Of a stretch of 64,000 bases of DNA, positions 1 to 64,000 are shown piece after piece. Each line of letters begins with the position of its first letter. The first letter of the stretch is position 1. The stretch is taken from the NCBI GenBank assembly GCA_022448245.1, contig JAKVCO010000018.1, positions 1-64,000 of the forward strand. Reading direction: 5' to 3'. The DNA is from Paracoccaceae bacterium (lineage in GTDB: Bacteria; Pseudomonadota; Alphaproteobacteria; Rhodobacterales; Rhodobacteraceae). The translations under genes and the position numbers were made by a program. The notes beneath the pieces are model-generated. The model was not told where the DNA came from. It ran no database searches and was given only the letters and a program-made list of their open reading frames with translations.

Positions 1-363
1 GACTTCTGTGTCGAAGCCCTGAACGAGGCTATTGCCAAACATGGCCCGCCGGAGATCATGAATACAGATCAGGGCAGCCAGTTCACCGGATCGGCCTGGA
101 TCACAACGCTGACCGAAGCTGGCGTACGCATCTCGATGGACGGTCGAGGCCGATACCTCGATAACATCTTCATCGAAAGGTTGTGGCGATCCCTGAAGCA
201 GGAGGCGATCTACCTCGAAGAGATCACCGATGGCTTCCAGGCCAGACGTGTCATCAAGAAATGGATGGCATTCTACAATACAGAGCGGCCCCATTCTGCG
301 CTTGATCGGCAAACGCCCGAAGATGCATATTGGGCAGGCTTGGAAGAGCACAAAGCAGCATGA
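1..363 (+). mobile_element. IS3-family transposase (OrfB, rve integrase core), 3' part only; 5' end outside the window
   Basis: Frame 1 is open from base 1: ...NTDQGSQFTG...YLDNIFIERLWRSLKQE...FYNTERPHSALDRQTPEDAYW, the typical C-terminal IS3 OrfB integrase core. Confidence 0.92.
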
Positions 364-424
364 AACCTAAACCCGATACACCTTAGAAAAGCTGCAAAAC
401 TGTCCAAAAAGGTGGGACCACTTC

Positions 425-703
425 ATGCAGTTCAGCGAAACGGGCGCGCTGAACGAGCGCGATCAGATAACTTGGTTGCAACATGCAACAACGCAGCAGC
501 CAAAAAGCGCTTCGCCCGACTGCCTTGCGATTGAAAGAAAGCAAGATGGTCGAATGATTGGTTATGTCAGCTTGACCCGGGATCTTTCGAGAGTTCAATC
601 GGGTGAAGTCGAAATCGGTTTTCGATTGGTGAAGAGCGTAAGGGGTCCAGGATACGCAACTGAAGCCGCGTACAGACTGATCTGCGCAACACAGCTGTTA
701 TGA
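425..703 (+). pseudogene. GNAT-family N-acetyltransferase fragment
   Basis: Translation contains IGYVSLTRDL...VEIGFRLVKSVRGPGYATEAAYRLI, resembling a RimJ/RimL-type GNAT core. It starts directly after the IS3 end and is cut short before the C-terminus. Confidence 0.6.
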
Positions 704-1014
704 CGTGTGCAAGTCTCAGATTGAAGAAAAGGCGTTTCTCAATCTTTCAGAGCTGATGCCAAACGAAATCAGCTCTCCCAAGTAGATGTATGCTCAGCAT
801 TTGTGCGAGAACTTGATGAACGGATTGCCGAGTTGAAGATACCTCAGAGGGTGAGCAAGGCCTAATATCGCCGTATAACAAATAACGGAATCTCAACGGT
901 CTTGTAAGAGGAACTTTGCTTGAGCGGGGCAGGGCGGTTGCATAGCCTTCGGACACGACCAAACCTGCCTCCTTCAAGTACTTCAAGACCAGTCCTGAGA
1001 TAATCCGCCTCGCG

Positions 1015-1662
1015 GTGATGCTGTATATTCGGTTTCCGCTCTCACTGCGGAATGTGGAAGACCTGCTGTACGAGCGAGGCATCGATGTGAGTCACGAAAC
1101 TATGCGATATTGGTGGAACAGGTTTGGCCCTATGTTTGCCTCTGAGATCCAAAGAAGGCGGGTGCAACAGCTTCGTGCATTCTCGAAATGGAAGTGGCAC
1201 GTAGACGAGGTTTTTGTGAAGGTGAATGGCAAGCGGCATTATTTGTGGCGGGCTGTGGATCATCAAGGTGAAGTGCTGTGAGCAGTTGTCACCAAACGTC
1301 GAAACTAAGCTGCAGCGCTGAAATTCCTCAAGAAATTGATGAAGCGGCACGGTTGTGCTCAGGAGATCGGGACGGATCGTTACGCATCCTACAAGGCAGC
1401 GCTCAGAGAATTGGCTGCGATCGAAAAACAAAAGAAGGACAGGTGGCTGAACAACCGGGTTGAGAATTCACCCCTACTGTTTCGACGAAGAGAAGGTGCG
1501 ATGCAACGCTTCAGGCGAATGCGAAGTCTTCAGAAATTCGCCTCCGTCCATTCCTCCATCTACAACCATTTCAACCGAGAAAGATCGCTCGCCAGCAGAG
1601 ACACCCTCAAGCTGACACGCACCGCCGCTCTTGCCGAGTGGCGCGAACTTGGCGCGGGATGA
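1015..1662 (+). pseudogene. IS6-family (IS26-like) transposase with two in-frame stop codons
   Basis: ORFs 1015-1281 and 1336-1662 share one frame. Read-through gives ...YLWRAVDHQGEVL*AVVTKRRN*AAALKFLKKLMKRHG..., with TGA at 1279 and TAA at 1306 inside an otherwise continuous IS6 DDE transposase. Confidence 0.85.
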
Positions 1663-2144
1663 ACGACAGCGTCACTGGCCTAACAGAGACGAGTGCGAAT
1701 TTGTCTGACAGCGCCCTACTGGACGTCTTCAGACTAGGAAAGTCACCGACGCCCTGTCTAGCCATCTATGGGGAAGTCGATCGAGGATTTCGGGGGATCT
1801 TGTCGCGCAGATGGAAACGGATGCTGAAAAGTGGGGCCATGGCGGATTCAAATCCCGAGCATTTGTCGCGGACTACTGATCGTCTGATTTGTTCGGTATA
1901 AGGGTCTATTGCGACGCTACAAACATTCGTTCTCTCTGTTTTCGGAGTAGCGGCTAAGGGACAGCCGTACTGCCCTGGGTGAGACTGGTTCGAATTGGTC
2001 TGACAGCACCGCCACCCACACATCCTATGGGGTTTTCTGAACTGCGATGAGCAGGTTCACGGACCTTTGACGAGCAAAACCTGAAGCTTTTCGAGCGTGC
2101 TGCCTCTCAGGCGCAGGATGCACCGAACGAACCATCGCGTCGGC

Positions 2145-4109
2145 CTAGGCAACTTCTCCAATGCGAGCAGAGTCGAGCAGACGGGCTGCGTCGTCTCGGG
2201 TCAAAGGCTTCGCTAAAAGTTCGTTCATCCCGGCGTGAAGCGCTTTCTCCCGCTCGGCGAACGAGGCATTCGCGGTAAGCCCGAAGATTGGCGTGCGGGA
2301 TCTATTGGAATCTCTTTCTGCTCGGCGAATTTCCAGAGTTGCCGTCAGACCGTCCATCACGGGCATGCGCCAATCCATGATGACGAGGTCGAACCTTTCC
2401 TTTTGCAGTCTCGACACAGCCTCTTGGCCGTTGGCGGCACAGGTGACGTCGGAATACTGGCGGAGGATTGAAGACGCGAGCTCAAGGTTGAAAACGTCGT
2501 CATCCACCACGAGGACTTTCGGTCTGCCAGAGTAAGAACGCTGAGCGTCTTTGGCATCGTTGTCTTTGCCGACAACGCTCAGTACCTCGCAAGGGATGAC
2601 AACCTTAAAGACCGTGAAACGACTTAGCTCACTTTCCACAGTTATTGTGCCTCCCAACAGCTTCGTGAACTTAGCAACAAGAGATAGGCCGAGTCCTAAT
2701 CCGTTGATTGCAAAATGGTTCTTGGCCCGTTCAAACTTGCGGAAGATCTCTGAGATTTGGTCTTTCGGGATCCCGATGCCAGTGTCACGGACCTCGATCA
2801 CCAGGTCTGAAAGCCCGTCAACTGTCGGTTGGTTTGCGATCTTGAGTGTGACGGCTCCGGTATTCGTATACTTGATGGCGTTGTCGACGAGATTGGCCGC
2901 AATGCGTTGAATGCGGCGTTCATCCTGAACGATTGTGCCCACAGAGAGCTCGTTGACGAGCTTCAGTTTTAAGCCCTTCGTTTCGGCCGTGAAAAGGAAC
3001 GAGATGATGAGTTCTTCAAACGTGCGGGCTGGCTGGAAGGCACCCAAGACCGCTTGCTCCGCAGCGCCATCGCGGTCTGAGAGATCGAGTACATCTTGAA
3101 TCAAGCCGCCGAGCCGGCGCGAGGCTGCCTTTGCCATAAGGATTTCGCGAGGGCGGTGCTGGCCAGCAGGCAACTGGTCCTCCAGTAGGGTCAAAAGGCC
3201 TGCGATCTGGCTCGCGGGCGTCCGCAGATCATGGGTGAGGTTGGCGATTGCCTCCTCGTAGACTTCCGCCCTCAGTTGGTTTTCAGCGGCTTTGTTCTTC
3301 GCGTCCGCCAGCTCGCGGCTCTCGTTTATGAAGTGAAGGACACGCTCCCCGATTTCTGAAAACTCGTCCTGCGTACGGAAGAAGCGCGCTGAAAAATCTG
3401 CCTGTGTTTGCCTGAGGACACCGCCCAACTCTGCAAGCCCGCGGCGAACGCGCAAAACGGTACTGGAAGCAATGATCGCCGCACTGGCGAATGCGGCAAG
3501 CAGGATTCCGAATATCAACTGCCGGTCGGCCGCAGTACGTGTCTTCAACTGCAGCAGTCCTTCATGGGTGGAGACGAGAGCATCACTTCTGTTGACGATC
3601 GCATATGTCCTAAGCTCTTCGAGATCGTTCACGAACACCAAGCGGTTAAGGGCGATCTGGCTGCGAAGCTGTCGAGCTTTCTCTACCGACGACTGCGAGA
3701 AGGCGGCGCTTTTGAGGGCAAGCGTTGTGTTTAGAGAGTGCTTCAAGCCTTCGACCAGGCGGTTCAGTTTCAGACTAGAGAAGGCATTCATTTGGCTCCC
3801 TTGCACGGAAGTCATAGCCTCTAGCACCACGATATCTGCAAGAATGCTTGTGTAAGCTTGTTGCAGATCATCCTCGGTTTGGGCCGCTCCGAACTTTCCC
3901 GAGTGGGAGATGATGGAATAGGACAGATCCTCTAACGCATATGCCGATTCCAACCGTGGAAGCATGCTTTGCTGGAAGTTGGCCACATGCCGATCAAAGC
4001 GGTTGAGGTTGAGACTATAGAGCGCCACAAGAAGCAAAATTGCAGCGATCAGGGCGCCCACGAGGACCAAGATGCGGCTACGCAGAGTGACGAGGTGCTT
4101 CGAAAACAT
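2145..4109 (-). CDS. Hybrid sensor histidine kinase (N-terminal TM/sensor, HisKA, HATPase, receiver)
   Basis: H box NLTHDLRTPASQ, N box NLVDNAIKYTN, G boxes DTGIGIP and GLGLSL, C-terminal receiver VLVVDDDVFN...VIMDWRMPVMDG...KPLT. Confidence 0.93.
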   Translation of the reverse strand: MFSKHLVTLRSRILVLVGALIAAILLLVALYSLNLNRFDRHVANFQQSMLPRLESAYALEDLSYSIISHSGKFGAAQTEDDLQQAYTSILADIVVLEAMTSVQGSQMNAFSSLKLNRLVEGLKHSLNTTLALKSAAFSQSSVEKARQLRSQIALNRLVFVNDLEELRTYAIVNRSDALVSTHEGLLQLKTRTAADRQLIFGILLAAFASAAIIASSTVLRVRRGLAELGGVLRQTQADFSARFFRTQDEFSEIGERVLHFINESRELADAKNKAAENQLRAEVYEEAIANLTHDLRTPASQIAGLLTLLEDQLPAGQHRPREILMAKAASRRLGGLIQDVLDLSDRDGAAEQAVLGAFQPARTFEELIISFLFTAETKGLKLKLVNELSVGTIVQDERRIQRIAANLVDNAIKYTNTGAVTLKIANQPTVDGLSDLVIEVRDTGIGIPKDQISEIFRKFERAKNHFAINGLGLGLSLVAKFTKLLGGTITVESELSRFTVFKVVIPCEVLSVVGKDNDAKDAQRSYSGRPKVLVVDDDVFNLELASSILRQYSDVTCAANGQEAVSRLQKERFDLVIMDWRMPVMDGLTATLEIRRAERDSNRSRTPIFGLTANASFAEREKALHAGMNELLAKPLTRDDAARLLDSARIGEVA

Positions 4110-4121
4110 TGCGAAACCGGG

Positions 4122-5228
4122 CTAGTCGGTGCTGAGCCAGGTTTGGCGATATCGGTCTCGATAACCGTTGTCAGGATCGAAGAGGTTCTTTTGCCCGCCC
4201 TCTTCGTCGACATTCGCTTTGATTACGAGCTTGGTCGGCGCAACAAACCCGCTGGGCTCTTCGTCTGATATGGCGCGGTTTAGCTCATCTATCAGTTGCC
4301 AGCCTTGAAAGTTGAGAGGCTCTGGCACGGTGGCGGCCTGATAGTTTGCAAGCCTGATGCGGCGATAGGCCGTCAGACTGCCGTCGCCAGCAGAGATGTT
4401 CATAATCTGGCCTGAGGGCGCGATGCCGCCCAAGCTAAATGCAACCACCGCGTCATCAAAGTAGAGGTCATTGATGCCAAGCGACACTGTCCAAGCATCT
4501 CCGTGCTTCTGCAGAAGCTCTTCCACGACTGCGGGCATGCGGGTCGCCGTTTCGTCGAGCCTAACGTTTACCACCTCAAGAAGCGTGCACGTATCGCAGG
4601 CGTCCACGAGGTCTCGCATCGCATTTGATTTCTCAAGCGCGATGCCGAAGCGGTCATCGGTGAAGATCACGGCGCCAAACGACTGCCCTGCCTGCGCGAT
4701 GGCGTGCATCGTCGCCACGCAGGCAACTCCGCGTGGGTCGGTGCTGACGTTGAAGAACACGCTGGCGTCTAGGATTGGGCCGGGCTGCGGTCCCGCGTGC
4801 CACCCGACGATCTCGGTCCCGGCGGTTGCCAATCGCCTTAATCGATCGGCGTAGGATGCAGCGTCGAACCCACCAACGACCAGACCATCCGGCGGCGCTG
4901 CGAGCGCTTCATCGAGCGCCGCGGCGATCATCTCCGCGGAGCCTCTTGCGTCGGTAACAGTGAGTCCCCAGCCAATGGCCTCGCTTGCCTCAACCACACC
5001 TTCGACCACACCCAAAATGCCTGAATTTCGCAAGCTCGCCGCGACAAAAACAACGGACTTCTCCGGAGCTGCAGCCGGACCATCCGCAGGCAATTCCCAG
5101 TTTTCAGATGTCCCAAGACTGCTGATGTATTCGTCGTCGAGGGAGTGGGCAAAAGCAGTCCCGGGAATGAAGATCGCACTCAGGATTGCTGCACCTAGAA
5201 AGCCATATGCTGTTGATGAGTGTGTCAT
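4122..5228 (-). CDS. Periplasmic sugar/autoinducer-type substrate-binding protein (TorT/LuxP-like), paired with the adjacent kinase
   Basis: N-terminal signal peptide (FLGAAILSAIFIPGTAFA) and a type-1 periplasmic binding fold pattern (VVFVAASLRNSG...GLVVGGFD...GINDLYFDDAVV). Ends 12 bp before the kinase start; no transporter genes adjoin. Confidence 0.8.
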   Translation of the reverse strand: MTHSSTAYGFLGAAILSAIFIPGTAFAHSLDDEYISSLGTSENWELPADGPAAAPEKSVVFVAASLRNSGILGVVEGVVEASEAIGWGLTVTDARGSAEMIAAALDEALAAPPDGLVVGGFDAASYADRLRRLATAGTEIVGWHAGPQPGPILDASVFFNVSTDPRGVACVATMHAIAQAGQSFGAVIFTDDRFGIALEKSNAMRDLVDACDTCTLLEVVNVRLDETATRMPAVVEELLQKHGDAWTVSLGINDLYFDDAVVAFSLGGIAPSGQIMNISAGDGSLTAYRRIRLANYQAATVPEPLNFQGWQLIDELNRAISDEEPSGFVAPTKLVIKANVDEEGGQKNLFDPDNGYRDRYRQTWLSTD

Positions 5229-5451
5229 TCGGCCAGTTACAGAGCGCGCGCTGAACCGAACAATATACAGAGAAGTATAGTCTGCACGGCAAGCGGATAC
5301 CCTATGCTAGTGCGCTGGCCCGAATGATGCGGTGAAAAGCTACAGGATGGGACGGAGAATCCGACGGCTTTCTATACTTATCAATGTCTTAATCGGCCAC
5401 TTCATATCCGGTATTTTGATTAAAGGGGGGCGGTTTAGAAGAGGCTCGGCT

Positions 5452-6000
5452 ATGTCGGCAGCAGTCCAGGAAGCGCACCGGGGAATACATCGAGAGGCGC
5501 TTGATGAAGCGATCCGCGCATTCGGCATTGAAGGCAGCAGGGAGCTCCTGAGGGTCACCAGTGCCGATATTCGTGCCCTGACTTTCCAGGAGCTAGAGCT
5601 TGAACACCAGGAACGAGCCTTCAGGTTGCATAAGGCTTGCGGCCGACTTTCGTTGCTTGGCGTTGAAGCCCCGCGACAGCTGTCTCGAGAAATCCGTGTG
5701 AGCCTCGAAGCAGGTCGCAAGATCAACATCCCTTACCCCTCGCGCATGAGGCTTCTTGAGCAGGTTCAAGCCGCAGAGGCCGAAGTAGGCCGTATCCTCG
5801 ATGGATACGAAGACGCCGACGTCATTGAGCGCGAGCGTAAGTCCAATGTTATGGCCACGCTCTTCACCCTTACGCTGTGTGGGTACGGCGGTGCAGCCGC
5901 TGTCTTCTTCCTGACAGGGACGCTCTGGGGGGCATTGGGCGGTGCATTCGCAGGAACCGCGTTTTGGATGCTCGCAGTATTTGTCTTACTGACCGATTGA
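5452..6000 (+). CDS. Hypothetical protein with C-terminal transmembrane segments
   Basis: Open frame 5332-6000; internal ATG at 5452 (MSAAVQEAHRG). C-terminus MATLFTLTLCGYGGAAAVFFLTGTLWGALGGAFAGTAFWMLAVFVLL is hydrophobic. Confidence 0.6.
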   Translation: MSAAVQEAHRGIHREALDEAIRAFGIEGSRELLRVTSADIRALTFQELELEHQERAFRLHKACGRLSLLGVEAPRQLSREIRVSLEAGRKINIPYPSRMRLLEQVQAAEAEVGRILDGYEDADVIERERKSNVMATLFTLTLCGYGGAAAVFFLTGTLWGALGGAFAGTAFWMLAVFVLLTD

Positions 6001-6041
6001 ACCGAGAAATGACCTAGGGTGCGACTAAGTCTCGATCGGTT

Positions 6042-6650
6042 TCAGACGAGACCGTTCACGTAGTTTGCCGCGCCCAGACGGTTGGGCACCCCAATGTACC
6101 GATAGATCTTTCGGAGCCGGTTCTCGATCCGGACACGCTTCACGCCAAGCGCCTGAGCGATCTCGGAGTTTCGTGCGCCGCGCGCCAGCATTTCGAGGAT
6201 CACCCAATCTTCGTCCCCTAGCTGGCTAGGAACGCCGGTGGGGCGTTGGAGCGAGGATCCGAAGGCCACATCATGGGGCAGGTCGTCAGGGTTCTTCACC
6301 ACAGTCGCTACGATCTCGACCACCTGCTTGGCCGACATGCTTTTACGGACGAGGCCCGCGACACCGGCGCGCCGCGCCGCATAGACATCGATGTAAGTTG
6401 CAGCGCCTGAGAACAGCATTGTTGGGTTTGGGCTATTTGCGTCGACCAATGGTTTGAGATCGAATGCGCCGCTTACGCCCGGCATCCTCAGATCGGCCAG
6501 CACACAAGAAAAGCCACCGTGCTCTTTGACCTTCTTTAGCCCGTCATCGATCGATTCAGCGGCGACGAGCTCCATCTTCGTGGACGAGTTGATGTAGTGC
6601 ATCATCGCATCCCGGATGAGTTGGTGGTCATCGACCAACAGAACTTTCAT
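6042..6650 (-). CDS. Response regulator, receiver plus LuxR-type HTH
   Basis: MKVLLVDDHQLIRDAM...VLADLRMPG receiver; C-terminal LARGARNSEIAQALGVKRVRIENRLRKIYRYIGVPNR LuxR-type HTH. Confidence 0.92.
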   Translation of the reverse strand: MKVLLVDDHQLIRDAMMHYINSSTKMELVAAESIDDGLKKVKEHGGFSCVLADLRMPGVSGAFDLKPLVDANSPNPTMLFSGAATYIDVYAARRAGVAGLVRKSMSAKQVVEIVATVVKNPDDLPHDVAFGSSLQRPTGVPSQLGDEDWVILEMLARGARNSEIAQALGVKRVRIENRLRKIYRYIGVPNRLGAANYVNGLV

Positions 6651-6829
6651 GCTTCATCCTCCTGTACAGGAACCGATTCACATGTGGGACCTGTCCATAT
6701 CAACGCCTAAGGACCCCAGCTATACGAATGAGCCGGACCACAAGAATTCCTGTACTTTTTGATACTTGATGACTTCGAACCTGCCGCTTTACTTTTGTCC
6801 CTGCACAGCGTTGAGATGAGGAAGCAAGC

Positions 6830-7162
6830 GTGATCAACGCAGAACAGTTCAATTCCGCTGCTGATATTTTGGGAGCTGAGCGTGCCGAGCAGTACCTGCG
6901 CGGGGCGCTGCAAGGCATTCCCCCGCTGCTGGAGGCTGTACGGCTGAAGCTAAGACTAGACTCAGAAGATCTTGAGGGTTTGCACCACCATCTCAATACC
7001 TTGGCGGCGCTCGGCGCTCATGTCTTGGCTGACCAAGTGGCTTCCATCGAGACCCTGCTCAGGGAGAAAAGGCCCGTCGACGAAGGCGCTCTGACCTCAG
7101 CTGTGGCAATCCATGCATCGACTAGCACGGCGTTCGTTGAGCTGACCGGCCAAACCTTGTAG
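6830..7162 (+). CDS. HPt-domain-like phosphotransfer protein
   Basis: 110 aa, mostly helical, with LEGLHHHLNTLAALGAHVLADQVASIETLL matching the His-containing helix of HPt domains; lies between phosphorelay genes. GTG start at 6830. Confidence 0.6.
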   Translation: MINAEQFNSAADILGAERAEQYLRGALQGIPPLLEAVRLKLRLDSEDLEGLHHHLNTLAALGAHVLADQVASIETLLREKRPVDEGALTSAVAIHASTSTAFVELTGQTL

Positions 7163-7293
7163 GGCCTCCATCCCCGTAAGAGGCACCTGCTCCGGACACG
7201 TCACCTCACAGAAAAGGGTATCTGAAACCCGCCCGCGCTACCCGCATCAGTGCCTGTTCCAAATAACCTGCCGATGTAAATCATTAGAAGGGA

Positions 7294-8736
7294 TTGTGTT
7301 CCTTTGGGGGGAGGTGCGCGGTGTTTAACGCATATCTACGGATTGACAGTAAGGCGAAGGGTCTGAGGCTGGCTTTGGTAGTGACGATTGCGTCGGTTCT
7401 GGTGTCGGTCGTAATCGTTGGCTTTATTTTTCGGCTCAGTGTTCAACCGGCCGTCGTTGTTTCGTCCATAGTCGCGCCGATGATGGCGATCGGCTGGGGC
7501 CTTTGCCAGCTGAGGACAAACGACCTGATTGCGCAAGAAGCGCTTAGAGCGAGGGAGCTTGAGGTTCGGTCAGAAGCCTATGAGATCGCTATCGAGAACC
7601 TTACCCACGACCTCAGAACACCTATTGCCCAGGTTGCCGCCGTGTTGGATCAGGCATCTGAGGGGGCAAAAAATGGGCGCGACATCGCAAGGCAACTCAA
7701 GATCGCAGAGACGGCGACGCTCCGGCTCTCAAGCACAGTCAACGATGTCTTAGACCTGACACGCAACGAGATGGATCAGTCCGATCCTGTTCTAACCGTT
7801 TTCGAGCCACGCCGTTGGATCAACGACCTTGTTGAGCCCTATGAGTTTATGGCCAAGGCCAAAGGGTTGAAACTGGTTGTTGTTGATCGGCTCACTGTGG
7901 GTAAGATCGCCCAAGATCAACATCGTTTGGATCGCGTCATTGCCAACCTGATCGACAATGCAGTGAAGTACACAAACCGTGGCTCGGTAACGGTTGAGAT
8001 CTCGAACACGGAACCACGCGATGGGGCCTTTCAGCTGCTGCTGAGTGTCATAGACACAGGCATAGGTATTCCGCCTGACGAGATGGACGGAATTTTCGCA
8101 AAGTTCGGGCGCGCGGGAAATCACTTCGCTATTGATGGGATCGGATTGGGGCTTTCACTTGTCAGCAAATTTGCTTCGCAGCTTGGAGCAAGTTGCAAAG
8201 TGGAGAGTGAGCTGGATGTTGGCTCGCGCTTCAGTGTCGAATTCCCATGCACGGTCGTGGAGAGCTCAGTCAGCTACGCCGTTGCTGCTGATGTGCGTTA
8301 CTTCTCGTCCCCGCGCATCCTGTTGGTGGAAGATGATCCAATTTATCGGGAGCTTGCTACCGCAGTTTTGGACCCAGTCGCACAGGTCTCTGTCGCCTGC
8401 GACGGCGAGGAAGCCATTGAGGTTTTCAGGGACAAGACCTTTGACATGGTTCTAATGGATATCCGCATGCCCAATGTCGATGGCATCTTTGCAACCCGCA
8501 AGATCCGCGAGTTCGAGAAACAGCGCAATGCACGGAGAACGCCGATCTGGGGCGTTTCGGCAAACGCGGATATCGACACTTGTAGGACGGCCAAGTTGGC
8601 TGGGATGGACGACTTGTTTTCCAAACCACTGACCGTGAGCCTTGTACGCGATCTTGTAACTGCGGCGCGTCCGGTCGAACCGATAAGGCGCAGACATGCG
8701 GTTTATAAAGCCAGCTATCATTCCGAACTTTCTTAG
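7294..8736 (+). CDS. Hybrid sensor histidine kinase (TM, HisKA, HATPase, receiver), paralogue of 2145-4109
   Basis: NLTHDLRTPIAQ, NLIDNAVKYTN, DTGIGIP, GIGLGLSL, receiver ILLVEDDPIY...VLMDIRMPNVDG...KPLT. Confidence 0.93.
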   Translation: MCSFGGRCAVFNAYLRIDSKAKGLRLALVVTIASVLVSVVIVGFIFRLSVQPAVVVSSIVAPMMAIGWGLCQLRTNDLIAQEALRARELEVRSEAYEIAIENLTHDLRTPIAQVAAVLDQASEGAKNGRDIARQLKIAETATLRLSSTVNDVLDLTRNEMDQSDPVLTVFEPRRWINDLVEPYEFMAKAKGLKLVVVDRLTVGKIAQDQHRLDRVIANLIDNAVKYTNRGSVTVEISNTEPRDGAFQLLLSVIDTGIGIPPDEMDGIFAKFGRAGNHFAIDGIGLGLSLVSKFASQLGASCKVESELDVGSRFSVEFPCTVVESSVSYAVAADVRYFSSPRILLVEDDPIYRELATAVLDPVAQVSVACDGEEAIEVFRDKTFDMVLMDIRMPNVDGIFATRKIREFEKQRNARRTPIWGVSANADIDTCRTAKLAGMDDLFSKPLTVSLVRDLVTAARPVEPIRRRHAVYKASYHSELS

Positions 8737-8980
8737 AGGTTCTCTTAGCCTGTGACGCTGTAATTCCGCCCTCGGGTCAAAGAAACACGGTAAGTGTGGT
8801 TCATTAGAGTGTTGGCGTGGTGGAGCGCGTCTCCATGACGCTGCATAGCAAATGCGGCCGAACTCGATCGCTTTTTTCGTCGACCTCTCCTTCTCATCTG
8901 CTTTCACACACTTCGTTTGAGCTTTGGTTTTCTGCCGTGTTCGCCCGTAGGCGCCGGGGGCTTTCTGTCCTGGAGAATCC

Positions 8981-8995
8981 TGACTGAAATTATCA
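8981..8995. promoter_or_regulatory. Candidate iron-responsive site (TGA-N9-TCA, RirA / Iron-Rhodo-box-like)
   Basis: ccTGActgaaattaTCAgg at 8979-8997: 5-bp inverted arms CCTGA/TCAGG, about 100 bp upstream of the imelysin operon. Confidence 0.5.
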
Positions 8996-9083
8996 GGTTG
9001 ACAAAGATGACTGATTTACTAAGAAATTTGCGCGCGGTTGGGACGCCTCCGGTAATCAAGAATTCGCGTGAAGGAGCCTTCTT

Positions 9084-9572
9084 ATGCACCACTATTCTTT
9101 GCCGCGCGGAGGCGCCCCGGTTGGTTTGCTATCCGAACTAGACTGCGTTGAAGCGGGAGCTGTCATCTACCTGCGCCTTTGGAGCGAAGGGCCAGATGAA
9201 CAAGCGATGGTGTGTCAGGAGTTTGACGCGTTGCTTGGCTATGAGAAGGGCCGCAACGCCACTGAAAGTTTCGGAAAGCTCTGTGAGATCTGTGCGCGGC
9301 ACTGCCGTCGCCCTCTGTTGCGCCATGGCTTGAACTGCAAGTGCTTGGGCGCCGATGAAGCGTGTTTTGCCAACTTCGTCGGCTACGCAACCGACGGTGA
9401 GAGAGAAGATGCGTTCCTCCTAGCAGCGACGATGGTGCGACCCAACATGGCCAGCGCGCTCGTCACGCTCGCGCAGGATTTTGGCCTTGCTTTGAAGAGC
9501 ATGGCCCGATCGCACGGCCGCCCCATAGAGGCGTTGGATGCCGATCAACCCCAAACAAGAACACTGCATTAA
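9084..9572 (+). CDS. Hypothetical Cys-rich protein, first gene of the imelysin operon
   Basis: 162 aa ORF ending 18 bp before the imelysin gene; contains CEICARHCRRPLLRHGLNCKCLGADEAC. Confidence 0.65.
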   Translation: MHHYSLPRGGAPVGLLSELDCVEAGAVIYLRLWSEGPDEQAMVCQEFDALLGYEKGRNATESFGKLCEICARHCRRPLLRHGLNCKCLGADEACFANFVGYATDGEREDAFLLAATMVRPNMASALVTLAQDFGLALKSMARSHGRPIEALDADQPQTRTLH

Positions 9573-9590
9573 TCTAACGAAGGACAGCTA

Positions 9591-10850
9591 ATGAAAAATC
9601 TGATGCTTGCGACTACTGCTCTTGCCCTCGTCGGGACGGCCGGAATGGCGGAAACCTCCCGCGACGCCGTACTGAAAACGTATTCGGACATTGCGCATGC
9701 CAAATACGAGGACAGTCTGACCACGGCTCAGACCCTTGCGGCCGCCGTTGATGCGTTGTTGGCGGCGCCGTCCGCCGAAGCTCTGCAGACTGCGAAAGAA
9801 GCTTGGCTAGCCGCCCGCGTACCTTACCAGCAAACCGAAGTTTTCCGTTTCGGCAACGCCATAGTCGATGACTGGGAAGGCAAAGTGAATGCCTGGCCGC
9901 TCGATGAAGGTCTGATCGACTACGTGGACGCATCCTACGGCGGCCCAACGGATGAAAACGAAGCTGCGGTTCTCAATGTTGTCGCGAACGCATCGTTCAC
10001 GCTGGGTGGGGTAGAGGTTGATGCCTCCGCGATCACGCCGGCTCTGCTCGAAGAGACGCTGCAGGAAGCCGACGGTGTCGAGGCCAACGTGGCGACCGGC
10101 TATCACGCGATCGAGTTTCTCCTCTGGGGCCAAGACCTCAACGGTACCGAGGCCGGCGCGGGCAACCGCCCCTGGACGGACTACGCGATGGGCGACGACT
10201 GCACGAACGGCAACTGTGACCGTCGGGGCGAGTACCTGAAAGCGGCGACAGATCTGCTTATCACGGATCTCGAGTTCATCGTCGCACAGTGGGCCGATGA
10301 TGGTGCAGCACGCGCGGAACTGACGGCCGATGCCGACGTTGGCGTCTCTGCGATCCTCACGGGGATGGGCTCACTTTCCTATGGTGAGACCGCCGGTGAG
10401 CGTATGCGCCTTGGCGTGATGCTCAATGACCCCGAGGAAGAGCACTCGTGCTTCGCAGACAACACCCATAACGACCATTTCTACAACGGCGTGGGCATCC
10501 AGTCTGTCTATCTGGGCTCTTATACCCGCACCGATGGCTCGATCGTCGAAGGCCCTTCGCTCTCTGACCTCGTTGCCGAGACGGATGCATCGCTCGACAT
10601 GGAGATGCAGCAGAAGCTCTCCGCTGCGGTTCTCGCTCTCGGGCGTATCAAGACCGCCGCAGAATCTGGCTTCACCTACGACATGATGCTCGCCCGTGGA
10701 AATGCGGCTGGCGAAGCGCTCATCATGGGTGGCGTGAACGGTCTTGTAGACCAGACGCGCTCCATCGAACGTGTCGTGGCTGCGCTTGGCACCGAGATCG
10801 AGATCGAAGGGTCTGACTCGCTCGATAATCCTGAGGCAGTGTTCGAATAA
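9591..10850 (+). CDS. Imelysin-family protein (IrpA-like iron-regulated protein)
   Basis: Signal peptide; GYHAIEFLLWGQDLNG...NRPWTDY (imelysin GxHxxE-type motif); HSCFADNTHNDHFYNGVGIQSVYLG. Confidence 0.9.
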   Translation: MKNLMLATTALALVGTAGMAETSRDAVLKTYSDIAHAKYEDSLTTAQTLAAAVDALLAAPSAEALQTAKEAWLAARVPYQQTEVFRFGNAIVDDWEGKVNAWPLDEGLIDYVDASYGGPTDENEAAVLNVVANASFTLGGVEVDASAITPALLEETLQEADGVEANVATGYHAIEFLLWGQDLNGTEAGAGNRPWTDYAMGDDCTNGNCDRRGEYLKAATDLLITDLEFIVAQWADDGAARAELTADADVGVSAILTGMGSLSYGETAGERMRLGVMLNDPEEEHSCFADNTHNDHFYNGVGIQSVYLGSYTRTDGSIVEGPSLSDLVAETDASLDMEMQQKLSAAVLALGRIKTAAESGFTYDMMLARGNAAGEALIMGGVNGLVDQTRSIERVVAALGTEIEIEGSDSLDNPEAVFE

Positions 10851-10866
10851 AGCCCTTCTCCCCGGA

Positions 10867-10903
10867 GCAGGCGCGGCATTTTTGCGCCGCGCCTGCTTTG
10901 TTT
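10867..10903 (+). terminator. Rho-independent terminator / attenuator between imelysin and di-haem oxidoreductase genes
   Basis: Perfect 11-bp stem gcaggcgcggc/gccgcgcctgc with 8-nt loop, followed by tttgttt. Confidence 0.8.
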
Positions 10904-10923
10904 CTGGATGCTAGCAATTCGCC

Positions 10924-12453
10924 ATGCAACGTCTCGCACTCGCGACACTTTCCATTTTTTTTGCGGTCTCGGCCTTTGCGTCTGAGGGGCTCCCGCCTGT
11001 GGATGCTGATCTGCTGTCAGAGCCGCATCTCGATATCATTCCCCGCACGGACGAAGAGGCGGCGCGCATCGCAGCAGTGACGGCAGCGCCCACCGATTTT
11101 ACCAAGCCGCAGTCCTTCGAGGCAAATAGCGCCGGCGCCGCAACTGTGCGAGCAATGGGCAACACCAACGCCTTCTCGAGCGTTTCTGCGAATGCCTCCT
11201 TTGAAGACGAGCTTACGTTCAAAGTCGGCAACGGCTTGTTCAAAAAGCTCTGGGTGTCTTCGCCTGCGTCTACAATGGCCTCTGACGGGCTCGGCCCCCT
11301 TTATAACGCGCGTTCATGCCAGCGCTGTCACATAAAAGACGGTCGCGGCCACCCGCCTGAGATCGGCGATGAAAACGCGATTTCAATGTTTCTGCGGGTC
11401 TCGATCCCCGACCTTGCCCGGCAAACCGAAGACTACCTCGCCACGCTACCGGAGCCGACTTACGGCACGCAGCTTCAGGATTTCGGGACGGCGGGTCAGC
11501 GCGCCGAATACGTGCTTGAGATCGATTATGAAGAGATCGAGGTGCCGCTGTCCGGCGGTGAAACGGCTTACCTTCGCAAGCCAACATACCGTGCCGCGGA
11601 TCTGGGGTATGGTGATCTGCACCCCGACGCGATGCTGAGCCCGCGCGTGGCGCCGCAAATGATCGGCCTTGGTTTGCTCGAGGCAATCCCTGCCGCCGAC
11701 ATCCTTGCACTGGCTGACGCGCACGACGCCGATGGGGATGGGATTTCAGGCCGACCGAACGTGGTTTGGTCGCGTGAATACGATCAATGGATGCTGGGCC
11801 GCTTTGGCCTAAAGGCGATGAACCCCACGCTCAATCAGCAGAACGCCGACGCCTTCTCGGGCGATATCGGCGTCTCAAGCCCGCTCTTCCCCGATCCTTG
11901 GGGGTCGTGCACCGCGGCCCAGGCAGACTGCCGCGCCGCGCCCCATGGGGATGGCGATGACCGGGTATTCGAGATCGACAATGCGGGGCTGGAGTTGGTG
12001 CTCTTTTACTCCCGAAACCTCGCCGTGCCTGCCCGTCGCGACGTGGACGCCCCGCAGGTCTTGCGCGGCAAACAGGTCTTCCACCAGGTGGGTTGTGCGT
12101 CCTGCCACCAACCAAACTTCGTCACGCACCGACTGGCAGAACAGCCAGAACAGAGCTTTCAGCTCATTTGGCCCTACACCGACATGCTGCTCCACGACAT
12201 GGGGGAGGGGCTTGCCGACAACAGGCCAGAAGCGGGCGCAAACGGGCGGGAATGGCGCACGCCACCGCTCTGGGGCATTGGCATGACCGAACAGGTCTCG
12301 GGCCACACATACTTCCTCCACGACGGGCGCGCCCGGAACCTGCTTGAAGCGGTGCTTTGGCACGGCGGCGAGGCAGCTGCGCAGCGCGATGCTGTGACCG
12401 TGCTGCCCCCTCAGGATCGTGCCGCCCTCATTTCATTCTTGGAGAGCCTTTGA
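10924..12453 (+). CDS. Di-haem oxidoreductase (thiol oxidoreductase, DHOR family)
   Basis: Two CxxCH haem sites (RSCQRCHIKDGRGHPP and VGCASCHQPNF); signal peptide; C-terminal HDGRARNLLEAVLWHGGEA. Confidence 0.9.
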   Translation: MQRLALATLSIFFAVSAFASEGLPPVDADLLSEPHLDIIPRTDEEAARIAAVTAAPTDFTKPQSFEANSAGAATVRAMGNTNAFSSVSANASFEDELTFKVGNGLFKKLWVSSPASTMASDGLGPLYNARSCQRCHIKDGRGHPPEIGDENAISMFLRVSIPDLARQTEDYLATLPEPTYGTQLQDFGTAGQRAEYVLEIDYEEIEVPLSGGETAYLRKPTYRAADLGYGDLHPDAMLSPRVAPQMIGLGLLEAIPAADILALADAHDADGDGISGRPNVVWSREYDQWMLGRFGLKAMNPTLNQQNADAFSGDIGVSSPLFPDPWGSCTAAQADCRAAPHGDGDDRVFEIDNAGLELVLFYSRNLAVPARRDVDAPQVLRGKQVFHQVGCASCHQPNFVTHRLAEQPEQSFQLIWPYTDMLLHDMGEGLADNRPEAGANGREWRTPPLWGIGMTEQVSGHTYFLHDGRARNLLEAVLWHGGEAAAQRDAVTVLPPQDRAALISFLESL

Positions 12454-13415
12454 TGCGCCTTGCTGCCGCTTTCATCTTCCTCGCAACGCCGCTTGCTGCA
12501 CAGGACGTCGACGGGGCAGTCAACGAACATATTCTGCCGGGCTATTCAGCCCTGGCCGAAGAGACGACCCTCCTTGCGGATGCAGCCTGCGCGGCAGAGG
12601 ATTTGAAGCCTGCTTTCAGTTCGGCGTTCGATGCCTGGGTGCGTGTCAGCCACTTGCGGTTCGGCCCGTCAGAAGCAGATGACCGTGCCTTCGCGTTGGC
12701 CTTCTGGCCCGACCCCCGTGGTTCGACGCCCAAGACGCTCGCTGCGCTAATCAGTGACGCGGACCCAGTTGTCGAAGACGCGGCCGCTTTTGGCACGGTC
12801 TCAGTGGCAGGGCGGGGCTTTTACGCGCTCGAGTTCCTGCTTTTTGATCCGCAGTTCGCGGAGCAATCCTCGTCCCCTTATCTGTGCACACTGACCCAAG
12901 CGATCACGCGCGACATCGCTGCGAATGCCGCAGCTATCGAGGCGGGATGGCAAAACCATGCTGCCCTGATGACCGCGCCCGGAAATGACGCCTACCGGAC
13001 CGAGGAAGAGGCCATCCGCCAGCTCTTCACCGCCCTCGCCACAGGTCTTGAGTTCACCTCTCAAGCGCGGCTCGGGCGGCCCATGGGCACCTTCGAGCGA
13101 CCTCGACCGAACCGCGCCGAAGCGCGAAGGTCAGATCGGTCGCTGCGCCACGTGGTTCTGTCGCTCGAAGCCACGCGCGCGCTCGCGGGACATATCGCTA
13201 CCCGGGATGATGCGCTCGATGCGCTTTTTGAGAAGGCGATCTCCCAGGCTGAAGCGCTCGATGATCCGGTCTTTGCGAATGTCGCGACCCCGCAAGGGCG
13301 CATCCGTGTGGAGGCGTTGCAATCCTCGGTGGAGGAAATCCGTCGCTACCTCGGCGGCACAGTAGCGCCACGCCTTGGGATAGAGGCCGGGTTCAACGCA
13401 TTGGATGGTGATTGA
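12453..13415 (+). CDS. Second imelysin-family protein
   Basis: ATG at 12453 overlaps the upstream stop; signal peptide MRLAAAFIFLATPLAAQ; GRGFYALEFLLFDPQF matches the imelysin pattern. Confidence 0.87.
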   Translation: MRLAAAFIFLATPLAAQDVDGAVNEHILPGYSALAEETTLLADAACAAEDLKPAFSSAFDAWVRVSHLRFGPSEADDRAFALAFWPDPRGSTPKTLAALISDADPVVEDAAAFGTVSVAGRGFYALEFLLFDPQFAEQSSSPYLCTLTQAITRDIAANAAAIEAGWQNHAALMTAPGNDAYRTEEEAIRQLFTALATGLEFTSQARLGRPMGTFERPRPNRAEARRSDRSLRHVVLSLEATRALAGHIATRDDALDALFEKAISQAEALDDPVFANVATPQGRIRVEALQSSVEEIRRYLGGTVAPRLGIEAGFNALDGD

Positions 13416-14479
13416 TGCCCGCGCGCCGGTCCTTTCTTGTTGGCCTGCTGTCAGCCGGTCTTGCCCCGCGGCTTAGCTGGGCTGATGCGGGCAGCCCCGC
13501 CTTCCTGTCAGCGGCGCGCACACCTGCTGGCCGCTATGTGCTCTGCGGCTTGTCTGAGGCCGGAAGCATCAGCTTTCAAATCCCGATCCCGGATCGAGGT
13601 CATGCCGCCGCAGCCCATCCAACCAAGCCCCAAGCCGTGGCCTTCGCGCGCCGCCCGGGTACGTTTGCCTTGGTCGTCAACTGCGCAACGGGCGAGGTCG
13701 ATCAGAGATTGTACGCTCCCGAGGGCCGGCATTTCTATGGTCACGGCGCCTTTGCTGAGGGCGGCGACATCCTTCTAACGACCGAGAATGACTATGAGGC
13801 CGGTCGTGGCATGCTTGGCCTTTGGGACGCCCGGAACGGCTACGCGCGCATGGGCGAGATCACCTCTGGCGGAGTTGGCCCCCATGACATGAAGCTCATG
13901 TCAGATGGCAGGCTCGCGGTGGCGAACGGGGGCATCGAAACCCATCCTGAGACGGGGCGTACCAAGCTGAACCTGGCGACGATGCAGCCGAACCTGAGTT
14001 ACGTTTCTCTCGATGGAGTGGTGTCTGAGGTGGTGGAGCTCAATCCTGCGCTAAGGCGAAACTCCATCCGGCATCTTGCCGTCGACGGCCGCGACAGGGT
14101 CGGCATGGCGATGCAATGGCAGGGCGACGTGGCGGATTCAGTGCCGCTCGTGGCTGTTCATGATGCCCGTACTGGCAAGCTGATGCTTGGCGCGGCCCAA
14201 GATCAAAGGTCGCTGCTGGGCTATGCAGGTAGCATTGCCATGGCTGGCGAGACGGTCGCGGTGACCTCCCCTAAGGGCGGGATTGCTCAGACATATTCGC
14301 TGGAAGACTTCGGCCTCCTCAATCAAGTCGAGCGGCCTGACATTTGCGGCGTTGCAGCCATCGGGGCAGAGTACGTCACCACCACGGGGAGTGGGCTTTT
14401 CGAGAACCACTCGGGCCGGCCCAAGCGAACCCAAACCCGTTTGAATTGGGACAACCACCTCGTCAGCCTCGTGTCCTAG
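13412..14479 (+). CDS. DUF1513 domain-containing protein (beta-propeller-like)
   Basis: RGHAAAAHPTKPQAVAFARRPGTFA...GRHFYGHGAFAEGGDILLTTENDYEAGRGMLGLWDA...GGVGPHDMKLM; characteristic last gene of imelysin/DHOR clusters. Confidence 0.87.
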   Translation: MMPARRSFLVGLLSAGLAPRLSWADAGSPAFLSAARTPAGRYVLCGLSEAGSISFQIPIPDRGHAAAAHPTKPQAVAFARRPGTFALVVNCATGEVDQRLYAPEGRHFYGHGAFAEGGDILLTTENDYEAGRGMLGLWDARNGYARMGEITSGGVGPHDMKLMSDGRLAVANGGIETHPETGRTKLNLATMQPNLSYVSLDGVVSEVVELNPALRRNSIRHLAVDGRDRVGMAMQWQGDVADSVPLVAVHDARTGKLMLGAAQDQRSLLGYAGSIAMAGETVAVTSPKGGIAQTYSLEDFGLLNQVERPDICGVAAIGAEYVTTTGSGLFENHSGRPKRTQTRLNWDNHLVSLVS

Positions 14480-15082
14480 CGCGGCCTATTCGATGGGGCA
14501 GGGTGCCATCGGGCCGAGCAGCACCCGAAGCTAAGTCTCAAGATCTTTGCCGAAGACGACTTCGTAGGTCACAGCAGATTTGCGCGTAACTACTTCATCC
14601 GTGTGGCGCCTAAGTTTGAAAGCGGCAGCGATCTCAGGACAATCTGGAAGGCAAAGGCCCATGCCATCCTCGTGGCCTGTCCGAACCTTGTCTCACCGCA
14701 GGACGCCGCGGATGCGCGGGTAGTTTCCGGCTTTCCCGCGATTGTCGGCACCAAAAGTAGGGTGCCTTCTGGCTATCCTCTCGCCAATCCCAAAGGGCGC
14801 TTGACTTTCAAGTGCACAATCGCGGCCTCTCAACCGTCGACGCAGTTGACGATCGCGATGCAGAGGCACGGTGTGACCGGTTGTCTGGATATCTGCGCCG
14901 CTCCCGCCATCAAGACGGGCTCTTTGATGCCAATTCTGGAGGAACGATTTCGCATCCCGCTAGAGATCAGATTGATGACCCCGCATCGGCGCAAGACGTC
15001 TTCTGACAAGCCCCTGATCGAGGCCATGAGCAAAATGATGGACGCGCACGACAGACTGACGGGCAGTCAGTCAGCCAAATAG
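14480..15082 (+). pseudogene. Remnant of a LysR-family regulator (effector-binding domain only)
   Basis: Frame reads HPKLSLKIFAEDDFVGHSRFARNYFIRVAPKFE...AILVACPNLVSPQDAAD...LMPILEERFRIPLEIRLMTPHRRKTSSDKPLIEAMSKMMD, resembling the LysR substrate-binding domain; no N-terminal HTH present. Confidence 0.55.
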
Positions 15083-16569
15083 CTGTTGAGGGTCGCCTCA
15101 ACGCCCATCGCCTGCAGGGACCTGTGCGCCTGCGAGAACGCGGTTGCGAAGGCCTCATCATCTGCAATCGCGCCATAGAACTGACGCTGCTCAAGCCAGG
15201 CAATCGGATCAGACAAGGCGTCTGACGCAGCCTTGGTCAACGCACGCCACTCGGGATCGTTCGGCTCAATCTTGCTGCCATCTGCCCGCACCCCAAGGCA
15301 CATGAAGGACCAGAGAGCTTGGCTAAGCGCCAGCCCCTTGATGTCCGAACCAGCAGCCAGAGCATCGCGGATCACAGGGATGATGGCCCCCGTGTGGCGC
15401 GATGATCCGTCAAAGGCGACGCGACGCACGGTGTCGTAGATCGCAGGGTTCGCAAATCTACCATCGATCAGATCGACGTAGTCACTGGGGCCCATGCCGG
15501 GCACCGAAGGGACAAGAGGCGCGATTTCTGTCAGGGCGACCTTGCGGAAAAGCCCCTTGATGAGGGGGTGAACCATGGCTTCTGCGATGGTTTGTAGCCC
15601 CAACAGCTCAGCAGGGGCGGCGATGATCTGGTGGCCGCCGTTCAGCAGCCTCAGCTTCATGGCCTCGTAGCTATGCACATTGTCGGAAACGATTGCGCCC
15701 ACGGTCTCCCACGCAGGACGACCGGCGCAGAAATCTTCCTCCAGCACCCACTGGCGGAAGTTCTCGTGCGTCACCGGCGCTTCATCGGCCACGCCAAACG
15801 TGTTCGCCAGCGCGCGTTCCTTGGGGCCGGTCGCGGGTACGATGCAGTCGACCATGGAATTGGGGAAGCTAACGTTCTCATTGATCCAACGCGCAAGGTC
15901 GAGATCCACCATCTCAGCCAAGCCGCGCACGACCTCGCCAAGGATTGCGCCATTGCCCGGCAGGTTGTCACAGCTTTGACAGGTGAACGGGCCGTGACTC
16001 GCTGTGCGCCGGAGCGCCAGCGCGGACACGATCGCGCCGAAAGCCGTCCGAGGCGTGTCGAGATGCGATGCATCGTGCTGGATATCGGGGTGGCGCGGAT
16101 CGAAGCGCTTGGTGGCCGGGTCGAGGAAATACCCGCCCTCGGTCACGGTAAGCGAGACGATCCTGATGGCCGGATCGCTTAGCTGGCGGATCAGCGGTCC
16201 ATGACCCTCTTCAATGGGCAGGTAGCCGATCATGGAGCCCACGACTTCGGCCGAGGTGCCCGCCGGGTCGAGTTCGATCAAGGTGGTCAGGCAATCCTGT
16301 GCAAGAAGGCGGGCGCGTTGCTCGGCATCTTCATGGCGCACGCTGGCGCCGATGATGGCCCAGTCCATCGCTTTGCCCTGCTGCATGAGCCGGTGCACAT
16401 ACCAGGCCTGATGCGCTCGATGAAAGTTTCCGACCCCGATGTGAACGATTCCCGGTGTCAAAGCCGATCGGTCGTAGGTGGGGCGCAGTATCTTCTCGGG
16501 CAAGGTATCCAGAGACGCGTTGTTGAGGCGGCAGAGGGTTTGATCGTGGTCCGTCATCAGCTCATCCAT
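15067..16569 (-). CDS. mtlK: Mannitol 2-dehydrogenase (polyol-specific long-chain dehydrogenase)
   Basis: GIVHIGVGNFHRAHQAWYVHRL...VDCIVPATGP...KLRLLNGGHQ motifs; last gene of a smo-type operon. Confidence 0.9.
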   Translation of the reverse strand: MDELMTDHDQTLCRLNNASLDTLPEKILRPTYDRSALTPGIVHIGVGNFHRAHQAWYVHRLMQQGKAMDWAIIGASVRHEDAEQRARLLAQDCLTTLIELDPAGTSAEVVGSMIGYLPIEEGHGPLIRQLSDPAIRIVSLTVTEGGYFLDPATKRFDPRHPDIQHDASHLDTPRTAFGAIVSALALRRTASHGPFTCQSCDNLPGNGAILGEVVRGLAEMVDLDLARWINENVSFPNSMVDCIVPATGPKERALANTFGVADEAPVTHENFRQWVLEEDFCAGRPAWETVGAIVSDNVHSYEAMKLRLLNGGHQIIAAPAELLGLQTIAEAMVHPLIKGLFRKVALTEIAPLVPSVPGMGPSDYVDLIDGRFANPAIYDTVRRVAFDGSSRHTGAIIPVIRDALAAGSDIKGLALSQALWSFMCLGVRADGSKIEPNDPEWRALTKAASDALSDPIAWLEQRQFYGAIADDEAFATAFSQAHRSLQAMGVEATLNSYLAD

Positions 16570-17324
16570 TGGCCACCGTCCACGTTGTAAGTCTGTGCGA
16601 CAATGTAGTTGGCTTCACTACTGGCGAGGAAGACTGCCATCCCCACCAAATCTTTGGATGTGCCCATGCGCCCGAACGGGACGCCGGCGCCCACTTCGGC
16701 CTTCTTCTGGCCGGGGGCTTTGTTCTCGTATTTCGCGAAAAAGACGTCGACCCCGTCCCAATGCTCGCCATCGACGACGCCGGGCGAGATGGCATTCACG
16801 TTGATGCCGTGTTCGATGAGGTTGAGGCCCGCGCTCTGAGTAAGGCTGATGACGGCGGCTTTGGTCGCGCAATAGACCGCTACAAGCGGCTCGCCCCGGC
16901 GCCCTGCTTGAGACGCCATGTTGATGATGCGGCCCTTGATGCCGCGATCGATCATATGCCGCGCCACGGCTTGCAGCGTGAAGAGGGTGCCTTTGACGTT
17001 GATGTCAAAGGTCGTGGCAAAGTCGTCTTCCGTGATCTCAGAGATCGGCGCAGCCGTGAATACAGCGGCGTTGTTCACCAAAATGTCGATCTGGCCGAAG
17101 GTGTCGACCGTCTGCGCAACGGCGGCGTCAATGCTGGCTTGGTCCGTAACGTCGAGAGCAACCGCCTCGGCCCCGATCCGCGAGGCGGCGGCCTGTGCGC
17201 GCGTGATATCGATGTCCCCGATCATCACGCGGGCACCTTCGGCGATATAAGCCTCTGCGAAGGCCAGCCCGATTCCCCGTGCGGCCCCCGTTATCAAAGC
17301 GTTCTTGCCTGCCAGGCGTGTCAT
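16557..17324 (-). CDS. smoS: SDR-family sorbitol (L-iditol/galactitol) dehydrogenase
   Basis: [20 protein letters not shown] motifs; C-terminal [16 protein letters not shown]; smo operon context. Confidence 0.88.
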
Positions 17325-18325
17325 GCGATACGCAGCTCCGCCTGATCAAATCTGTGCACCTCGGCGGCGCGTGGGTTGAGTTCAATCTTGTCGCCGTGCT
17401 TGAGCGCCACGTTGCCCACAGCGCGCACAGTCAGCGTTTCTGCGAGGCCGGTGCCGTGCACGTGAAAGAACGTGTCCGAGCCCAAATGCTCTGCCACACC
17501 CACGGTTCCTTTCCATTGGCCGCCGCTTTCAACGACGTCGATGTGCTCTGGACGAATGCCGATGGTCTTGGCGCTGTGCTTGGCCGCTTCTTCGCCCTCG
17601 ATAAAGTTCATCTTGGGTGAGCCAATGAAGCCCGCCACAAAGAGGTTCTTCGGTGCCTCATAAAGCTCGATAGGGGAGCCTACCTGTTCGATGACGCCAG
17701 CCTGCAGTACGACGATCTTGTCGGCCATGGTCATGGCTTCGACCTGATCGTGCGTCACGTAGATCATCGTCGTCTTCATGCGCTCGTGCATCTCGGTGAT
17801 CTCGAGGCGCATGCCCACACGCAGTGCGGCATCGAGGTTCGACAGAGGCTCGTCAAAGAGGAAGGCCTTCGGGTCCCGAACGATGGCGCGGCCAATGGCG
17901 ACGCGCTGACGCTGACCACCAGAGAGCTGACCGGGCTTGCGATCTAGGTAATCCGTGAGGTTCAGGCTTTCGGCCGCTGCCGCAATGCGCTTTTTCTGCT
18001 CGTCATCGGACAAGCCCGCCATCCGCATCGGGAAAGCGATGTTCTTGCGCACCGTCATGTGTGGGTAGAGAGCGTAGGTTTGGAAGACCATCGACAGGCC
18101 GCGCTTGGAGGGCGACACCTGCGTGACATCCTCGCCGTCGATCGCAACGGTGCCGGACGTGGTGTCCTCGAGGCCCGCAATCAGCCGCAAGAGGGTGGAT
18201 TTACCGCAACCCGATGGGCCCACGAAGACCGCAAATTCACCGTCTTCGATGGTCAGGTCCAACGGCGGGATGACCTGGACGTCGCCGAAGCTCTTGGTGA
18301 CGCTAGTCAGTTCAATCTGTCCCAT
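17321..18325 (-). CDS. smoK: Polyol ABC transporter ATP-binding protein (MalK/UgpC type)
   Basis: Walker [10 protein letters not shown], signature [16 protein letters not shown], Walker [14 protein letters not shown]-terminal TOBE-type region. Confidence 0.92.
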
Positions 18326-18336
18326 TTTCGTTTTCC

Positions 18337-19170
18337 TTACTTAACGGCGCCGAAGGTGAGGCCCTGGACGAGTTGTTTCTGGCAGAACCACCCCAGGACC
18401 ACGATTGGGCCAACGGCGGCGGCGGATACGGCAGAGAGGCGGCCGAAGAAGAGACCTTCAGGTGCCCGGTTGCCCTCGATGAGCTTGGAGAGCGTGGCCG
18501 CGTCGGTCGTCGTCAGACGCACCGTCCAGTAGGCCTCGTTCCAGCAGAAGATGAAGCAAAGGAGCGCGGTCGATGCTATGCCGCCCCAAGCGAGAGGGAT
18601 CAGGATCTCCTTGATCTCGCCCCATGTGTTCACGCCGTCCATCTGGCCCGCTTCGATGATCTCTTTCGGGATCTCTTTGAAGTAGGTGAAGAGCATCCAG
18701 ACCACGACCGGCAGGTTGATCAGCATCAGCACGACGATGATCAGGAAGTGCGTGTCAAAGAGGCCGAGGCTCTTGGTGAGGAACGTCATCGGGTACAGCA
18801 CGGCCGCCGCTGGAAGCATCTTCGTAGAGAGCATCCACATCAGAACGTCCTTGGTCGCGCGGCTCGGGTTGAACGCCATGGCGTAGGCGCAGGGGATCCC
18901 CACGGCGAGTGCGAAGATCGTCGCGAAGACCGAAGTGATCATCGAGTTACGGGCAAAGCGCCAGTAATCGTAGTTCTCGGTCATGTTCAGATAGTTCTCC
19001 AGCGTGGGCTGGAAGAAGATCAGGAACTCGGGCTTCACCGCGTCTGCGTCGGTCTTGAAGCTTGTCAGGATCATCCAGAAGATCGGGAAGAAGAACAGCA
19101 GTCCGACGATCCAGGCGAGGGTGGCGCGAGAGACGCGGCCAGCTTTCGATGATTGTGCGACGATGGCCAT
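18337..19170 (-). CDS. smoG: Polyol ABC transporter permease
   Basis: MalG-type membrane protein with EAA loop [22 protein letters not shown]. Confidence 0.9.
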
Positions 19171-19173
19171 GGG

Positions 19174-20112
19174 TTACTCCATGAGTGTCTTGCCGATCAT
19201 CCGAAGCAGGAAGATGGCAACGATGTTGGCGAGGATGACGGCGAAGATGCCCGTGGCGCTGGCTGCACCGATGTTGTTGTTGGCGAATTCGCCAATCAGG
19301 TAGGGCAGGTTCTTGTTGCCATTACCGCGGCTGACGATCTCGATCTCGGCGTAGAGGCTGAGGTGGAAAATGGCCTGGATCATCACCACAATGGCGATGG
19401 GACGCCCGAGGTGGGGCAGGATGAGGAAGCGGAACTGGCTCCAGGCACCTGCACCATCGAGGATTGCGGCCTCTTTCTGCTGTTGGTCCTCGGACTGCAG
19501 CGAGGTCATGAAAATGAGCACGGCGAAGGGTGTCCACTGCCACGTCACCATGATGATCACGGCCCAGGCTGAGGTCTGCGTGGCACGGAAGGAGATCGGT
19601 TCAAGCTCTGGCCAGAGGGAGAAGAAGCCCCCCACAACCGGTGCAGCGCGCATCCCGTCGATGAACTCGTTGATGCCGGCGACGGCGATGCCCTGCAGGC
19701 CAAGAACCGGATCAAGGATCATGTTGATCCAAAGGACCGCATTCACCGCAGGCATCACGAAGAAGGGCGAGATCAAGAGGACCCGGACAATGCCGCGGCC
19801 CGCAAAAGCCTTGTTGATCAGGACTGCGATCGCGACACCGAGGATCACGGTGGCAAAAAGGATCGAGCAGACAATCAAGAGGCTGTTCTGGATCGCAAAG
19901 AAGAAGTCTTTGTTATTCAGAACAAATTCGTAGTTTCCGAACCCCCGCCAGTTTGACAGCGATGGCGATGTCCATTCCGGGCGCCGCAGGCTGTTGAGAA
20001 CGTAGCGGATGAAGGAGAAGTAAAGCGTCATCCCCAGTGGGATAAGCATCCAGATCAAGAGCAGGATTACTGCGGGGGTCTGGAGCAGTCGCGGAAGCCG
20101 TCTATCTGACAT
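19174..20112 (-). CDS. smoF: Polyol ABC transporter permease
   Basis: MalF/UgpA-type membrane protein with EAA loop EAAILDGAGAWSQFRFLILPHLG. Confidence 0.9.
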   Translation of the reverse strand: MSDRRLPRLLQTPAVILLLIWMLIPLGMTLYFSFIRYVLNSLRRPEWTSPSLSNWRGFGNYEFVLNNKDFFFAIQNSLLIVCSILFATVILGVAIAVLINKAFAGRGIVRVLLISPFFVMPAVNAVLWINMILDPVLGLQGIAVAGINEFIDGMRAAPVVGGFFSLWPELEPISFRATQTSAWAVIIMVTWQWTPFAVLIFMTSLQSEDQQQKEAAILDGAGAWSQFRFLILPHLGRPIAIVVMIQAIFHLSLYAEIEIVSRGNGNKNLPYLIGEFANNNIGAASATGIFAVILANIVAIFLLRMIGKTLME

Positions 20113-20194
20113 GAGCCTATCCTCTGGGCAAAACGGGTTTCACCGTTATGCCGCGCCTGTGGAGCTTTGCATATTAAGGGTTTTCTTAGGGTGG

Positions 20195-20216
20195 GTCTGG
20201 CCTGTGGCGGCCAGAC
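20195..20216 (-). repeat. Stem-loop in the smoE-smoF intergenic region
   Basis: Perfect 8-bp inverted repeat GTCTGGCC-TGTGGC-GGCCAGAC between the binding-protein and permease genes. Confidence 0.75.
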
Positions 20217-20234
20217 TCCTGGGAGGAGAAGGGC

Positions 20235-21536
20235 TTAGTAGTAGCCCGCTTCCCGCATGATTGCGTCAGCTGCGGACTGTGCTGCAGCAAGCGCATCTTC
20301 GACGGACTTTGCGCCGGACAGTGCAGCGGCCATTTCCTGTGCCACGGCAGAGCCAACTTCCGGGAATTCCGGGATGGCTGCGAACTGAACGCCCACGTAA
20401 GGCTTCAGGTCGGACGCTTCCGGTGCAGCGGAGTCGATGGCTGCGAGCTCAGCAGATGCGAAACCTGCAGCGGCCTGGAACTCCGGAATGGAGTACGTGG
20501 AGGTACGCTGGCCGGTTGGGACGGAGCCCCAGCCGAACTCAGGGTGGTTACCCACGGCCTGCACGTAGTCCTTGGACGTCGCCCACTCGATGAAGTCCTT
20601 GGCGGCGTCAGCGTTCGGCGACCCTGCCGGAACTGCCATTGCCCATGCCCAGAGCCAGTTGGCGCCAGCGGCGGCACCTGCGTTCGGGGACTGAGCATAT
20701 GCCACACCGTCCACCTCGAGAAAGGAGGCTGCGATCGTTGCATCGATCCACATGCCGCACTTGCCTTCATTGTAGAGGGCGAGGATTTCGTTGAAGGAGT
20801 TACCTTCTGAGCCCGGAGGGCCGTAGTTGCCGAGGAGATCAACGTAGAAGTTGATCGCTTCGTTCCACATGGCGCTGTCGAGCTGCGGACGGCCGTCCGC
20901 GTCGAACCAGGAACCACCGAAGGAGTTCACGACGGTCGTGATGAACGCCATGTTGTCACCCCAGCCGGGCTTGCCGCGAAGGCAGGCGCCGTAGACGCCG
21001 TTGTCAGGGTCGTGCATCGCAGCTGCTGCATCTTTGATGCGTGCCCAGCTGTCGTTGTCGTTGACCGTGACGCCAGCTGCGTCCGCGAGGTCCTTGCGGT
21101 ACATGACCATGGAGCTCTCACCGTAGAACGGTGCAGCGTACAGGGTGCCCTCGTGGGACAGGCCTGCGCGGATTGCCGGCAGAATGTCGTCCATGTCGTA
21201 GTCGGCGCCGAAGTTCAGCGGCTCGATCCAACCAGCAGCACCCCAAATCGGCGCTTCCTGCATGCCGATGTTGATGATGTCGTACTGGCCACCACCGGTT
21301 GCGGTGTCGGAGGTGACCTGCTCACGCAGAACGCCCTCTTCCAGCGAAACCCAGTTCAGCTTGACGCCGGTTTCTTCAGTGTATGCTTCGGCCACGGTTT
21401 GCATGTTGATCATGTGGCCGTTGTTGACGATCGCGATCGTCAGTTCAGCGGCATGGCCGTCAGCATGAGCGCCGAGCGTGCCCGCCATCGTCAGCGCTGT
21501 GGCGCCGAACAAGGCTTTCTTCAAAGACATCATCAT
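20235..21536 (-). CDS. smoE: Polyol ABC transporter substrate-binding protein
   Basis: Signal peptide; family-1 extracellular solute-binding pattern (MYRKDLADAAGVTVNDNDSWARIKDAAAAMHD...); first structural gene of the operon. Confidence 0.9.
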   Translation of the reverse strand: MMMSLKKALFGATALTMAGTLGAHADGHAAELTIAIVNNGHMINMQTVAEAYTEETGVKLNWVSLEEGVLREQVTSDTATGGGQYDIINIGMQEAPIWGAAGWIEPLNFGADYDMDDILPAIRAGLSHEGTLYAAPFYGESSMVMYRKDLADAAGVTVNDNDSWARIKDAAAAMHDPDNGVYGACLRGKPGWGDNMAFITTVVNSFGGSWFDADGRPQLDSAMWNEAINFYVDLLGNYGPPGSEGNSFNEILALYNEGKCGMWIDATIAASFLEVDGVAYAQSPNAGAAAGANWLWAWAMAVPAGSPNADAAKDFIEWATSKDYVQAVGNHPEFGWGSVPTGQRTSTYSIPEFQAAAGFASAELAAIDSAAPEASDLKPYVGVQFAAIPEFPEVGSAVAQEMAAALSGAKSVEDALAAAQSAADAIMREAGYY

Positions 21537-21645
21537 CCTCCCTGATGTGTTATGTCAGCTCAGGCTAGTTAATATGTAATCGCGCCGTCAATAAAAACTT
21601 ATCGCGAGTAAAGATTTGATTGAGTGATTTTTTTAAAACAGAGTC

Positions 21646-22677
21646 TTAGGCTGAGCCTCTCATGACCAATCTGCCCTCAAAAAGCGTCACTTCACGTTTA
21701 ACGCCGCGTTTTCCGTTCTCTACGAGGGCGAGAATCGTCTCAACACTGCGGGCGCCGATGGCGCCGTAGTCCTGCGAGATCGTCGTCAGGCTTGGGCATG
21801 TATAGCGGGCAAAAGGGTGGTCATCGTGACCTGCGACGCGCAGATCATATTCGTCACCCAACCCGACTTTGATCCCGCTATCAAAGGCCGCCGACAAAAT
21901 ACCGATTGCTAAGCGGTCGTTCGAGCAAAGCAGTGTGTTGGTCGGCAGGTTGCCGCTTTTGATGGCGTGTTTGCCTTCGCGATAGCCGATCTCTTCGAAG
22001 TCCCAGCCATTACCGTCGACGCGGAGGAACTGGGGTGTGTGCCCGAGAAGCTTCATCGTCTCCTCGTAGGCTGCGCGGCGGCGGTATGCGTTCGGGTTGA
22101 TCGGGTCTTTCATCTCAAAGAACGTCGGCGGTTCGCCGGACCGACACAGATACTCGACAATGAGGCCGATACTGTGGGCGTTGTCCGACCCAAAGAACGC
22201 TTCACCCACGCCCTCCAAGTTCGCATCAAAGAGAACGGTGGGAATTTCATCGGCAAACTCGGCAACCTTGTCCGCATGCGAGGCCCGCCCAAGTGGCGCG
22301 AGCAGCACGCCCGCAGGTTTGATCGCCCGCAAACTGTCGAGGTTCGAGATCTCTCGATCGGGGCCGCCGTGCGAGCTCAGCAAAAGCGGGTTGTAGCCAG
22401 CCTCGAGGATGAGACCTTCGATCGTGCGCGCGATAGCCGCAAAGAACGGGTCGATCAGGTTGGGGACGACAAGTCCAATATTCTTGGTTCGCTGACGGTT
22501 CTGGTTGATCGCGTAAATGTTGGGCCGGTAGTCGTACTTCTTGAGCGCAACTTCGATCTTGGCGCGGGTCGAAGGTCGGACACTATCAGGATCGTTGAAG
22601 TACTTGGAAACTGTCGGGCGAGAGATCCCGCTGACGGCAGCGAAGTCCTCCATATTCTTGATTTTCTGACCCGACAT
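21646..22677 (-). CDS. LacI-family transcriptional regulator of the polyol operon
   Basis: MSGQKIKNMEDFAAVSGISRPTVSKYFNDPDSVRPSTRAKIEVALKKYDYRPN HTH; ATG at 22677 preferred over the track start at 22758. Confidence 0.88.
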   Translation of the reverse strand: MSGQKIKNMEDFAAVSGISRPTVSKYFNDPDSVRPSTRAKIEVALKKYDYRPNIYAINQNRQRTKNIGLVVPNLIDPFFAAIARTIEGLILEAGYNPLLLSSHGGPDREISNLDSLRAIKPAGVLLAPLGRASHADKVAEFADEIPTVLFDANLEGVGEAFFGSDNAHSIGLIVEYLCRSGEPPTFFEMKDPINPNAYRRRAAYEETMKLLGHTPQFLRVDGNGWDFEEIGYREGKHAIKSGNLPTNTLLCSNDRLAIGILSAAFDSGIKVGLGDEYDLRVAGHDDHPFARYTCPSLTTISQDYGAIGARSVETILALVENGKRGVKREVTLFEGRLVMRGSA

Positions 22678-22743
22678 CCGGTCTTCCTTCCTTCCTTCCA
22701 GAAATCTGACACTCAGACGACCCGTCAGATTCACACAATAGTA

Positions 22744-22759
22744 TTTGACGCGCGCCAAA
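22744..22759. promoter_or_regulatory. Candidate LacI-family operator upstream of the LacI gene
   Basis: TTTGACGCGCGCCAAA, a 16-bp palindrome with one mismatched pair, 67 bp upstream of the preferred start. Confidence 0.45.
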
Positions 22760-22994
22760 TTACCAATTGCAAGCGTAAAGATGTGATTTTCGGATTTTTC
22801 CCGATGATTGTACCCGACCTTGGGAGGCGCCGTGGGGCAGACGTCGGAAATACCTGAATTTCTGGGTGAAAGCGCGGCATATCCGAGCAGCGTGCACCTC
22901 TTATTAGGTAAAATAGAAGATGAATTCTTTGTATGCGCGGTTCTCGAGTCGCGTGGCCAAAACGACGACCACTCAAAGACCTCGGTTCATCCCA

Positions 22995-23411
22995 ATGAAG
23001 ATTCTGCTCCTAGAAAAGACACCAAAGTCGGCCCGCGAGACGCTGGAGACCCTCAGGAAGCTTGATGTTTCCGCGACAGTGGAATGGTGCAGTTCCGTAG
23101 ACGATGCGCTTGCCTCTTTACGCGCATCGAAGGGGGCGCCGTTCTCGGCACTGCTTTTTGATCTGTCGACGGATGTAGAAGGGGCAGGCGGCATCATCGC
23201 GCGCGCCACGCGGCTTGATGTGCTGGGGAAAACGGCGGTCATCGCCATCTCGGACAGCAACTCTAACCAGTGTCGTGCGACGGCGTTGGCGCGGGATGCC
23301 CAGGGATTTCTGCCTAAGCCGCTGGATCCCAAGCGGCTTCAGGAAATGCTCACCAAACGCCGCCTCTATTGGGAGCTGCGAGAGCTTCCCACAAGGTTGG
23401 ATGAATACTAG
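22995..23411 (+). CDS. Stand-alone receiver-domain protein, atypical acidic pocket
   Basis: MKILLLEKTPKSARE...ALLFDLSTDVEGAGG...GFLPKPLDPKRLQEML: phospho-acceptor Asp and conserved Lys kept, but the usual DD acidic pair is EK. Confidence 0.7.
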   Translation: MKILLLEKTPKSARETLETLRKLDVSATVEWCSSVDDALASLRASKGAPFSALLFDLSTDVEGAGGIIARATRLDVLGKTAVIAISDSNSNQCRATALARDAQGFLPKPLDPKRLQEMLTKRRLYWELRELPTRLDEY

Positions 23412-23525
23412 CGGCAGCGCGAAACCCCCGCTGCCACGTTTAAGGATCATGAGCCTGCATAGGCGCGCGACGTGGATGCCTGTCGGACTCTTCGGAGCAA
23501 GGCATCCTGACTGCCGCAGGGGGGA

Positions 23526-23954
23526 CTACGCGACTAGTGCCTGCTCGGACAAGGCGTCTGCGTTTTCGAGAACGAACTCCACCAGATCCCAAGGGTCAGC
23601 CGACTTGATATCGAGTTTGCCGTCCCGCATCCCGACAACGTCGATCAGCGAAAGCTGTTCGCCGTTCACGAAACCCATCTGCCAGTCTGGCAGCTGACGT
23701 GCCTCAAGTGGCCCTTCGATGGCGACTTGGACGTCTGTGTGTCGAGGGTCTTTCGAAATCCTCTGCATGGCGTTATTCAATTGATCTTCAGGGCCTTCGA
23801 GATACTGCACGAAGAAATCGCCTTCCCGATGAAGAAACCCCGTCAATCCGATGGGCACGTTCCGCTTGTGGCAGGCCTGCAGGATTTTGTTGTGCTCATG
23901 GGGATCGTCGTCGATCAGAGCGTGGCTGAAGTAGAGTAGAAATTTAAGGTCCAT
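23526..23954 (-). CDS. BLUF-domain blue-light sensor
   Basis: KFLLYFSHA...KRNVPIGLTGFLHREGDFFVQYLEGPEDQLNNAMQRISKDPRHTDVQ...LPDWQMGF; BLUF Tyr (Y8), Asn, Gln and Trp positions all present. Confidence 0.93.
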   Translation of the reverse strand: MDLKFLLYFSHALIDDDPHEHNKILQACHKRNVPIGLTGFLHREGDFFVQYLEGPEDQLNNAMQRISKDPRHTDVQVAIEGPLEARQLPDWQMGFVNGEQLSLIDVVGMRDGKLDIKSADPWDLVEFVLENADALSEQALVA

Positions 23955-24495
23955 TGCTCTTCCCTTTTTCGTGCCTTTCTCGGCTAGGGCGCGGTGCTTA
24001 ACACTTCCTTAAGCTGCGAAAGCATGGACAGGGGGACGCGACAGGCATCAAGGGCGAGTCTCGTGCGCCGGGACAGGATGCTTGCGGACGGCCCTCAGAT
24101 TCCGCCGCAGCGCATAGTCTGGCTGAGTTTCAACAGCTTGCGTGGTCTGTCATCAAGAGGGGCCTCAACCTTTGAGCGCAAAGAAAGACAAATCTCGCAG
24201 CGGTTGGAGGGGCGCTTAGCAGCGCGTTGCTTCTTTCCTGAGAATTCGATGTCTCTTTTCTTGAAAATGGGCCCAATGCGGTGAGCGGTTTTGCTAAATC
24301 CATGCATTTGGTGCGCACGCTCGAAACACTGGGCCGGGGCCACTGTTCGGCCCGCTCATTTGCCTCAAACGCGACCGACATCCCTGCCTGATTTAACTGA
24401 TAGTTAAGACAGCTATGACACCTCTTGGCCTCGGTGATGTGGGGTGCCGACGTGGCGGTCCTCTTTGTGTAACTGATTGTCTATGGGTCGATCAT

Positions 24496-26631
24496 ATGAA
24501 TTCCAACGTGCGTGCTCTCCACAAATTGCGGATGTGGATTTCTGAACGTTCCGGAGTAGGTGGCTGGCAGGTGAACCTTGAGACCCAACAGGTCACTTGG
24601 ACCGAGGAAACCCGGAAAATCCATGGGGTCGGACCTGACTTCGTTCCCAGCGTCGAGGAGGCGATCAACTTTTACCCCGAAGAAGCCCGGGGAACGGTCA
24701 CATCTGCGATTGAAGAAGCCTTGCAAACGGGAAGTCCTTGGGAATTCGAACTTCCCTTCAATCGCGCCTGCGGCACTCAAATCTGGGTCAGGGCCAAGGG
24801 CGAAGCCATTTTCGAAGACGGCGTCCCACGTCAATTGATGGGAACGTTTCAGGATATCACGCACATCGTGAGACGTCGAGAAGAGCTCGAGCAGGCGCAA
24901 AAGGCAGCCCAAACCGCGAAGGAGCGGCTGTGGCGCGCGATTGAGGCGCTGCCGGAAGCTTTTGTTCTCTACGATACGGACGATAAGGTTGCCCTCTTCA
25001 ACACACGCTACCGCGCGCTTTACGCGCATTCTGCACGAGCGATCAAAACGGGCGCGACCTTTGAAAGTATCCTGCGCTACGGGCTGGATAACCGGCAATA
25101 CCCCGAGGCCTTTGGGCGCGAGGAAGAATGGCTCGAAGAACGCTTGGAGCGACATCGCAATCCCGTCGGGCAGATCACCCAGGAACTGCCGGGCGACAAG
25201 CATCTGCAAATCCATGAAGTAATCCTCCCCAGTGGTGACACAGTCGGCTTCCGGGTCGATGTGACCCAGCTCACCCGGCAGCAACGCGAACTGGCTGAAA
25301 AGGCGGTTGCGCTGGAGGAGGCCGCGGTCACCGATCCGCTGACGGAACTCGGCAATCGACGCGCGCTGGACATGCATGTGCGGTCGCTGCGCCATACGTC
25401 GGTGGCCACCGATACCTTTGGCTTGCTTCATCTGGACCTTGATCGCTTTAAACCGATCAATGACGTTTTCGGTCATGCCGCCGGTGACTTCATCCTGCGC
25501 CAGGTCGCAGAAACCCTGCGGCGCAGCGTGAAGCACAATGATTTCATTGCGCGCGTCGGCGGGGACGAATTCGTCGTGGTCCTCGGCGCGCCCTGCAACG
25601 AGGAGGACGCCTCGCGCGTCGCTCAGCGCATCATCAAGACATGCCAACAGCCGCTTGAGTGGGAAGGAAAGCCACTTCTCTACGGCGCGAGCGTCGGGAT
25701 TTCGATTGGGCCTGCCAGCCAACTGCCTGCGATGATCAATGACGCCGACATCGCGCTCTATGAAGCAAAGAACTCTGGCCGGAATCGGCACTTTGTTTTC
25801 AACGCGGATCTGCGCCGCCGCGTGGAGGACAAGAAGAGGCTGTCCGACGATCTGTTCCGCGCGATCGAGCAAAAAGAAATCGTGGGCTTTTATCAGCCGC
25901 AGTTCAGGGCCTCTGATCATGCGTTTTGCGGGATGGAAGCGCTGGCGCGGTGGGAGCATCCTGAAGACGGCACGCTGTCACCGGGTGTGTTCCTCCCCAT
26001 TGCTGACGAGGTTGGGCTCCTTTCACAGATCGACAAGTTGGTCTTTGAGCATGCCGTCGAAACGGGCATGGCCTTGGCAGAGCAGGGCACGATGTGCCCC
26101 AAAATGGCCGTCAACATCGACCTGAAACAACTGGTTCAGTCCAAGTCAGAGATTTGGCTGCCACGCAAAGAGGATCTGCCGTTCTCGCTCGCGATTGAGA
26201 TCCTTGAGACGCTCGATGTGGACCGCGATCTTGAGCTTGTGTCCTGGGCGATTGATGATCTGCGCGAGCGAGGGCTGTTGATCGAGGTCGACGACTTTGG
26301 CAGCGGACACGCGTCGCTAACCTCCCTCCTCAAAATCAAACCGGACCGCGTTAAGCTCGACCTGGGGCTGGTCCATGCCTCCCGCATTGATCCTCAAGGC
26401 GCGGGTAAAATGGTGAAATCGATCTGCAACATGTGCCTGGATCTTGGGATCAAGGTGACGGCCGAAGGCATCGAGACAGAGCTTGATGCAGATGCCATGA
26501 CCGATTTGGGGTGCGATACGCTGCAGGGCTACATGTTCTCTAAGCCACTATCACGTAGCGATCTGCTGGTCTGGTCGCGGACGGCCAACATCAGTGAGGC
26601 CGCGCCAACACCCTTGCTGAAGCGTGCCTAA
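24496..26631 (+). CDS. PAS-GGDEF-EAL protein (c-di-GMP cyclase/phosphodiesterase)
   Basis: PAS regions, then ARVGGDEFVVVLG and GMEALARWEHP with downstream EAL motifs (EVDDFGSGHASLTSL, DRVKLD). ATG 24496 preferred. Confidence 0.93.
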   Translation: MNSNVRALHKLRMWISERSGVGGWQVNLETQQVTWTEETRKIHGVGPDFVPSVEEAINFYPEEARGTVTSAIEEALQTGSPWEFELPFNRACGTQIWVRAKGEAIFEDGVPRQLMGTFQDITHIVRRREELEQAQKAAQTAKERLWRAIEALPEAFVLYDTDDKVALFNTRYRALYAHSARAIKTGATFESILRYGLDNRQYPEAFGREEEWLEERLERHRNPVGQITQELPGDKHLQIHEVILPSGDTVGFRVDVTQLTRQQRELAEKAVALEEAAVTDPLTELGNRRALDMHVRSLRHTSVATDTFGLLHLDLDRFKPINDVFGHAAGDFILRQVAETLRRSVKHNDFIARVGGDEFVVVLGAPCNEEDASRVAQRIIKTCQQPLEWEGKPLLYGASVGISIGPASQLPAMINDADIALYEAKNSGRNRHFVFNADLRRRVEDKKRLSDDLFRAIEQKEIVGFYQPQFRASDHAFCGMEALARWEHPEDGTLSPGVFLPIADEVGLLSQIDKLVFEHAVETGMALAEQGTMCPKMAVNIDLKQLVQSKSEIWLPRKEDLPFSLAIEILETLDVDRDLELVSWAIDDLRERGLLIEVDDFGSGHASLTSLLKIKPDRVKLDLGLVHASRIDPQGAGKMVKSICNMCLDLGIKVTAEGIETELDADAMTDLGCDTLQGYMFSKPLSRSDLLVWSRTANISEAAPTPLLKRA

Positions 26632-26655
26632 GTCGGCGATATCGCGCAAAGGTCT

Positions 26656-26691
26656 GACCACCTAAAGCAGGACGTCGATCTGTAGGTGGTC
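26656..26691. repeat. Inverted repeat over the frcK stop codon
   Basis: GACCACCTA (26656-26664) ... TAGGTGGTC (26683-26691), perfect 9-bp arms, 18-nt spacer. Confidence 0.6.
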
Positions 26692-27297
26692 GCTCATCTC
26701 AAGCACGGTTTGCGCGTTGACCAGATCGTTCTTTGTGGTGCGTTGTTTGGCTTCTTCGGCGGTGTGACCAAGGTCGAGCCAGCGCTGTATCAAACGGTCC
26801 TCCAGAACCCCGAGTGACGGGCGCAAAAAGACCCCCAGCGACCAGAGCTCCCTCAATTCGCGCCAACCGGGAAGATTGAGGAAAAGGTAATTGCCTTCCA
26901 CCACGACATGGCGCTGCTCAGGTTCGATCAGCGCGGCATTTTGCTCCACCCGGTCGTTTTCGCGATCAAAGAGGGGGATTGGCAACTGATCTTCGTTCAA
27001 TAGCGCCTGCACCAACTTGCTGAACCCCGCGATATCGAAAGTGTCCGGCGCCCCTTTGTGCTCGAGCGCCCCCATCTCGGCGAGCATGGAGTTATCGAGG
27101 TGGAAGCCGTCCATTGGCACAAGCCCACAAGGCTTTCCATCCGCAATCAGCCTTTGCTGGACAAGCTCAGCGAGCGTTGATTTCCCCGAGGCTGGCGGCC
27201 CGGCAATTGCAATTAGGTGCCTTGTCTCGGACCCTTCGAGGCGGTCAACCGCCGAGGCGATCGCCTCCACCATCCCTTTCAGGTCTAGGGCCGTCAC
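26662..27297 (-). CDS. frcK: FrcK-like P-loop kinase (nucleoside/sugar kinase family)
   Basis: Walker A GPPASGKST, VPMDGFHLDN, VVVEGNYLFL; follows the frcBCA genes. Confidence 0.82.
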   Translation of the reverse strand: MTALDLKGMVEAIASAVDRLEGSETRHLIAIAGPPASGKSTLAELVQQRLIADGKPCGLVPMDGFHLDNSMLAEMGALEHKGAPDTFDIAGFSKLVQALLNEDQLPIPLFDRENDRVEQNAALIEPEQRHVVVEGNYLFLNLPGWRELRELWSLGVFLRPSLGVLEDRLIQRWLDLGHTAEEAKQRTTKNDLVNAQTVLEMSDHLQIDVLL

Positions 27298-28064
27298 GCT
27301 GCGGCTTCTTCCGGCTGTTTGGCCCCCGTCATGAATGCCACAGCATCCGACATCTCGTACTCGCGCGGGTCGATGACCGTCAGACGTTTGCCGAGACGAT
27401 GGACATGGATTCGGTCACAGATTTCAAAGACGTGGGGCATATTGTGGCTGATCAGAATGATCGGGATACCGCGCGCCTTCACGTCCTGAATGAGGTCGAG
27501 AACGCGCCGGCTTTCCTTCACGCCAAGCGCAGCCGTCGGTTCGTCCAGGATGATGACCTTGGATCCGAAGGCCGCCGCCCGCGCCACTGCAACGCCCTGT
27601 CGTTGGCCGCCGGACAGGGTTTCAACGGCTTGGTTAATATTCTGGATCGTCATGAGGCCAAGCTCGGACAGCTTCTGTCGCGCAAAGTTCTGCATTTGCT
27701 TTTTGTCGAGCTGCCCGAAGACTTTGCCCATGATCCCGGGTTTGCGCAGTTCGCGCCCCATGAACATGTTGTCTGCGATCGAGAGCGCAGGGCTCATCGC
27801 CAACGTCTGATAGACGGTTTCGATCCCCTCTTCGCGCGCCTCGATAGGTGAGGAAAAGGAGACCTTCTTGCCATCCAGAAAGACATCGCCCTGATCCGGG
27901 ATTACCGCGCCGCAGAGCGCTTTGATGAGCGTCGATTTACCTGCGCCGTTATCCCCGATCACGCCAAGGATTTCGCCGGGCATCAGATCAAAGTCGCAGT
28001 GATCCAGCGCGGTCACCCGACCATAGCGCTTCACCAGATTTCGGGCTTTGAGGATCGGTTCCAT
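27294..28064 (-). CDS. frcA: Fructose ABC transporter ATP-binding protein
   Basis: MEPILKARNLVKRYGRVTALDHCDFDL...GDNGAGKST...LSGGQRQGVAVARAAAF...ILDEPTAALG; ATG at 28064 overlaps the frcC stop (TAATG). Confidence 0.88.
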   Translation of the reverse strand: MEPILKARNLVKRYGRVTALDHCDFDLMPGEILGVIGDNGAGKSTLIKALCGAVIPDQGDVFLDGKKVSFSSPIEAREEGIETVYQTLAMSPALSIADNMFMGRELRKPGIMGKVFGQLDKKQMQNFARQKLSELGLMTIQNINQAVETLSGGQRQGVAVARAAAFGSKVIILDEPTAALGVKESRRVLDLIQDVKARGIPIILISHNMPHVFEICDRIHVHRLGKRLTVIDPREYEMSDAVAFMTGAKQPEEAAA

Positions 28065-29134
28065 TATGCAGACACCTTTCTGATCCACTGGTCGACGGCG
28101 ACAGCCGCGATGATGAGCAGGCCGATCAGGAGGAACGTCCACTGGGCGTCCGCCCCGAGAAGCCTCAGCCCGAGGGTGAAGACACCCACAATCAGAGCTC
28201 CAAAAAGCGCGCCAAGGATCGATCCTCTGCCGCCAAAGAGCGAGATGCCCCCGATCACCACAGCCGTGATGCTTTCGATATTGGCGAGCTGACCCACCGT
28301 GGGCGAGATCGACCCGATGCGACCGACCATGGCCCAGCCCGCGAAGGCGCAGATCAGGCCCGACAGGAGGTAGACTGAAATGAGTGTCTTCTTGACGTTC
28401 ACGCCCGCAAGTTCCGCCGCGTCCGGATCGTCCCCGACGGCATAGACGTGTCGTCCCCAAGCGGTTTGTTTGAGCGCATAGGCAAGCGTGAAAACAAGGG
28501 CGAGCATGAAGATCACACCCAGCGTCAGCTGCGCATCGCCCACTTTGAATTTCGTGCCAAAGATCTGCAGCAGCGGCGCCATCTCTTCGATGTCAGCACT
28601 GCGGATGGTTTCATTGGCGGAGTAGAGGAAGTTGGCGGCCAGAACGATCTGCCAGGTGCCGAGCGTCACGATGAAGGGCGGCAGCTTCATGTAGGCGACG
28701 AGCCAGCCGTTGATCAGCCCGCATATCATGCCGACTGAGAGGCCGCAGAGCACGGCAACCTCGACAGGTAGCCCGTAGCGGAACGTGAATTGCCCCATCA
28801 CAACGGACGACAACACCATGATGGCGCCGACGCTTAGGTCGATGCCGGCTGTCAGGATGACGAGGCTTTGCGCGGCTGCGACGATGCCCACGATCTGAAC
28901 CTGTTGCAGGATCAGTGTCATCGCGAAGGGCGAGAAGAAGCGCTGCCCAATCAGCATGCCGAACAAGATGACAGAGGCGATCAGAACGATTAGCGGGACA
29001 AGGGCGGGATTGACGTGCAGTGCATGTTGCACGCGGCCAAGGATGCCTTTTCGCGTATCCTCGAATTCGGCGAAGGTGTCTTGAGCACCATCCAAGCCTG
29101 CTTCGAATTCCTTTGATGCGTTGGTGTCTGACAT
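28064..29134 (-). CDS. frcC: Fructose ABC transporter permease
   Basis: RbsC-type permease: AAAQSLVILTAGIDLSVGAIM...GDDPDAAELAGVNVKKTL...GRGSILGALFGALIVGV. Confidence 0.9.
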   Translation of the reverse strand: MSDTNASKEFEAGLDGAQDTFAEFEDTRKGILGRVQHALHVNPALVPLIVLIASVILFGMLIGQRFFSPFAMTLILQQVQIVGIVAAAQSLVILTAGIDLSVGAIMVLSSVVMGQFTFRYGLPVEVAVLCGLSVGMICGLINGWLVAYMKLPPFIVTLGTWQIVLAANFLYSANETIRSADIEEMAPLLQIFGTKFKVGDAQLTLGVIFMLALVFTLAYALKQTAWGRHVYAVGDDPDAAELAGVNVKKTLISVYLLSGLICAFAGWAMVGRIGSISPTVGQLANIESITAVVIGGISLFGGRGSILGALFGALIVGVFTLGLRLLGADAQWTFLLIGLLIIAAVAVDQWIRKVSA

Positions 29135-29223
29135 GGCCCCCTCGTGACGCGCTTGTTCCGCGTATTGTCTGCTTCGTCGATTTGATGCCGAGTATGCTCA
29201 GCTCTGACGAGCTGGCCAAGAGT

Positions 29224-29246
29224 GGAGGGCGCACAAGGCGCCCTCC
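29224..29246 (-). repeat. Stem-loop between frcB and frcC
   Basis: Perfect 9-bp inverted repeat GGAGGGCGC-ACAAG-GCGCCCTCC; no T-tract on the coding strand. Confidence 0.75.
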
Positions 29247-29268
29247 TTGGTCGTAAGGCGTGAGCTGA

Positions 29269-30279
29269 TTAGCCCCAGCAGAGCTGCAGCCCCTCCGCGG
29301 AAGAGATTGAGGGGACGCCGTCGACCGGGTTGTCGGTGACAAGCGCCACACCGGTGTCGAAGAAGTCCTTGCCGGGGGTGTTCTCAGGCTTGGCGCCGGT
29401 TTCGGCCCATGCCTTGACCGCCTCAACACCAAGCGAGGCCATCAGCAGCGGGTACTGCTGGGAGGTCGCGCCGATGGCACCGTCAGCCACGGCCTGAACG
29501 CCGGGGCACCCGCCGTCGACGGATACAACGATCACGTCATCGACTTTACCGAAGTCTTTCAGCGTTTCATGTGCGCCTGCGGCTGCTGGCTCGTTGATGG
29601 TGTAGAGAACGTTGGTGCCTGCATCCATGGTGAGGAGGTTCTCCATGGATTTGCGGCCGCCTTCCTCGTTGGCGTTCGTGACTTCGTTGTTCACGATGCG
29701 CCCGTCGCTTTCGTCACCCCATTTCGCAGGATCTGCGAGGTCGATGCCGAAGCCTTGCAGGAAGCCTTGGTTGCGAAGAACGCCAACTGTGGGCTGCGAC
29801 ACGTTGATATTCATCATGCCGATCTTAGCGGTCGACAGATCAGAGCCATAGGTGCCAGCCGCCCATTTGCCGATCAGCTCACCGGCAAGGAAGTTGTCGG
29901 TCGCGAACGTGGCGTCCGCTGCGTCGATGGGGGAGAGGGGTGTGTCGAGCGCGATAACCAGAAGACCTGCGTCGCGCGCTTGCTGCACAGCGGGCACGAT
30001 GGATGATGTGTCAGACGCGGTCAGCAAGATGCCGGAAGCACCATCGAGGATGCAGGTCTCGATGGCCTGAACCTGGGTCTCGTGGTCGCCGTCGATCTTA
30101 CCGGCGAAGGACTTCAGCGTCATGCCGAGCTCGGCCGCCTTGGCCTCTGCGCCTTCGCGCATCTTCACGAAGAACGGGTTCGTGTCAGTTTTGGTAATCA
30201 AGCAAACGCTTGTGTCAGCGAACGCCGCTCCGGACGTCATAACGGTCGCCGCGATTGCGGCTGGCAGTAGTTTTTTCAT
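29269..30279 (-). CDS. frcB: Fructose ABC transporter substrate-binding protein
   Basis: Signal peptide then [31 protein letters not shown]...[11 protein letters not shown]...[10 protein letters not shown]...[13 protein letters not shown], close to FrcB. ATG 30279 preferred. Confidence 0.9.
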
Positions 30280-30364
30280 GGTATCCTCCCAAGGGTTCGG
30301 TCGACATTTGCCGACCACGCAGCTTGTTTGCGCTGCGCCAAGCGTAGTAACGATTCGGGCGGGG

Positions 30365-30400
30365 CGTCAATAAATAAATCAGATTGATTTAATATTGACG
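30365..30400. promoter_or_regulatory. Nested palindromic operator in the divergent frcB/frcR intergenic region
   Basis: CGTCAATA-AAT-AAATCA-gat-TGATTT-AA-TATTGACG: outer 8-bp and inner 6-bp inverted repeats, nearly concentric. Confidence 0.65.
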
Positions 30401-30447
30401 GAGGTGCGCGATCAGGACCATGTTGGTGTGAAGGGGAGTGCGAAAGA

Positions 30448-31650
30448 GTGAGTGCTGTAACGGATAAAGTATCTGATAAGGCAGGGAAATTCGAGGCTTC
30501 GGGCTCGAACCAGGTCGGCATGCGCGAGCGGAATGAGCGCTTGGTTCTGACCATCCTCAGACGCCAAGGTGCGCTCCCAAAGGCAGATATTGCCCGTATC
30601 ACCGGCCTCTCGGCACAGACAGTTTCAGTGATTATGCGCGCGCTGGAGCGTGACGGCTTGCTGGAAAAGGGTGAGAAGATCAGGGGCAAGGTGGGCCAAC
30701 CTTCGGTTCCAATGCGGCTCGCGCCTGACGGCACATATTTCCTGGGTCTCAAAGTCGGACGCCGTTCGGCGGAGCTGACGCTGGTGAATTTTGTGGGCGA
30801 GGAATTGGGCCATATTGAAGAGGCCTATGCATACCCAACGCCGGAAAAGGCGCTCAGCTTTGTGCAGAAATCCGTGCCCAAGCTCTGTGAGGTTCTGCCC
30901 GCAGGCCAGCGCAGCCGGATTGCCGGGATGGGCATCGCGTCACCTTACTTTCTGTGGGAATGGGCCAACGTCATCGGGGTGGACCCGGCCAAGATGTCTG
31001 GCTGGAAGGATTTTGATCTTCAAAAGGAGGTCGGAGCGCTCGTGGATTTCCCGGTGTTCCTCGGCAACGATGCGACCAGCGCTTGCGGCGCCGAGCTGAC
31101 CTTCGGAACGACCAAGGCGCCGGCGGACTTTCTGTACATCTACATTGGATACTTCGTGGGTGGCGGTGTGGTGCTGAATGGGGCTGTTTATGCCGGTCGA
31201 ACCGGCAACGCAGGGGCTGTTGGCCCCTTTCCTGTGGCGTCTCATGATGGTTCCTCCTCCCAGCTGGTGGACAAGGCCTCGCTCATCGGGTTGGAGCGCC
31301 GCCTTGCAACGCAGGCTGATGGCAACGTTCCATTGTCGCGATTGGTCAGCGAATACACGGATGCGACCAACGAGGTTGTGGAGGCATGGCTGGACGAAGC
31401 CGTCAAATCGCTCGCTCAGCTGATCCTCGGAGCGTGTTCGATCATCGATTTCCCCGCCGTGCTTGTGGATGGAAACATGCCAGCCGCGCTGCGCGAAAGG
31501 ATCGTCGCGCGTGTCACGGAAGAGCTGGACGAGATGCCCTTGTCGGGCCTGATCCGCCCCGACCTGATCGAGGGTAGCCTCGGAGCAAAGGCGCGTCCGC
31601 TGGGTGCGGCGAGCCTTCCCCTGTCGAACCGCTTCATGCTCCAGACTTAA
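30448..31650 (+). CDS. frcR: ROK-family transcriptional regulator
   Basis: N-terminal wHTH ILRRQGALPKADIARITGLSAQTVSVIMRALERDGLLEKG; ROK C-terminal domain; divergent from frcBCAK. Confidence 0.87.
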   Translation: MSAVTDKVSDKAGKFEASGSNQVGMRERNERLVLTILRRQGALPKADIARITGLSAQTVSVIMRALERDGLLEKGEKIRGKVGQPSVPMRLAPDGTYFLGLKVGRRSAELTLVNFVGEELGHIEEAYAYPTPEKALSFVQKSVPKLCEVLPAGQRSRIAGMGIASPYFLWEWANVIGVDPAKMSGWKDFDLQKEVGALVDFPVFLGNDATSACGAELTFGTTKAPADFLYIYIGYFVGGGVVLNGAVYAGRTGNAGAVGPFPVASHDGSSSQLVDKASLIGLERRLATQADGNVPLSRLVSEYTDATNEVVEAWLDEAVKSLAQLILGACSIIDFPAVLVDGNMPAALRERIVARVTEELDEMPLSGLIRPDLIEGSLGAKARPLGAASLPLSNRFMLQT

Positions 31651-31868
31651 TCACTGTTTTTGCGGGATTTCTCTGCGACCGTTCCAAGCGGTCTTATGCG
31701 CAGGCGCGGGCACGTTTGCTGCGCGGGCGCGCCCCAGTGCCAATCCGTTTGATTAAAACCTGACTGGAACTCCAAACCTGCGCCACAATTCAAACACAAC
31801 TCAGCACCGGCATCACGCGAGAAGAAACCTCGGAAAGCTGCCCTTTCCAATAAAGCAAAACCGAGGAA

Positions 31869-33209
31869 ATGAGCGTGACCTTGCAGGCCAAGATAGAGCC
31901 AAAACAAGCGGATGCAGCGGCGCCCGTCCCTGCCAATGCGGATGCACTGCCGCCGCAGACGCCGCTGTGCAACGGTCAGTATGTCATCGACGATTTTCTG
32001 AACTCGGGCGGCTTCGGGATGACCTACAAAGCGCGCGACAGTCTGGGCCGTCAGGTTGTGGTCAAGGAATGCTTCCCCGGCGTGCTGTGCCAGCGTCACG
32101 GCCTCGACGTCAGGCTGCGCGCCCCGCAGTACAACAACGATTTCGATTACATCGTCGGGCTCTTCAAGCGCGAGGCGCAGGCCTTGGCCAAGCTGCGCCA
32201 TCCGGGTGTCGTGAGTGTTCACCAGATATTTGAGGAGAACGGCACAGCTTACATGGCCCTCGATTTTATCGCTGGGCCTGACCTCTTTGAGGTGATTGAA
32301 AACCACCCCCATTATCTGACGCCCGAAGTGGTTCAGGCATTGGCCGAACAAATCCTACTCGCATTGGATTATGTGCATGAGAACGGCATTCTCCACCGGG
32401 ACATCTCGCCCGACAACATCCTTCTCGATCCCAACAAGACACCCGTATTGATCGATTTCGGTGCCTCCCGCGTGGGCCAGTCGCGGTCCAGCCGGGTTCT
32501 AAGCCGGGTCTTCACCGTCAAGGACGGCTACTCCCCGCAGGAGTTCTATTTCGAAGGCCGCTTCCAATCGCCGGCCTCTGATCTCTATGCGCTGGGCGCC
32601 ACGCTTTATCACCTCGTCACCGGCAGCTGCCCGCCCAACAGTTCAGAACGGCTTGCAGCGGTCGCGGCCAAGCAGCCGGATCCCTACGAGCCGCTGGGCA
32701 GCCGGTATTCCGCCTATCCCAAGGCATTCACGGCGATGATTGATGCCTGCATGGCGCCTTTCGCCAAAGACAGGATCCAAAGCGCCTCTCAATGTCTCGT
32801 GAAGATCGGCGCGAAGAAACCTGAAACGGGCGCAACCCCGCAAGGCTCTGCCTTGCCCGCCGCCATGGAGCCGCGGACTCGCGCAGACAACGAAACACGC
32901 AAACAAATCTCGCGCCTCGTGGAATCGAGCCTTCTTCAACCCGAAGCCGAACCCGCACCCGAGGTGGAACCCACCATGAGCGAGGAGGACCGCCGCCGCG
33001 CGGAACGCAAGGCAAAGGAAATCGAATACTGGGCCATCCTCAACGAGGACCCCGATGAGCTTAGGCGCGCAGTCGAAGAAGAGACCGCCGCCGAAGAGCA
33101 AGAGGAAGCCGCTCCAGAAGAACCAAAGCGCCGAAGCTCACTCTCTATGCTGTTGCCATGGCGCAAGAAGAAACACGCCGCAGGTGAGGAAGTCAGTCGT
33201 CAACACTAA
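31869..33209 (+). CDS. Ser/Thr protein kinase (Hanks-type), cytoplasmic
   Basis: G-loop SGGFGMTYKARD, VVVKECFP, HRDISPDNILLD, LIDFGASR, APE-like YSPQEFY; no obvious transmembrane helix, basic C-terminus. Confidence 0.93.
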   Translation: MSVTLQAKIEPKQADAAAPVPANADALPPQTPLCNGQYVIDDFLNSGGFGMTYKARDSLGRQVVVKECFPGVLCQRHGLDVRLRAPQYNNDFDYIVGLFKREAQALAKLRHPGVVSVHQIFEENGTAYMALDFIAGPDLFEVIENHPHYLTPEVVQALAEQILLALDYVHENGILHRDISPDNILLDPNKTPVLIDFGASRVGQSRSSRVLSRVFTVKDGYSPQEFYFEGRFQSPASDLYALGATLYHLVTGSCPPNSSERLAAVAAKQPDPYEPLGSRYSAYPKAFTAMIDACMAPFAKDRIQSASQCLVKIGAKKPETGATPQGSALPAAMEPRTRADNETRKQISRLVESSLLQPEAEPAPEVEPTMSEEDRRRAERKAKEIEYWAILNEDPDELRRAVEEETAAEEQEEAAPEEPKRRSSLSMLLPWRKKKHAAGEEVSRQH

Positions 33210-33223
33210 CGTGAGGATCACGC

Positions 33224-34261
33224 ATGAAAGGTCTAGAAAATCTCGTCCTAGCACGCAGAACTGCACCGCCTAAGGGGGCTGGGGCAGAGACGGAGGCACA
33301 AAACCCGCAGGAAGCCAGCGCCGTACCGGCAGTGGATATCCTGAACGAGAAACAGGTCAGCGAGCCTTTGTCTTCTGAGCTGGTCCGTCGCTCTGCGCAG
33401 AACACGCGGATGAACGGATCTCCGAGCGCGGATGCCGGCCCGGCTGATCTGCCGCCGGCACGCGGCTGGGCACCTGACATGCCGGAGGGCTGGGCGCCGC
33501 AAGAAGCCCAGGGCCAGGAGCCTACACCGCAGCACGAGATGGAGCCTTCGCGCGGCGGCTACAGGGCGCCAGCGCATAGCGAAAACATGTTTGTCGACGA
33601 TCGTCAGACACCGGCGCCGCTCGCTCAGGAAGCGATGCAGCTGATGGATGGGGCCCCTCAAATGCCCCAGCCCACCGCGCAGACACATGCGCCTGCGCCC
33701 GCGGCCCCTGTGCCAGAGATGGCGCCAATGACCCCGGCGCAGCCCGCCGCCCCGCAACAGGCCGGCAGTGCCAAAAGACGCAGCACGCGCCTGTTGGGTT
33801 TTTCTTCAGTGGAACCCACACCGGACCCGTTTGCGGCGTCTCCCGCTGCCGCCCCGGCTGCCCCAAACCAGCAAGAGAACCGCTATCCCATTGGCTGGCT
33901 CGTGGTTCTGGAAGGGCCCGGTCTTGGCATGTCCTATACCCTGACTTCGGGGCTCACGACCGTCGGTCGGGCTGAGAACCAGACCGTGTCGCTTGACTTC
34001 GGGGATGACAGCATCTCCCGCGAACAGCACGTGGCGATCGCCTATGACGAGGATGAGAACCGCACCTACGTGGGGCACGGAGGCAAACGCAACATCGTGC
34101 GCCTGAACGGGAAACCGCTGCTGACGACGGAAGAACTCTCCGACGGGGATCATCTGCGTATCGGCAAGACGACGCTCTACTTTGTGTCGTTGTGTGGTGG
34201 CGAGTTCTCGTGGAAGGCGGTCACCGATGCTGAAAACCAAGCAGCAGGTCACGATGGCTAG
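33224..34261 (+). CDS. FHA-domain protein with long Pro/Ala-rich N-terminus
   Basis: C-terminal FHA: TTVGRAENQTVSLDFGDDSISREQHVAIAYDED...RNIVRLNGKPL (GR, SxxH and N residues present). Confidence 0.9.
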   Translation: MKGLENLVLARRTAPPKGAGAETEAQNPQEASAVPAVDILNEKQVSEPLSSELVRRSAQNTRMNGSPSADAGPADLPPARGWAPDMPEGWAPQEAQGQEPTPQHEMEPSRGGYRAPAHSENMFVDDRQTPAPLAQEAMQLMDGAPQMPQPTAQTHAPAPAAPVPEMAPMTPAQPAAPQQAGSAKRRSTRLLGFSSVEPTPDPFAASPAAAPAAPNQQENRYPIGWLVVLEGPGLGMSYTLTSGLTTVGRAENQTVSLDFGDDSISREQHVAIAYDEDENRTYVGHGGKRNIVRLNGKPLLTTEELSDGDHLRIGKTTLYFVSLCGGEFSWKAVTDAENQAAGHDG

Positions 34262-35135
34262 TCTCACGGCAGACACCGCCCTCGCACAAGATATCGGCAG
34301 CCGCGCCCGTCAGGAGGACGCGGTCGTCGCCTATTGCTCGAAGGGGACGGAGCTTACCATAGCGGTGCTGTCAGACGGAATGGGTGGGCATAAGGACGGC
34401 GATCTGGCGAGCCGGATCATCGCGCGGGAGATGTTTGGCGAACTTTATGTGGCCGCTGCACGTCCCAAAGCACTCCGTCACAATAGTTCTTTGATGATGC
34501 GTGCGGCGCTGAGCTGCGCAAACAACCGGTTGGCCGAACATGTGCATTCGGGTCGTATCAGCAATGACACCGGCGGCACCGTGGTTTGCGTCGAGATCCA
34601 AGACGGCCAGATGCGGTGGCTGTCCGTGGGTGACAGCTTGCTCTACCTCCTGCGCGGCGGACGGCTGAAGCGGTTGAACCAGCTCCATCTGGTGGCCGCA
34701 CAGCTCGACATGATGGTGGCGTTTGATCAGATCGATATCGAAACGGCGCTCAATCATCCGGATCGCTACTGCCTGACGTCCGCGGTGACGGGGCAGGGGA
34801 TCCCGTCCATCGATTGCCCGGACACGACGCTTGATATGCAAGAAGGCGATGTGGTGCTCATCGCTAGCGATGGGATCGACGTGCTTGAGGAGCAGGAGAT
34901 CGCCCGCATCATCCAAAAGAACCTCCATTCCAAGAGCAGCGACATCGCAGACGAAATACTGGGGTCGGTGCGGGATGTTGGTTTCGCGGACCAAGACAAC
35001 ACCTCCGTGATCGTCATCAAGATCGACAATGGTCTCCAGCCCAATGTCGGGCCGCTCAGAAAGCTCAAGAGACAGCTCGGCACGCTGATGTCGTCGCGCC
35101 CGGGTGCGCGCATGGTAGCGAGGGCGCGCGCATGA
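34254..35135 (+). CDS. PP2C-type Ser/Thr phosphatase
   Basis: DIGSRARQEDA, LSDGMGGHKDGD, SVGDSLLYLL, IASDGIDVL, DQDNTSVIVI. Confidence 0.92.
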   Translation: MASLTADTALAQDIGSRARQEDAVVAYCSKGTELTIAVLSDGMGGHKDGDLASRIIAREMFGELYVAAARPKALRHNSSLMMRAALSCANNRLAEHVHSGRISNDTGGTVVCVEIQDGQMRWLSVGDSLLYLLRGGRLKRLNQLHLVAAQLDMMVAFDQIDIETALNHPDRYCLTSAVTGQGIPSIDCPDTTLDMQEGDVVLIASDGIDVLEEQEIARIIQKNLHSKSSDIADEILGSVRDVGFADQDNTSVIVIKIDNGLQPNVGPLRKLKRQLGTLMSSRPGARMVARARA

Positions 35136-36265
35136 TGCAGTTTCAACGCGAAAGAACAGACGTTGTGATGCAGCTGTCCCGCCTTGCGCAGTCGGATGTT
35201 TTGTCAGGAAAGTCTCGCCAACGGTGCCAAGAGATTTCCGAGCGTTTGGACACGCCCGTTGTCATTGGTTTCTTTGGCCCCTCGGGCAGTGGCAAGCGCA
35301 CGTTGCTGAACGAGTTCCTGGGCGAGCAGGTCGTGCCGGTCAATGGCCCTAGCGTCACCATAGAGGTGCTCGCTGGACCAAAAGCCACCTGCACGGTGCG
35401 CCAAGACGGGGACACCGTGGCCGAGGTTCAGGGCTATCCAACTGGGTCATTCTTGGATCAGGATTCAGCGTTTGCCACCATCACCGCGCCGCCCTGCGAC
35501 TCGTTGCATTGTGCAGTGCTCCTTTTTGAATGCGGAGATGATGCGCACGCGACGCAGGAAGCGCTCGCTTGGGCGGCGGACCGCGTCGACATGGTGATCT
35601 GGTGTAGTCAGTCATGGAGCGAAGCGGAACAGATCTCGTGGTCAACAGCGCCTGATCGTCTGCGCGATCACGCAATTCTCGCCCTGAGCAACAAAAGTGC
35701 AGCGATACCCGGCCACGAGCAGGAGGCTGGTTTTGCCTCAGTCCTAGACCGACGGACTGACGGGGGCGTTGCCTCTCACATTCGCGAAATGCTTGTCGAA
35801 GCGATGGAGCAAGAGCTTGCAAATGCTGAGCTTTTCTTGCGCCGCTACGGCTCTGATGAGATCGCGGTCGCTCCGGTTGCACCCGTAGAGGTCGACACCA
35901 AATCTGAGGCCGCGCTGCCGCATCTGGGCAAGTTGTTTCTTCAGCTCAGGCAATCCGCGCAGGGCATGTTGATGCAGTTGGATAGCGGACCCATCGATAT
36001 TCAAGACACGCTCTTGGCTGTTGAAGAGGCGCTGGAACGTTCGGCTGATCTCGTCATCGCCCATCCCGAAATTGGTACCGCCTGGCCCGCGTTGGAGCGT
36101 ACGATTTTCGAAGCCGGGGACCTTGCCGTTCTGCTGCGATACGAAGGGCGCGAGGAGCAGGTCAGCCAAGGCGTGCGTTTGGTGGCGCAGCTCAGGACTG
36201 AAATCGAACGCACCTACCTTAAAGCACATCCCGTGGACCGCTTGTCCCAAGGGAGGCCGCAATGA
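35132..36265 (+). CDS. Dynamin-like P-loop protein with degenerate GTPase motifs
   Basis: G1 region VVIGFFGPSGSGKRTLLNEFLG (Arg replaces Ser/Thr after GK); no DxPG G3; NKSA at the G4 position. ATGA overlaps at both ends. Confidence 0.75.
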   Translation: MMQFQRERTDVVMQLSRLAQSDVLSGKSRQRCQEISERLDTPVVIGFFGPSGSGKRTLLNEFLGEQVVPVNGPSVTIEVLAGPKATCTVRQDGDTVAEVQGYPTGSFLDQDSAFATITAPPCDSLHCAVLLFECGDDAHATQEALAWAADRVDMVIWCSQSWSEAEQISWSTAPDRLRDHAILALSNKSAAIPGHEQEAGFASVLDRRTDGGVASHIREMLVEAMEQELANAELFLRRYGSDEIAVAPVAPVEVDTKSEAALPHLGKLFLQLRQSAQGMLMQLDSGPIDIQDTLLAVEEALERSADLVIAHPEIGTAWPALERTIFEAGDLAVLLRYEGREEQVSQGVRLVAQLRTEIERTYLKAHPVDRLSQGRPQ

Positions 36266-38304
36266 ACATGACCTCGCATATCGAACCTGACGGCGGCCCC
36301 GCGCCGCTGGCTCAGACCATGCCGCCTTCGCCGTTCCAAGGCCTTGATGGCTTGGCCGCTGAATTTCACCGCCTGAGGGAATCGGTCGGGGATTTCCCCG
36401 AAGCAGGGCACGGCGCAATGGCGGCCCGCGCTAAACGCGTCTTCAAAAAGCTTGAGGAGTTTGAGCCCAAGGTCACTTTCATCGGTCAGGTGAAGGCAGG
36501 CAAAACGACCCTGCTGAACGCGCTCATTGGGCAGGGGGATGTGCTTCCGACTGACATCAACCCGTGGACTTCCGTCGTCACCTCCGTACATCTCGGCCCC
36601 AAACGCGCCGATCGTGGCCAGGGCTGCACGTTCCGCTTCTTCTCTAATGATGAATGGGAAAACCTTGTTCGCCACGGCGGACGGCTCGGCGAGATGGCCA
36701 ACCGTGCGGGCGCCTCGAGCGAGATCGAGAAAGTCCGATCGCAGCTCGATCAGATGCGTGAGAAATCGCGATGCAGGCTGGGCGACCGCTTCGAGCTTTT
36801 GCTGGGCCAAACCCACCGATACGACACGTTCAGCCCCGAGCTCGTGCGCCGTTATGTCTGCCTTGGTGACGACTTCGCCGGGGCTGAGGGAGAAGGCGAG
36901 AAGCAGGGGCATTTCGCAGATATCACGAAGGCCGCAGATATCTGGCTCAACGACGATGCGTTTGCTGTGCCGCTTTGCCTGCAGGACACGCCGGGCATCA
37001 ATGATACCTTCTTGGTGCGCGAGCAGATCACCCTGAACGGCCTGCGCGGCAGCAACGTTTGCGTCGTCGTTTTGTCGGCCCAGCAGGCGTTGTCGACTGT
37101 TGATCTCGGATTGATCCGGCTGGTGTCGAGTGTTCAAGCCCGAGGCATCGTGATCTTCGTGAACCGCATTGACGAGCTTGCCGATCCCACCAATGACGTC
37201 CCCAAGATCCGCAAAGGTATTGTCGACACTTTGGCGCGTTTCGGTGGTCCTCAGGACGCAGAGATTATCTTTGGCAGTGCCAATTGGGCGCTTAGTGCCA
37301 TGGCGGAAAACTTCAATAATCTGAGTGAGGCGAGCACGAAGACGCTCCTCGACTGGGCGAGCGCCCATATCGATGACGATCTGGTTGCAGCGACCCCTCA
37401 ACAAGTTGTCTGGTCGATGTCCGGTGTGCCTCAGTTGGGCGCTGCTTTGACGAGGCGTATTGAGGAGGGTGCTGCGCGCCAGTTGTTGGAGCGTGCTGAA
37501 ACCTCGCTCAAGAACATGAATGCGACGGGCACGCTCTTCCGCGCTGATGATACCGGATCGGGCGCGGGCGCTGTTTCAAGCGCGGTCGCGACGCCGGAAC
37601 TCGCGGCTGAGGTCGCTCAGTTGAAGGCGCGCTGTGCCGAGACGCTCGACGCAGATCTCGCGAAGGCGACGGAGGCGTTTGACCGGCGTGTAGAGAGCTC
37701 AGTGCGCACTTTCGTGAGCCGCGCACTGACCGACATGGCCGAACACATCCAGGCCAACAGCTCGGACAAGGTGTGGTCCTACGACCCGGCAGGCCTGCGC
37801 ATTCTCTTGCGTGGATCGTATCAGTCGTTCGTGTCTACTGCGGGTCGCGCGGCGGAGCGTCAAATGGCCGAAGCCGCGGACGCGCTGTCCCAACTCCTCG
37901 CGCAGGCGTCCGGTCAGGAGGGGCAGTCTATCGAGTTACTGCCGGAACCCATTCCGCCCGCGCCCGCAGCGGTGGAACTCGGCAGTGTGATTGCCCTCGA
38001 CCTCAAAGGTAGCTGGTGGACGCGGTTCTGGCGCAAACGCAATCCTGAGGCCTACGCCGAGGACTTCGCGAGCCTGCTGGAGGAGGAGGCGCGCGGCCTC
38101 GTGGCCCAGCTGCGCAGTGAATGCGTGGCGCCCTATACCGACGCGTTGAGGCGCAAACCCTCAGAGTTTCTCGCCGATCAGCTCCATGGTGTTGTTCCCA
38201 CGGAGCCTGCGAGTGTAGCGGCCGCGCCCGCGGCGCAGCCTGATGGTCCGGTGCACCCGCGCCGCGTCCGACGTCGCCCGATGCTCCGAGAGCATCACAC
38301 CTAG
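36262..38304 (+). CDS. Dynamin-family GTPase
   Basis: G1 FIGQVKAGKTTLLNALIG, G3 LQDTPGIND, G4 VNRID; C-terminal helical region with aromatic/basic SWWTRFWRKR patch. Confidence 0.88.
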   Translation: MNMTSHIEPDGGPAPLAQTMPPSPFQGLDGLAAEFHRLRESVGDFPEAGHGAMAARAKRVFKKLEEFEPKVTFIGQVKAGKTTLLNALIGQGDVLPTDINPWTSVVTSVHLGPKRADRGQGCTFRFFSNDEWENLVRHGGRLGEMANRAGASSEIEKVRSQLDQMREKSRCRLGDRFELLLGQTHRYDTFSPELVRRYVCLGDDFAGAEGEGEKQGHFADITKAADIWLNDDAFAVPLCLQDTPGINDTFLVREQITLNGLRGSNVCVVVLSAQQALSTVDLGLIRLVSSVQARGIVIFVNRIDELADPTNDVPKIRKGIVDTLARFGGPQDAEIIFGSANWALSAMAENFNNLSEASTKTLLDWASAHIDDDLVAATPQQVVWSMSGVPQLGAALTRRIEEGAARQLLERAETSLKNMNATGTLFRADDTGSGAGAVSSAVATPELAAEVAQLKARCAETLDADLAKATEAFDRRVESSVRTFVSRALTDMAEHIQANSSDKVWSYDPAGLRILLRGSYQSFVSTAGRAAERQMAEAADALSQLLAQASGQEGQSIELLPEPIPPAPAAVELGSVIALDLKGSWWTRFWRKRNPEAYAEDFASLLEEEARGLVAQLRSECVAPYTDALRRKPSEFLADQLHGVVPTEPASVAAAPAAQPDGPVHPRRVRRRPMLREHHT

Positions 38305-38329
38305 TTCCTTATCCAAGTTCGTTAGCAGC

Positions 38330-39151
38330 ATGCAGACATCACATCATGAAGTTCCACCAAAGGGCCCGCCGCGCATCGCTCTGATGGGCGAGTTCAGCGC
38401 CGGAAAGAGCACGCTGGCTAACCTGCTCTTGGGCTGTTCGGCCTCGCCCGTCATGGCGACACCCACCCAGCTCCCGCCGATCTGGTATCGCGCAGGGCAA
38501 GGGTGCCGCTACATCAATGCGGACAACAAAGAAGTGCCTCTCGATTTCGCGCGGATCAACGAGCTCGGGCCGGACGACGCGAAGGTCGTGTTTTCCCATC
38601 TGGACGCGCGCATTCTCAACGTGGCCGAGGTCATCGACTTTCCCGGCAGCTCTGATCCCAACATGAATTTTGACAGCTGGGAGATGTTGTTCCCACAGAT
38701 CGACATGGTCTTTTGGTGTACGCCTGCAAACCAAGCATGGCGCCAGTCGGAGGCCGCGCTTTGGCAAGAGATGCCTGAAAAGCTTCGGACACGCAGTGCA
38801 TTGCTTGTCACTCGGATGGATCAGGTCACCTCGGAGACCGAGCGGATGCGCTTGCTGCGCCGGATCGAATGCGAAGCCGCGCCCGAGTTTGGATCGGTTG
38901 TGCCTGTCTCGCTGGTTGGAAATGCGGATGGCTCCGACGGTGGATACGAGGGGCTTTCCGGCGTTCTCGAGCTGATCCAGCGATGGTGCACCGAGATTGA
39001 AGCAGAAGCCCGGATGGAGGAGCGCGCGCCGCTAGACTTCACGCCTGTTCCGCGACCACCTGCGCGCACGCCATCGCGGCCTTTGCGCCCGCTCGAGCCC
39101 GGGACCATCGTTCCACGGCGGGTCTTTCCCGCCAGTGGCGGCAGGAGCTAG
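38330..39151 (+). CDS. Dynamin-like GTPase, short form
   Basis: G1 LMGEFSAGKSTLANLLLG, G3 VIDFPGSSD, G4 LVTRMDQV. ATG 38330 preferred over the track start inside the upstream gene. Confidence 0.85.
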   Translation: MQTSHHEVPPKGPPRIALMGEFSAGKSTLANLLLGCSASPVMATPTQLPPIWYRAGQGCRYINADNKEVPLDFARINELGPDDAKVVFSHLDARILNVAEVIDFPGSSDPNMNFDSWEMLFPQIDMVFWCTPANQAWRQSEAALWQEMPEKLRTRSALLVTRMDQVTSETERMRLLRRIECEAAPEFGSVVPVSLVGNADGSDGGYEGLSGVLELIQRWCTEIEAEARMEERAPLDFTPVPRPPARTPSRPLRPLEPGTIVPRRVFPASGGRS

Positions 39152-39230
39152 CGCCGAACAACCGGTGGTTTTATCGCCCGAATAAATACATGGTAGCAGT
39201 TGCTTAACTCTGGATGCGCATAGTCGCGAC

Positions 39231-39581
39231 GTGAGTGAATCACCTGAGATATCTGGACTGTGTCCGCTGCGTCGCGACCTTGTGGGCTGCGAACTGGCAG
39301 TCTTGGCCGATTTGTCGTCCGAGACGTGCCTGTTGACGTCTGCTGAAATCGCGGTCGGTCAGGAACGTTTTGACACCCTCTGCAAAGAGGCCGCTGAGCT
39401 TTTGCGATCAGGCGAGGGCAACGAAGAAACCTTGGCTGTGACCGTGTCTCCCATGGGCACGCGGCTTTTTATTCGCGACACTGTAAAACGGTCAGAGGCG
39501 CTGTGTTTGCTGTTCTCGCCAACAGCTTCTTTGGACGGTGTGGAGGAGCGTGGACGCGCCTACCTTCAAGCCTCGGAATAG
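39231..39581 (+). CDS. Small protein, possible roadblock/LC7-like fold
   Basis: 116 aa: CELAVLADLSSETCLLTSAEIAVGQERFDTLCKEAAELL...ETLAVTVSPMGTRLFIRDTVKRSEALCLLFSP, alternating pattern as in roadblock domains. Confidence 0.55.
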   Translation: MSESPEISGLCPLRRDLVGCELAVLADLSSETCLLTSAEIAVGQERFDTLCKEAAELLRSGEGNEETLAVTVSPMGTRLFIRDTVKRSEALCLLFSPTASLDGVEERGRAYLQASE

Positions 39582-39590
39582 GGGGCGCAG

Positions 39591-40397
39591 ATGGCCTCTT
39601 TCCCCTCTGATGTCGGCACTGAAGACTTTCGCGCTGTGTTGCAGCGCGCGGCATCATCTGGCCCGTTTGCGCTGAATCACTTGCGCGTGGACACGCGCCT
39701 CGAACGGCTATGCTTCGTCGCCGATTGCGTGAACCAAACCATTCTGCCGCGCCGGATCGAGTTCACAATCGCCGGTCGCCGGGTTCTGTCCCTTGGCGCC
39801 AGGGATAGCCGCCTGATCTGCATGGCCATGACGAACGAACCGTCCCACACTGGCGAAGACAAGATGGAGCCATGCCCACCCGAAGAGCTCGCAAAAATCT
39901 GTGACAGGATTGATGCGGCGTTGAAGGTGGGTGGAGAGGTTTCCTTTAGGACGTCTGCTTTTGAAGCCTCTGCGGACACGCGCGGCATCGGGATCGCAGC
40001 GACGGATCTCTTTGCGGCCGCTGAGAGTAGCCCGGTTCCCTTAAGCCCTATTGAGGCGCTGGAAGAGTTAGTTGCCCGGCACTCAGCCGAATTGGTCGGG
40101 GTGTACTACGGCCCGCAAAGCCCAGCCGAAACGAAGGTCGCAGAAGAGGTACCTGACGATGTCGCGCGTTGGGTAGAACATCGGCTGAGTGACGCCGACA
40201 CGGAGATCGCGCGTGCGCAGCACGATGAGCTGTCTCTTCTAATCCACCCGAGCGGTCACTGCCTCGCCCTCGTCGGGCATATCGCAGAGCCTTTGGCGCT
40301 CCTCTTCGAGGGTGGGACATTGGTCCCCTTCGTCGAAGGGTGGAATGCGCTTCGTTCTACCCCGCGGATTTCTCCTCAGGCCGCCACCACCGCCTAA
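39591..40397 (+). CDS. Hypothetical protein, C-terminus resembles the preceding small protein
   Basis: 268 aa ORF 9 bp after 39231-39581; C-terminal DELSLLIHPSGHCLALVGHIAEPLALLFEGG aligns by eye with ETLAVTVSPMGTRLFIRDTVKRSEALCLLFSP. Confidence 0.6.
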   Translation: MASFPSDVGTEDFRAVLQRAASSGPFALNHLRVDTRLERLCFVADCVNQTILPRRIEFTIAGRRVLSLGARDSRLICMAMTNEPSHTGEDKMEPCPPEELAKICDRIDAALKVGGEVSFRTSAFEASADTRGIGIAATDLFAAAESSPVPLSPIEALEELVARHSAELVGVYYGPQSPAETKVAEEVPDDVARWVEHRLSDADTEIARAQHDELSLLIHPSGHCLALVGHIAEPLALLFEGGTLVPFVEGWNALRSTPRISPQAATTA

Positions 40398-40542
40398 GCA
40401 GCGCGCGCGCAGTAGAGGGCTTCACCCGCCGCGTGAACCGGGGCGCTTGAGGGTCGCCTTCGCTACTACTGCGCAAGGTAACTGCACAACCGACCGCGCG
40501 TTATTCGTTGACGCGGCAAGCGTCGCGGGCGACGGTTCGGCC

Positions 40543-41559
40543 ATGGCAATCACGCTCAAAGACGTCGCGGAACGCGCTGGTGTATCGAGATCCGCTGTCT
40601 CGCGCACCTTTACCGAGGGCGCGTCGGTGTCCGAGGAGACGCGGGCGAAAGTCCGTCAGGCGGCAGATGAACTGGGCTATTCGCCCAACTTTCTCGCGTC
40701 GTCGCTGACGACCGGCCGCACAAAGCTCATCGGGTTGGTGTCTGATAACTTCCGCAACCCGATCTTTCTGAATGTCTTCGATTTGCTGACCCGCAGCCTG
40801 CAAGCCCGCGGGCTACGGCCGCTCCTCGTGAACCTGACGGATGAAACCGACCCGGCGCGATCCCTCGCGCTGCTGCAGCAGTACTCTGTCGATGCCGTCA
40901 TCGTGGCGTCTTCGACCCTGCCTGAGAGCTTTGCGCATTCGTTCCAGGACGCGGGCGTGCCGGTTGTGCACTCCTTCGGGCGGCATCGCCCCAACCCGCG
41001 CGTCCATGTCGTGGGTATCGACAATGTCGCGGCGGGGCGACTTGCCGCGCAGACGCTGCTGTCGCGCGGATATGAAAGCATCGCCATGATGGCGGGGCCA
41101 GCAGGGGCCACGTCCACGCAGGACCGTCTGGCTGGTTTCATGCAGGTAATGGCCGAACATCCTGGCCGATTGGCCGGAACGACCTTTGCCGAGGCCTATT
41201 CGTTTCAGGCCGGTCGCGAGGAGATGGCCCGCTTGCTGTCCGGCGAGCGCGCCGAAGCCTATTTCTGCGGCGACGATGTCCTCTCTATCGGCGCGCTGTC
41301 TGCCGCGACCTCTGCCGGGCTGCGCGTGCCCGATGATGTTGGCTTTATTGGCGTCAACGACATGGAGATGGCTGGGTGGGAAAGTAACAACCTGACTACG
41401 CTCAGAAACCCGATTGAAGAGATCGTCGCCGCCTCGACCTCTCTCGTGGATGATATGCTCGCCGGGGTAAGGCCGCCGGAAGCGCATCTTTTCCCTTGCG
41501 CACTTGTGGAGCGCGGCACGCTTCGGCCTGTGGCGGCTGATATGGACTCGCCGCTCTGA
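40543..41559 (+). CDS. LacI-family transcriptional regulator
   Basis: MAITLKDVAERAGVSRSAVSRTFTEGASVSEETRAKVRQAADELGYSPN HTH; ATG at 40543 preferred. Confidence 0.9.
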   Translation: MAITLKDVAERAGVSRSAVSRTFTEGASVSEETRAKVRQAADELGYSPNFLASSLTTGRTKLIGLVSDNFRNPIFLNVFDLLTRSLQARGLRPLLVNLTDETDPARSLALLQQYSVDAVIVASSTLPESFAHSFQDAGVPVVHSFGRHRPNPRVHVVGIDNVAAGRLAAQTLLSRGYESIAMMAGPAGATSTQDRLAGFMQVMAEHPGRLAGTTFAEAYSFQAGREEMARLLSGERAEAYFCGDDVLSIGALSAATSAGLRVPDDVGFIGVNDMEMAGWESNNLTTLRNPIEEIVAASTSLVDDMLAGVRPPEAHLFPCALVERGTLRPVAADMDSPL

Positions 41560-41573
41560 ATATGTAATCTTCT

Positions 41574-41589
41574 CAAACGTTTACGTTTG
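41574..41589. promoter_or_regulatory. Candidate operator upstream of the RTX-repeat gene
   Basis: CAAACGTTTACGTTTG, palindromic except for the central TT pair, between the LacI gene and 41615. Confidence 0.45.
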
Positions 41590-41614
41590 TTGATTGAGTT
41601 CAAGGGTTAGGGGT

Positions 41615-42658
41615 ATGGAACTGGCAGCTTTGTTCCTGCTGTTTGGCGGCAGCCTTGTCGGGCTGCTTTTTAGTGGCGCTAGCGCAAGCGCCGAGGCCGA
41701 TGAAATCACTGTTGATGAAGACGGGGTCGTTCTTGGCACGGCGGGCGATGATCTGATCACAGTTGGAGATGGCGAGGTTTCGACCGAGGTTGAAGCCGGG
41801 GCCGGTGACGACACGATCCTTGATCTAGACCCATCGACGGATCTTGGAAACTACGATGGCGGAAGCGGCGATGATATCATCGCAGTTGCAGCCGGGTCCG
41901 GCGTCATCAGCGGCGGTGAGGGCAACGATACGATCAGTGTGCTCGCGACGGGGCTTGTCGCCGTCGATGCCGGCGAGGGCGATGACTTCATCGAGGCCAT
42001 TACGCAAGGCGTGGTCTTCGGTGGCGAAGGCAATGACACGCTGAGCGACGGCGTAGAGATCGACCAACCCAGTGGCACCCTCTTTGGCCCCGCAGGTGCT
42101 TTTAGCGGCGGTGCCGGGGACGATCTGATTTACGTGCAGGGTCTTGGCGACGCCTCTCAAGAGGTCGTGCAAAGCGCGGTTGGCGGGGCAGGTGACGATG
42201 TCATCGTGATCGATACGCGCGTGGCATCCGACCTCGCAGGGTACCAGAACGGCTTGGCTCCGCGCGTCGCAGGCGGCGAAGGTATCGACATGTTCACCAT
42301 CCAGACCGAAGATGTGATCCTTGAGGATGTCGATGATTTCATTGCGTTAACTGGGGGCGACGATCATTTTACCGTTGATGTCTACCGCGATCAGATCGCC
42401 GAGATTGCGGATTTTGAGCCCGGCGTGGACGTCCTGACGGTCGATGCGGACGCTGTCACGCAAAACGGGGTCTTGAGCGAAGCACGCATTGAAGAGGTCA
42501 GCTCTGGCGCGGACACGATGACCGTGCTGACGCTGGTCTATGAGAACGCCGATCAGCGGACCATCGAAGCCCAGATCGTCCTGTTGGGGACGACCGGGGT
42601 TTCTTGGTCAGATGTCGTTTTCCTTGGCGAACAGATGCCCGAACTCGCTGCTGCTTAG
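41615..42658 (+). CDS. RTX-type calcium-binding repeat protein
   Basis: Hydrophobic N-terminus MELAALFLLFGGSLVGLLFSG, then GGxGxD repeats (AGAGDDTIL, GGSGDDIIA, GGEGNDTIS, GGEGNDTLS, GGAGDDLIY, GGAGDDVIV). Confidence 0.82.
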   Translation: MELAALFLLFGGSLVGLLFSGASASAEADEITVDEDGVVLGTAGDDLITVGDGEVSTEVEAGAGDDTILDLDPSTDLGNYDGGSGDDIIAVAAGSGVISGGEGNDTISVLATGLVAVDAGEGDDFIEAITQGVVFGGEGNDTLSDGVEIDQPSGTLFGPAGAFSGGAGDDLIYVQGLGDASQEVVQSAVGGAGDDVIVIDTRVASDLAGYQNGLAPRVAGGEGIDMFTIQTEDVILEDVDDFIALTGGDDHFTVDVYRDQIAEIADFEPGVDVLTVDADAVTQNGVLSEARIEEVSSGADTMTVLTLVYENADQRTIEAQIVLLGTTGVSWSDVVFLGEQMPELAAA

Positions 42659-43794
42659 CCTTTCGCGAGGAGCGGTGGCACCGCATTGACCCATGCGCCA
42701 TCGGCCTTGGCAGAGGCCACAGCCTGATGCACCGCCATCATGGAACGCAGGCCGTCTTCGGCCGTGGGAAGCGCGCCATAGGCCTCGCCACGGATGGCCG
42801 CTGCGAGATCCACGTAGATGTTGGCCACGGCCAACGGGAAGCCTTCGGGATGCGCAATGGCGACGCGCGAGAGGCGCGTGGCCTCGTCTGAGAGCCCGCC
42901 TTCGCCCTTTTCCATGATCTGCGTCCGGCCCCCCACGGGGGTGTAGTAGACTTGGTTCGGCTCCTCCGAGCGCCAGCGCATGCCGCCCGTTTCGCCAAAG
43001 ACCTGGATGTCAAAGCCGTGCTGACGTCCGATCGCCACCGAGGAGGTCCAAAGACGCCCAACCGTGCCGCCTTCCATGCGGAAGTTGATCATTGCGTCGT
43101 CTTCGAGCGTGCGCGAGGAGATGGTGGAGGCGAAGTCAGCCGAGAGGGACGCGACCTCGTCGCAGGCGATGAAGCTCGCCATGTGCAGCGCGTGGATGCC
43201 GCAGTCGGCGAATTGGCCGGATACGCCCGCCATGGCCGGGTCATAGCGCCAGCGGACGCGCGGGTTGTCGGCGTCCGTCGCGTCGCCGTGGTGGCCGTGC
43301 GAAAAGTTCGTCACCACGAGGCGCACCTTGCCGATCTGGCCCGATTGCACGATCTGGCGCATCTCGCGGACCATCGGATAGGCGGAGTAGCAGTAGTTCA
43401 CCGCGCAGATCTTGCCGGAGGCGCGGGCGACCTTCACGATCTCCTCACCCTCTTCAACGGTCATCGTCATGGGCTTTTCGCAGAGCACGTGGAAGCCGGC
43501 CTCGAGGAAGGCCTTGGTGATCTCGAAATGTGTGGAGTTCGGCGTGGCCACGGTGACAAGATCGATCCGATCTTCACGGTCTTTCTCGCCCGCGAGCATT
43601 TCCTGCCAATCGGCATAAGCGCGGTCAGGCGCGATGCCGAGCTCATCCGCGAAAGCGCGGCCTTTTTCGGCGTCGATGTCGAGCGCGCCTGCAGCGAGCA
43701 CAAAATTCCCATCGGCTTGGGCGCCAAGACGGTGGGCCGGGCCAATCTGGCTCCCCTTGCCGCCGCCGATCATGCCCCAGTTGAGCTTTGCCAT
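42655..43794 (-). CDS. Gfo/Idh/MocA-family oxidoreductase
   Basis: LNWGMIGGGKGSQIGPAHRLGA Rossmann motif, CEKPMTMTVEEGEE. Confidence 0.9.
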   Translation of the reverse strand: MAKLNWGMIGGGKGSQIGPAHRLGAQADGNFVLAAGALDIDAEKGRAFADELGIAPDRAYADWQEMLAGEKDREDRIDLVTVATPNSTHFEITKAFLEAGFHVLCEKPMTMTVEEGEEIVKVARASGKICAVNYCYSAYPMVREMRQIVQSGQIGKVRLVVTNFSHGHHGDATDADNPRVRWRYDPAMAGVSGQFADCGIHALHMASFIACDEVASLSADFASTISSRTLEDDAMINFRMEGGTVGRLWTSSVAIGRQHGFDIQVFGETGGMRWRSEEPNQVYYTPVGGRTQIMEKGEGGLSDEATRLSRVAIAHPEGFPLAVANIYVDLAAAIRGEAYGALPTAEDGLRSMMAVHQAVASAKADGAWVNAVPPLLAKG

Positions 43795-43810
43795 TCTTGG
43801 TCTCCCGCTC

Positions 43811-44914
43811 TTAGAAATCAGTTACTTTGACCCAGCTCCGGGTCTCTGACGATACGTGTGAGGCGTGAACCACCCGGTTGACCTCCATCCCCTCATGGAA
43901 GGTGGGCCAGCGCGGTTCGCCCGCAGCGATGGCCTCTAGGAAGTCCTTTGCCTCGATGATGATTTGGTCTTGGTAGCCTGTACCGTGTCCCGGCCCCTGA
44001 CAGAAGGGCAGGTAGTCGGGATGGGCAGGCCCAGTGAGGATTTTGCGGAAGCCCTGTTCGGCCTCCGGTCCATCACGCAGGTAGAGCCTAATTGCGTTTT
44101 GATCTTCGCCATCAAAGCGGATGGCGCCTTTGGTGCCGTCGATCTGATAGCAATAGCCCATCTTACGGCCAGTCGCGACGCGCGAGCAGAAGAGGCTGCC
44201 GCTCACGCCACTGGCGAATTTCAGCAGCAGCGTTGCCTGATCGTCGTTTTTTACCGCAACGCCGCCACGCTCCGCATGGACGGTTTCGACCATGGCGTGG
44301 AGCTCCTCGATCGGGCCCATGAGCCGCTGCGCGCAGTTGATCGGATGAGGGGAGAGATCGCCCATCGTGCCTGCCGCGCGGGTTTCCGTGCGCCAGTTGG
44401 CGGGCTCGTCCGGGTCGGCAAGGAAATCTTCGGTGTGTTCGCCCCGGAAGGAGGTAACCTTTCCGATCCGCCCTTCCTGCAGTAGCTGGTAGGCGAACTG
44501 CGACGCGGGCGTGCGGATGTAGTTAAAGCCCACCATGTGCACGAGGCCGGAGGCCTCAGCGGCGGCTACCATCGCGCGGCTGTCTTCGAGTGATTCCCCC
44601 AAGGGCTTCTCGCAGAAGACGTGCTTGCCGCTCGCGAAGGCCGCCTCAGCGATGGCGCGGTGATGCGCTTGAGGAGAGGCGATGATGACGGCCTCTACCT
44701 CAGGGTCGGCAACGAGGGCCTCCCAGTTGTCTGCGGCTTTCCGGAAGCCGAACTCCTTTGCATAGCGGGCGGCGCTCGCGGGCGAAGATGCCGCAACGGA
44801 CGTCAATTCAGGCCGGAGCTCCGTGTTAAAGACCGCTCCAACCGCCGCGTGGGCCACGGCATGCGCCTTGCCCATATAGCCGCCTCCTACGATGCCGATG
44901 CCAATTTTTGCCAT
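43811..44914 (-). CDS. Gfo/Idh/MocA-family oxidoreductase
   Basis: MAKIGIGIVGGGYMGKAHAVA, CEKPLGESLEDS; ATG at 44914 preferred over the track start. Confidence 0.9.
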   Translation of the reverse strand: MAKIGIGIVGGGYMGKAHAVAHAAVGAVFNTELRPELTSVAASSPASAARYAKEFGFRKAADNWEALVADPEVEAVIIASPQAHHRAIAEAAFASGKHVFCEKPLGESLEDSRAMVAAAEASGLVHMVGFNYIRTPASQFAYQLLQEGRIGKVTSFRGEHTEDFLADPDEPANWRTETRAAGTMGDLSPHPINCAQRLMGPIEELHAMVETVHAERGGVAVKNDDQATLLLKFASGVSGSLFCSRVATGRKMGYCYQIDGTKGAIRFDGEDQNAIRLYLRDGPEAEQGFRKILTGPAHPDYLPFCQGPGHGTGYQDQIIIEAKDFLEAIAAGEPRWPTFHEGMEVNRVVHASHVSSETRSWVKVTDF

Positions 44915-44931
44915 GGGAGCTCCTCCACTCT

Positions 44932-44945
44932 TGCAACCGGTTGCA
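44932..44945. promoter_or_regulatory. Perfect LacI-type operator in the divergent idh-like/iolD intergenic region
   Basis: TGCAACCGGTTGCA, 14-bp perfect palindrome fitting the LacI-family pattern TGnAAnCGnTTnCA. Confidence 0.75.
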
Positions 44946-45017
44946 GTGCTCTGGCAGAGTGCTATCGTCAGGCGCGCAGCCGGGTCAACAACCGATTGCG
45001 TCATTAGGGAGGATGAC

Positions 45018-46871
45018 ATGGCCAAGGAAACCGTCACGCTGACGACAGCGCAGGCTATCGTTCGATGGCTCGATGCGCAGATGATCGAGATCGATGGTGA
45101 GGAGATGCGGGTCTGCGGCGGCGGCTTTGGCATCTTTGGCCATGGCAACGTCACGTGTCTGGGTGAGGCGCTGCAAGACGTCAAAGATACGCTCCCGCTT
45201 TTTCGCGGTCAAAACGAGCAGGGCATGGGTTTTGCGGCCGCCGGCTACGCCAAGGCATGGCTGCGTCGGCGCTTTATGTTCTGCACAGCGTCTGCAGGTC
45301 CGGGCACAGCGAACTTGCTGACCTCCGCCGCTCTCGCCCATGCGAACCGTTTGCCCGTTCTGATGCTCTGCGGCGATACCTTCTTGACGCGCCTGCCTGA
45401 TCCTGTCCTGCAGCAGTTGGAGCATTTCGGGAACCCGGCCTTCGGCCTCAACGACGGCTTCAAGGCGGTGAGCCGATTCTGGGATCGCATCACGCATCCC
45501 GCGCAAATTATCCAATCTTTGCCGCTGGCGCTGTCAACGATGCTCGACCCCGCCGACTGCGGCCCGGCCTTCATTGCGCTTCCCCAAGATGTGCAGGGCT
45601 GGACCTATGATTATCCGCTGAGCTTCTTTGAAAAGCGCGTGCACCGCATCCGCTCCCAAGCGGCAGACCCTGCGGAGATCGCTGATGCCAAGGCGCTGCT
45701 CGCAGGGGCCGAGCGCCCGATGATCATTGCAGGCGGCGGCGTGCAGTATGGTGACGCGGTGGCAGAGCTCACGGCCTTTGCCGAAGCCTCAAACATCCCG
45801 GTGGTGGAGACGATCGCGGGGCGTGCGAACCTTGTCCATGATCACCCGCTCAACATCGGGCCGCTTGGCGTGACGGGATCTGATTCCGCCAACAACATAG
45901 CGAAAAAGGCTGATGTGATCCTCGCCGTGGGCACACGCCTGCAGGACTTTACGACCGGTTCATGGACGGCCTTTGCGCCGGATGCCAAGTTCATCGGCCT
46001 CAACGTGGGCCGCCATGACGCGGGCAAGCATATGGCGTTGGCCGTCGTAGGTGACTGCAAACAAACTCTGCCCATGCTCACGGGCTACCAAGCGCCTGCA
46101 GATTGGACTGCGAAGGCTCAGGCTGAGCGTAAAGCGTGGGATGCCTATGTGGCGGACAACACACGGGTCGGAAACCGCCCGAACTCCTACGCGCAGGCGA
46201 TCGGTGTGGTGAACGACCTCTGCCACGCCGAGGACCGCGTGGTCGCGGCGGCGGGCGGCTTACCTGCCGAGGTGACAGCCAACTGGAAGACGCTCTCCAC
46301 CGGTTCCGTCGATGTCGAATTCGGGTTCTCCTGCATGGGCTACGAGATCGCAGGCGCTTGGGGCGCGGCCATCGCGCAGGCCCAGCTGAAGCCCGGGCGC
46401 GAGGTGATCAGCTTCTGCGGCGACGGCTCCTATCTTTTGATGAACTCCGACATCTACTCCTCCGTGCTGACGCAGAAGAAGATGATTGTGATGGTGCTCG
46501 ATAACGGTGGCTTTGCGGTGATCAACAAGCTGCAAAACAACGTGGGCCAAGAGAGTTTTAACAACCTCATCGCCGACACGCCGACCGCCACGCACCAAGT
46601 GGGCGTCGATTTCGAGGCCCACGCCCGCGCCATGGGCGCTGAGGCTGAAACGGTGGAGCATGCCAAGGATCTGGGCGACGCGGTCAAACGCGCGTTCGAG
46701 GCGGATCAGACCTACGTCATCGTCATGAAGGTCGACCCCTATGAGGGCTGGACGACCGAGGGCCACACCTGGTGGGAGGTGGGCACGCCGCACGTGACCG
46801 ACAAAGCCTCCGTCCGGGAAAAGCACGAGGAGATCGAGGCCGAGCGCGCCAACCAGAGGCGCGGCGTCTGA
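45018..46871 (+). CDS. iolD: 3D-(3,5/4)-trihydroxycyclohexane-1,2-dione acylhydrolase (ThDP-dependent)
   Basis: ThDP-enzyme architecture: CGGGFGIFGHGNVTCLGEAL...FRGQNEQGMGFAAAGYAKA...GDGSYLLMNSDIYSSV; adjacent iolC and iolB. Confidence 0.92.
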   Translation: MAKETVTLTTAQAIVRWLDAQMIEIDGEEMRVCGGGFGIFGHGNVTCLGEALQDVKDTLPLFRGQNEQGMGFAAAGYAKAWLRRRFMFCTASAGPGTANLLTSAALAHANRLPVLMLCGDTFLTRLPDPVLQQLEHFGNPAFGLNDGFKAVSRFWDRITHPAQIIQSLPLALSTMLDPADCGPAFIALPQDVQGWTYDYPLSFFEKRVHRIRSQAADPAEIADAKALLAGAERPMIIAGGGVQYGDAVAELTAFAEASNIPVVETIAGRANLVHDHPLNIGPLGVTGSDSANNIAKKADVILAVGTRLQDFTTGSWTAFAPDAKFIGLNVGRHDAGKHMALAVVGDCKQTLPMLTGYQAPADWTAKAQAERKAWDAYVADNTRVGNRPNSYAQAIGVVNDLCHAEDRVVAAAGGLPAEVTANWKTLSTGSVDVEFGFSCMGYEIAGAWGAAIAQAQLKPGREVISFCGDGSYLLMNSDIYSSVLTQKKMIVMVLDNGGFAVINKLQNNVGQESFNNLIADTPTATHQVGVDFEAHARAMGAEAETVEHAKDLGDAVKRAFEADQTYVIVMKVDPYEGWTTEGHTWWEVGTPHVTDKASVREKHEEIEAERANQRRGV

Positions 46872-47842
46872 TGCTTCGCGACGGGATCAAACAGAACAAC
46901 TTCATCATCGTGGGCCGCGCGGGGATCGACTTCTTCACCGATGCGGGCGTGGCGGCGGAAGATGCCGACCGCGTGACGGTGGGCCTCGGTGGATCGTCCG
47001 CTAACATCGCCGCGGGCATCTGCAAGCTGGGCGGGCAGGCAGCGCTCGTGACGCGGGTGAGCGACGACAGTGTCGGCAGCTACTGTGTGGGCCAGCTGAA
47101 GCGCTACGGCGTCGATGCGCGCTACGTGACGCCGGTGGGCGGGGAGTATCGCAACTCGCTGGCCTTCTATGAAAGCCGCGTCGAAGGCCACCGCAATGTC
47201 ATCTACCGCAACGGCGCGGCGGATTTTCAGATGTCCGAAGAAGACGTCGCCGCCGTGGATTATGGCGCGTACGGCGCGCTCATCACCGCGGGCACGGTTT
47301 TCGCGGCCGAACCCTCCCGGTCGGCCACTTTCAGCGCCTTCTCGCGGGCCAAGGCGGCGGGGCTGCCCATTATCTTTGACGTCGACTACCGCCCCTATTC
47401 CTGGCCCTCGGCGGAGGTCGCCTCTGACGTGCTGAGCCGCGCGGCGGCCGAATGCGGCATGATCGTCGGCAATGACGAGGAATTCGGCTTCATGGCCGGG
47501 GACTACGACAGAGGCCTCGACAAAGCGCGGGAGCTTGCCGCCCAAGGCGTGCTGATCATCTACAAGATGGGCGAAAAGGGCGCGATCACCTTCGCGAACG
47601 GCGAAGAGATCCGCACCGGCATCTACCCCGTCGAGGCCCTGAAACCCACAGGTGCGGGCGACAGCTTTATGGCCGGTCTGATGACCTCGCTTGCGGGCGG
47701 TCACGACCTCAAGACAGCGATCCTGCGCGGGTCGGCCTGCGCCTCGATCACCGTGTCCAAACCCGGATGCGCGCCCGCCATGGCTGACACGCCCACCCTT
47801 GAGACATTCTTGGCCGCACACCCCGGCCCGACGGAGCCCTGA
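46871..47842 (+). CDS. iolC: 5-dehydro-2-deoxygluconokinase (PfkB family)
   Basis: GRAGIDFFTD...GGSSANIAAGICKLGG...LKPTGAGDSFMAGLM; ATG 46871 overlaps the iolD stop region. Confidence 0.9.
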   Translation: MLRDGIKQNNFIIVGRAGIDFFTDAGVAAEDADRVTVGLGGSSANIAAGICKLGGQAALVTRVSDDSVGSYCVGQLKRYGVDARYVTPVGGEYRNSLAFYESRVEGHRNVIYRNGAADFQMSEEDVAAVDYGAYGALITAGTVFAAEPSRSATFSAFSRAKAAGLPIIFDVDYRPYSWPSAEVASDVLSRAAAECGMIVGNDEEFGFMAGDYDRGLDKARELAAQGVLIIYKMGEKGAITFANGEEIRTGIYPVEALKPTGAGDSFMAGLMTSLAGGHDLKTAILRGSACASITVSKPGCAPAMADTPTLETFLAAHPGPTEP

Positions 47843-47845
47843 CCC

Positions 47846-48685
47846 ATGCATATCGCCCCTTATGACAACCAGAACAAACCCATCGTCGACGTTGGCGACG
47901 CCACGGTTCCGCTGAACTATTTCAACATCGTCAAGCTCGAGGCTGGGCAGGCGTTTGAGTACACCGTGCCGGGGTTCGAGACCTGCATCGTGCCTGCCAC
48001 CGGCACCGTCGATGTGGAGGTCCAAGGCTTCAAGGCAGACGACCTTGGCGGACGGGGCGAAGATGTCTGGGATGGGGAGCCTGAGGGCGTCTATGTCCCC
48101 TCTGGCGCGAAGGCGTTGATGATCGCAAAAGACAGCTGCGAGGTCTTCGTTGCGGGGGCCAAGTATGACGAGGTGCTGGAGCCTTTCGCGGTGCGTGCGG
48201 ACGGGCTCGACCTTGTGCAATACGGCTCTGACGATACGAAAACCCATCGTAAAATCAAGCATATCCTGGGTCAGAAGCAGCATGACAAAGTCGGGCGTCT
48301 GTTGGTGAGTGAGCTCTTCACCGTGGGGGCGGGCGGTTGGTCCGGCTTCCCCAGCCACAAACACGACACCGACCGTCTGCCGACCGAAACCCGCCATGAT
48401 GAGACCTATAACTTCCGCTTCCGCCCGAACCACGGATCGGGCGTGCAGATGCTGCAGCGCGAGGACGGCAAGCCGGGGGATGCCTATCACATCGTCGATG
48501 GCTCCACGATTTGTCTCGATAACGGCTATCACCCTTGCTGCGTGTTGCCGGGCTACGAGATGTACTATTTCACGATCCTGGGCGGCCTGTCGCAGCGGTC
48601 ACTGGTGCAGTTCTTCCAGCCGTCGCACGCCTACCAGATCGAGACGATCCCCGGCATCAAAGACATGATCGCGAAGTTCAAATGA
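47846..48685 (+). CDS. iolB: 5-deoxy-glucuronate isomerase
   Basis: GGWSGFPSHKHDTDRLPTETRHDETYNFRFRP...DNGYHPCCVLPGYEMYYFTILGG. Confidence 0.9.
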   Translation: MHIAPYDNQNKPIVDVGDATVPLNYFNIVKLEAGQAFEYTVPGFETCIVPATGTVDVEVQGFKADDLGGRGEDVWDGEPEGVYVPSGAKALMIAKDSCEVFVAGAKYDEVLEPFAVRADGLDLVQYGSDDTKTHRKIKHILGQKQHDKVGRLLVSELFTVGAGGWSGFPSHKHDTDRLPTETRHDETYNFRFRPNHGSGVQMLQREDGKPGDAYHIVDGSTICLDNGYHPCCVLPGYEMYYFTILGGLSQRSLVQFFQPSHAYQIETIPGIKDMIAKFK

Positions 48686-49509
48686 CGCTCGCCACGCTCT
48701 CCGAGGTTTTGCAGCCCGCGCTGAAAGGCGGCTACGCCGTGGGCGGGCTGGTGACGCTGGGATGGGAGGACATGCGCGCCTTCGTGCGTGCGGCCGAGGC
48801 GGAGGACTGCCCAGTGATCCTGCAGGCGGGCCCATCCTGTCGCGCGCACACGCCATTGCCGGTATTGGGGAAGATGTTCCGGTATTTGGCCGAGGATGCC
48901 AGCGTGCCAGTCGTGGCGCATCTGGATCACGGGTACGAGGCCGAAGACTGCCGGATCGCGCTCGAAAGCGGGTTCACCTCGCTGATGTTCGACGGCTCCC
49001 GCAAGCCGATCGAGCAGAACATCGATGAGACCGCCGCCATCGCTGAGATGGCCCATGCGGCGGGGATCTCCTGCGAGGGGGAGATCGGCTTTGTGGGCTA
49101 TGACAATGGCGAGGCTTCCGCCGGGACCGCCCCGGAAGAAGCCGCTCGTTTCGCTCGGGAGAGCGGCGTGGACGCCATGGCGATCTCCGTCGGCAATGTG
49201 CACCTTCAGCAGGATCAGTCGGGCGGCCTCGATGAGGCACGCATCGACGCGATCGAGGCTGTGACAGACGTCCCTCTGGTGATCCACGGCGGCTCCGGCG
49301 TGCCTACGGCGCAGCGGCGGCGCCTCGCGCAGACCACGGCGATCTGCAAATACAACATCGGGACTGAACTGCGCATGGCCTTTGGCGCGGCGCTGCGCGA
49401 CGCTGTCGCCGCTGATCCGGAGCGGTTCGACCGGGTGCAAATCCTCAAGGATATCGAAGACCCGGTGGAAGAAGCTGCCCGCCGCGTACTCAGGGAGCTC
49501 AAGGCATGA
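48682..49509 (+). CDS. Class II fructose-bisphosphate-type aldolase (IolJ-like)
   Basis: VPVVAHLDHGYEAEDCRIALESGFTSLMFDGS...CEGEIGFVG...PLVIHGGSGVP; metal-binding His/Glu motifs; ATG 48682. Confidence 0.87.
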   Translation: MTLATLSEVLQPALKGGYAVGGLVTLGWEDMRAFVRAAEAEDCPVILQAGPSCRAHTPLPVLGKMFRYLAEDASVPVVAHLDHGYEAEDCRIALESGFTSLMFDGSRKPIEQNIDETAAIAEMAHAAGISCEGEIGFVGYDNGEASAGTAPEEAARFARESGVDAMAISVGNVHLQQDQSGGLDEARIDAIEAVTDVPLVIHGGSGVPTAQRRRLAQTTAICKYNIGTELRMAFGAALRDAVAADPERFDRVQILKDIEDPVEEAARRVLRELKA

Positions 49510-50498
49510 TGAACATCGGAATTCTGGGGTGCGGGCGCATCGGGCAGGTCCATGCCCGGTCGCTGGCAGGGATGAACAACGCGCGCGTCGCGGCAGTCTC
49601 CGACGCGGTGCCGGAAGCTGCGGATGCCCTTGCGGCGGCCACGGGCGGCAAGGCCATGACGAGCGAGGCGATCATTGCTGACGCAGGCATTGATGCCGTC
49701 ATCATCGGCACGCCCACAAGCACGCACCACGATCTGATCCATGAGGCTGCTGCGGCTGGTAAGGCGATTTTCTGCGAGAAACCTGTAGATTTATCTGCTG
49801 ATCGCACCCGTGCGTGCATCGCAGCAGTCGAAAAGGCGGGCGTTCCCATGCTCGTGGCCTTCAACCGCCGTTTCGATCCCAACTTCGCGCATCTGCAGTC
49901 CCGCATCGAGGCGGGCGACCTCGGTGATGTGGAGATGGTGACGATCCTGTCCCGCGATCCGTCGCCACCCCCGGTGAGCTATATCAAACAGTCCGGTGGG
50001 CTCTTCCGCGATATGATGATCCACGATTTCGACATGGCGCGTTTCTTGCTGGATGAGGAGCCGGTTGAGGTTTTCGCGCAGGGTTCTTGCCTCGTCGATC
50101 CTGAGATTGGTGAGGCAGGCGATGTCGATACGGCGATGGTGACGCTCAAGACGGCGTCAGGGAAGATCGCGCAGATCTCAAACTCCCGCCGCGCGTCATA
50201 CGGCTATGATCAACGCATCGAAGTGCACGGGTCAAAAGCGCTCGCCCGGGCGGATAACCTGCATGAGAATTCGGTCGAAATCGCAGGCGCCTCAGGCTTC
50301 ACAAGGGCACCGGCGCAGCACTTCTTCCTCGAGCGTTATGCTGCGGCATACTCTATCGAGATGGCGCATTTTGTTAATTCTGTGACGAATAATATTCTTA
50401 TAAAGCCCAGTGGAAAGGACGGCCTCAAAGCGCAGCTCCTCGCGGATGCGGCGGATGCGTCTTGCAGAGACGGCAAAATGTACCGGGTCGGCGACTAG
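49506..50498 (+). CDS. iolG: Inositol 2-dehydrogenase
   Basis: NIGILGCGRIGQVHARSL, FCEKPVDLSADRT, FNRRFDPNF, GGLFRDMMIHDFDMARFL. Confidence 0.88.
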   Translation: MMNIGILGCGRIGQVHARSLAGMNNARVAAVSDAVPEAADALAAATGGKAMTSEAIIADAGIDAVIIGTPTSTHHDLIHEAAAAGKAIFCEKPVDLSADRTRACIAAVEKAGVPMLVAFNRRFDPNFAHLQSRIEAGDLGDVEMVTILSRDPSPPPVSYIKQSGGLFRDMMIHDFDMARFLLDEEPVEVFAQGSCLVDPEIGEAGDVDTAMVTLKTASGKIAQISNSRRASYGYDQRIEVHGSKALARADNLHENSVEIAGASGFTRAPAQHFFLERYAAAYSIEMAHFVNSVTNNILIKPSGKDGLKAQLLADAADASCRDGKMYRVGD

Positions 50499-50508
50499 CA
50501 AAAGACCT

Positions 50509-51444
50509 CTAGTCCGCCGGAACACCTTCCATGATCTGGCGGACTTCCTCTTGCACCACCTCGATGAAGGCGAAAGACAGCGCGCGGAATGGCTTGCGCT
50601 CGTCCGTCATCGCCCAAAGCAGGTTCGACATGTCGTTAAGCATCTCGGACGTGCTCGCCCTCTCCTGATCGGTCTGCGCGGCTTTGCGGGCGTTTGCGTA
50701 TTTGATGATCAGATTTCGATAGAGCTGCATTTGCAGCAGATGCGTGCGGCGATGCTCTTCAAGCCAACGACGGTTGAGGCCTAGAATCCGAATGCTTGCT
50801 TCGCCCGCCAAACTGTCGTCTCGCGGTCGCACAACGCTGGCCACGCCGTCAAAGATCACCCATTCGAGGTGATCCTCGGGATCTTCTTCGCCAGTCGGGT
50901 CGAGGATCAAAGGTTTTTCGGCGCTCAGATCGCCGGGCGCGGTGATCCAGAAGTCATCTTCAGTGGGGAAGTAATTCGCTTTGCCCGACGATTGCCCGTC
51001 CGCCGTTTCGAGGAAGTTAATGAACTCCGCTTCAGAGGCGAGGCCGGAGGGGATGTGCAGGTGGTTTGAGCGCATTTGGTTGCAATGCGCGCAGGACGGC
51101 ACGAGGTTTTCCCAAACCATGGCCAGCCACCAATATCCGGGGTGGTCGACCCCTGCCTCGTCAGCTTCGGTAACGCCTGCCTTGGGGCGGTAGTGCTCCA
51201 CATCCGTGTCGATGCCGCCGCTGACCTTCATCTCGCAATAGGCGCATTTGCCGTGGAACATCTCCTTGAGGGCGTTGCGGACGTCGTCGTGGCCATAGGC
51301 TTTGAAGTCTTTTGAGGCGGGCTTTTGGCCGAGAGCAATTTTTGCCTTCACCTTCTCAAGCTCGCGCGCGCCAACGCGGGATCGTTTGTCAGGCTCGCCC
51401 GGCTTCAGCGGCTCGGGGCATTCTGTCCGTTGAACCCAAATCAT
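50509..51444 (-). CDS. HNH endonuclease-like protein (PtuB / TIGR02646-like), Septu-type component
   Basis: GKCAYCEMKVSGGIDTDVEHYRPKAG...YWWLAMVWENLVPSCAHCNQMRSNH: HNH with zinc CxxC pairs; coupled to the ATPase gene through TGATG. Confidence 0.8.
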   Translation of the reverse strand: MIWVQRTECPEPLKPGEPDKRSRVGARELEKVKAKIALGQKPASKDFKAYGHDDVRNALKEMFHGKCAYCEMKVSGGIDTDVEHYRPKAGVTEADEAGVDHPGYWWLAMVWENLVPSCAHCNQMRSNHLHIPSGLASEAEFINFLETADGQSSGKANYFPTEDDFWITAPGDLSAEKPLILDPTGEEDPEDHLEWVIFDGVASVVRPRDDSLAGEASIRILGLNRRWLEEHRRTHLLQMQLYRNLIIKYANARKAAQTDQERASTSEMLNDMSNLLWAMTDERKPFRALSFAFIEVVQEEVRQIMEGVPAD

Positions 51445-53780
51445 CAGCGGCGCCTCCGGTAGAGGGAGGAGAACTCCTCCTCGTAGTCCACCCGGGAAGG
51501 GGCCGGGCCGCGGGACGGCGTAACCTGAGTCCGTTTGACCTCCTTCTGCAACGCGCGCGCATAGGCTTGTTCGGCAATGGTGGAGCCGAGCACCATGTTG
51601 TCTTGCAGCTCGTCATGGAGTCGGTCGCGGTCTTTCTCTTCGCTTTCGCTGAGCGGTTCGGTTTTCGCAACGAGCTGGTTGAAGCGCATGAGCTTGGCGT
51701 CGGTTTCGGGATCGGTGGAGCCGAGGCCAAAGAATTCCGATGTCAGGATTTGCTCCGCGCGCATGCCTCGGATCGAGGGAAGATCGTCGACCTTTTCCAC
51801 CTTGGCGTCAAACGCGTCACGGCGCAGGACGAACACCTCGCCGTTGTACATGCCCCGCAGGCACAGCGGGTCGTGGGTCGTCACGACGAACTGAACCTTC
51901 GGGAACGCGCGCCTGAGAAGCTGCATGATCTGCATTTTCCAGCGCGGATGCAGGTGTGTTTCGATCTCGTCGATGAAGACGACGGCATGGGCGAATTCGA
52001 GGTTGTCGTATTGGTAGAGGAGCTCTCGGATGATGTCGCAGACCATGGCGATGACGCTCTTGTATCCCACGCTCATGTCTTTGAGGGCCGTGCGTTCGCC
52101 ATTGGCTGTGATGAAAATCCGGCCGCCGCCATCGCTTTCGAGTTCGCGCTCAAAATCGTCTTCTTTGGCGAGCATGAGAACCTCGCGCAGCGCGCGTGCG
52201 GCGGCATCGAAGTCCTGAGGTTTCAGGCTGGTGAGCCAGTCGATCGGGTTGGCGATCATGGCCATTGGATCAAAAAGCGATCGTACGCGGTAAGCAGGGG
52301 CGCGGAAGCGTCGGCCGCTTTTCTTGAAGAAACGGCGAGGGCCGTAGGCGAGGATGATTTTTGAGGGTTCAGCCGCTCCTTCAAAGCTATCGGCGGACCT
52401 ATGAGCGGTGATATCAACCGGTTCCTCGGCCTCAAGGAAGCCCAGCGAGACACCCATGAATTCTTCTGTCTGCGTGGGATCGCTGGCGTCGCTCCAATGG
52501 ATGAGGTCCCTTGGCGCCAGCTCTTCCTCCGCCAGCATGTCATCGAGCTCTGCCGCTTCTCGGGTGCCGATCAGGGCCAGCGTCATCGCCTCCAGAACCG
52601 AGGACTTACCGGTCGCGTTTTCACCCAAGAGCAACATGCAGGGCACTTGTTCGATGTCGTCGACCGCTTCAGGCAGCGTGAATTCGATCCCCTTCAGCGC
52701 CTTGAAGTTCGAGATCGAGACGCTCTGCAAACGGTCGCTGTAGAGCGGCATTTTCTTGATCGACGGCGTGCGGGAAGGGCGCCGGAACTTCGGTGCGGAA
52801 GGCTTGGAGCTCGGGGTGGCCTTCATTGCCGGTTCGGCTGATGAAGTCGCGCTCTGCCCAAGAGCTTCGTCGAGCGCCCGTTCGACCACGTGGTTCCTTT
52901 GAACCTCGGGAAGTGCCGAGAACCGTTCAAGAAAATCTGAAGGCGATGTTGCATCGACTGATTGGCCAAGCCTGGACCGCAAAATCGCTATGGTTGCGGC
53001 GCCCATATAGGTCGTTGGCGGCCAGATTTCGTCACCGGGTTCCGTGTGGTTATCAGCATCGAGCAAAAAGAACGTTTCTGCCGCGGGATTGCTGCCAGAC
53101 ATCGTGCCGACGAGCCCACCCGTCCCGCCGTCTCGCCATATGGCGCGCAGCACGTTCTCGATCACTCGGCGCCGGTCCCGCGCAAGTTTGCCTCGGTTTA
53201 GGGCCAGCCAGCCAATCGTCGTTTCGCCGCGCAGAGATCCTTCCATGGGAAAGACGCCGCCATCGAGGCGGAAATCGAGATGCTCCCACGGGTGCATCTC
53301 GCTGGGGTCGAGCATCAGCGCATCTTCAACCTCGCGGCATTCCGCGACGGGCGCGCCCACGCTCGCCCGGCGGGCCACGTAGAAGTAGTTTTCCTTCCGT
53401 CGGGCGCATTCTGGGCAGACCCAGAAAAGGTTCTCCCAGTCGTAGGTCAGCCAGGCGTAGGAAATGAAATCAGAGGACCCATCTTGGTTGCGCGCATTAG
53501 AGGAGGGGCGGTGCTGGGTGATGCTGCCGCGCCTCGATCCACCCTTCTGCGATGGGAGTGCTGGGCTCTCGCAATAGGCGCAGACATGGCCGAAAAGCTC
53601 GGCCATTTCTTCTTGGGCGTCAGGATTGTTTCTGAGGACAAAATCGTCGGGGACGCGGCGGGTCTGGCCCCCTTTCGTCGTCAGCTCAAGAAACTCGGAA
53701 AGCTCGTTGCGCGCGAAGTCCATGTCCTTGGAAGACAGGAATTTCGGCTCATAGATGGCGGATCGATCGATGTATCGCAT
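51444..53780 (-). CDS. HNH-ATPase fusion (PtuA-like AAA/ABC ATPase with N-terminal HNH-like domain), Septu-type component
   Basis: N-terminal HVCAYCESPA...ITQHRPSSNA...YAWLTYDWENLFWVCPECARRKEN; then Walker A GENATGKSS and Walker B AVVFIDEIETHLHPRWKMQIMQLL...VVTTHDPL. Confidence 0.82.
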   Translation of the reverse strand: MRYIDRSAIYEPKFLSSKDMDFARNELSEFLELTTKGGQTRRVPDDFVLRNNPDAQEEMAELFGHVCAYCESPALPSQKGGSRRGSITQHRPSSNARNQDGSSDFISYAWLTYDWENLFWVCPECARRKENYFYVARRASVGAPVAECREVEDALMLDPSEMHPWEHLDFRLDGGVFPMEGSLRGETTIGWLALNRGKLARDRRRVIENVLRAIWRDGGTGGLVGTMSGSNPAAETFFLLDADNHTEPGDEIWPPTTYMGAATIAILRSRLGQSVDATSPSDFLERFSALPEVQRNHVVERALDEALGQSATSSAEPAMKATPSSKPSAPKFRRPSRTPSIKKMPLYSDRLQSVSISNFKALKGIEFTLPEAVDDIEQVPCMLLLGENATGKSSVLEAMTLALIGTREAAELDDMLAEEELAPRDLIHWSDASDPTQTEEFMGVSLGFLEAEEPVDITAHRSADSFEGAAEPSKIILAYGPRRFFKKSGRRFRAPAYRVRSLFDPMAMIANPIDWLTSLKPQDFDAAARALREVLMLAKEDDFERELESDGGGRIFITANGERTALKDMSVGYKSVIAMVCDIIRELLYQYDNLEFAHAVVFIDEIETHLHPRWKMQIMQLLRRAFPKVQFVVTTHDPLCLRGMYNGEVFVLRRDAFDAKVEKVDDLPSIRGMRAEQILTSEFFGLGSTDPETDAKLMRFNQLVAKTEPLSESEEKDRDRLHDELQDNMVLGSTIAEQAYARALQKEVKRTQVTPSRGPAPSRVDYEEEFSSLYRRRR

Positions 53781-53830
53781 GCTAATCTGGTGCTTAAATT
53801 AGGTCAGCTTACGGCCCTCATGGTGATCCG

Positions 53831-54943
53831 TCAAAGTCGAGCGAGGAACCCTCCCAACCGTTCGAGGCCTTCTTCGACGATCAAGGGGGTGTTGGCGTAG
53901 CCGATGCGGGCGTAGCACTCCATGTCGAAGGCATCTCCGGGGGTCATCATGACGCCGGTCTCTTTGAGCAGCGCGATGCAGAACTCCCGCGAGGACATGG
54001 GCACGTCCAGTTTCAGCATCGCCGTGGTGCCTGCACGGGGTTTGACCCAGCTGACGCGGTCTTGGCTGTCCACCCAGTCGCTCACAAGCGCGAGGTTGCC
54101 GCGCGTGATGGCGCGGGCGCGGGAGAGCACCGCATCGCTGTTTTCCAGCGCCAGCGTCGCGAAATGGTCGTTAATCATCCCGATGGAGATCGTGTCGTAG
54201 TCGCGGTGGAGGGCTGCGGCCTCTGCCACCTCATCGGGCCCCACGACCCAGCCGAGGCGCAGACCAGCCAGGGAATAGGCCTTCGACACCGAACACGCCG
54301 CCAGCCCTTTCTCATAGACGTCGGCCATGGAAATCATGGAGCCTTCGCCCTCTTGGTTCGTGCCCCGGTAGACCTCGTCGCAGAGCACGTAGGCGCCCAC
54401 TTCACGCGCGATGGCGGCGATGTCTTCGAGCATGGGGTGATCGATCAGCGCGCCTGTGGGGTTGTTCGGGTTCGTGAGCGCGATGAGCTTTGTCTCAGGC
54501 CACATCAGAGCGCGCAGCTCATCAAGGTCGGGAAGAAAATCGTTCTCCGCCCGCAGCTTGAGGAGGGACACCTCTGCCCCGATGCTCTCCGGGATCGAGT
54601 AGTGCTGCTGATAGGTCGGCACGATGGAGACCACGTGATCGCCCCGGCTCAGCAGCGTTTTGTGGGCCAGCATGTTGGCGCCAATCGTGCCGTGGGTGAC
54701 GGTGATGGCATGCGGGTTGGTGTAGAGCGCAGCGATGGCGGCGCGCAGGCGTTCCGACCCTTCGATGGCCCCGTAGGTCATCTTCATGGCCAAAAGCTCC
54801 TCCAGATCGGTGGCGTTGCGGCCCGTCAGCGCCAGCAGCGCATCGATGGTCAGGCTTTCTACACAGGTCTCTGCGAGGTTGAGCTCGCAGCGCGTCTCCC
54901 ACTCGTTCATCCAGATTTCGACTTTGAAAGGCTCGATATACAT
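53831..54943 (-). CDS. PLP-dependent aminotransferase, class I/II
   Basis: LIALTNPNNPTGALID, CDEVYRG, CSVSKAYSLAGLRLGW (PLP lysine region). Confidence 0.9.
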   Translation of the reverse strand: MYIEPFKVEIWMNEWETRCELNLAETCVESLTIDALLALTGRNATDLEELLAMKMTYGAIEGSERLRAAIAALYTNPHAITVTHGTIGANMLAHKTLLSRGDHVVSIVPTYQQHYSIPESIGAEVSLLKLRAENDFLPDLDELRALMWPETKLIALTNPNNPTGALIDHPMLEDIAAIAREVGAYVLCDEVYRGTNQEGEGSMISMADVYEKGLAACSVSKAYSLAGLRLGWVVGPDEVAEAAALHRDYDTISIGMINDHFATLALENSDAVLSRARAITRGNLALVSDWVDSQDRVSWVKPRAGTTAMLKLDVPMSSREFCIALLKETGVMMTPGDAFDMECYARIGYANTPLIVEEGLERLGGFLARL

Positions 54944-55002
54944 GCTTCCCTCTTTTTACGCAGGATGGCCCGGCTGCAAACCCACGTCCAGAGGAGGCAA
55001 AG

Positions 55003-55755
55003 ATGCTGGATCGCACGTCTGAAAACATGACGCACTGGCAAGAACGCGTCGACATGGCTGCTGCGTTTCGCTGGACGGCCCGATTTGGGTTTCATGAGGC
55101 CGTGGCCAACCATTTCTCGCTGGCGGTGAATGAGCATGGCACGAAGTTCTTGATGAACCCGAACCAGCGTCATTTCAGCCGGATCAAGGCGTCAGATCTG
55201 CTGCTTCTCGACGCCAATGACCCGGACACGATGTCCTTGCCTGATGCGCCTGATCCGACGGCGTGGGGGCTTCATGGCGGCGTGCACCGCCATGTGCCGC
55301 ATGCGCGCTGCGTGATGCATGTGCACTCGATCCACGCCACGGTCCTCGCGTGCCTCGCAGACAGCACCTTGCCGCCCATCGATCAGAACACGGCCACGTT
55401 CTACAATCGGACTGTCGTCGATGGCGAATTTGGCGGTCTTGCGTTCGAAGAAGAGGGCGAGCGCTGCGCGGGCCTTCTGTCTGACCCGAAGAAGAAAGTC
55501 ATGATCATGGGCAATCATGGCATCCTCGTGCTGGGTGATGATGTCGCAGATACCTTCAACCGCCTCTACTATTTTGAGCGCGCTGCAGAGACGTATATCC
55601 GCGCGCTTCAGACCGGAAAGCCACTGCGCATTCTTAGTGATGAAATCGCCGAAAAGACGGCCAGCGAGCTCGATGATTACCCCGATCAGGCCACGCGCCA
55701 CTTGGAGGAGCTGAAGGCCATTTTGGACGATGAAGGCTCAAATTACACGAAGTAG
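55003..55755 (+). CDS. Class II aldolase/adducin-family protein
   Basis: EAVANHFSLAVNEHGTKFLMNP...VHRHVPHARCVMHVHSIHATVLA...IMGNHGILVLGDDVADTFNRLYYFERAAE. Confidence 0.9.
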   Translation: MLDRTSENMTHWQERVDMAAAFRWTARFGFHEAVANHFSLAVNEHGTKFLMNPNQRHFSRIKASDLLLLDANDPDTMSLPDAPDPTAWGLHGGVHRHVPHARCVMHVHSIHATVLACLADSTLPPIDQNTATFYNRTVVDGEFGGLAFEEEGERCAGLLSDPKKKVMIMGNHGILVLGDDVADTFNRLYYFERAAETYIRALQTGKPLRILSDEIAEKTASELDDYPDQATRHLEELKAILDDEGSNYTK

Positions 55756-55927
55756 GTCTCATTATTTGCGGGTTTGGAAATAATTTGAATCCGCTGGACA
55801 GAAAATCTTACCGTTTCTACCTTGGCGAAAGCCGAGGCGTGGGGTAGTGAAAAGAAGCCTTACCTGAGGCAATTCAAGCAAGGGAAATCACTGCTCGGGA
55901 GGGAGTGTTATTTCTAGCCAGACCAAA

Positions 55928-58744
55928 GTGGGGCAACCCCAACTCAACCTGTCACCGAAAGTCTCTGACGAGGTGCGCAAAACCACGTGCTACATGTGCG
56001 CCTGCCGGTGCGGCATCAACGTGCACATGAAGGATGGCAAAGTTGCCTATATCGAGGGCAACCGCGACCACCCTGTGAACCAGGGCGTCCTCTGCGCCAA
56101 GGGCAGCGCGGGCATCATGCAGCACAACGCGCCGTCGCGTTTGCGCAAGCCTTTGAAGCGCGTGGGCGAGCGTGGTTCCGGTGAGTTCGAAGAGATCGAA
56201 TGGGATGAGGCGCTGCAAATCGCCTGCGATTGGCTGGAGCCTATCCGCGCGGAAGACCCCTCCAAGCTCGCCTTCTTTACAGGCCGCGACCAGTCGCAGA
56301 GCTTCACGTCTTTCTGGGCGCAGAATTTCGGAACGCCGAACTACGCGGCGCACGGTGGCTTCTGCTCCGTGAACATGGCCGCTGCTGGCATCTACACGAT
56401 GGGCGGCGCGTTTTGGGAGTTTGGCCAGCCTGACTGGGATCGCACGAAGCTCTTCATGCTGTTTGGCGTGGCAGAAGACCACGACAGTAACCCCATCAAG
56501 ATGGGAATCGGCCGTCTGAAGAAGAACGGCGGCAAGATCATCGGCGTGAACCCGATCCGCACGGGATATAACGCTGTGGCGGACGAATGGGTGGGCATCA
56601 CCCCCGGCACCGACGGTCTCTTCATCCTTGCGCTGATCCACGAGCTGCTGAAAGCGGGCAAGATCGACCTCGATTACCTCGCGCGCTTCACAAACAGCCC
56701 AGTGCTAGTGAACAGCGATCCCGCATCGCCGGAATACGGCCTCTTGATGCGCGACAAAGACGGCAAACTGCTCGTCATCGACCGCGCGACTGGAAAGCCT
56801 GCAGCCTTTGACAAGAAAGGCGTGAAACCTTCGCTTTCGGCCACTTACGAGAAAGACGGCGTCACCCATGTGCCTGTCATGCATATGCTGGCCGAGCGTT
56901 ACCTGCAGCCTGAATACGCCCCTGAGGCGGTAGCAGAGCGTTGCGGTGTTTCCGCAGACCGCATCCGCGCCATCGCGGCAGAGCTCGCGCGCGTGGCATT
57001 CGAGGAGGCGTTCGAGCTTCCCATCGAATGGACCGACTTCCGCGGCGAGACGCACAAGACGATGACCGGGCGTCCGGTCTCCTTCCACTCCATGCGTGGT
57101 ATCTCGGCGCACTCAAACGGCTTCCAGACCTGCCGGTCGCTGCACCTGCTGCAGATCCTTCTGGGCTCCGTCGAGGTTCCGGGTGGCTTCCGTTTCAAGC
57201 CGCCATATCCGAAGCCCGTTAGCGCGCATCCGAAGCCGCATTGCAAAGTCACGCCGGGCAAACCGCTCGACGGGCCGCATCTGGGCTTTGTGCAGGGGCC
57301 CGAGGGTCTGTGCCTGCGCGAAGACGGCACGCCCGCGAGGATCGACAAAGCATTCTCGTGGGAAAACCCCATGAGCTCCCATGGGCTCATGCATATGGTG
57401 ATCTCGAACGCTTATGCGGGTGATCCTTACAAGATCGACACGCTGTTCATGTATATGGCCAACATGTCGTGGAACTCCTCCATGAACACGTCGGGCACCA
57501 TGAAGATGCTGACCGACAAGGATGAGAACGGCGATTACGTCATTCCGCGGATCATCTACTCTGATGCCTACAGCTCCGAGATGGTGGCCTATGCAGACCT
57601 CGTGCTGCCGGATACGACCTATCTGGAGCGTCACGACTGTATCTCCCTCCTCGATCGTCCGATTTGTGAGGCAGATGCCGCAGCTGACGCGATCCGTTGG
57701 CCGGTTGTGGAGCCGGACCGGGATGTGCGGGGCTTCCAGACGGTGCTTGTGCAGCTGGCCAACAAGATGGGCCTGCCGGGCTTCACCAATGAAGATGGCT
57801 CGTCCAAGTACGAAGACTACGCCGATTACATCACCAACCACCAACGCAAGCCGGGCATTGGCCCGCTCGCCGGTTTCCGCGGCAACGGCGACAGCCACGG
57901 GCGGGGCGATGTGAACCCGCAGCAGATCGACCGCTACATCGAGAACGGCGGCTTCTTTGTGAGCCACATCCCGGACGAGGCGTCCTACTTCAAACCGTGG
58001 AACGCGGCTTACCAGGATTGGGCCGTGGACATGGGCCTCTATGACAGCCCGCAGCCCTACGTGTTTGATGTCTATGTGGAGACGATGCGGAAGTTCCAAC
58101 TTGCCGCCGAGGGCCATGGCGACCGCCAACCACCCGATCACCTGCGCCAGCGCATCAAAGACACGCTCGATCCGCTGCCGATCTGGTATCCGCCCTTCGA
58201 AGAGGGGCTGGTCTCCGAGGAGGAGTTCCCGCTCCACGCGCTCACGCAGCGTCCTATGGCAATGTATCACAGCTGGGGCACGCAGAACGCTTGGCTGCGC
58301 CAGATCCACGGCCGCAACCCTCTGTATGTCCCCACGGACATTTGGGAGAAGAACGGCTTCAATACTGGCGACTGGGCAAAGCTGAGCTCCGCACACGGGT
58401 CGATCACCGTACCCGTGGCGCATATGGCTGCGCTGAATCCCAAGACGGTTTGGACGTGGAATGCCATCGGCAAGCGCAAAGGCGCTTGGGCGCTGGATGA
58501 TGATGCGCCCGAGGCGAAGGAGGGTTTCCTCCTCAATCACCTGATTCACGAGCTGCTGCCATCGAAGGGTGACGGCATGCGTTGGGCCAATTCTGACCCG
58601 ATCACGGGGCAGGCTGCCTGGTTCGACCTTCGGGTACAGATCGAAAAGGTCGATGCCCCGGACGAGGTTCAGCCTGCGATTCCGCCAATAAATTCACCTG
58701 TTGGGAAAGGGCCGCGGTCGCTCGCTTGGAAGGTCGAAAAATGA
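55928..58744 (+). CDS. soeA: Molybdopterin oxidoreductase, probable sulfite dehydrogenase subunit A (SoeA-like)
   Basis: N-terminal 4Fe-4S motif CYMCACRCGINVHMKDGKVAYIEGNRDHPVNQGVLCAKG; no Tat signal visible; followed by FeS and NrfD/DmsC-type subunits. GTG start at 55928 uncertain. Confidence 0.75.
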   Translation: MGQPQLNLSPKVSDEVRKTTCYMCACRCGINVHMKDGKVAYIEGNRDHPVNQGVLCAKGSAGIMQHNAPSRLRKPLKRVGERGSGEFEEIEWDEALQIACDWLEPIRAEDPSKLAFFTGRDQSQSFTSFWAQNFGTPNYAAHGGFCSVNMAAAGIYTMGGAFWEFGQPDWDRTKLFMLFGVAEDHDSNPIKMGIGRLKKNGGKIIGVNPIRTGYNAVADEWVGITPGTDGLFILALIHELLKAGKIDLDYLARFTNSPVLVNSDPASPEYGLLMRDKDGKLLVIDRATGKPAAFDKKGVKPSLSATYEKDGVTHVPVMHMLAERYLQPEYAPEAVAERCGVSADRIRAIAAELARVAFEEAFELPIEWTDFRGETHKTMTGRPVSFHSMRGISAHSNGFQTCRSLHLLQILLGSVEVPGGFRFKPPYPKPVSAHPKPHCKVTPGKPLDGPHLGFVQGPEGLCLREDGTPARIDKAFSWENPMSSHGLMHMVISNAYAGDPYKIDTLFMYMANMSWNSSMNTSGTMKMLTDKDENGDYVIPRIIYSDAYSSEMVAYADLVLPDTTYLERHDCISLLDRPICEADAAADAIRWPVVEPDRDVRGFQTVLVQLANKMGLPGFTNEDGSSKYEDYADYITNHQRKPGIGPLAGFRGNGDSHGRGDVNPQQIDRYIENGGFFVSHIPDEASYFKPWNAAYQDWAVDMGLYDSPQPYVFDVYVETMRKFQLAAEGHGDRQPPDHLRQRIKDTLDPLPIWYPPFEEGLVSEEEFPLHALTQRPMAMYHSWGTQNAWLRQIHGRNPLYVPTDIWEKNGFNTGDWAKLSSAHGSITVPVAHMAALNPKTVWTWNAIGKRKGAWALDDDAPEAKEGFLLNHLIHELLPSKGDGMRWANSDPITGQAAWFDLRVQIEKVDAPDEVQPAIPPINSPVGKGPRSLAWKVEK

Positions 58745-58846
58745 CGGCGTCCCTAATGATGCCCTCGCATAGCCCCGTGCCGGTCACGGTGTTGGCGCAA
58801 TGCGACGTCAAATGTGCTGACAGAACCAGTGCAATGAGGTGTCGCA

Positions 58847-59440
58847 GTGTTCAGCTTGAAGAAGGCAGCCATGGGCGTCGGCATAGGTCTCCGACAGGAA
58901 ACCCCGAGCTACGATGGAGCCGGAATCTGGCATCACTGTCTGGAGACGGGAGAGATGCATCGCATCGAGGAAGATACCGACTTTCGCGCCTTGCTCGAAC
59001 AGCAATGCTCGCAGATTTCTGCCAGCAGCCAGACGATCTATCAGGAGATCGGGCTCGCCAAGCCGAACGGGCGCTGGGATGTGGTTCCCGATCAGACACG
59101 CTTTACCTTCACCGAGGCAAGCGGCACACGGCGTCACGCGCGCTACGGTTTGGTGGGATCATACAATCCGACTTCGCATTCATGGCTTTGGTCCTGGGCT
59201 TTCCCGGACGGTTGGATGCCGGACGCGGTGACCGCGCCTGCCGCCAAGCTGCGTGCGCTGGGCGAGGAGCGCGGTTGGAAAGCGCTGACCGAGCCCAATC
59301 TGTATCTGGGCGAACAGGAAGCGTGGCATCTCACGATCCTGGGCGCGTACTTGATGGGCTATCCGCTGGTGTATCGCGGGTCGGTCAACGACATGAACGC
59401 CCACTATTTCGCAATCGATCGGCCCGTCGAGCTTACCTGA
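58847..59440 (+). CDS. DUF6882-like hypothetical protein
   Basis: 197 aa ORF between soeA- and soeB-like genes: ATRHARYGLVGSYNPTSHSWLWSWAFPDGWMP-type central region. Confidence 0.6.
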   Translation: MFSLKKAAMGVGIGLRQETPSYDGAGIWHHCLETGEMHRIEEDTDFRALLEQQCSQISASSQTIYQEIGLAKPNGRWDVVPDQTRFTFTEASGTRRHARYGLVGSYNPTSHSWLWSWAFPDGWMPDAVTAPAAKLRALGEERGWKALTEPNLYLGEQEAWHLTILGAYLMGYPLVYRGSVNDMNAHYFAIDRPVELT

Positions 59441-59456
59441 TCTGTCGGGGGCGCGC

Positions 59457-59582
59457 ATGACCCCCAAACGTACCCTTCTTTTGATCGCAGGTTTTGTGGC
59501 TGTCACCCTCGGCAGCTTCATTCTCTACTTGCGCCGCGCGATGGCCTCTGACGCCGCCGCCCTTTTGGTGGGGGGCGTGTGA
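59457..59582 (+). CDS. Small single-pass membrane protein (41 aa), not in the ORF track
   Basis: ATG at 59457 to TGA at 59582: MTPKRTLLLIAGFVAVTLGSFILYLRRAMASDAAALLVGGV, one hydrophobic helix. Confidence 0.45.
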   Translation: MTPKRTLLLIAGFVAVTLGSFILYLRRAMASDAAALLVGGV

Positions 59583-59643
59583 TGCTGTACGTTTCCCCGA
59601 CCTCTGCCCCATCCTCTCCAGCCAACCGCCGAGGTGAGCCCGA

Positions 59644-60384
59644 ATGACCACTCTTCCCGAGAGCACTGATAAGAAACTGGGCCTCGTCATCGATCTCGAC
59701 ACCTGCGTGGGCTGCCATGCCTGTGTGATCAGCTGCAAAGGCTGGAATACCGAGAACTATGGCGCGCCTTTGTCCGATCAGGATCCCTATGGCGCAGATC
59801 CTGTGGGCACGTTCCTGAACCGCGTACACTCCTTCGAGGTGCAGCCCGAGGACAAGCCCGCCCAGCTGATCCACTTCCCGAAGTCGTGCCTGCACTGCGA
59901 TGACGCGCCTTGCGTGACGGTCTGCCCAACGGGCGCCTCCTACAAGCGCGCCGAGGACGGCATCGTTCTGGTCAACGAAGACAGCTGCATCGGCTGCGGT
60001 CTCTGCGCGTGGGCCTGCCCTTACGGCGCGCGCGAGATGGACGGCGAAGAGAAGGTGATGAAGAAGTGCACGCTCTGCGTGGACCGCATCTACAACGAAA
60101 ACCTTCCCGAAGAAGATCGCGTGCCGTCCTGCGTGCGGACCTGCCCTGCAGGTGCCCGCCACTTCGGTGATCTTGGCGATCCGAACAGCGCAGTCAGCGT
60201 CCTCGTTGAGGAGCGTGGCGGCATTGATCTGATGCCAGAACAGGGCACCAAGCCCGTCAACAAGTACCTGCCGCCGCGTCTGAAGGACGACATCTTCTAC
60301 CAGGCGCCTGAACCGCTCGCCCCTGTGGTGGCCGAGGCCAAAGGCTTCGTCGGTTGGCTCGACAAGATGCTAGATAAGGTCTGA
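59644..60384 (+). CDS. soeB: 4Fe-4S ferredoxin-type subunit (SoeB-like)
   Basis: Four Cys clusters: CVGCHACVISC, CLHCDDAPCVTVCP, CIGCGLCAWACP, CTLCVDRI...CVRTCPAGAR. Confidence 0.83.
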   Translation: MTTLPESTDKKLGLVIDLDTCVGCHACVISCKGWNTENYGAPLSDQDPYGADPVGTFLNRVHSFEVQPEDKPAQLIHFPKSCLHCDDAPCVTVCPTGASYKRAEDGIVLVNEDSCIGCGLCAWACPYGAREMDGEEKVMKKCTLCVDRIYNENLPEEDRVPSCVRTCPAGARHFGDLGDPNSAVSVLVEERGGIDLMPEQGTKPVNKYLPPRLKDDIFYQAPEPLAPVVAEAKGFVGWLDKMLDKV

Positions 60385-60387
60385 CCC

Positions 60388-61263
60388 ATGCATCCAGCTC
60401 CTTCAGTTATCGTCTTTACGACCCTCTCGGGTCTCGGCTTTGGATTGCTTTTCTGGCTGGGCCTCGGGCTTCCCGTGGTCACCGGTTGGGCCGCATTCTT
60501 CTATTTCGCGCTCGCCTTTGGCTGCGCAGTAGGCGGGCTTTTGGCCTCCACGTTCCATCTGGGTCATCCTGAGCGGGCATGGCGCGCGTTCACGCAGTGG
60601 CGCTCCTCTTGGCTGAGCCGCGAGGGCATTTGCGCTGTCGCGTCTCTTGTGGTGTTCGGCCTCTATGCCATTGGCCTTGTTTTCATGGGGCAACAGTGGG
60701 TTGTGCTAGGACTTCTGGGATCGGTTCTCGCCATTGGCACCGTGTTCACCACGGCCATGATCTACACCCAGCTCAAGACGGTGCCGCGTTGGAACACGCC
60801 TGTGACGCCAGTCCTGTTCTTGACGCTCTCCCTAGGTGGCGGTGCGTTGCTTGCCGGTCAGGGTGTTGCGGCTCTGGTTCTTCTTCTCGCTGCAGGTGCG
60901 GCTCAGGTTGTCTGGTGGATGCAGGGCGACAAGGCCCTCCCGCAGAGCGGCACGACACTGGCCACGGCCACAGGCCTTGGGTCCATCGGCAAAGTTCGCA
61001 GCTTTGAGCCGCCGCACACCGGTACGAACTATCTGCTAAAAGAATTCGTGCACGTGGTGGGGCGCAAGCACTCCCAAAAACTGCGCCTTGTGGCGGCAGT
61101 GGCGGGCTACATCTTGCCGATCCTGATGCTGCTGATTTTGCCCTTCGGGTGGTTTGTCGCCGCCCTTGCTGCGGTGATCCACGCGCTTGGCGTGGCCGCA
61201 TCGCGCTGGCTCTTCTTCGCTGAGGCAGAGCACGTTGTGGGCCTCTATTACGGCAAGCGCTGA
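60388..61263 (+). CDS. soeC: DMSO reductase-type membrane anchor (SoeC-like)
   Basis: Multi-TM protein with ASTFHLGHPERAWRAFTQWRSSWLSREG, the DmsC family pattern. Confidence 0.83.
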   Translation: MHPAPSVIVFTTLSGLGFGLLFWLGLGLPVVTGWAAFFYFALAFGCAVGGLLASTFHLGHPERAWRAFTQWRSSWLSREGICAVASLVVFGLYAIGLVFMGQQWVVLGLLGSVLAIGTVFTTAMIYTQLKTVPRWNTPVTPVLFLTLSLGGGALLAGQGVAALVLLLAAGAAQVVWWMQGDKALPQSGTTLATATGLGSIGKVRSFEPPHTGTNYLLKEFVHVVGRKHSQKLRLVAAVAGYILPILMLLILPFGWFVAALAAVIHALGVAASRWLFFAEAEHVVGLYYGKR

Positions 61264-61313
61264 GTTTTCAAACGTCCCTCGCCCCGTTAGTCTTCGGGGC
61301 AGGGAGGACGCTG

Positions 61314-61685
61314 ATGGACAAGTATGAAAAGGGCATGGAGGTTCGCCGTGCCGTTTTGGGTGCCGCGCATGTAGACCGTGCCGAGGCCGCAAAGACGCCC
61401 TTCGATGCCCCGTTTCAGGATCTCATCACCGAGGGTGCTTGGGGTACGGTCTGGGCTGATGATACGATCAGCCGCCGTGAACGATCCATGCTGACGCTCG
61501 CTCTTTTGGCTGCGACCGGAAATTTCGCTGAAATTCCCATGCACATCCGCGCCACGGTCAACACGGGGGCGAGTGAAGAAGATGTCATGCAGGCCTTCAT
61601 GCACGTCGCCGTCTACGCGGGCGCGCCCAAAGCAAACCATGCCATCAAACTCGCCAAAGAGACCTTCGCGGAGATGCGGGGATGA
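61314..61685 (+). CDS. pcaC: 4-carboxymuconolactone decarboxylase
   Basis: YEKGMEVRRAVLGAAHVDRAEA...WGTVWADDTISRRERSMLTLALLAATGNFAEIPMHIRATVNTGASEEDV. Confidence 0.92.
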   Translation: MDKYEKGMEVRRAVLGAAHVDRAEAAKTPFDAPFQDLITEGAWGTVWADDTISRRERSMLTLALLAATGNFAEIPMHIRATVNTGASEEDVMQAFMHVAVYAGAPKANHAIKLAKETFAEMRG

Positions 61686-62392
61686 GCGGCCTCTACCCCC
61701 GCGATTGGAGCGTTCAGCCCGCCGCGAATACGCCGGACTACCGCACGACCAAATTCCGGTCGCCAACGCGTCCCCTTGTCCGGCTTGAGAATACGCCCTC
61801 AGACAGCACCGGCCCGGTCTTCAATCACGATGATCTTGGCCCGGACGATTGGAACCTTCTGACGAACTTTGCCCGGCCTGGTGAAAGCCCGATCGGCCCG
61901 AGGATTTTCGTCCATGGACGCGTACTTGATGAGAATGCGAGACCCGTGCCTAATGCGCTGGTGGAATGCTGGCAGGCCAATGCAGGCGGGCGGTATCGGC
62001 ACAAGGTCGATACCTATCTGGCGCCCATCGATCCGAACTTTGGCGGGTGTGGTCGGACCCTGACCGACAGCGAAGGGCGCTACCGATTTCATACCGTGCA
62101 GCCCGGGGCCTACCCTTGGCCAAACGGGCCAAACACATGGCGCCCGGCCCACGTCCACTTCTCGGTTTTCGGTGAGGCCTTTGCCCAGCGGCTGATCACG
62201 CAGTGCTACTTTGAGGGCGACCCCTTCATCCCGCTGTGCGCGATCGTGCAAACCATTCCCAGTGCTGAGGCCGTGGATGGTGTGACGGCAAAGCTCGATA
62301 TGTCCGAAACCGTGCCGCATGACATGGTGGCCTACAGGTTTGACATCATTTTGCGCGGTCGCCACCGGACGTGGCACGAGGGCGGGCTATGA
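61682..62392 (+). CDS. pcaH: Protocatechuate 3,4-dioxygenase beta subunit
   Basis: GRVLDENARPVPNALVECWQANAGGRYRHKVD...YPWPNGPNTWRPAHVHFSVFG...QCYFEGDP. Confidence 0.93.
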   Translation: MSGLYPRDWSVQPAANTPDYRTTKFRSPTRPLVRLENTPSDSTGPVFNHDDLGPDDWNLLTNFARPGESPIGPRIFVHGRVLDENARPVPNALVECWQANAGGRYRHKVDTYLAPIDPNFGGCGRTLTDSEGRYRFHTVQPGAYPWPNGPNTWRPAHVHFSVFGEAFAQRLITQCYFEGDPFIPLCAIVQTIPSAEAVDGVTAKLDMSETVPHDMVAYRFDIILRGRHRTWHEGGL

Positions 62393-62949
62393 CGCGCCCG
62401 AACAAAGAACGAGTCGAAAGCGCGTCTCAGACAGCCGGACCGTATGTTCACATCGGTCTCGCACCGACCGCTGCTGGGTTCGAGATATACGAGGAAGCGG
62501 GCCGCGACATCGCCGGTCCCAACGCCGAGGGCGAGCGTATCCGCGTGGAAGGCGTCGTTTGGGACGGCGCCGGTGAACCGGTGCGCGATGCCCTTATCGA
62601 GGTGTGGCAACCCAACGCTGCGGGGAACTACGCCCCCGACGGTGTGGAGGCTGGCTTTCGAGGTTGGGGCCGAGTCATCTGCGATTTCGATACAGGTGAA
62701 TGGGCTTTCGAAACGGTGCGACCCGGCGCCAAAGAGGGGGCTCCGCATCTCAACCTTTGGATCGTGGCACGCGGCATCAATATTGGCCTGCACACGCGCA
62801 TGTATTTCCCTGATGCCACAGAAGACCCTGTTTTGACCCAGCTTGGTGCACGAGCGCACACCTTGTTGGCAACCGAACAAACTACCGGCGTTTACCGCTT
62901 TGACATACGACTACAGGGCACCCAAGAGACGGTCTTTTTCGATGTCTAA
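62389..62949 (+). CDS. pcaG: Protocatechuate 3,4-dioxygenase alpha subunit
   Basis: SASQTAGPYVHIGLAP...VWDGAGEPVRDALIEVWQPNAAGNY...PHLNLWIVARGINIGLHTRMYF. Confidence 0.92.
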   Translation: MTRPNKERVESASQTAGPYVHIGLAPTAAGFEIYEEAGRDIAGPNAEGERIRVEGVVWDGAGEPVRDALIEVWQPNAAGNYAPDGVEAGFRGWGRVICDFDTGEWAFETVRPGAKEGAPHLNLWIVARGINIGLHTRMYFPDATEDPVLTQLGARAHTLLATEQTTGVYRFDIRLQGTQETVFFDV

Positions 62950-63775
62950 TCCTTGTATCATTTGCGTGGCTATCACTGGCTCGCTCCCGACAAAGGCCAA
63001 CAATCCGGCCGTGCCCATTTCGATCGCTGAGCAGGTAGAAAGCACTCACGAAGCCTTTGAGGCCGGTGCTTCCATCGTTCACGCCCATGTCCGCAACGCG
63101 GACGAAACCCCATCTTCTGATCCCGAGAAATTCGCACGCCTCAAAGAAGGGATCGAAGAACATTGTCCGGGTATGATCACTCAGTTTTCGACCGGGGGCC
63201 GGTCCGGGGCAGGGCGCGAGCGCGGGGGCATGCTGCCGCTCAAGCCGGATATGGCGTCACTGTCTGTGGGGTCCAACAACTTTCCCACACGCGTCTACGA
63301 GAACCCGCCGGACCTTGTGGAGTGGCTCGCATCCGAGATGCTCGAACATGACGTTAAGCCCGAGATCGAGGCCTTCGATCTGAGCCACATCTTGCGCGCC
63401 CGCCAAATGGCCGACGAAGGGAATCTGGCTGGCACGCCGTATGTGCAGTTTGTGATGGGCGTAAAGAACGCGATGCCCGCTGATCGTCACGTGTTTGACT
63501 ACTACGTCTCGACGGTAGAACGGCTCTTTGGGGCGGACGCGCCTTGGTGTGCGGCGGGTATTGGCGCCGCTCAGCTTACGTTGAACGCATGGGCCATCGG
63601 CGCTGGGGGACATGCGCGTACGGGTCTCGAAGATAACGTCCGCCTCGATCGAGAGACGCTGGCGCCGTCGAACGCCGCACTTGTACGCCGGACGGCTGAG
63701 ATCTGCGCAAAGCACGAGCGTCCTGTCGCGACTTGGCAAGAAGCGCGCGAGATATTGGGTCTTCGCACCGTCTGA
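62942..63775 (+). CDS. Beta-keto acid cleavage enzyme (BKACE / DUF849 family)
   Basis: CIICVAITGSLPTKANNPAVPISIAEQVESTHEAFEAGASIVHAHVRNADETPSSDPEKF; ATG 62942 overlaps the pcaG stop. Confidence 0.9.
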   Translation: MSNPCIICVAITGSLPTKANNPAVPISIAEQVESTHEAFEAGASIVHAHVRNADETPSSDPEKFARLKEGIEEHCPGMITQFSTGGRSGAGRERGGMLPLKPDMASLSVGSNNFPTRVYENPPDLVEWLASEMLEHDVKPEIEAFDLSHILRARQMADEGNLAGTPYVQFVMGVKNAMPADRHVFDYYVSTVERLFGADAPWCAAGIGAAQLTLNAWAIGAGGHARTGLEDNVRLDRETLAPSNAALVRRTAEICAKHERPVATWQEAREILGLRTV

Positions 63776-63859
63776 GCACGACATAGGCTGCCCCCACAAA
63801 ACACACCTATTTTTCGTTGCCTGGCGTGTTGGGCGACCTACCTCCCGAACTGAGAATAA

Positions 63860-63893
63860 TTCGCAATCTCATTGACGTTGCGAACGCTTCGCA
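63860..63893. promoter_or_regulatory. Cluster of TTCGCA half-sites upstream of the last gene
   Basis: TTCGCAA (63860-63866), TTGCGAA (63878-63884) and TTCGCA (63888-63893); the last two form TGCGAA-cgc-TTCGCA. Confidence 0.5.
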
Positions 63894-63945
63894 TTATCTT
63901 TTCTGGCGAGGGCAGGTCCGCCCACGCAATTTCCGGAGCTTTGAC

Positions 63946-64000
63946 ATGATCCTGACGAAGAGAACTTTCCTCGCCGCAGCTCTTGCGTTGGCCACACCTT
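63946..64000 (+). CDS. Start of an exported protein, truncated by the window edge
   Basis: ATG at 63946: MILTKRTFLAAALALATP..., signal-peptide-like, preceded by ccggag. Confidence 0.5.
   Translation, partial: MILTKRTFLAAALALATP

Follow-up and report, generated by a model that had tools for sequence, protein, structure and literature searches.

The window analysed here is a stretch of 64,000 nucleotides from a Paracoccaceae bacterium, and between positions 31869 and 40397 it carries eight close-packed genes on the forward strand, arranged in the order K, FHA, PP2C, D1, D2, D3, s1 and s2 (Table 1). All eight ORFs of the same-strand block reported in an earlier note on this DNA were recovered, together with the overlaps described there, namely ATGA at 35132 (PP2C/D1) and at 36262 (D1/D2) and 8 bp between FHA and PP2C, where the ATG of PP2C at 34254 precedes the end of FHA at 34261. 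The PP2C ORF could open as early as 34182, and the start of D3 lies somewhere in 38243–38330, its ORF opening at 38243. The TM scan of the window copy returned eight soluble proteins with no predicted TM helix, the promoter and terminator scan of the module gave signals no more than expected by chance, and the base composition has no step where the module begins or ends.

Table 1. Features of the eight-gene block, with positions in the window and the basis of each assignment.
Feature	Position	Strand	Basis or remark
K, Ser/Thr protein kinase, 446 aa	31869..33209	+	Pfam Pkinase 116.5 bits; motifs, family alignment, TM scan
FHA protein, 345 aa	33224..34261	+	Pfam FHA 30.6 bits
Thr188 codon, motif (K/S)TRLLGF, upstream of the FHA domain	33785..33787	+	Candidate phospho-switch site
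PP2C-family Ser/Thr phosphatase	34254..35135	+	NCBIfam Stp1/IreP PP2C 115.9 bits (short of the cut-off of this family); Pfam PP2C_2 35.8 bits
D1, degenerate P-loop protein	35132..36265	+	Dynamin_N E 0.058, below cut-off
D2, large dynamin-like GTPase, 680 aa	36262..38304	+	Dynamin_N 51.1 bits
D3, short dynamin-type G domain	38330..39151	+	Dynamin_N 33 bits vs cut-off 27
s1, roadblock/LC7-fold protein, 116 aa, GTG start	39231..39581	+	Predicted fold
s2, conserved two-part protein, 268 aa	39591..40397	+	Family motif EIDETxLPRxL

Proteins encoded by the block

The kinase is intact, as the earlier note stated, and so are the characteristic motifs of the FHA protein and the phosphatase. K retains GGFG (47), VVVKE, HRD (176), DFG (196) and SPQE (222) and belongs to the Ser/Thr Pkinase family, with no Pfam match to a histidine-kinase domain anywhere in the block. 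The FHA protein consists of a long low-complexity N-terminal region, a conserved Thr motif and a C-terminal FHA domain, whose pThr-pocket residues (GR, SR(E/N)xH and N) are kept across 39 FHA sequences and are intact in the window copy. The pattern [TS]R[LIVM][LIVMF]GF was found in 34 of the 36 FHA proteins of the related loci termed type A, the two exceptions being a second, short FHA-like ORF (L050) and a protein that retains RVRT. The metal-site motifs of the phosphatase (DGMGG, SDG and QDN) are all present.

The description of the next three genes as dynamin-like GTPases stood for D2 only, as D3 proved to be a short GTPase limited to the G domain and D1 a degenerate P-loop protein (Table 1). 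Judged from its sequence, D2 is clearly a dynamin-like protein: its profile matches the PDB entries 5owv and 2j68 (Campylobacter DLP and Nostoc BDLP), and G1, G3 and G4 are intact, all three being present in 74/74 homologues. It also carries a Trp cluster, WWxxxW, at 585–590 followed by basic residues, and W585, W586 and W590 are invariant among 17 sequences. The adjacent D3 likewise has G1, G3 and G4 intact in the window (G1, DFPG and TRMD) and appears to be essentially a G domain with intact motifs; across its family, G1 was counted in 72/72, DxPG in 65/72 and G4, by strict pattern, in 51/72 sequences. With about 270–300 aa, D3 is too short for a full dynamin trunk/stalk, for which D2 is long enough. 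D1 has a P-loop (GPSGSGK at 49) without G3/G4, and DxPG is absent from it and from 31 of the 34 compared D1 proteins; it is a candidate pseudo-GTPase distantly related to D3. In Pfam, the GTPases of the block match Dynamin_N and not the Ras/Arf-type models.

The plural "roadblock-like proteins" of the earlier note is right for s1, by predicted fold, and only a possibility for s2. The AF2 model of s1 (pLDDT 91.6, pTM 0.84) has the alpha-beta-beta-alpha-beta-beta-beta-alpha fold of roadblock/LC7 proteins, which Foldseek retrieved at E 3e-5, with TM up to 0.75 to MglB, and VIA Z reached 15.3 to 3kye and 12.6–13.8 to MglB. The Pfam sequence search with s1 gave no match and the PDB search with its profile gave implausible matches only, the fold comparison alone being informative; on the predicted structure, s1 can be assigned confidently to the roadblock/LC7 domain. 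The s2 family comprises 47 members, all recovered by an iterated profile built from the cluster and missed by a single-sequence profile. Its AF2 model (pLDDT 81, pTM 0.60) gave weak fold matches with weak E-values (best Z 6.7), so that the C-terminal half is possibly roadblock/longin-like, and the profile comparison of s1 with s2 was weak (E 0.018, probability 2.5%).

Recurrence, distribution and the T6SS question

Of the 41 type-A loci, 35 carry all eight genes in identical order, and contig ends truncate five of the remaining six. Median protein identity between the recurring blocks is about 20–47%, the outer flanks vary between subclades, and some module copies lie on plasmids. The idea of one conserved unit is borne out by this recurrence in dozens of divergent genomes with differing flanks. 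The only feature suggesting chance neighbours, or several unrelated operons, is the 80 bp that separate D3 from s1, a spacing that is itself a family feature (range -14 to 198 bp); such a reading is refuted by the synteny and retains hardly any probability.

D2 was detected in 60 of the 248 genomes of the family (Rhodobacteraceae) and almost nowhere else; the class sample yielded no match outside the family at E 1e-20, and the phylum sample one weaker match, in a genome (G863) where the D2-D3 pair is followed by no s1 or s2 profile match. In the D2 tree, the type-A proteins form one clade of 41 (SH-aLRT 99), and one extra divergent copy falls outside. The module is a lineage-restricted, patchily distributed eight-gene unit. 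Neighbouring mreB clusters (L053, L057, L059, L062, L065 and L069) and a two-component pair (L040, L064, L067, L068 and L072) were considered as functional hints and rejected, because the carriers belong to one D2 subclade in the first case and mostly to one in the second, so that both are explained by inheritance.

The module divides naturally into a signalling half (K-FHA-PP2C-D1) and an effector half (D2-D3-s1-s2): on the Leisingera S132 plasmid, D2-D3-s1-s2 is convergent with D1-PP2C-FHA-two binding proteins-K, and in another genome (G003) K-FHA-PP2C-D1 lies megabases from D2-D3. The kinase trio is missing from the surroundings of many D2-D3 loci, termed type B, and 14 genomes with D2 gave no FHA match, which indicates that the effector half can exist without the trio. 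Genome-wide, 46 of the 49 FHA genomes also contain D2 (p = 9e-34, by a statistic that ignores kinship). Pairwise protein distances correlate positively, with the highest value for D2-D3 (0.75) and the weakest for FHA (0.24–0.54).

This co-occurrence of the FHA protein with D2 also argues against a control unit for T6SS threonine phosphorylation (PpkA-Fha-PppA) that became detached and stands by chance beside GTPases, a reading that draws on the same three enzyme and reader types (Ser/Thr kinase, FHA, PP2C) and that we consider highly improbable. VipB was not found in the host genome and shows no association with the module across 53 genomes (present in 10/38 with and 3/15 without the module; p = 0.74); where present, it lies on other contigs or >150 kb away, and a general presence of T6SS structural genes in the syntenic loci was not observed. 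No T6SS-specific family occurs among the NCBIfam matches of K, FHA and PP2C. The separation of the trio from T6SS that the earlier note proposed is upheld by these results.

Proposed control of the dynamin-like machine

Little is known, in general, of what activates bacterial dynamin-like proteins. We tentatively propose, at a little under even confidence, that envelope-linked Ser/Thr phosphorylation, which an FHA switch reads, gates a membrane machine of dynamin type under roadblock regulation. The proposal builds on computed gene content, order, folds and co-occurrence, while the signal flow and the membrane action are what we infer. In the first step, an envelope condition would activate K through its own periplasmic part or, in some subtypes, through a separate sensor. 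PBP-OmpA/PilJ or binding-protein sensors lie near five of the eight loci with a TM kinase and near none of the 32 loci without TM (p = 9e-5, by a statistic that ignores kinship, for few and partly related loci), and some of these periplasmic sensors are peptidoglycan-binding. In the window copy, K has no predicted TM helix and no adjoining sensor gene, and the kinase of this soluble subtype would be activated through some further input. K would then phosphorylate Thr188 of the FHA protein, its own or a partner's FHA domain would bind the pThr, as in an OdhI/GarA-like switch, and PP2C would reverse the phosphorylation. Via the degenerate D1, the FHA protein may release or recruit the D2-D3 pair, and D2, with D3 as G-domain partner, might use its invariant aromatic-basic segment to assemble on the inner membrane, there tethering, remodelling or sealing membrane. 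Finally, s1 (with s2) would set the nucleotide state of the GTPases or scaffold them, as MglB does for MglA. DLPs are often operon-paired and tether membranes in vitro (PMC6104087).

The earlier suggestion that the kinase trio controls the dynamin-like machine remains inferential, and it is helped by the co-occurrence of FHA with D2, by the split loci, which keep D1 together with the trio and D2-D3 together with s1/s2, and by the TM kinases beside periplasmic sensors. We counted against the mechanism that D3 has no room for a dynamin stalk and that D1 is without G3/G4, as well as the weak fold matches of s2, the soluble kinase of the window with no sensor gene adjoining it, the type-B loci and D2 genomes without FHA, and the few, partly related loci behind the link of TM kinases with sensors.

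The module might instead be a G-protein signalling relay, like the actinobacterial conservons, in which the GTPases and roadblock proteins pass the phospho-signal on to gene expression or metabolism with no membrane remodelling. The roadblock, GTPase and kinase logic resembles conservons (PMC13343842), the eight proteins of the window copy are soluble, and D3 and D1 are near G-domain size. However, D2, at 680 aa a member of the dynamin family whose Trp-rich basic segment is invariant, exceeds the needs of a switch, and the neighbourhood comparison showed the conserved block to contain neither a transcription factor nor another output gene, which leaves the relay somewhat unlikely in our judgement. 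An anti-phage system, or one of abortive infection upon membrane damage, which the trio would trigger and in which the dynamins would seal or disrupt membranes, would suit the patchy distribution, plasmid copies and changing contexts; Bacillus DynA confers population-level phage resistance (PMC8844932) and a kinase-kinase-phosphatase module protects Pseudomonas (PMC11341870). Among the PADLOC models, K matches kinases and D2, weakly, LeoA/LeoBC, but the kinase matches look like generic kinase homology. Moreover, the 91 flanking proteins are mostly housekeeping, with a handful of low-specificity PADLOC matches and no defence-island context, and D2 has no match in 50,697 phage records, on which ground a phage-borne element was also rejected. 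This analysis gave no positive sign of a role in phage defence, which we regard as unlikely.

Returning to the phosphorylation switch, the module may quite possibly represent a class of bacterial signalling machine that has not been described before, with FHA-read Ser/Thr phosphorylation and roadblock-type regulators governing a dynamin-like membrane-remodelling complex. Roadblock/LC7 proteins are best known for regulating Ras-like GTPases, and bacterial roadblock domains are known to go with small Ras-like GTPases and not known to go with dynamins, which also counts against the proposal. If the proposal is true, a bacterial kinase-plus-roadblock-plus-GTPase logic controls membrane dynamics. 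The operon looks like an unstudied route to bacterial membrane control and, being compact and present in Rhodobacterales that can be cultured (Leisingera, Ruegeria), lends itself to direct tests of phospho-control of membrane remodelling.

Comparison with known systems

The full-text literature searched, whose coverage excluded bioRxiv and most subscription journals, contained no description of the eight-gene operon, in agreement with the earlier view of a candidate undescribed system. Relative to that literature and to the systems compared, the module is categorically new in gene content and architecture, a label that does not extend to function. It does not classify as the MADS defence system, as K scores 144 bits against MAD6 (cut-off 460), D1 and D2 match MAD8 no better than E 0.03–0.05 and no other MAD partner is among the matches.

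The T6SS threonine phosphorylation pathway (PpkA/Fha/PppA) likewise has a kinase, an FHA reader and a PP2C eraser in one operon, whereas the module is without T6SS genes, its presumed target machine differs, and its FHA protein carries the TRLLGF Thr motif and matches no T6SS FHA family. The small FHA switches OdhI/GarA and FhaB share an FHA domain with an upstream Thr-bearing tail, and the FHA protein of the module is similar to FhaB and OdhI, below the NCBIfam cut-offs; its N-terminus, however, is longer and of low complexity, and the conserved motif and presumed target differ. Conservons/AGPS (CvnA-D) and MglA-MglB also combine an operon-encoded GTPase and roadblock protein under a kinase, with extracytoplasmic sensing that varies with kinase architecture. 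In contrast to conservons, the module has a Ser/Thr kinase in place of the histidine kinase-like CvnA, dynamin-type GTPases in place of the Ras-like CvnD, and FHA and PP2C in addition. The DO-GTPase/GAP1 conflict systems, as far as the consulted part of their description goes (PMC7159879), comprise TRAFAC GTPases in pairs alongside conserved partner genes, a kinase and PP2C occurring in some of them, but their GTPases belong to a different family, often carry zinc ribbons or TM segments and pair with GAP1, and that part notes no dynamin or roadblock component.

The DLP pairs (Campylobacter Cj-DLP1/2, Nostoc BDLP and LeoABC) also set a large DLP beside a second dynamin-type GTPase with intact G motifs. 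The D2 profile is similar to Cj-DLP and BDLP and weakly so to LeoA/LeoBC (E 1.5e-12 and 5e-8, the best LeoA stretch covering 46 residues), and D2 was not classed with LeoABC. Unlike these pairs, the partner in the module, D3, is a G domain only, and the operon additionally encodes a third P-loop protein, which is degenerate, together with a kinase/FHA/PP2C switch and a roadblock protein.

Gene order and spread of the block

The earlier note's eight same-strand ORFs and their overlaps were confirmed at their coordinates (Table). Pfam assigned a protein kinase (K), an FHA domain and a PP2C phosphatase, all with intact and conserved functional residues. The three P-loop proteins D1, D2 and D3 had been read as dynamin-like GTPases, which stood for D2 and D3 (Dynamin_N, 51 and 33 bits, cut-off 27) but not for D1, which scored under the cut-off; by sequence, D2 and D3 are thus dynamin-type GTPases. 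The last two ORFs, s1 and s2, matched no Pfam model. Together with a preceding ROK-family regulator gene, the block is flanked by a sugar ABC transporter on one side and a LacI/inositol-catabolism cluster on the other.

Features with coordinates in the window and in compared loci (L-numbers)
Locus	Positions	Strand	Feature
Window	31869-40397	+	Eight-gene module
Window	41594-42658		Protein with RTX-like glycine/aspartate-rich repeats, directly past the LacI regulator; NCBIfam search returned nothing
L078	5834-14785		Tandem array of three D2-D3-like pairs; no kinase trio in fetched 20 kb
L083	6670-15553		As L078
L138 (genome G863)	9346-12824		Sole D2-D3-like pair seen beyond the window's family, then two small ORFs, of 126 aa and 186 aa, matched by neither the s1 nor the s2 profile
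L144	10691-11926		D1 homologue, 'zeta toxin family protein' in RefSeq
L145 (Leisingera plasmid)	19568-21912		Two binding-type proteins inside a split kinase-FHA-PP2C-D1 operon copy; signal-peptide-like N-termini, Pfam LysM match in one

D2 was present in 60 of 248 sampled genomes of the window's family, with zero matches in the class sample beyond that family at E 1e-20 and one weaker match beyond it (G863) in the phylum sample of 398 genomes. Neighbourhoods of 20 kb were fetched around the loci and mapped, and the order K-FHA-PP2C-D1-D2-D3-s1-s2 was kept across 41 loci (type A). Conservation of the whole block, a check named in the earlier note, was borne out by all eight families in 35 of these; five of the other six stop at contig borders, and the sixth, L076, lacks only K in cis, with a second K-FHA-PP2C set in its genome (G191). 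The type-A D2 proteins form a single clade (41 rows, SH-aLRT 99), outside which falls an extra divergent copy in L073. Outer flanks vary from one D2 subclade to another and are often inherited inside subclades, and Leisingera plasmids carry copies of the module. In six loci of one subclade (L053, L057, L059, L062, L065 and L069) the module lies directly upstream of mreB, followed in most by the same gene cluster, a position that is probably inherited.

The related genome G055 has no D2 match and carries a collinear LacI-Gfo-Gfo-iolD cluster (63-78% identity to the window's) directly after a sugar ABC transporter, with no eight-gene block between. However, this transporter is just 31-37% identical to the window's, so the junction is suggestive of an empty site and not a clean one.

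Two halves of the module and the kinase input

On one plasmid of Leisingera sp. S132, D2-D3-s1-s2 faces D1-PP2C-FHA-two binding proteins-K, and another plasmid carries a full eight-gene copy. In G003, by contig coordinates, some 3.1 Mb separate K-FHA-PP2C-D1 from the D2-D3 genes, in Ruegeria THAF33 two binding proteins come after D2-D3-s1-s2-D2-D3-K-FHA-PP2C, and many type-B loci (no kinase trio nearby) are D2-D3 pairs alone, at times two or three in tandem. From these split loci, D1 tends to accompany the kinase trio, and s1/s2 tend to stay beside D2-D3. D2 was found in 46 of the 49 genomes of the family sample having the FHA protein (p = 9e-34, not corrected for phylogeny), and 14 D2 genomes in that sample had no FHA match. 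Pairwise protein distances were correlated across the block (0.24-0.75).

Two D2-D3-like pairs also occur in several other loci, and the second or middle D2 copies of tandem loci form a divergent clade of their own. In L107, L109 and L112, kinase/FHA/PP2C sets adjoin genes for PBP-type and PilJ-domain proteins, with no D2-D3 in the fetched stretch and no D2 match in the genome of L107 (G184); these are possibly a separate signalling system with a common front end.

The threonine of (K/S)TRLLGF, a motif that precedes the FHA domain, was present in 34 of 36 type-A FHA proteins, the exceptions being a second short FHA-like ORF and a protein that retains RVRT. This residue is a candidate phospho-switch site by analogy with OdhI/GarA, the likeness lying in its position ahead of the FHA domain. 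In the window copy the kinase is soluble, and a TM helix was predicted in the kinase of 8 of 40 loci. Periplasmic-type sensors (either PBP-OmpA plus PilJ or binding proteins homologous to the LysM protein of Leisingera) lie near five of these eight versus none of the 32 others (p = 9e-5), an association that is suggestive since the loci are few and partly related; it points to envelope input for the TM-kinase subtypes. Homologues of the L145 binding-type proteins come after PP2C in L080, L085 and L106, and by annotation in L100.

GTPases, small proteins and the proposed scheme

G1, DTPG-type and N(K/R)xD-type motifs were found in all 74 D2 homologues; in the 17 aligned, W585, W586 and W590 were invariant and a basic stretch came after them. 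The window copy of D3 retains the G motifs and has the size of a G domain. D1 usually retains the P-loop and lacks DxPG in 31 of 34 cases, and therefore may be a pseudo-GTPase. The family profile places the L144 protein as this degenerate P-loop component, so its RefSeq label is probably misleading.

As for the "roadblock-like proteins" of the earlier note, s1 qualifies by its modelled fold (pLDDT 91.6, 45-row alignment), predicted to be roadblock/LC7, with Z 15.3 to 3kye and about 13-14 to both MglB of Myxococcus and Ragulator subunits, scores that clearly exceed the comparison tool's own middling background of 7-8. The s2 protein, kept in almost all type-A loci (47 family members, motif EIDETxLPRxL), models less well and has weak roadblock/longin-like similarity in its C-terminal half (best Z 6.7).

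We infer every arrow of a scheme running from envelope and kinase to FHA, D1 and D2-D3: envelope-linked kinase activity and PP2C would determine which state the FHA protein is in, and the FHA protein, by way of D1, would control D2-D3, a putative dynamin-like assembly at the inner membrane; s1 (and s2) would act on the GTPases. The chief alternative is a G-protein relay of the conservon type that does not remodel membrane (PMC13343842).

Comparison with known systems

A T6SS unit was ruled out, as VipB is absent from the host genome and, across genomes, shows no association with the module (10/38 module-bearing versus 3/15 module-free genomes), in agreement with the earlier note's placing of the trio apart from any T6SS gene. 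None of 50,697 phage records carries D2, and the flanking genes are ordinary; the module is not obviously a defence system, though such a role is possible because a bacterial dynamin can confer phage resistance (PMC8844932). A description of this gene set, which the earlier note would have taken as refutation, was not found in the full-text literature searched, whose coverage leaves out bioRxiv and most subscription journals, so an earlier description is possible. By profile, D2 resembles the DLP of Campylobacter (5owv) and the BDLP of Nostoc (2j68). None of the known systems tested here accepts the module as a member, and we hold with moderate confidence that its architecture, of putative function, is categorically new.
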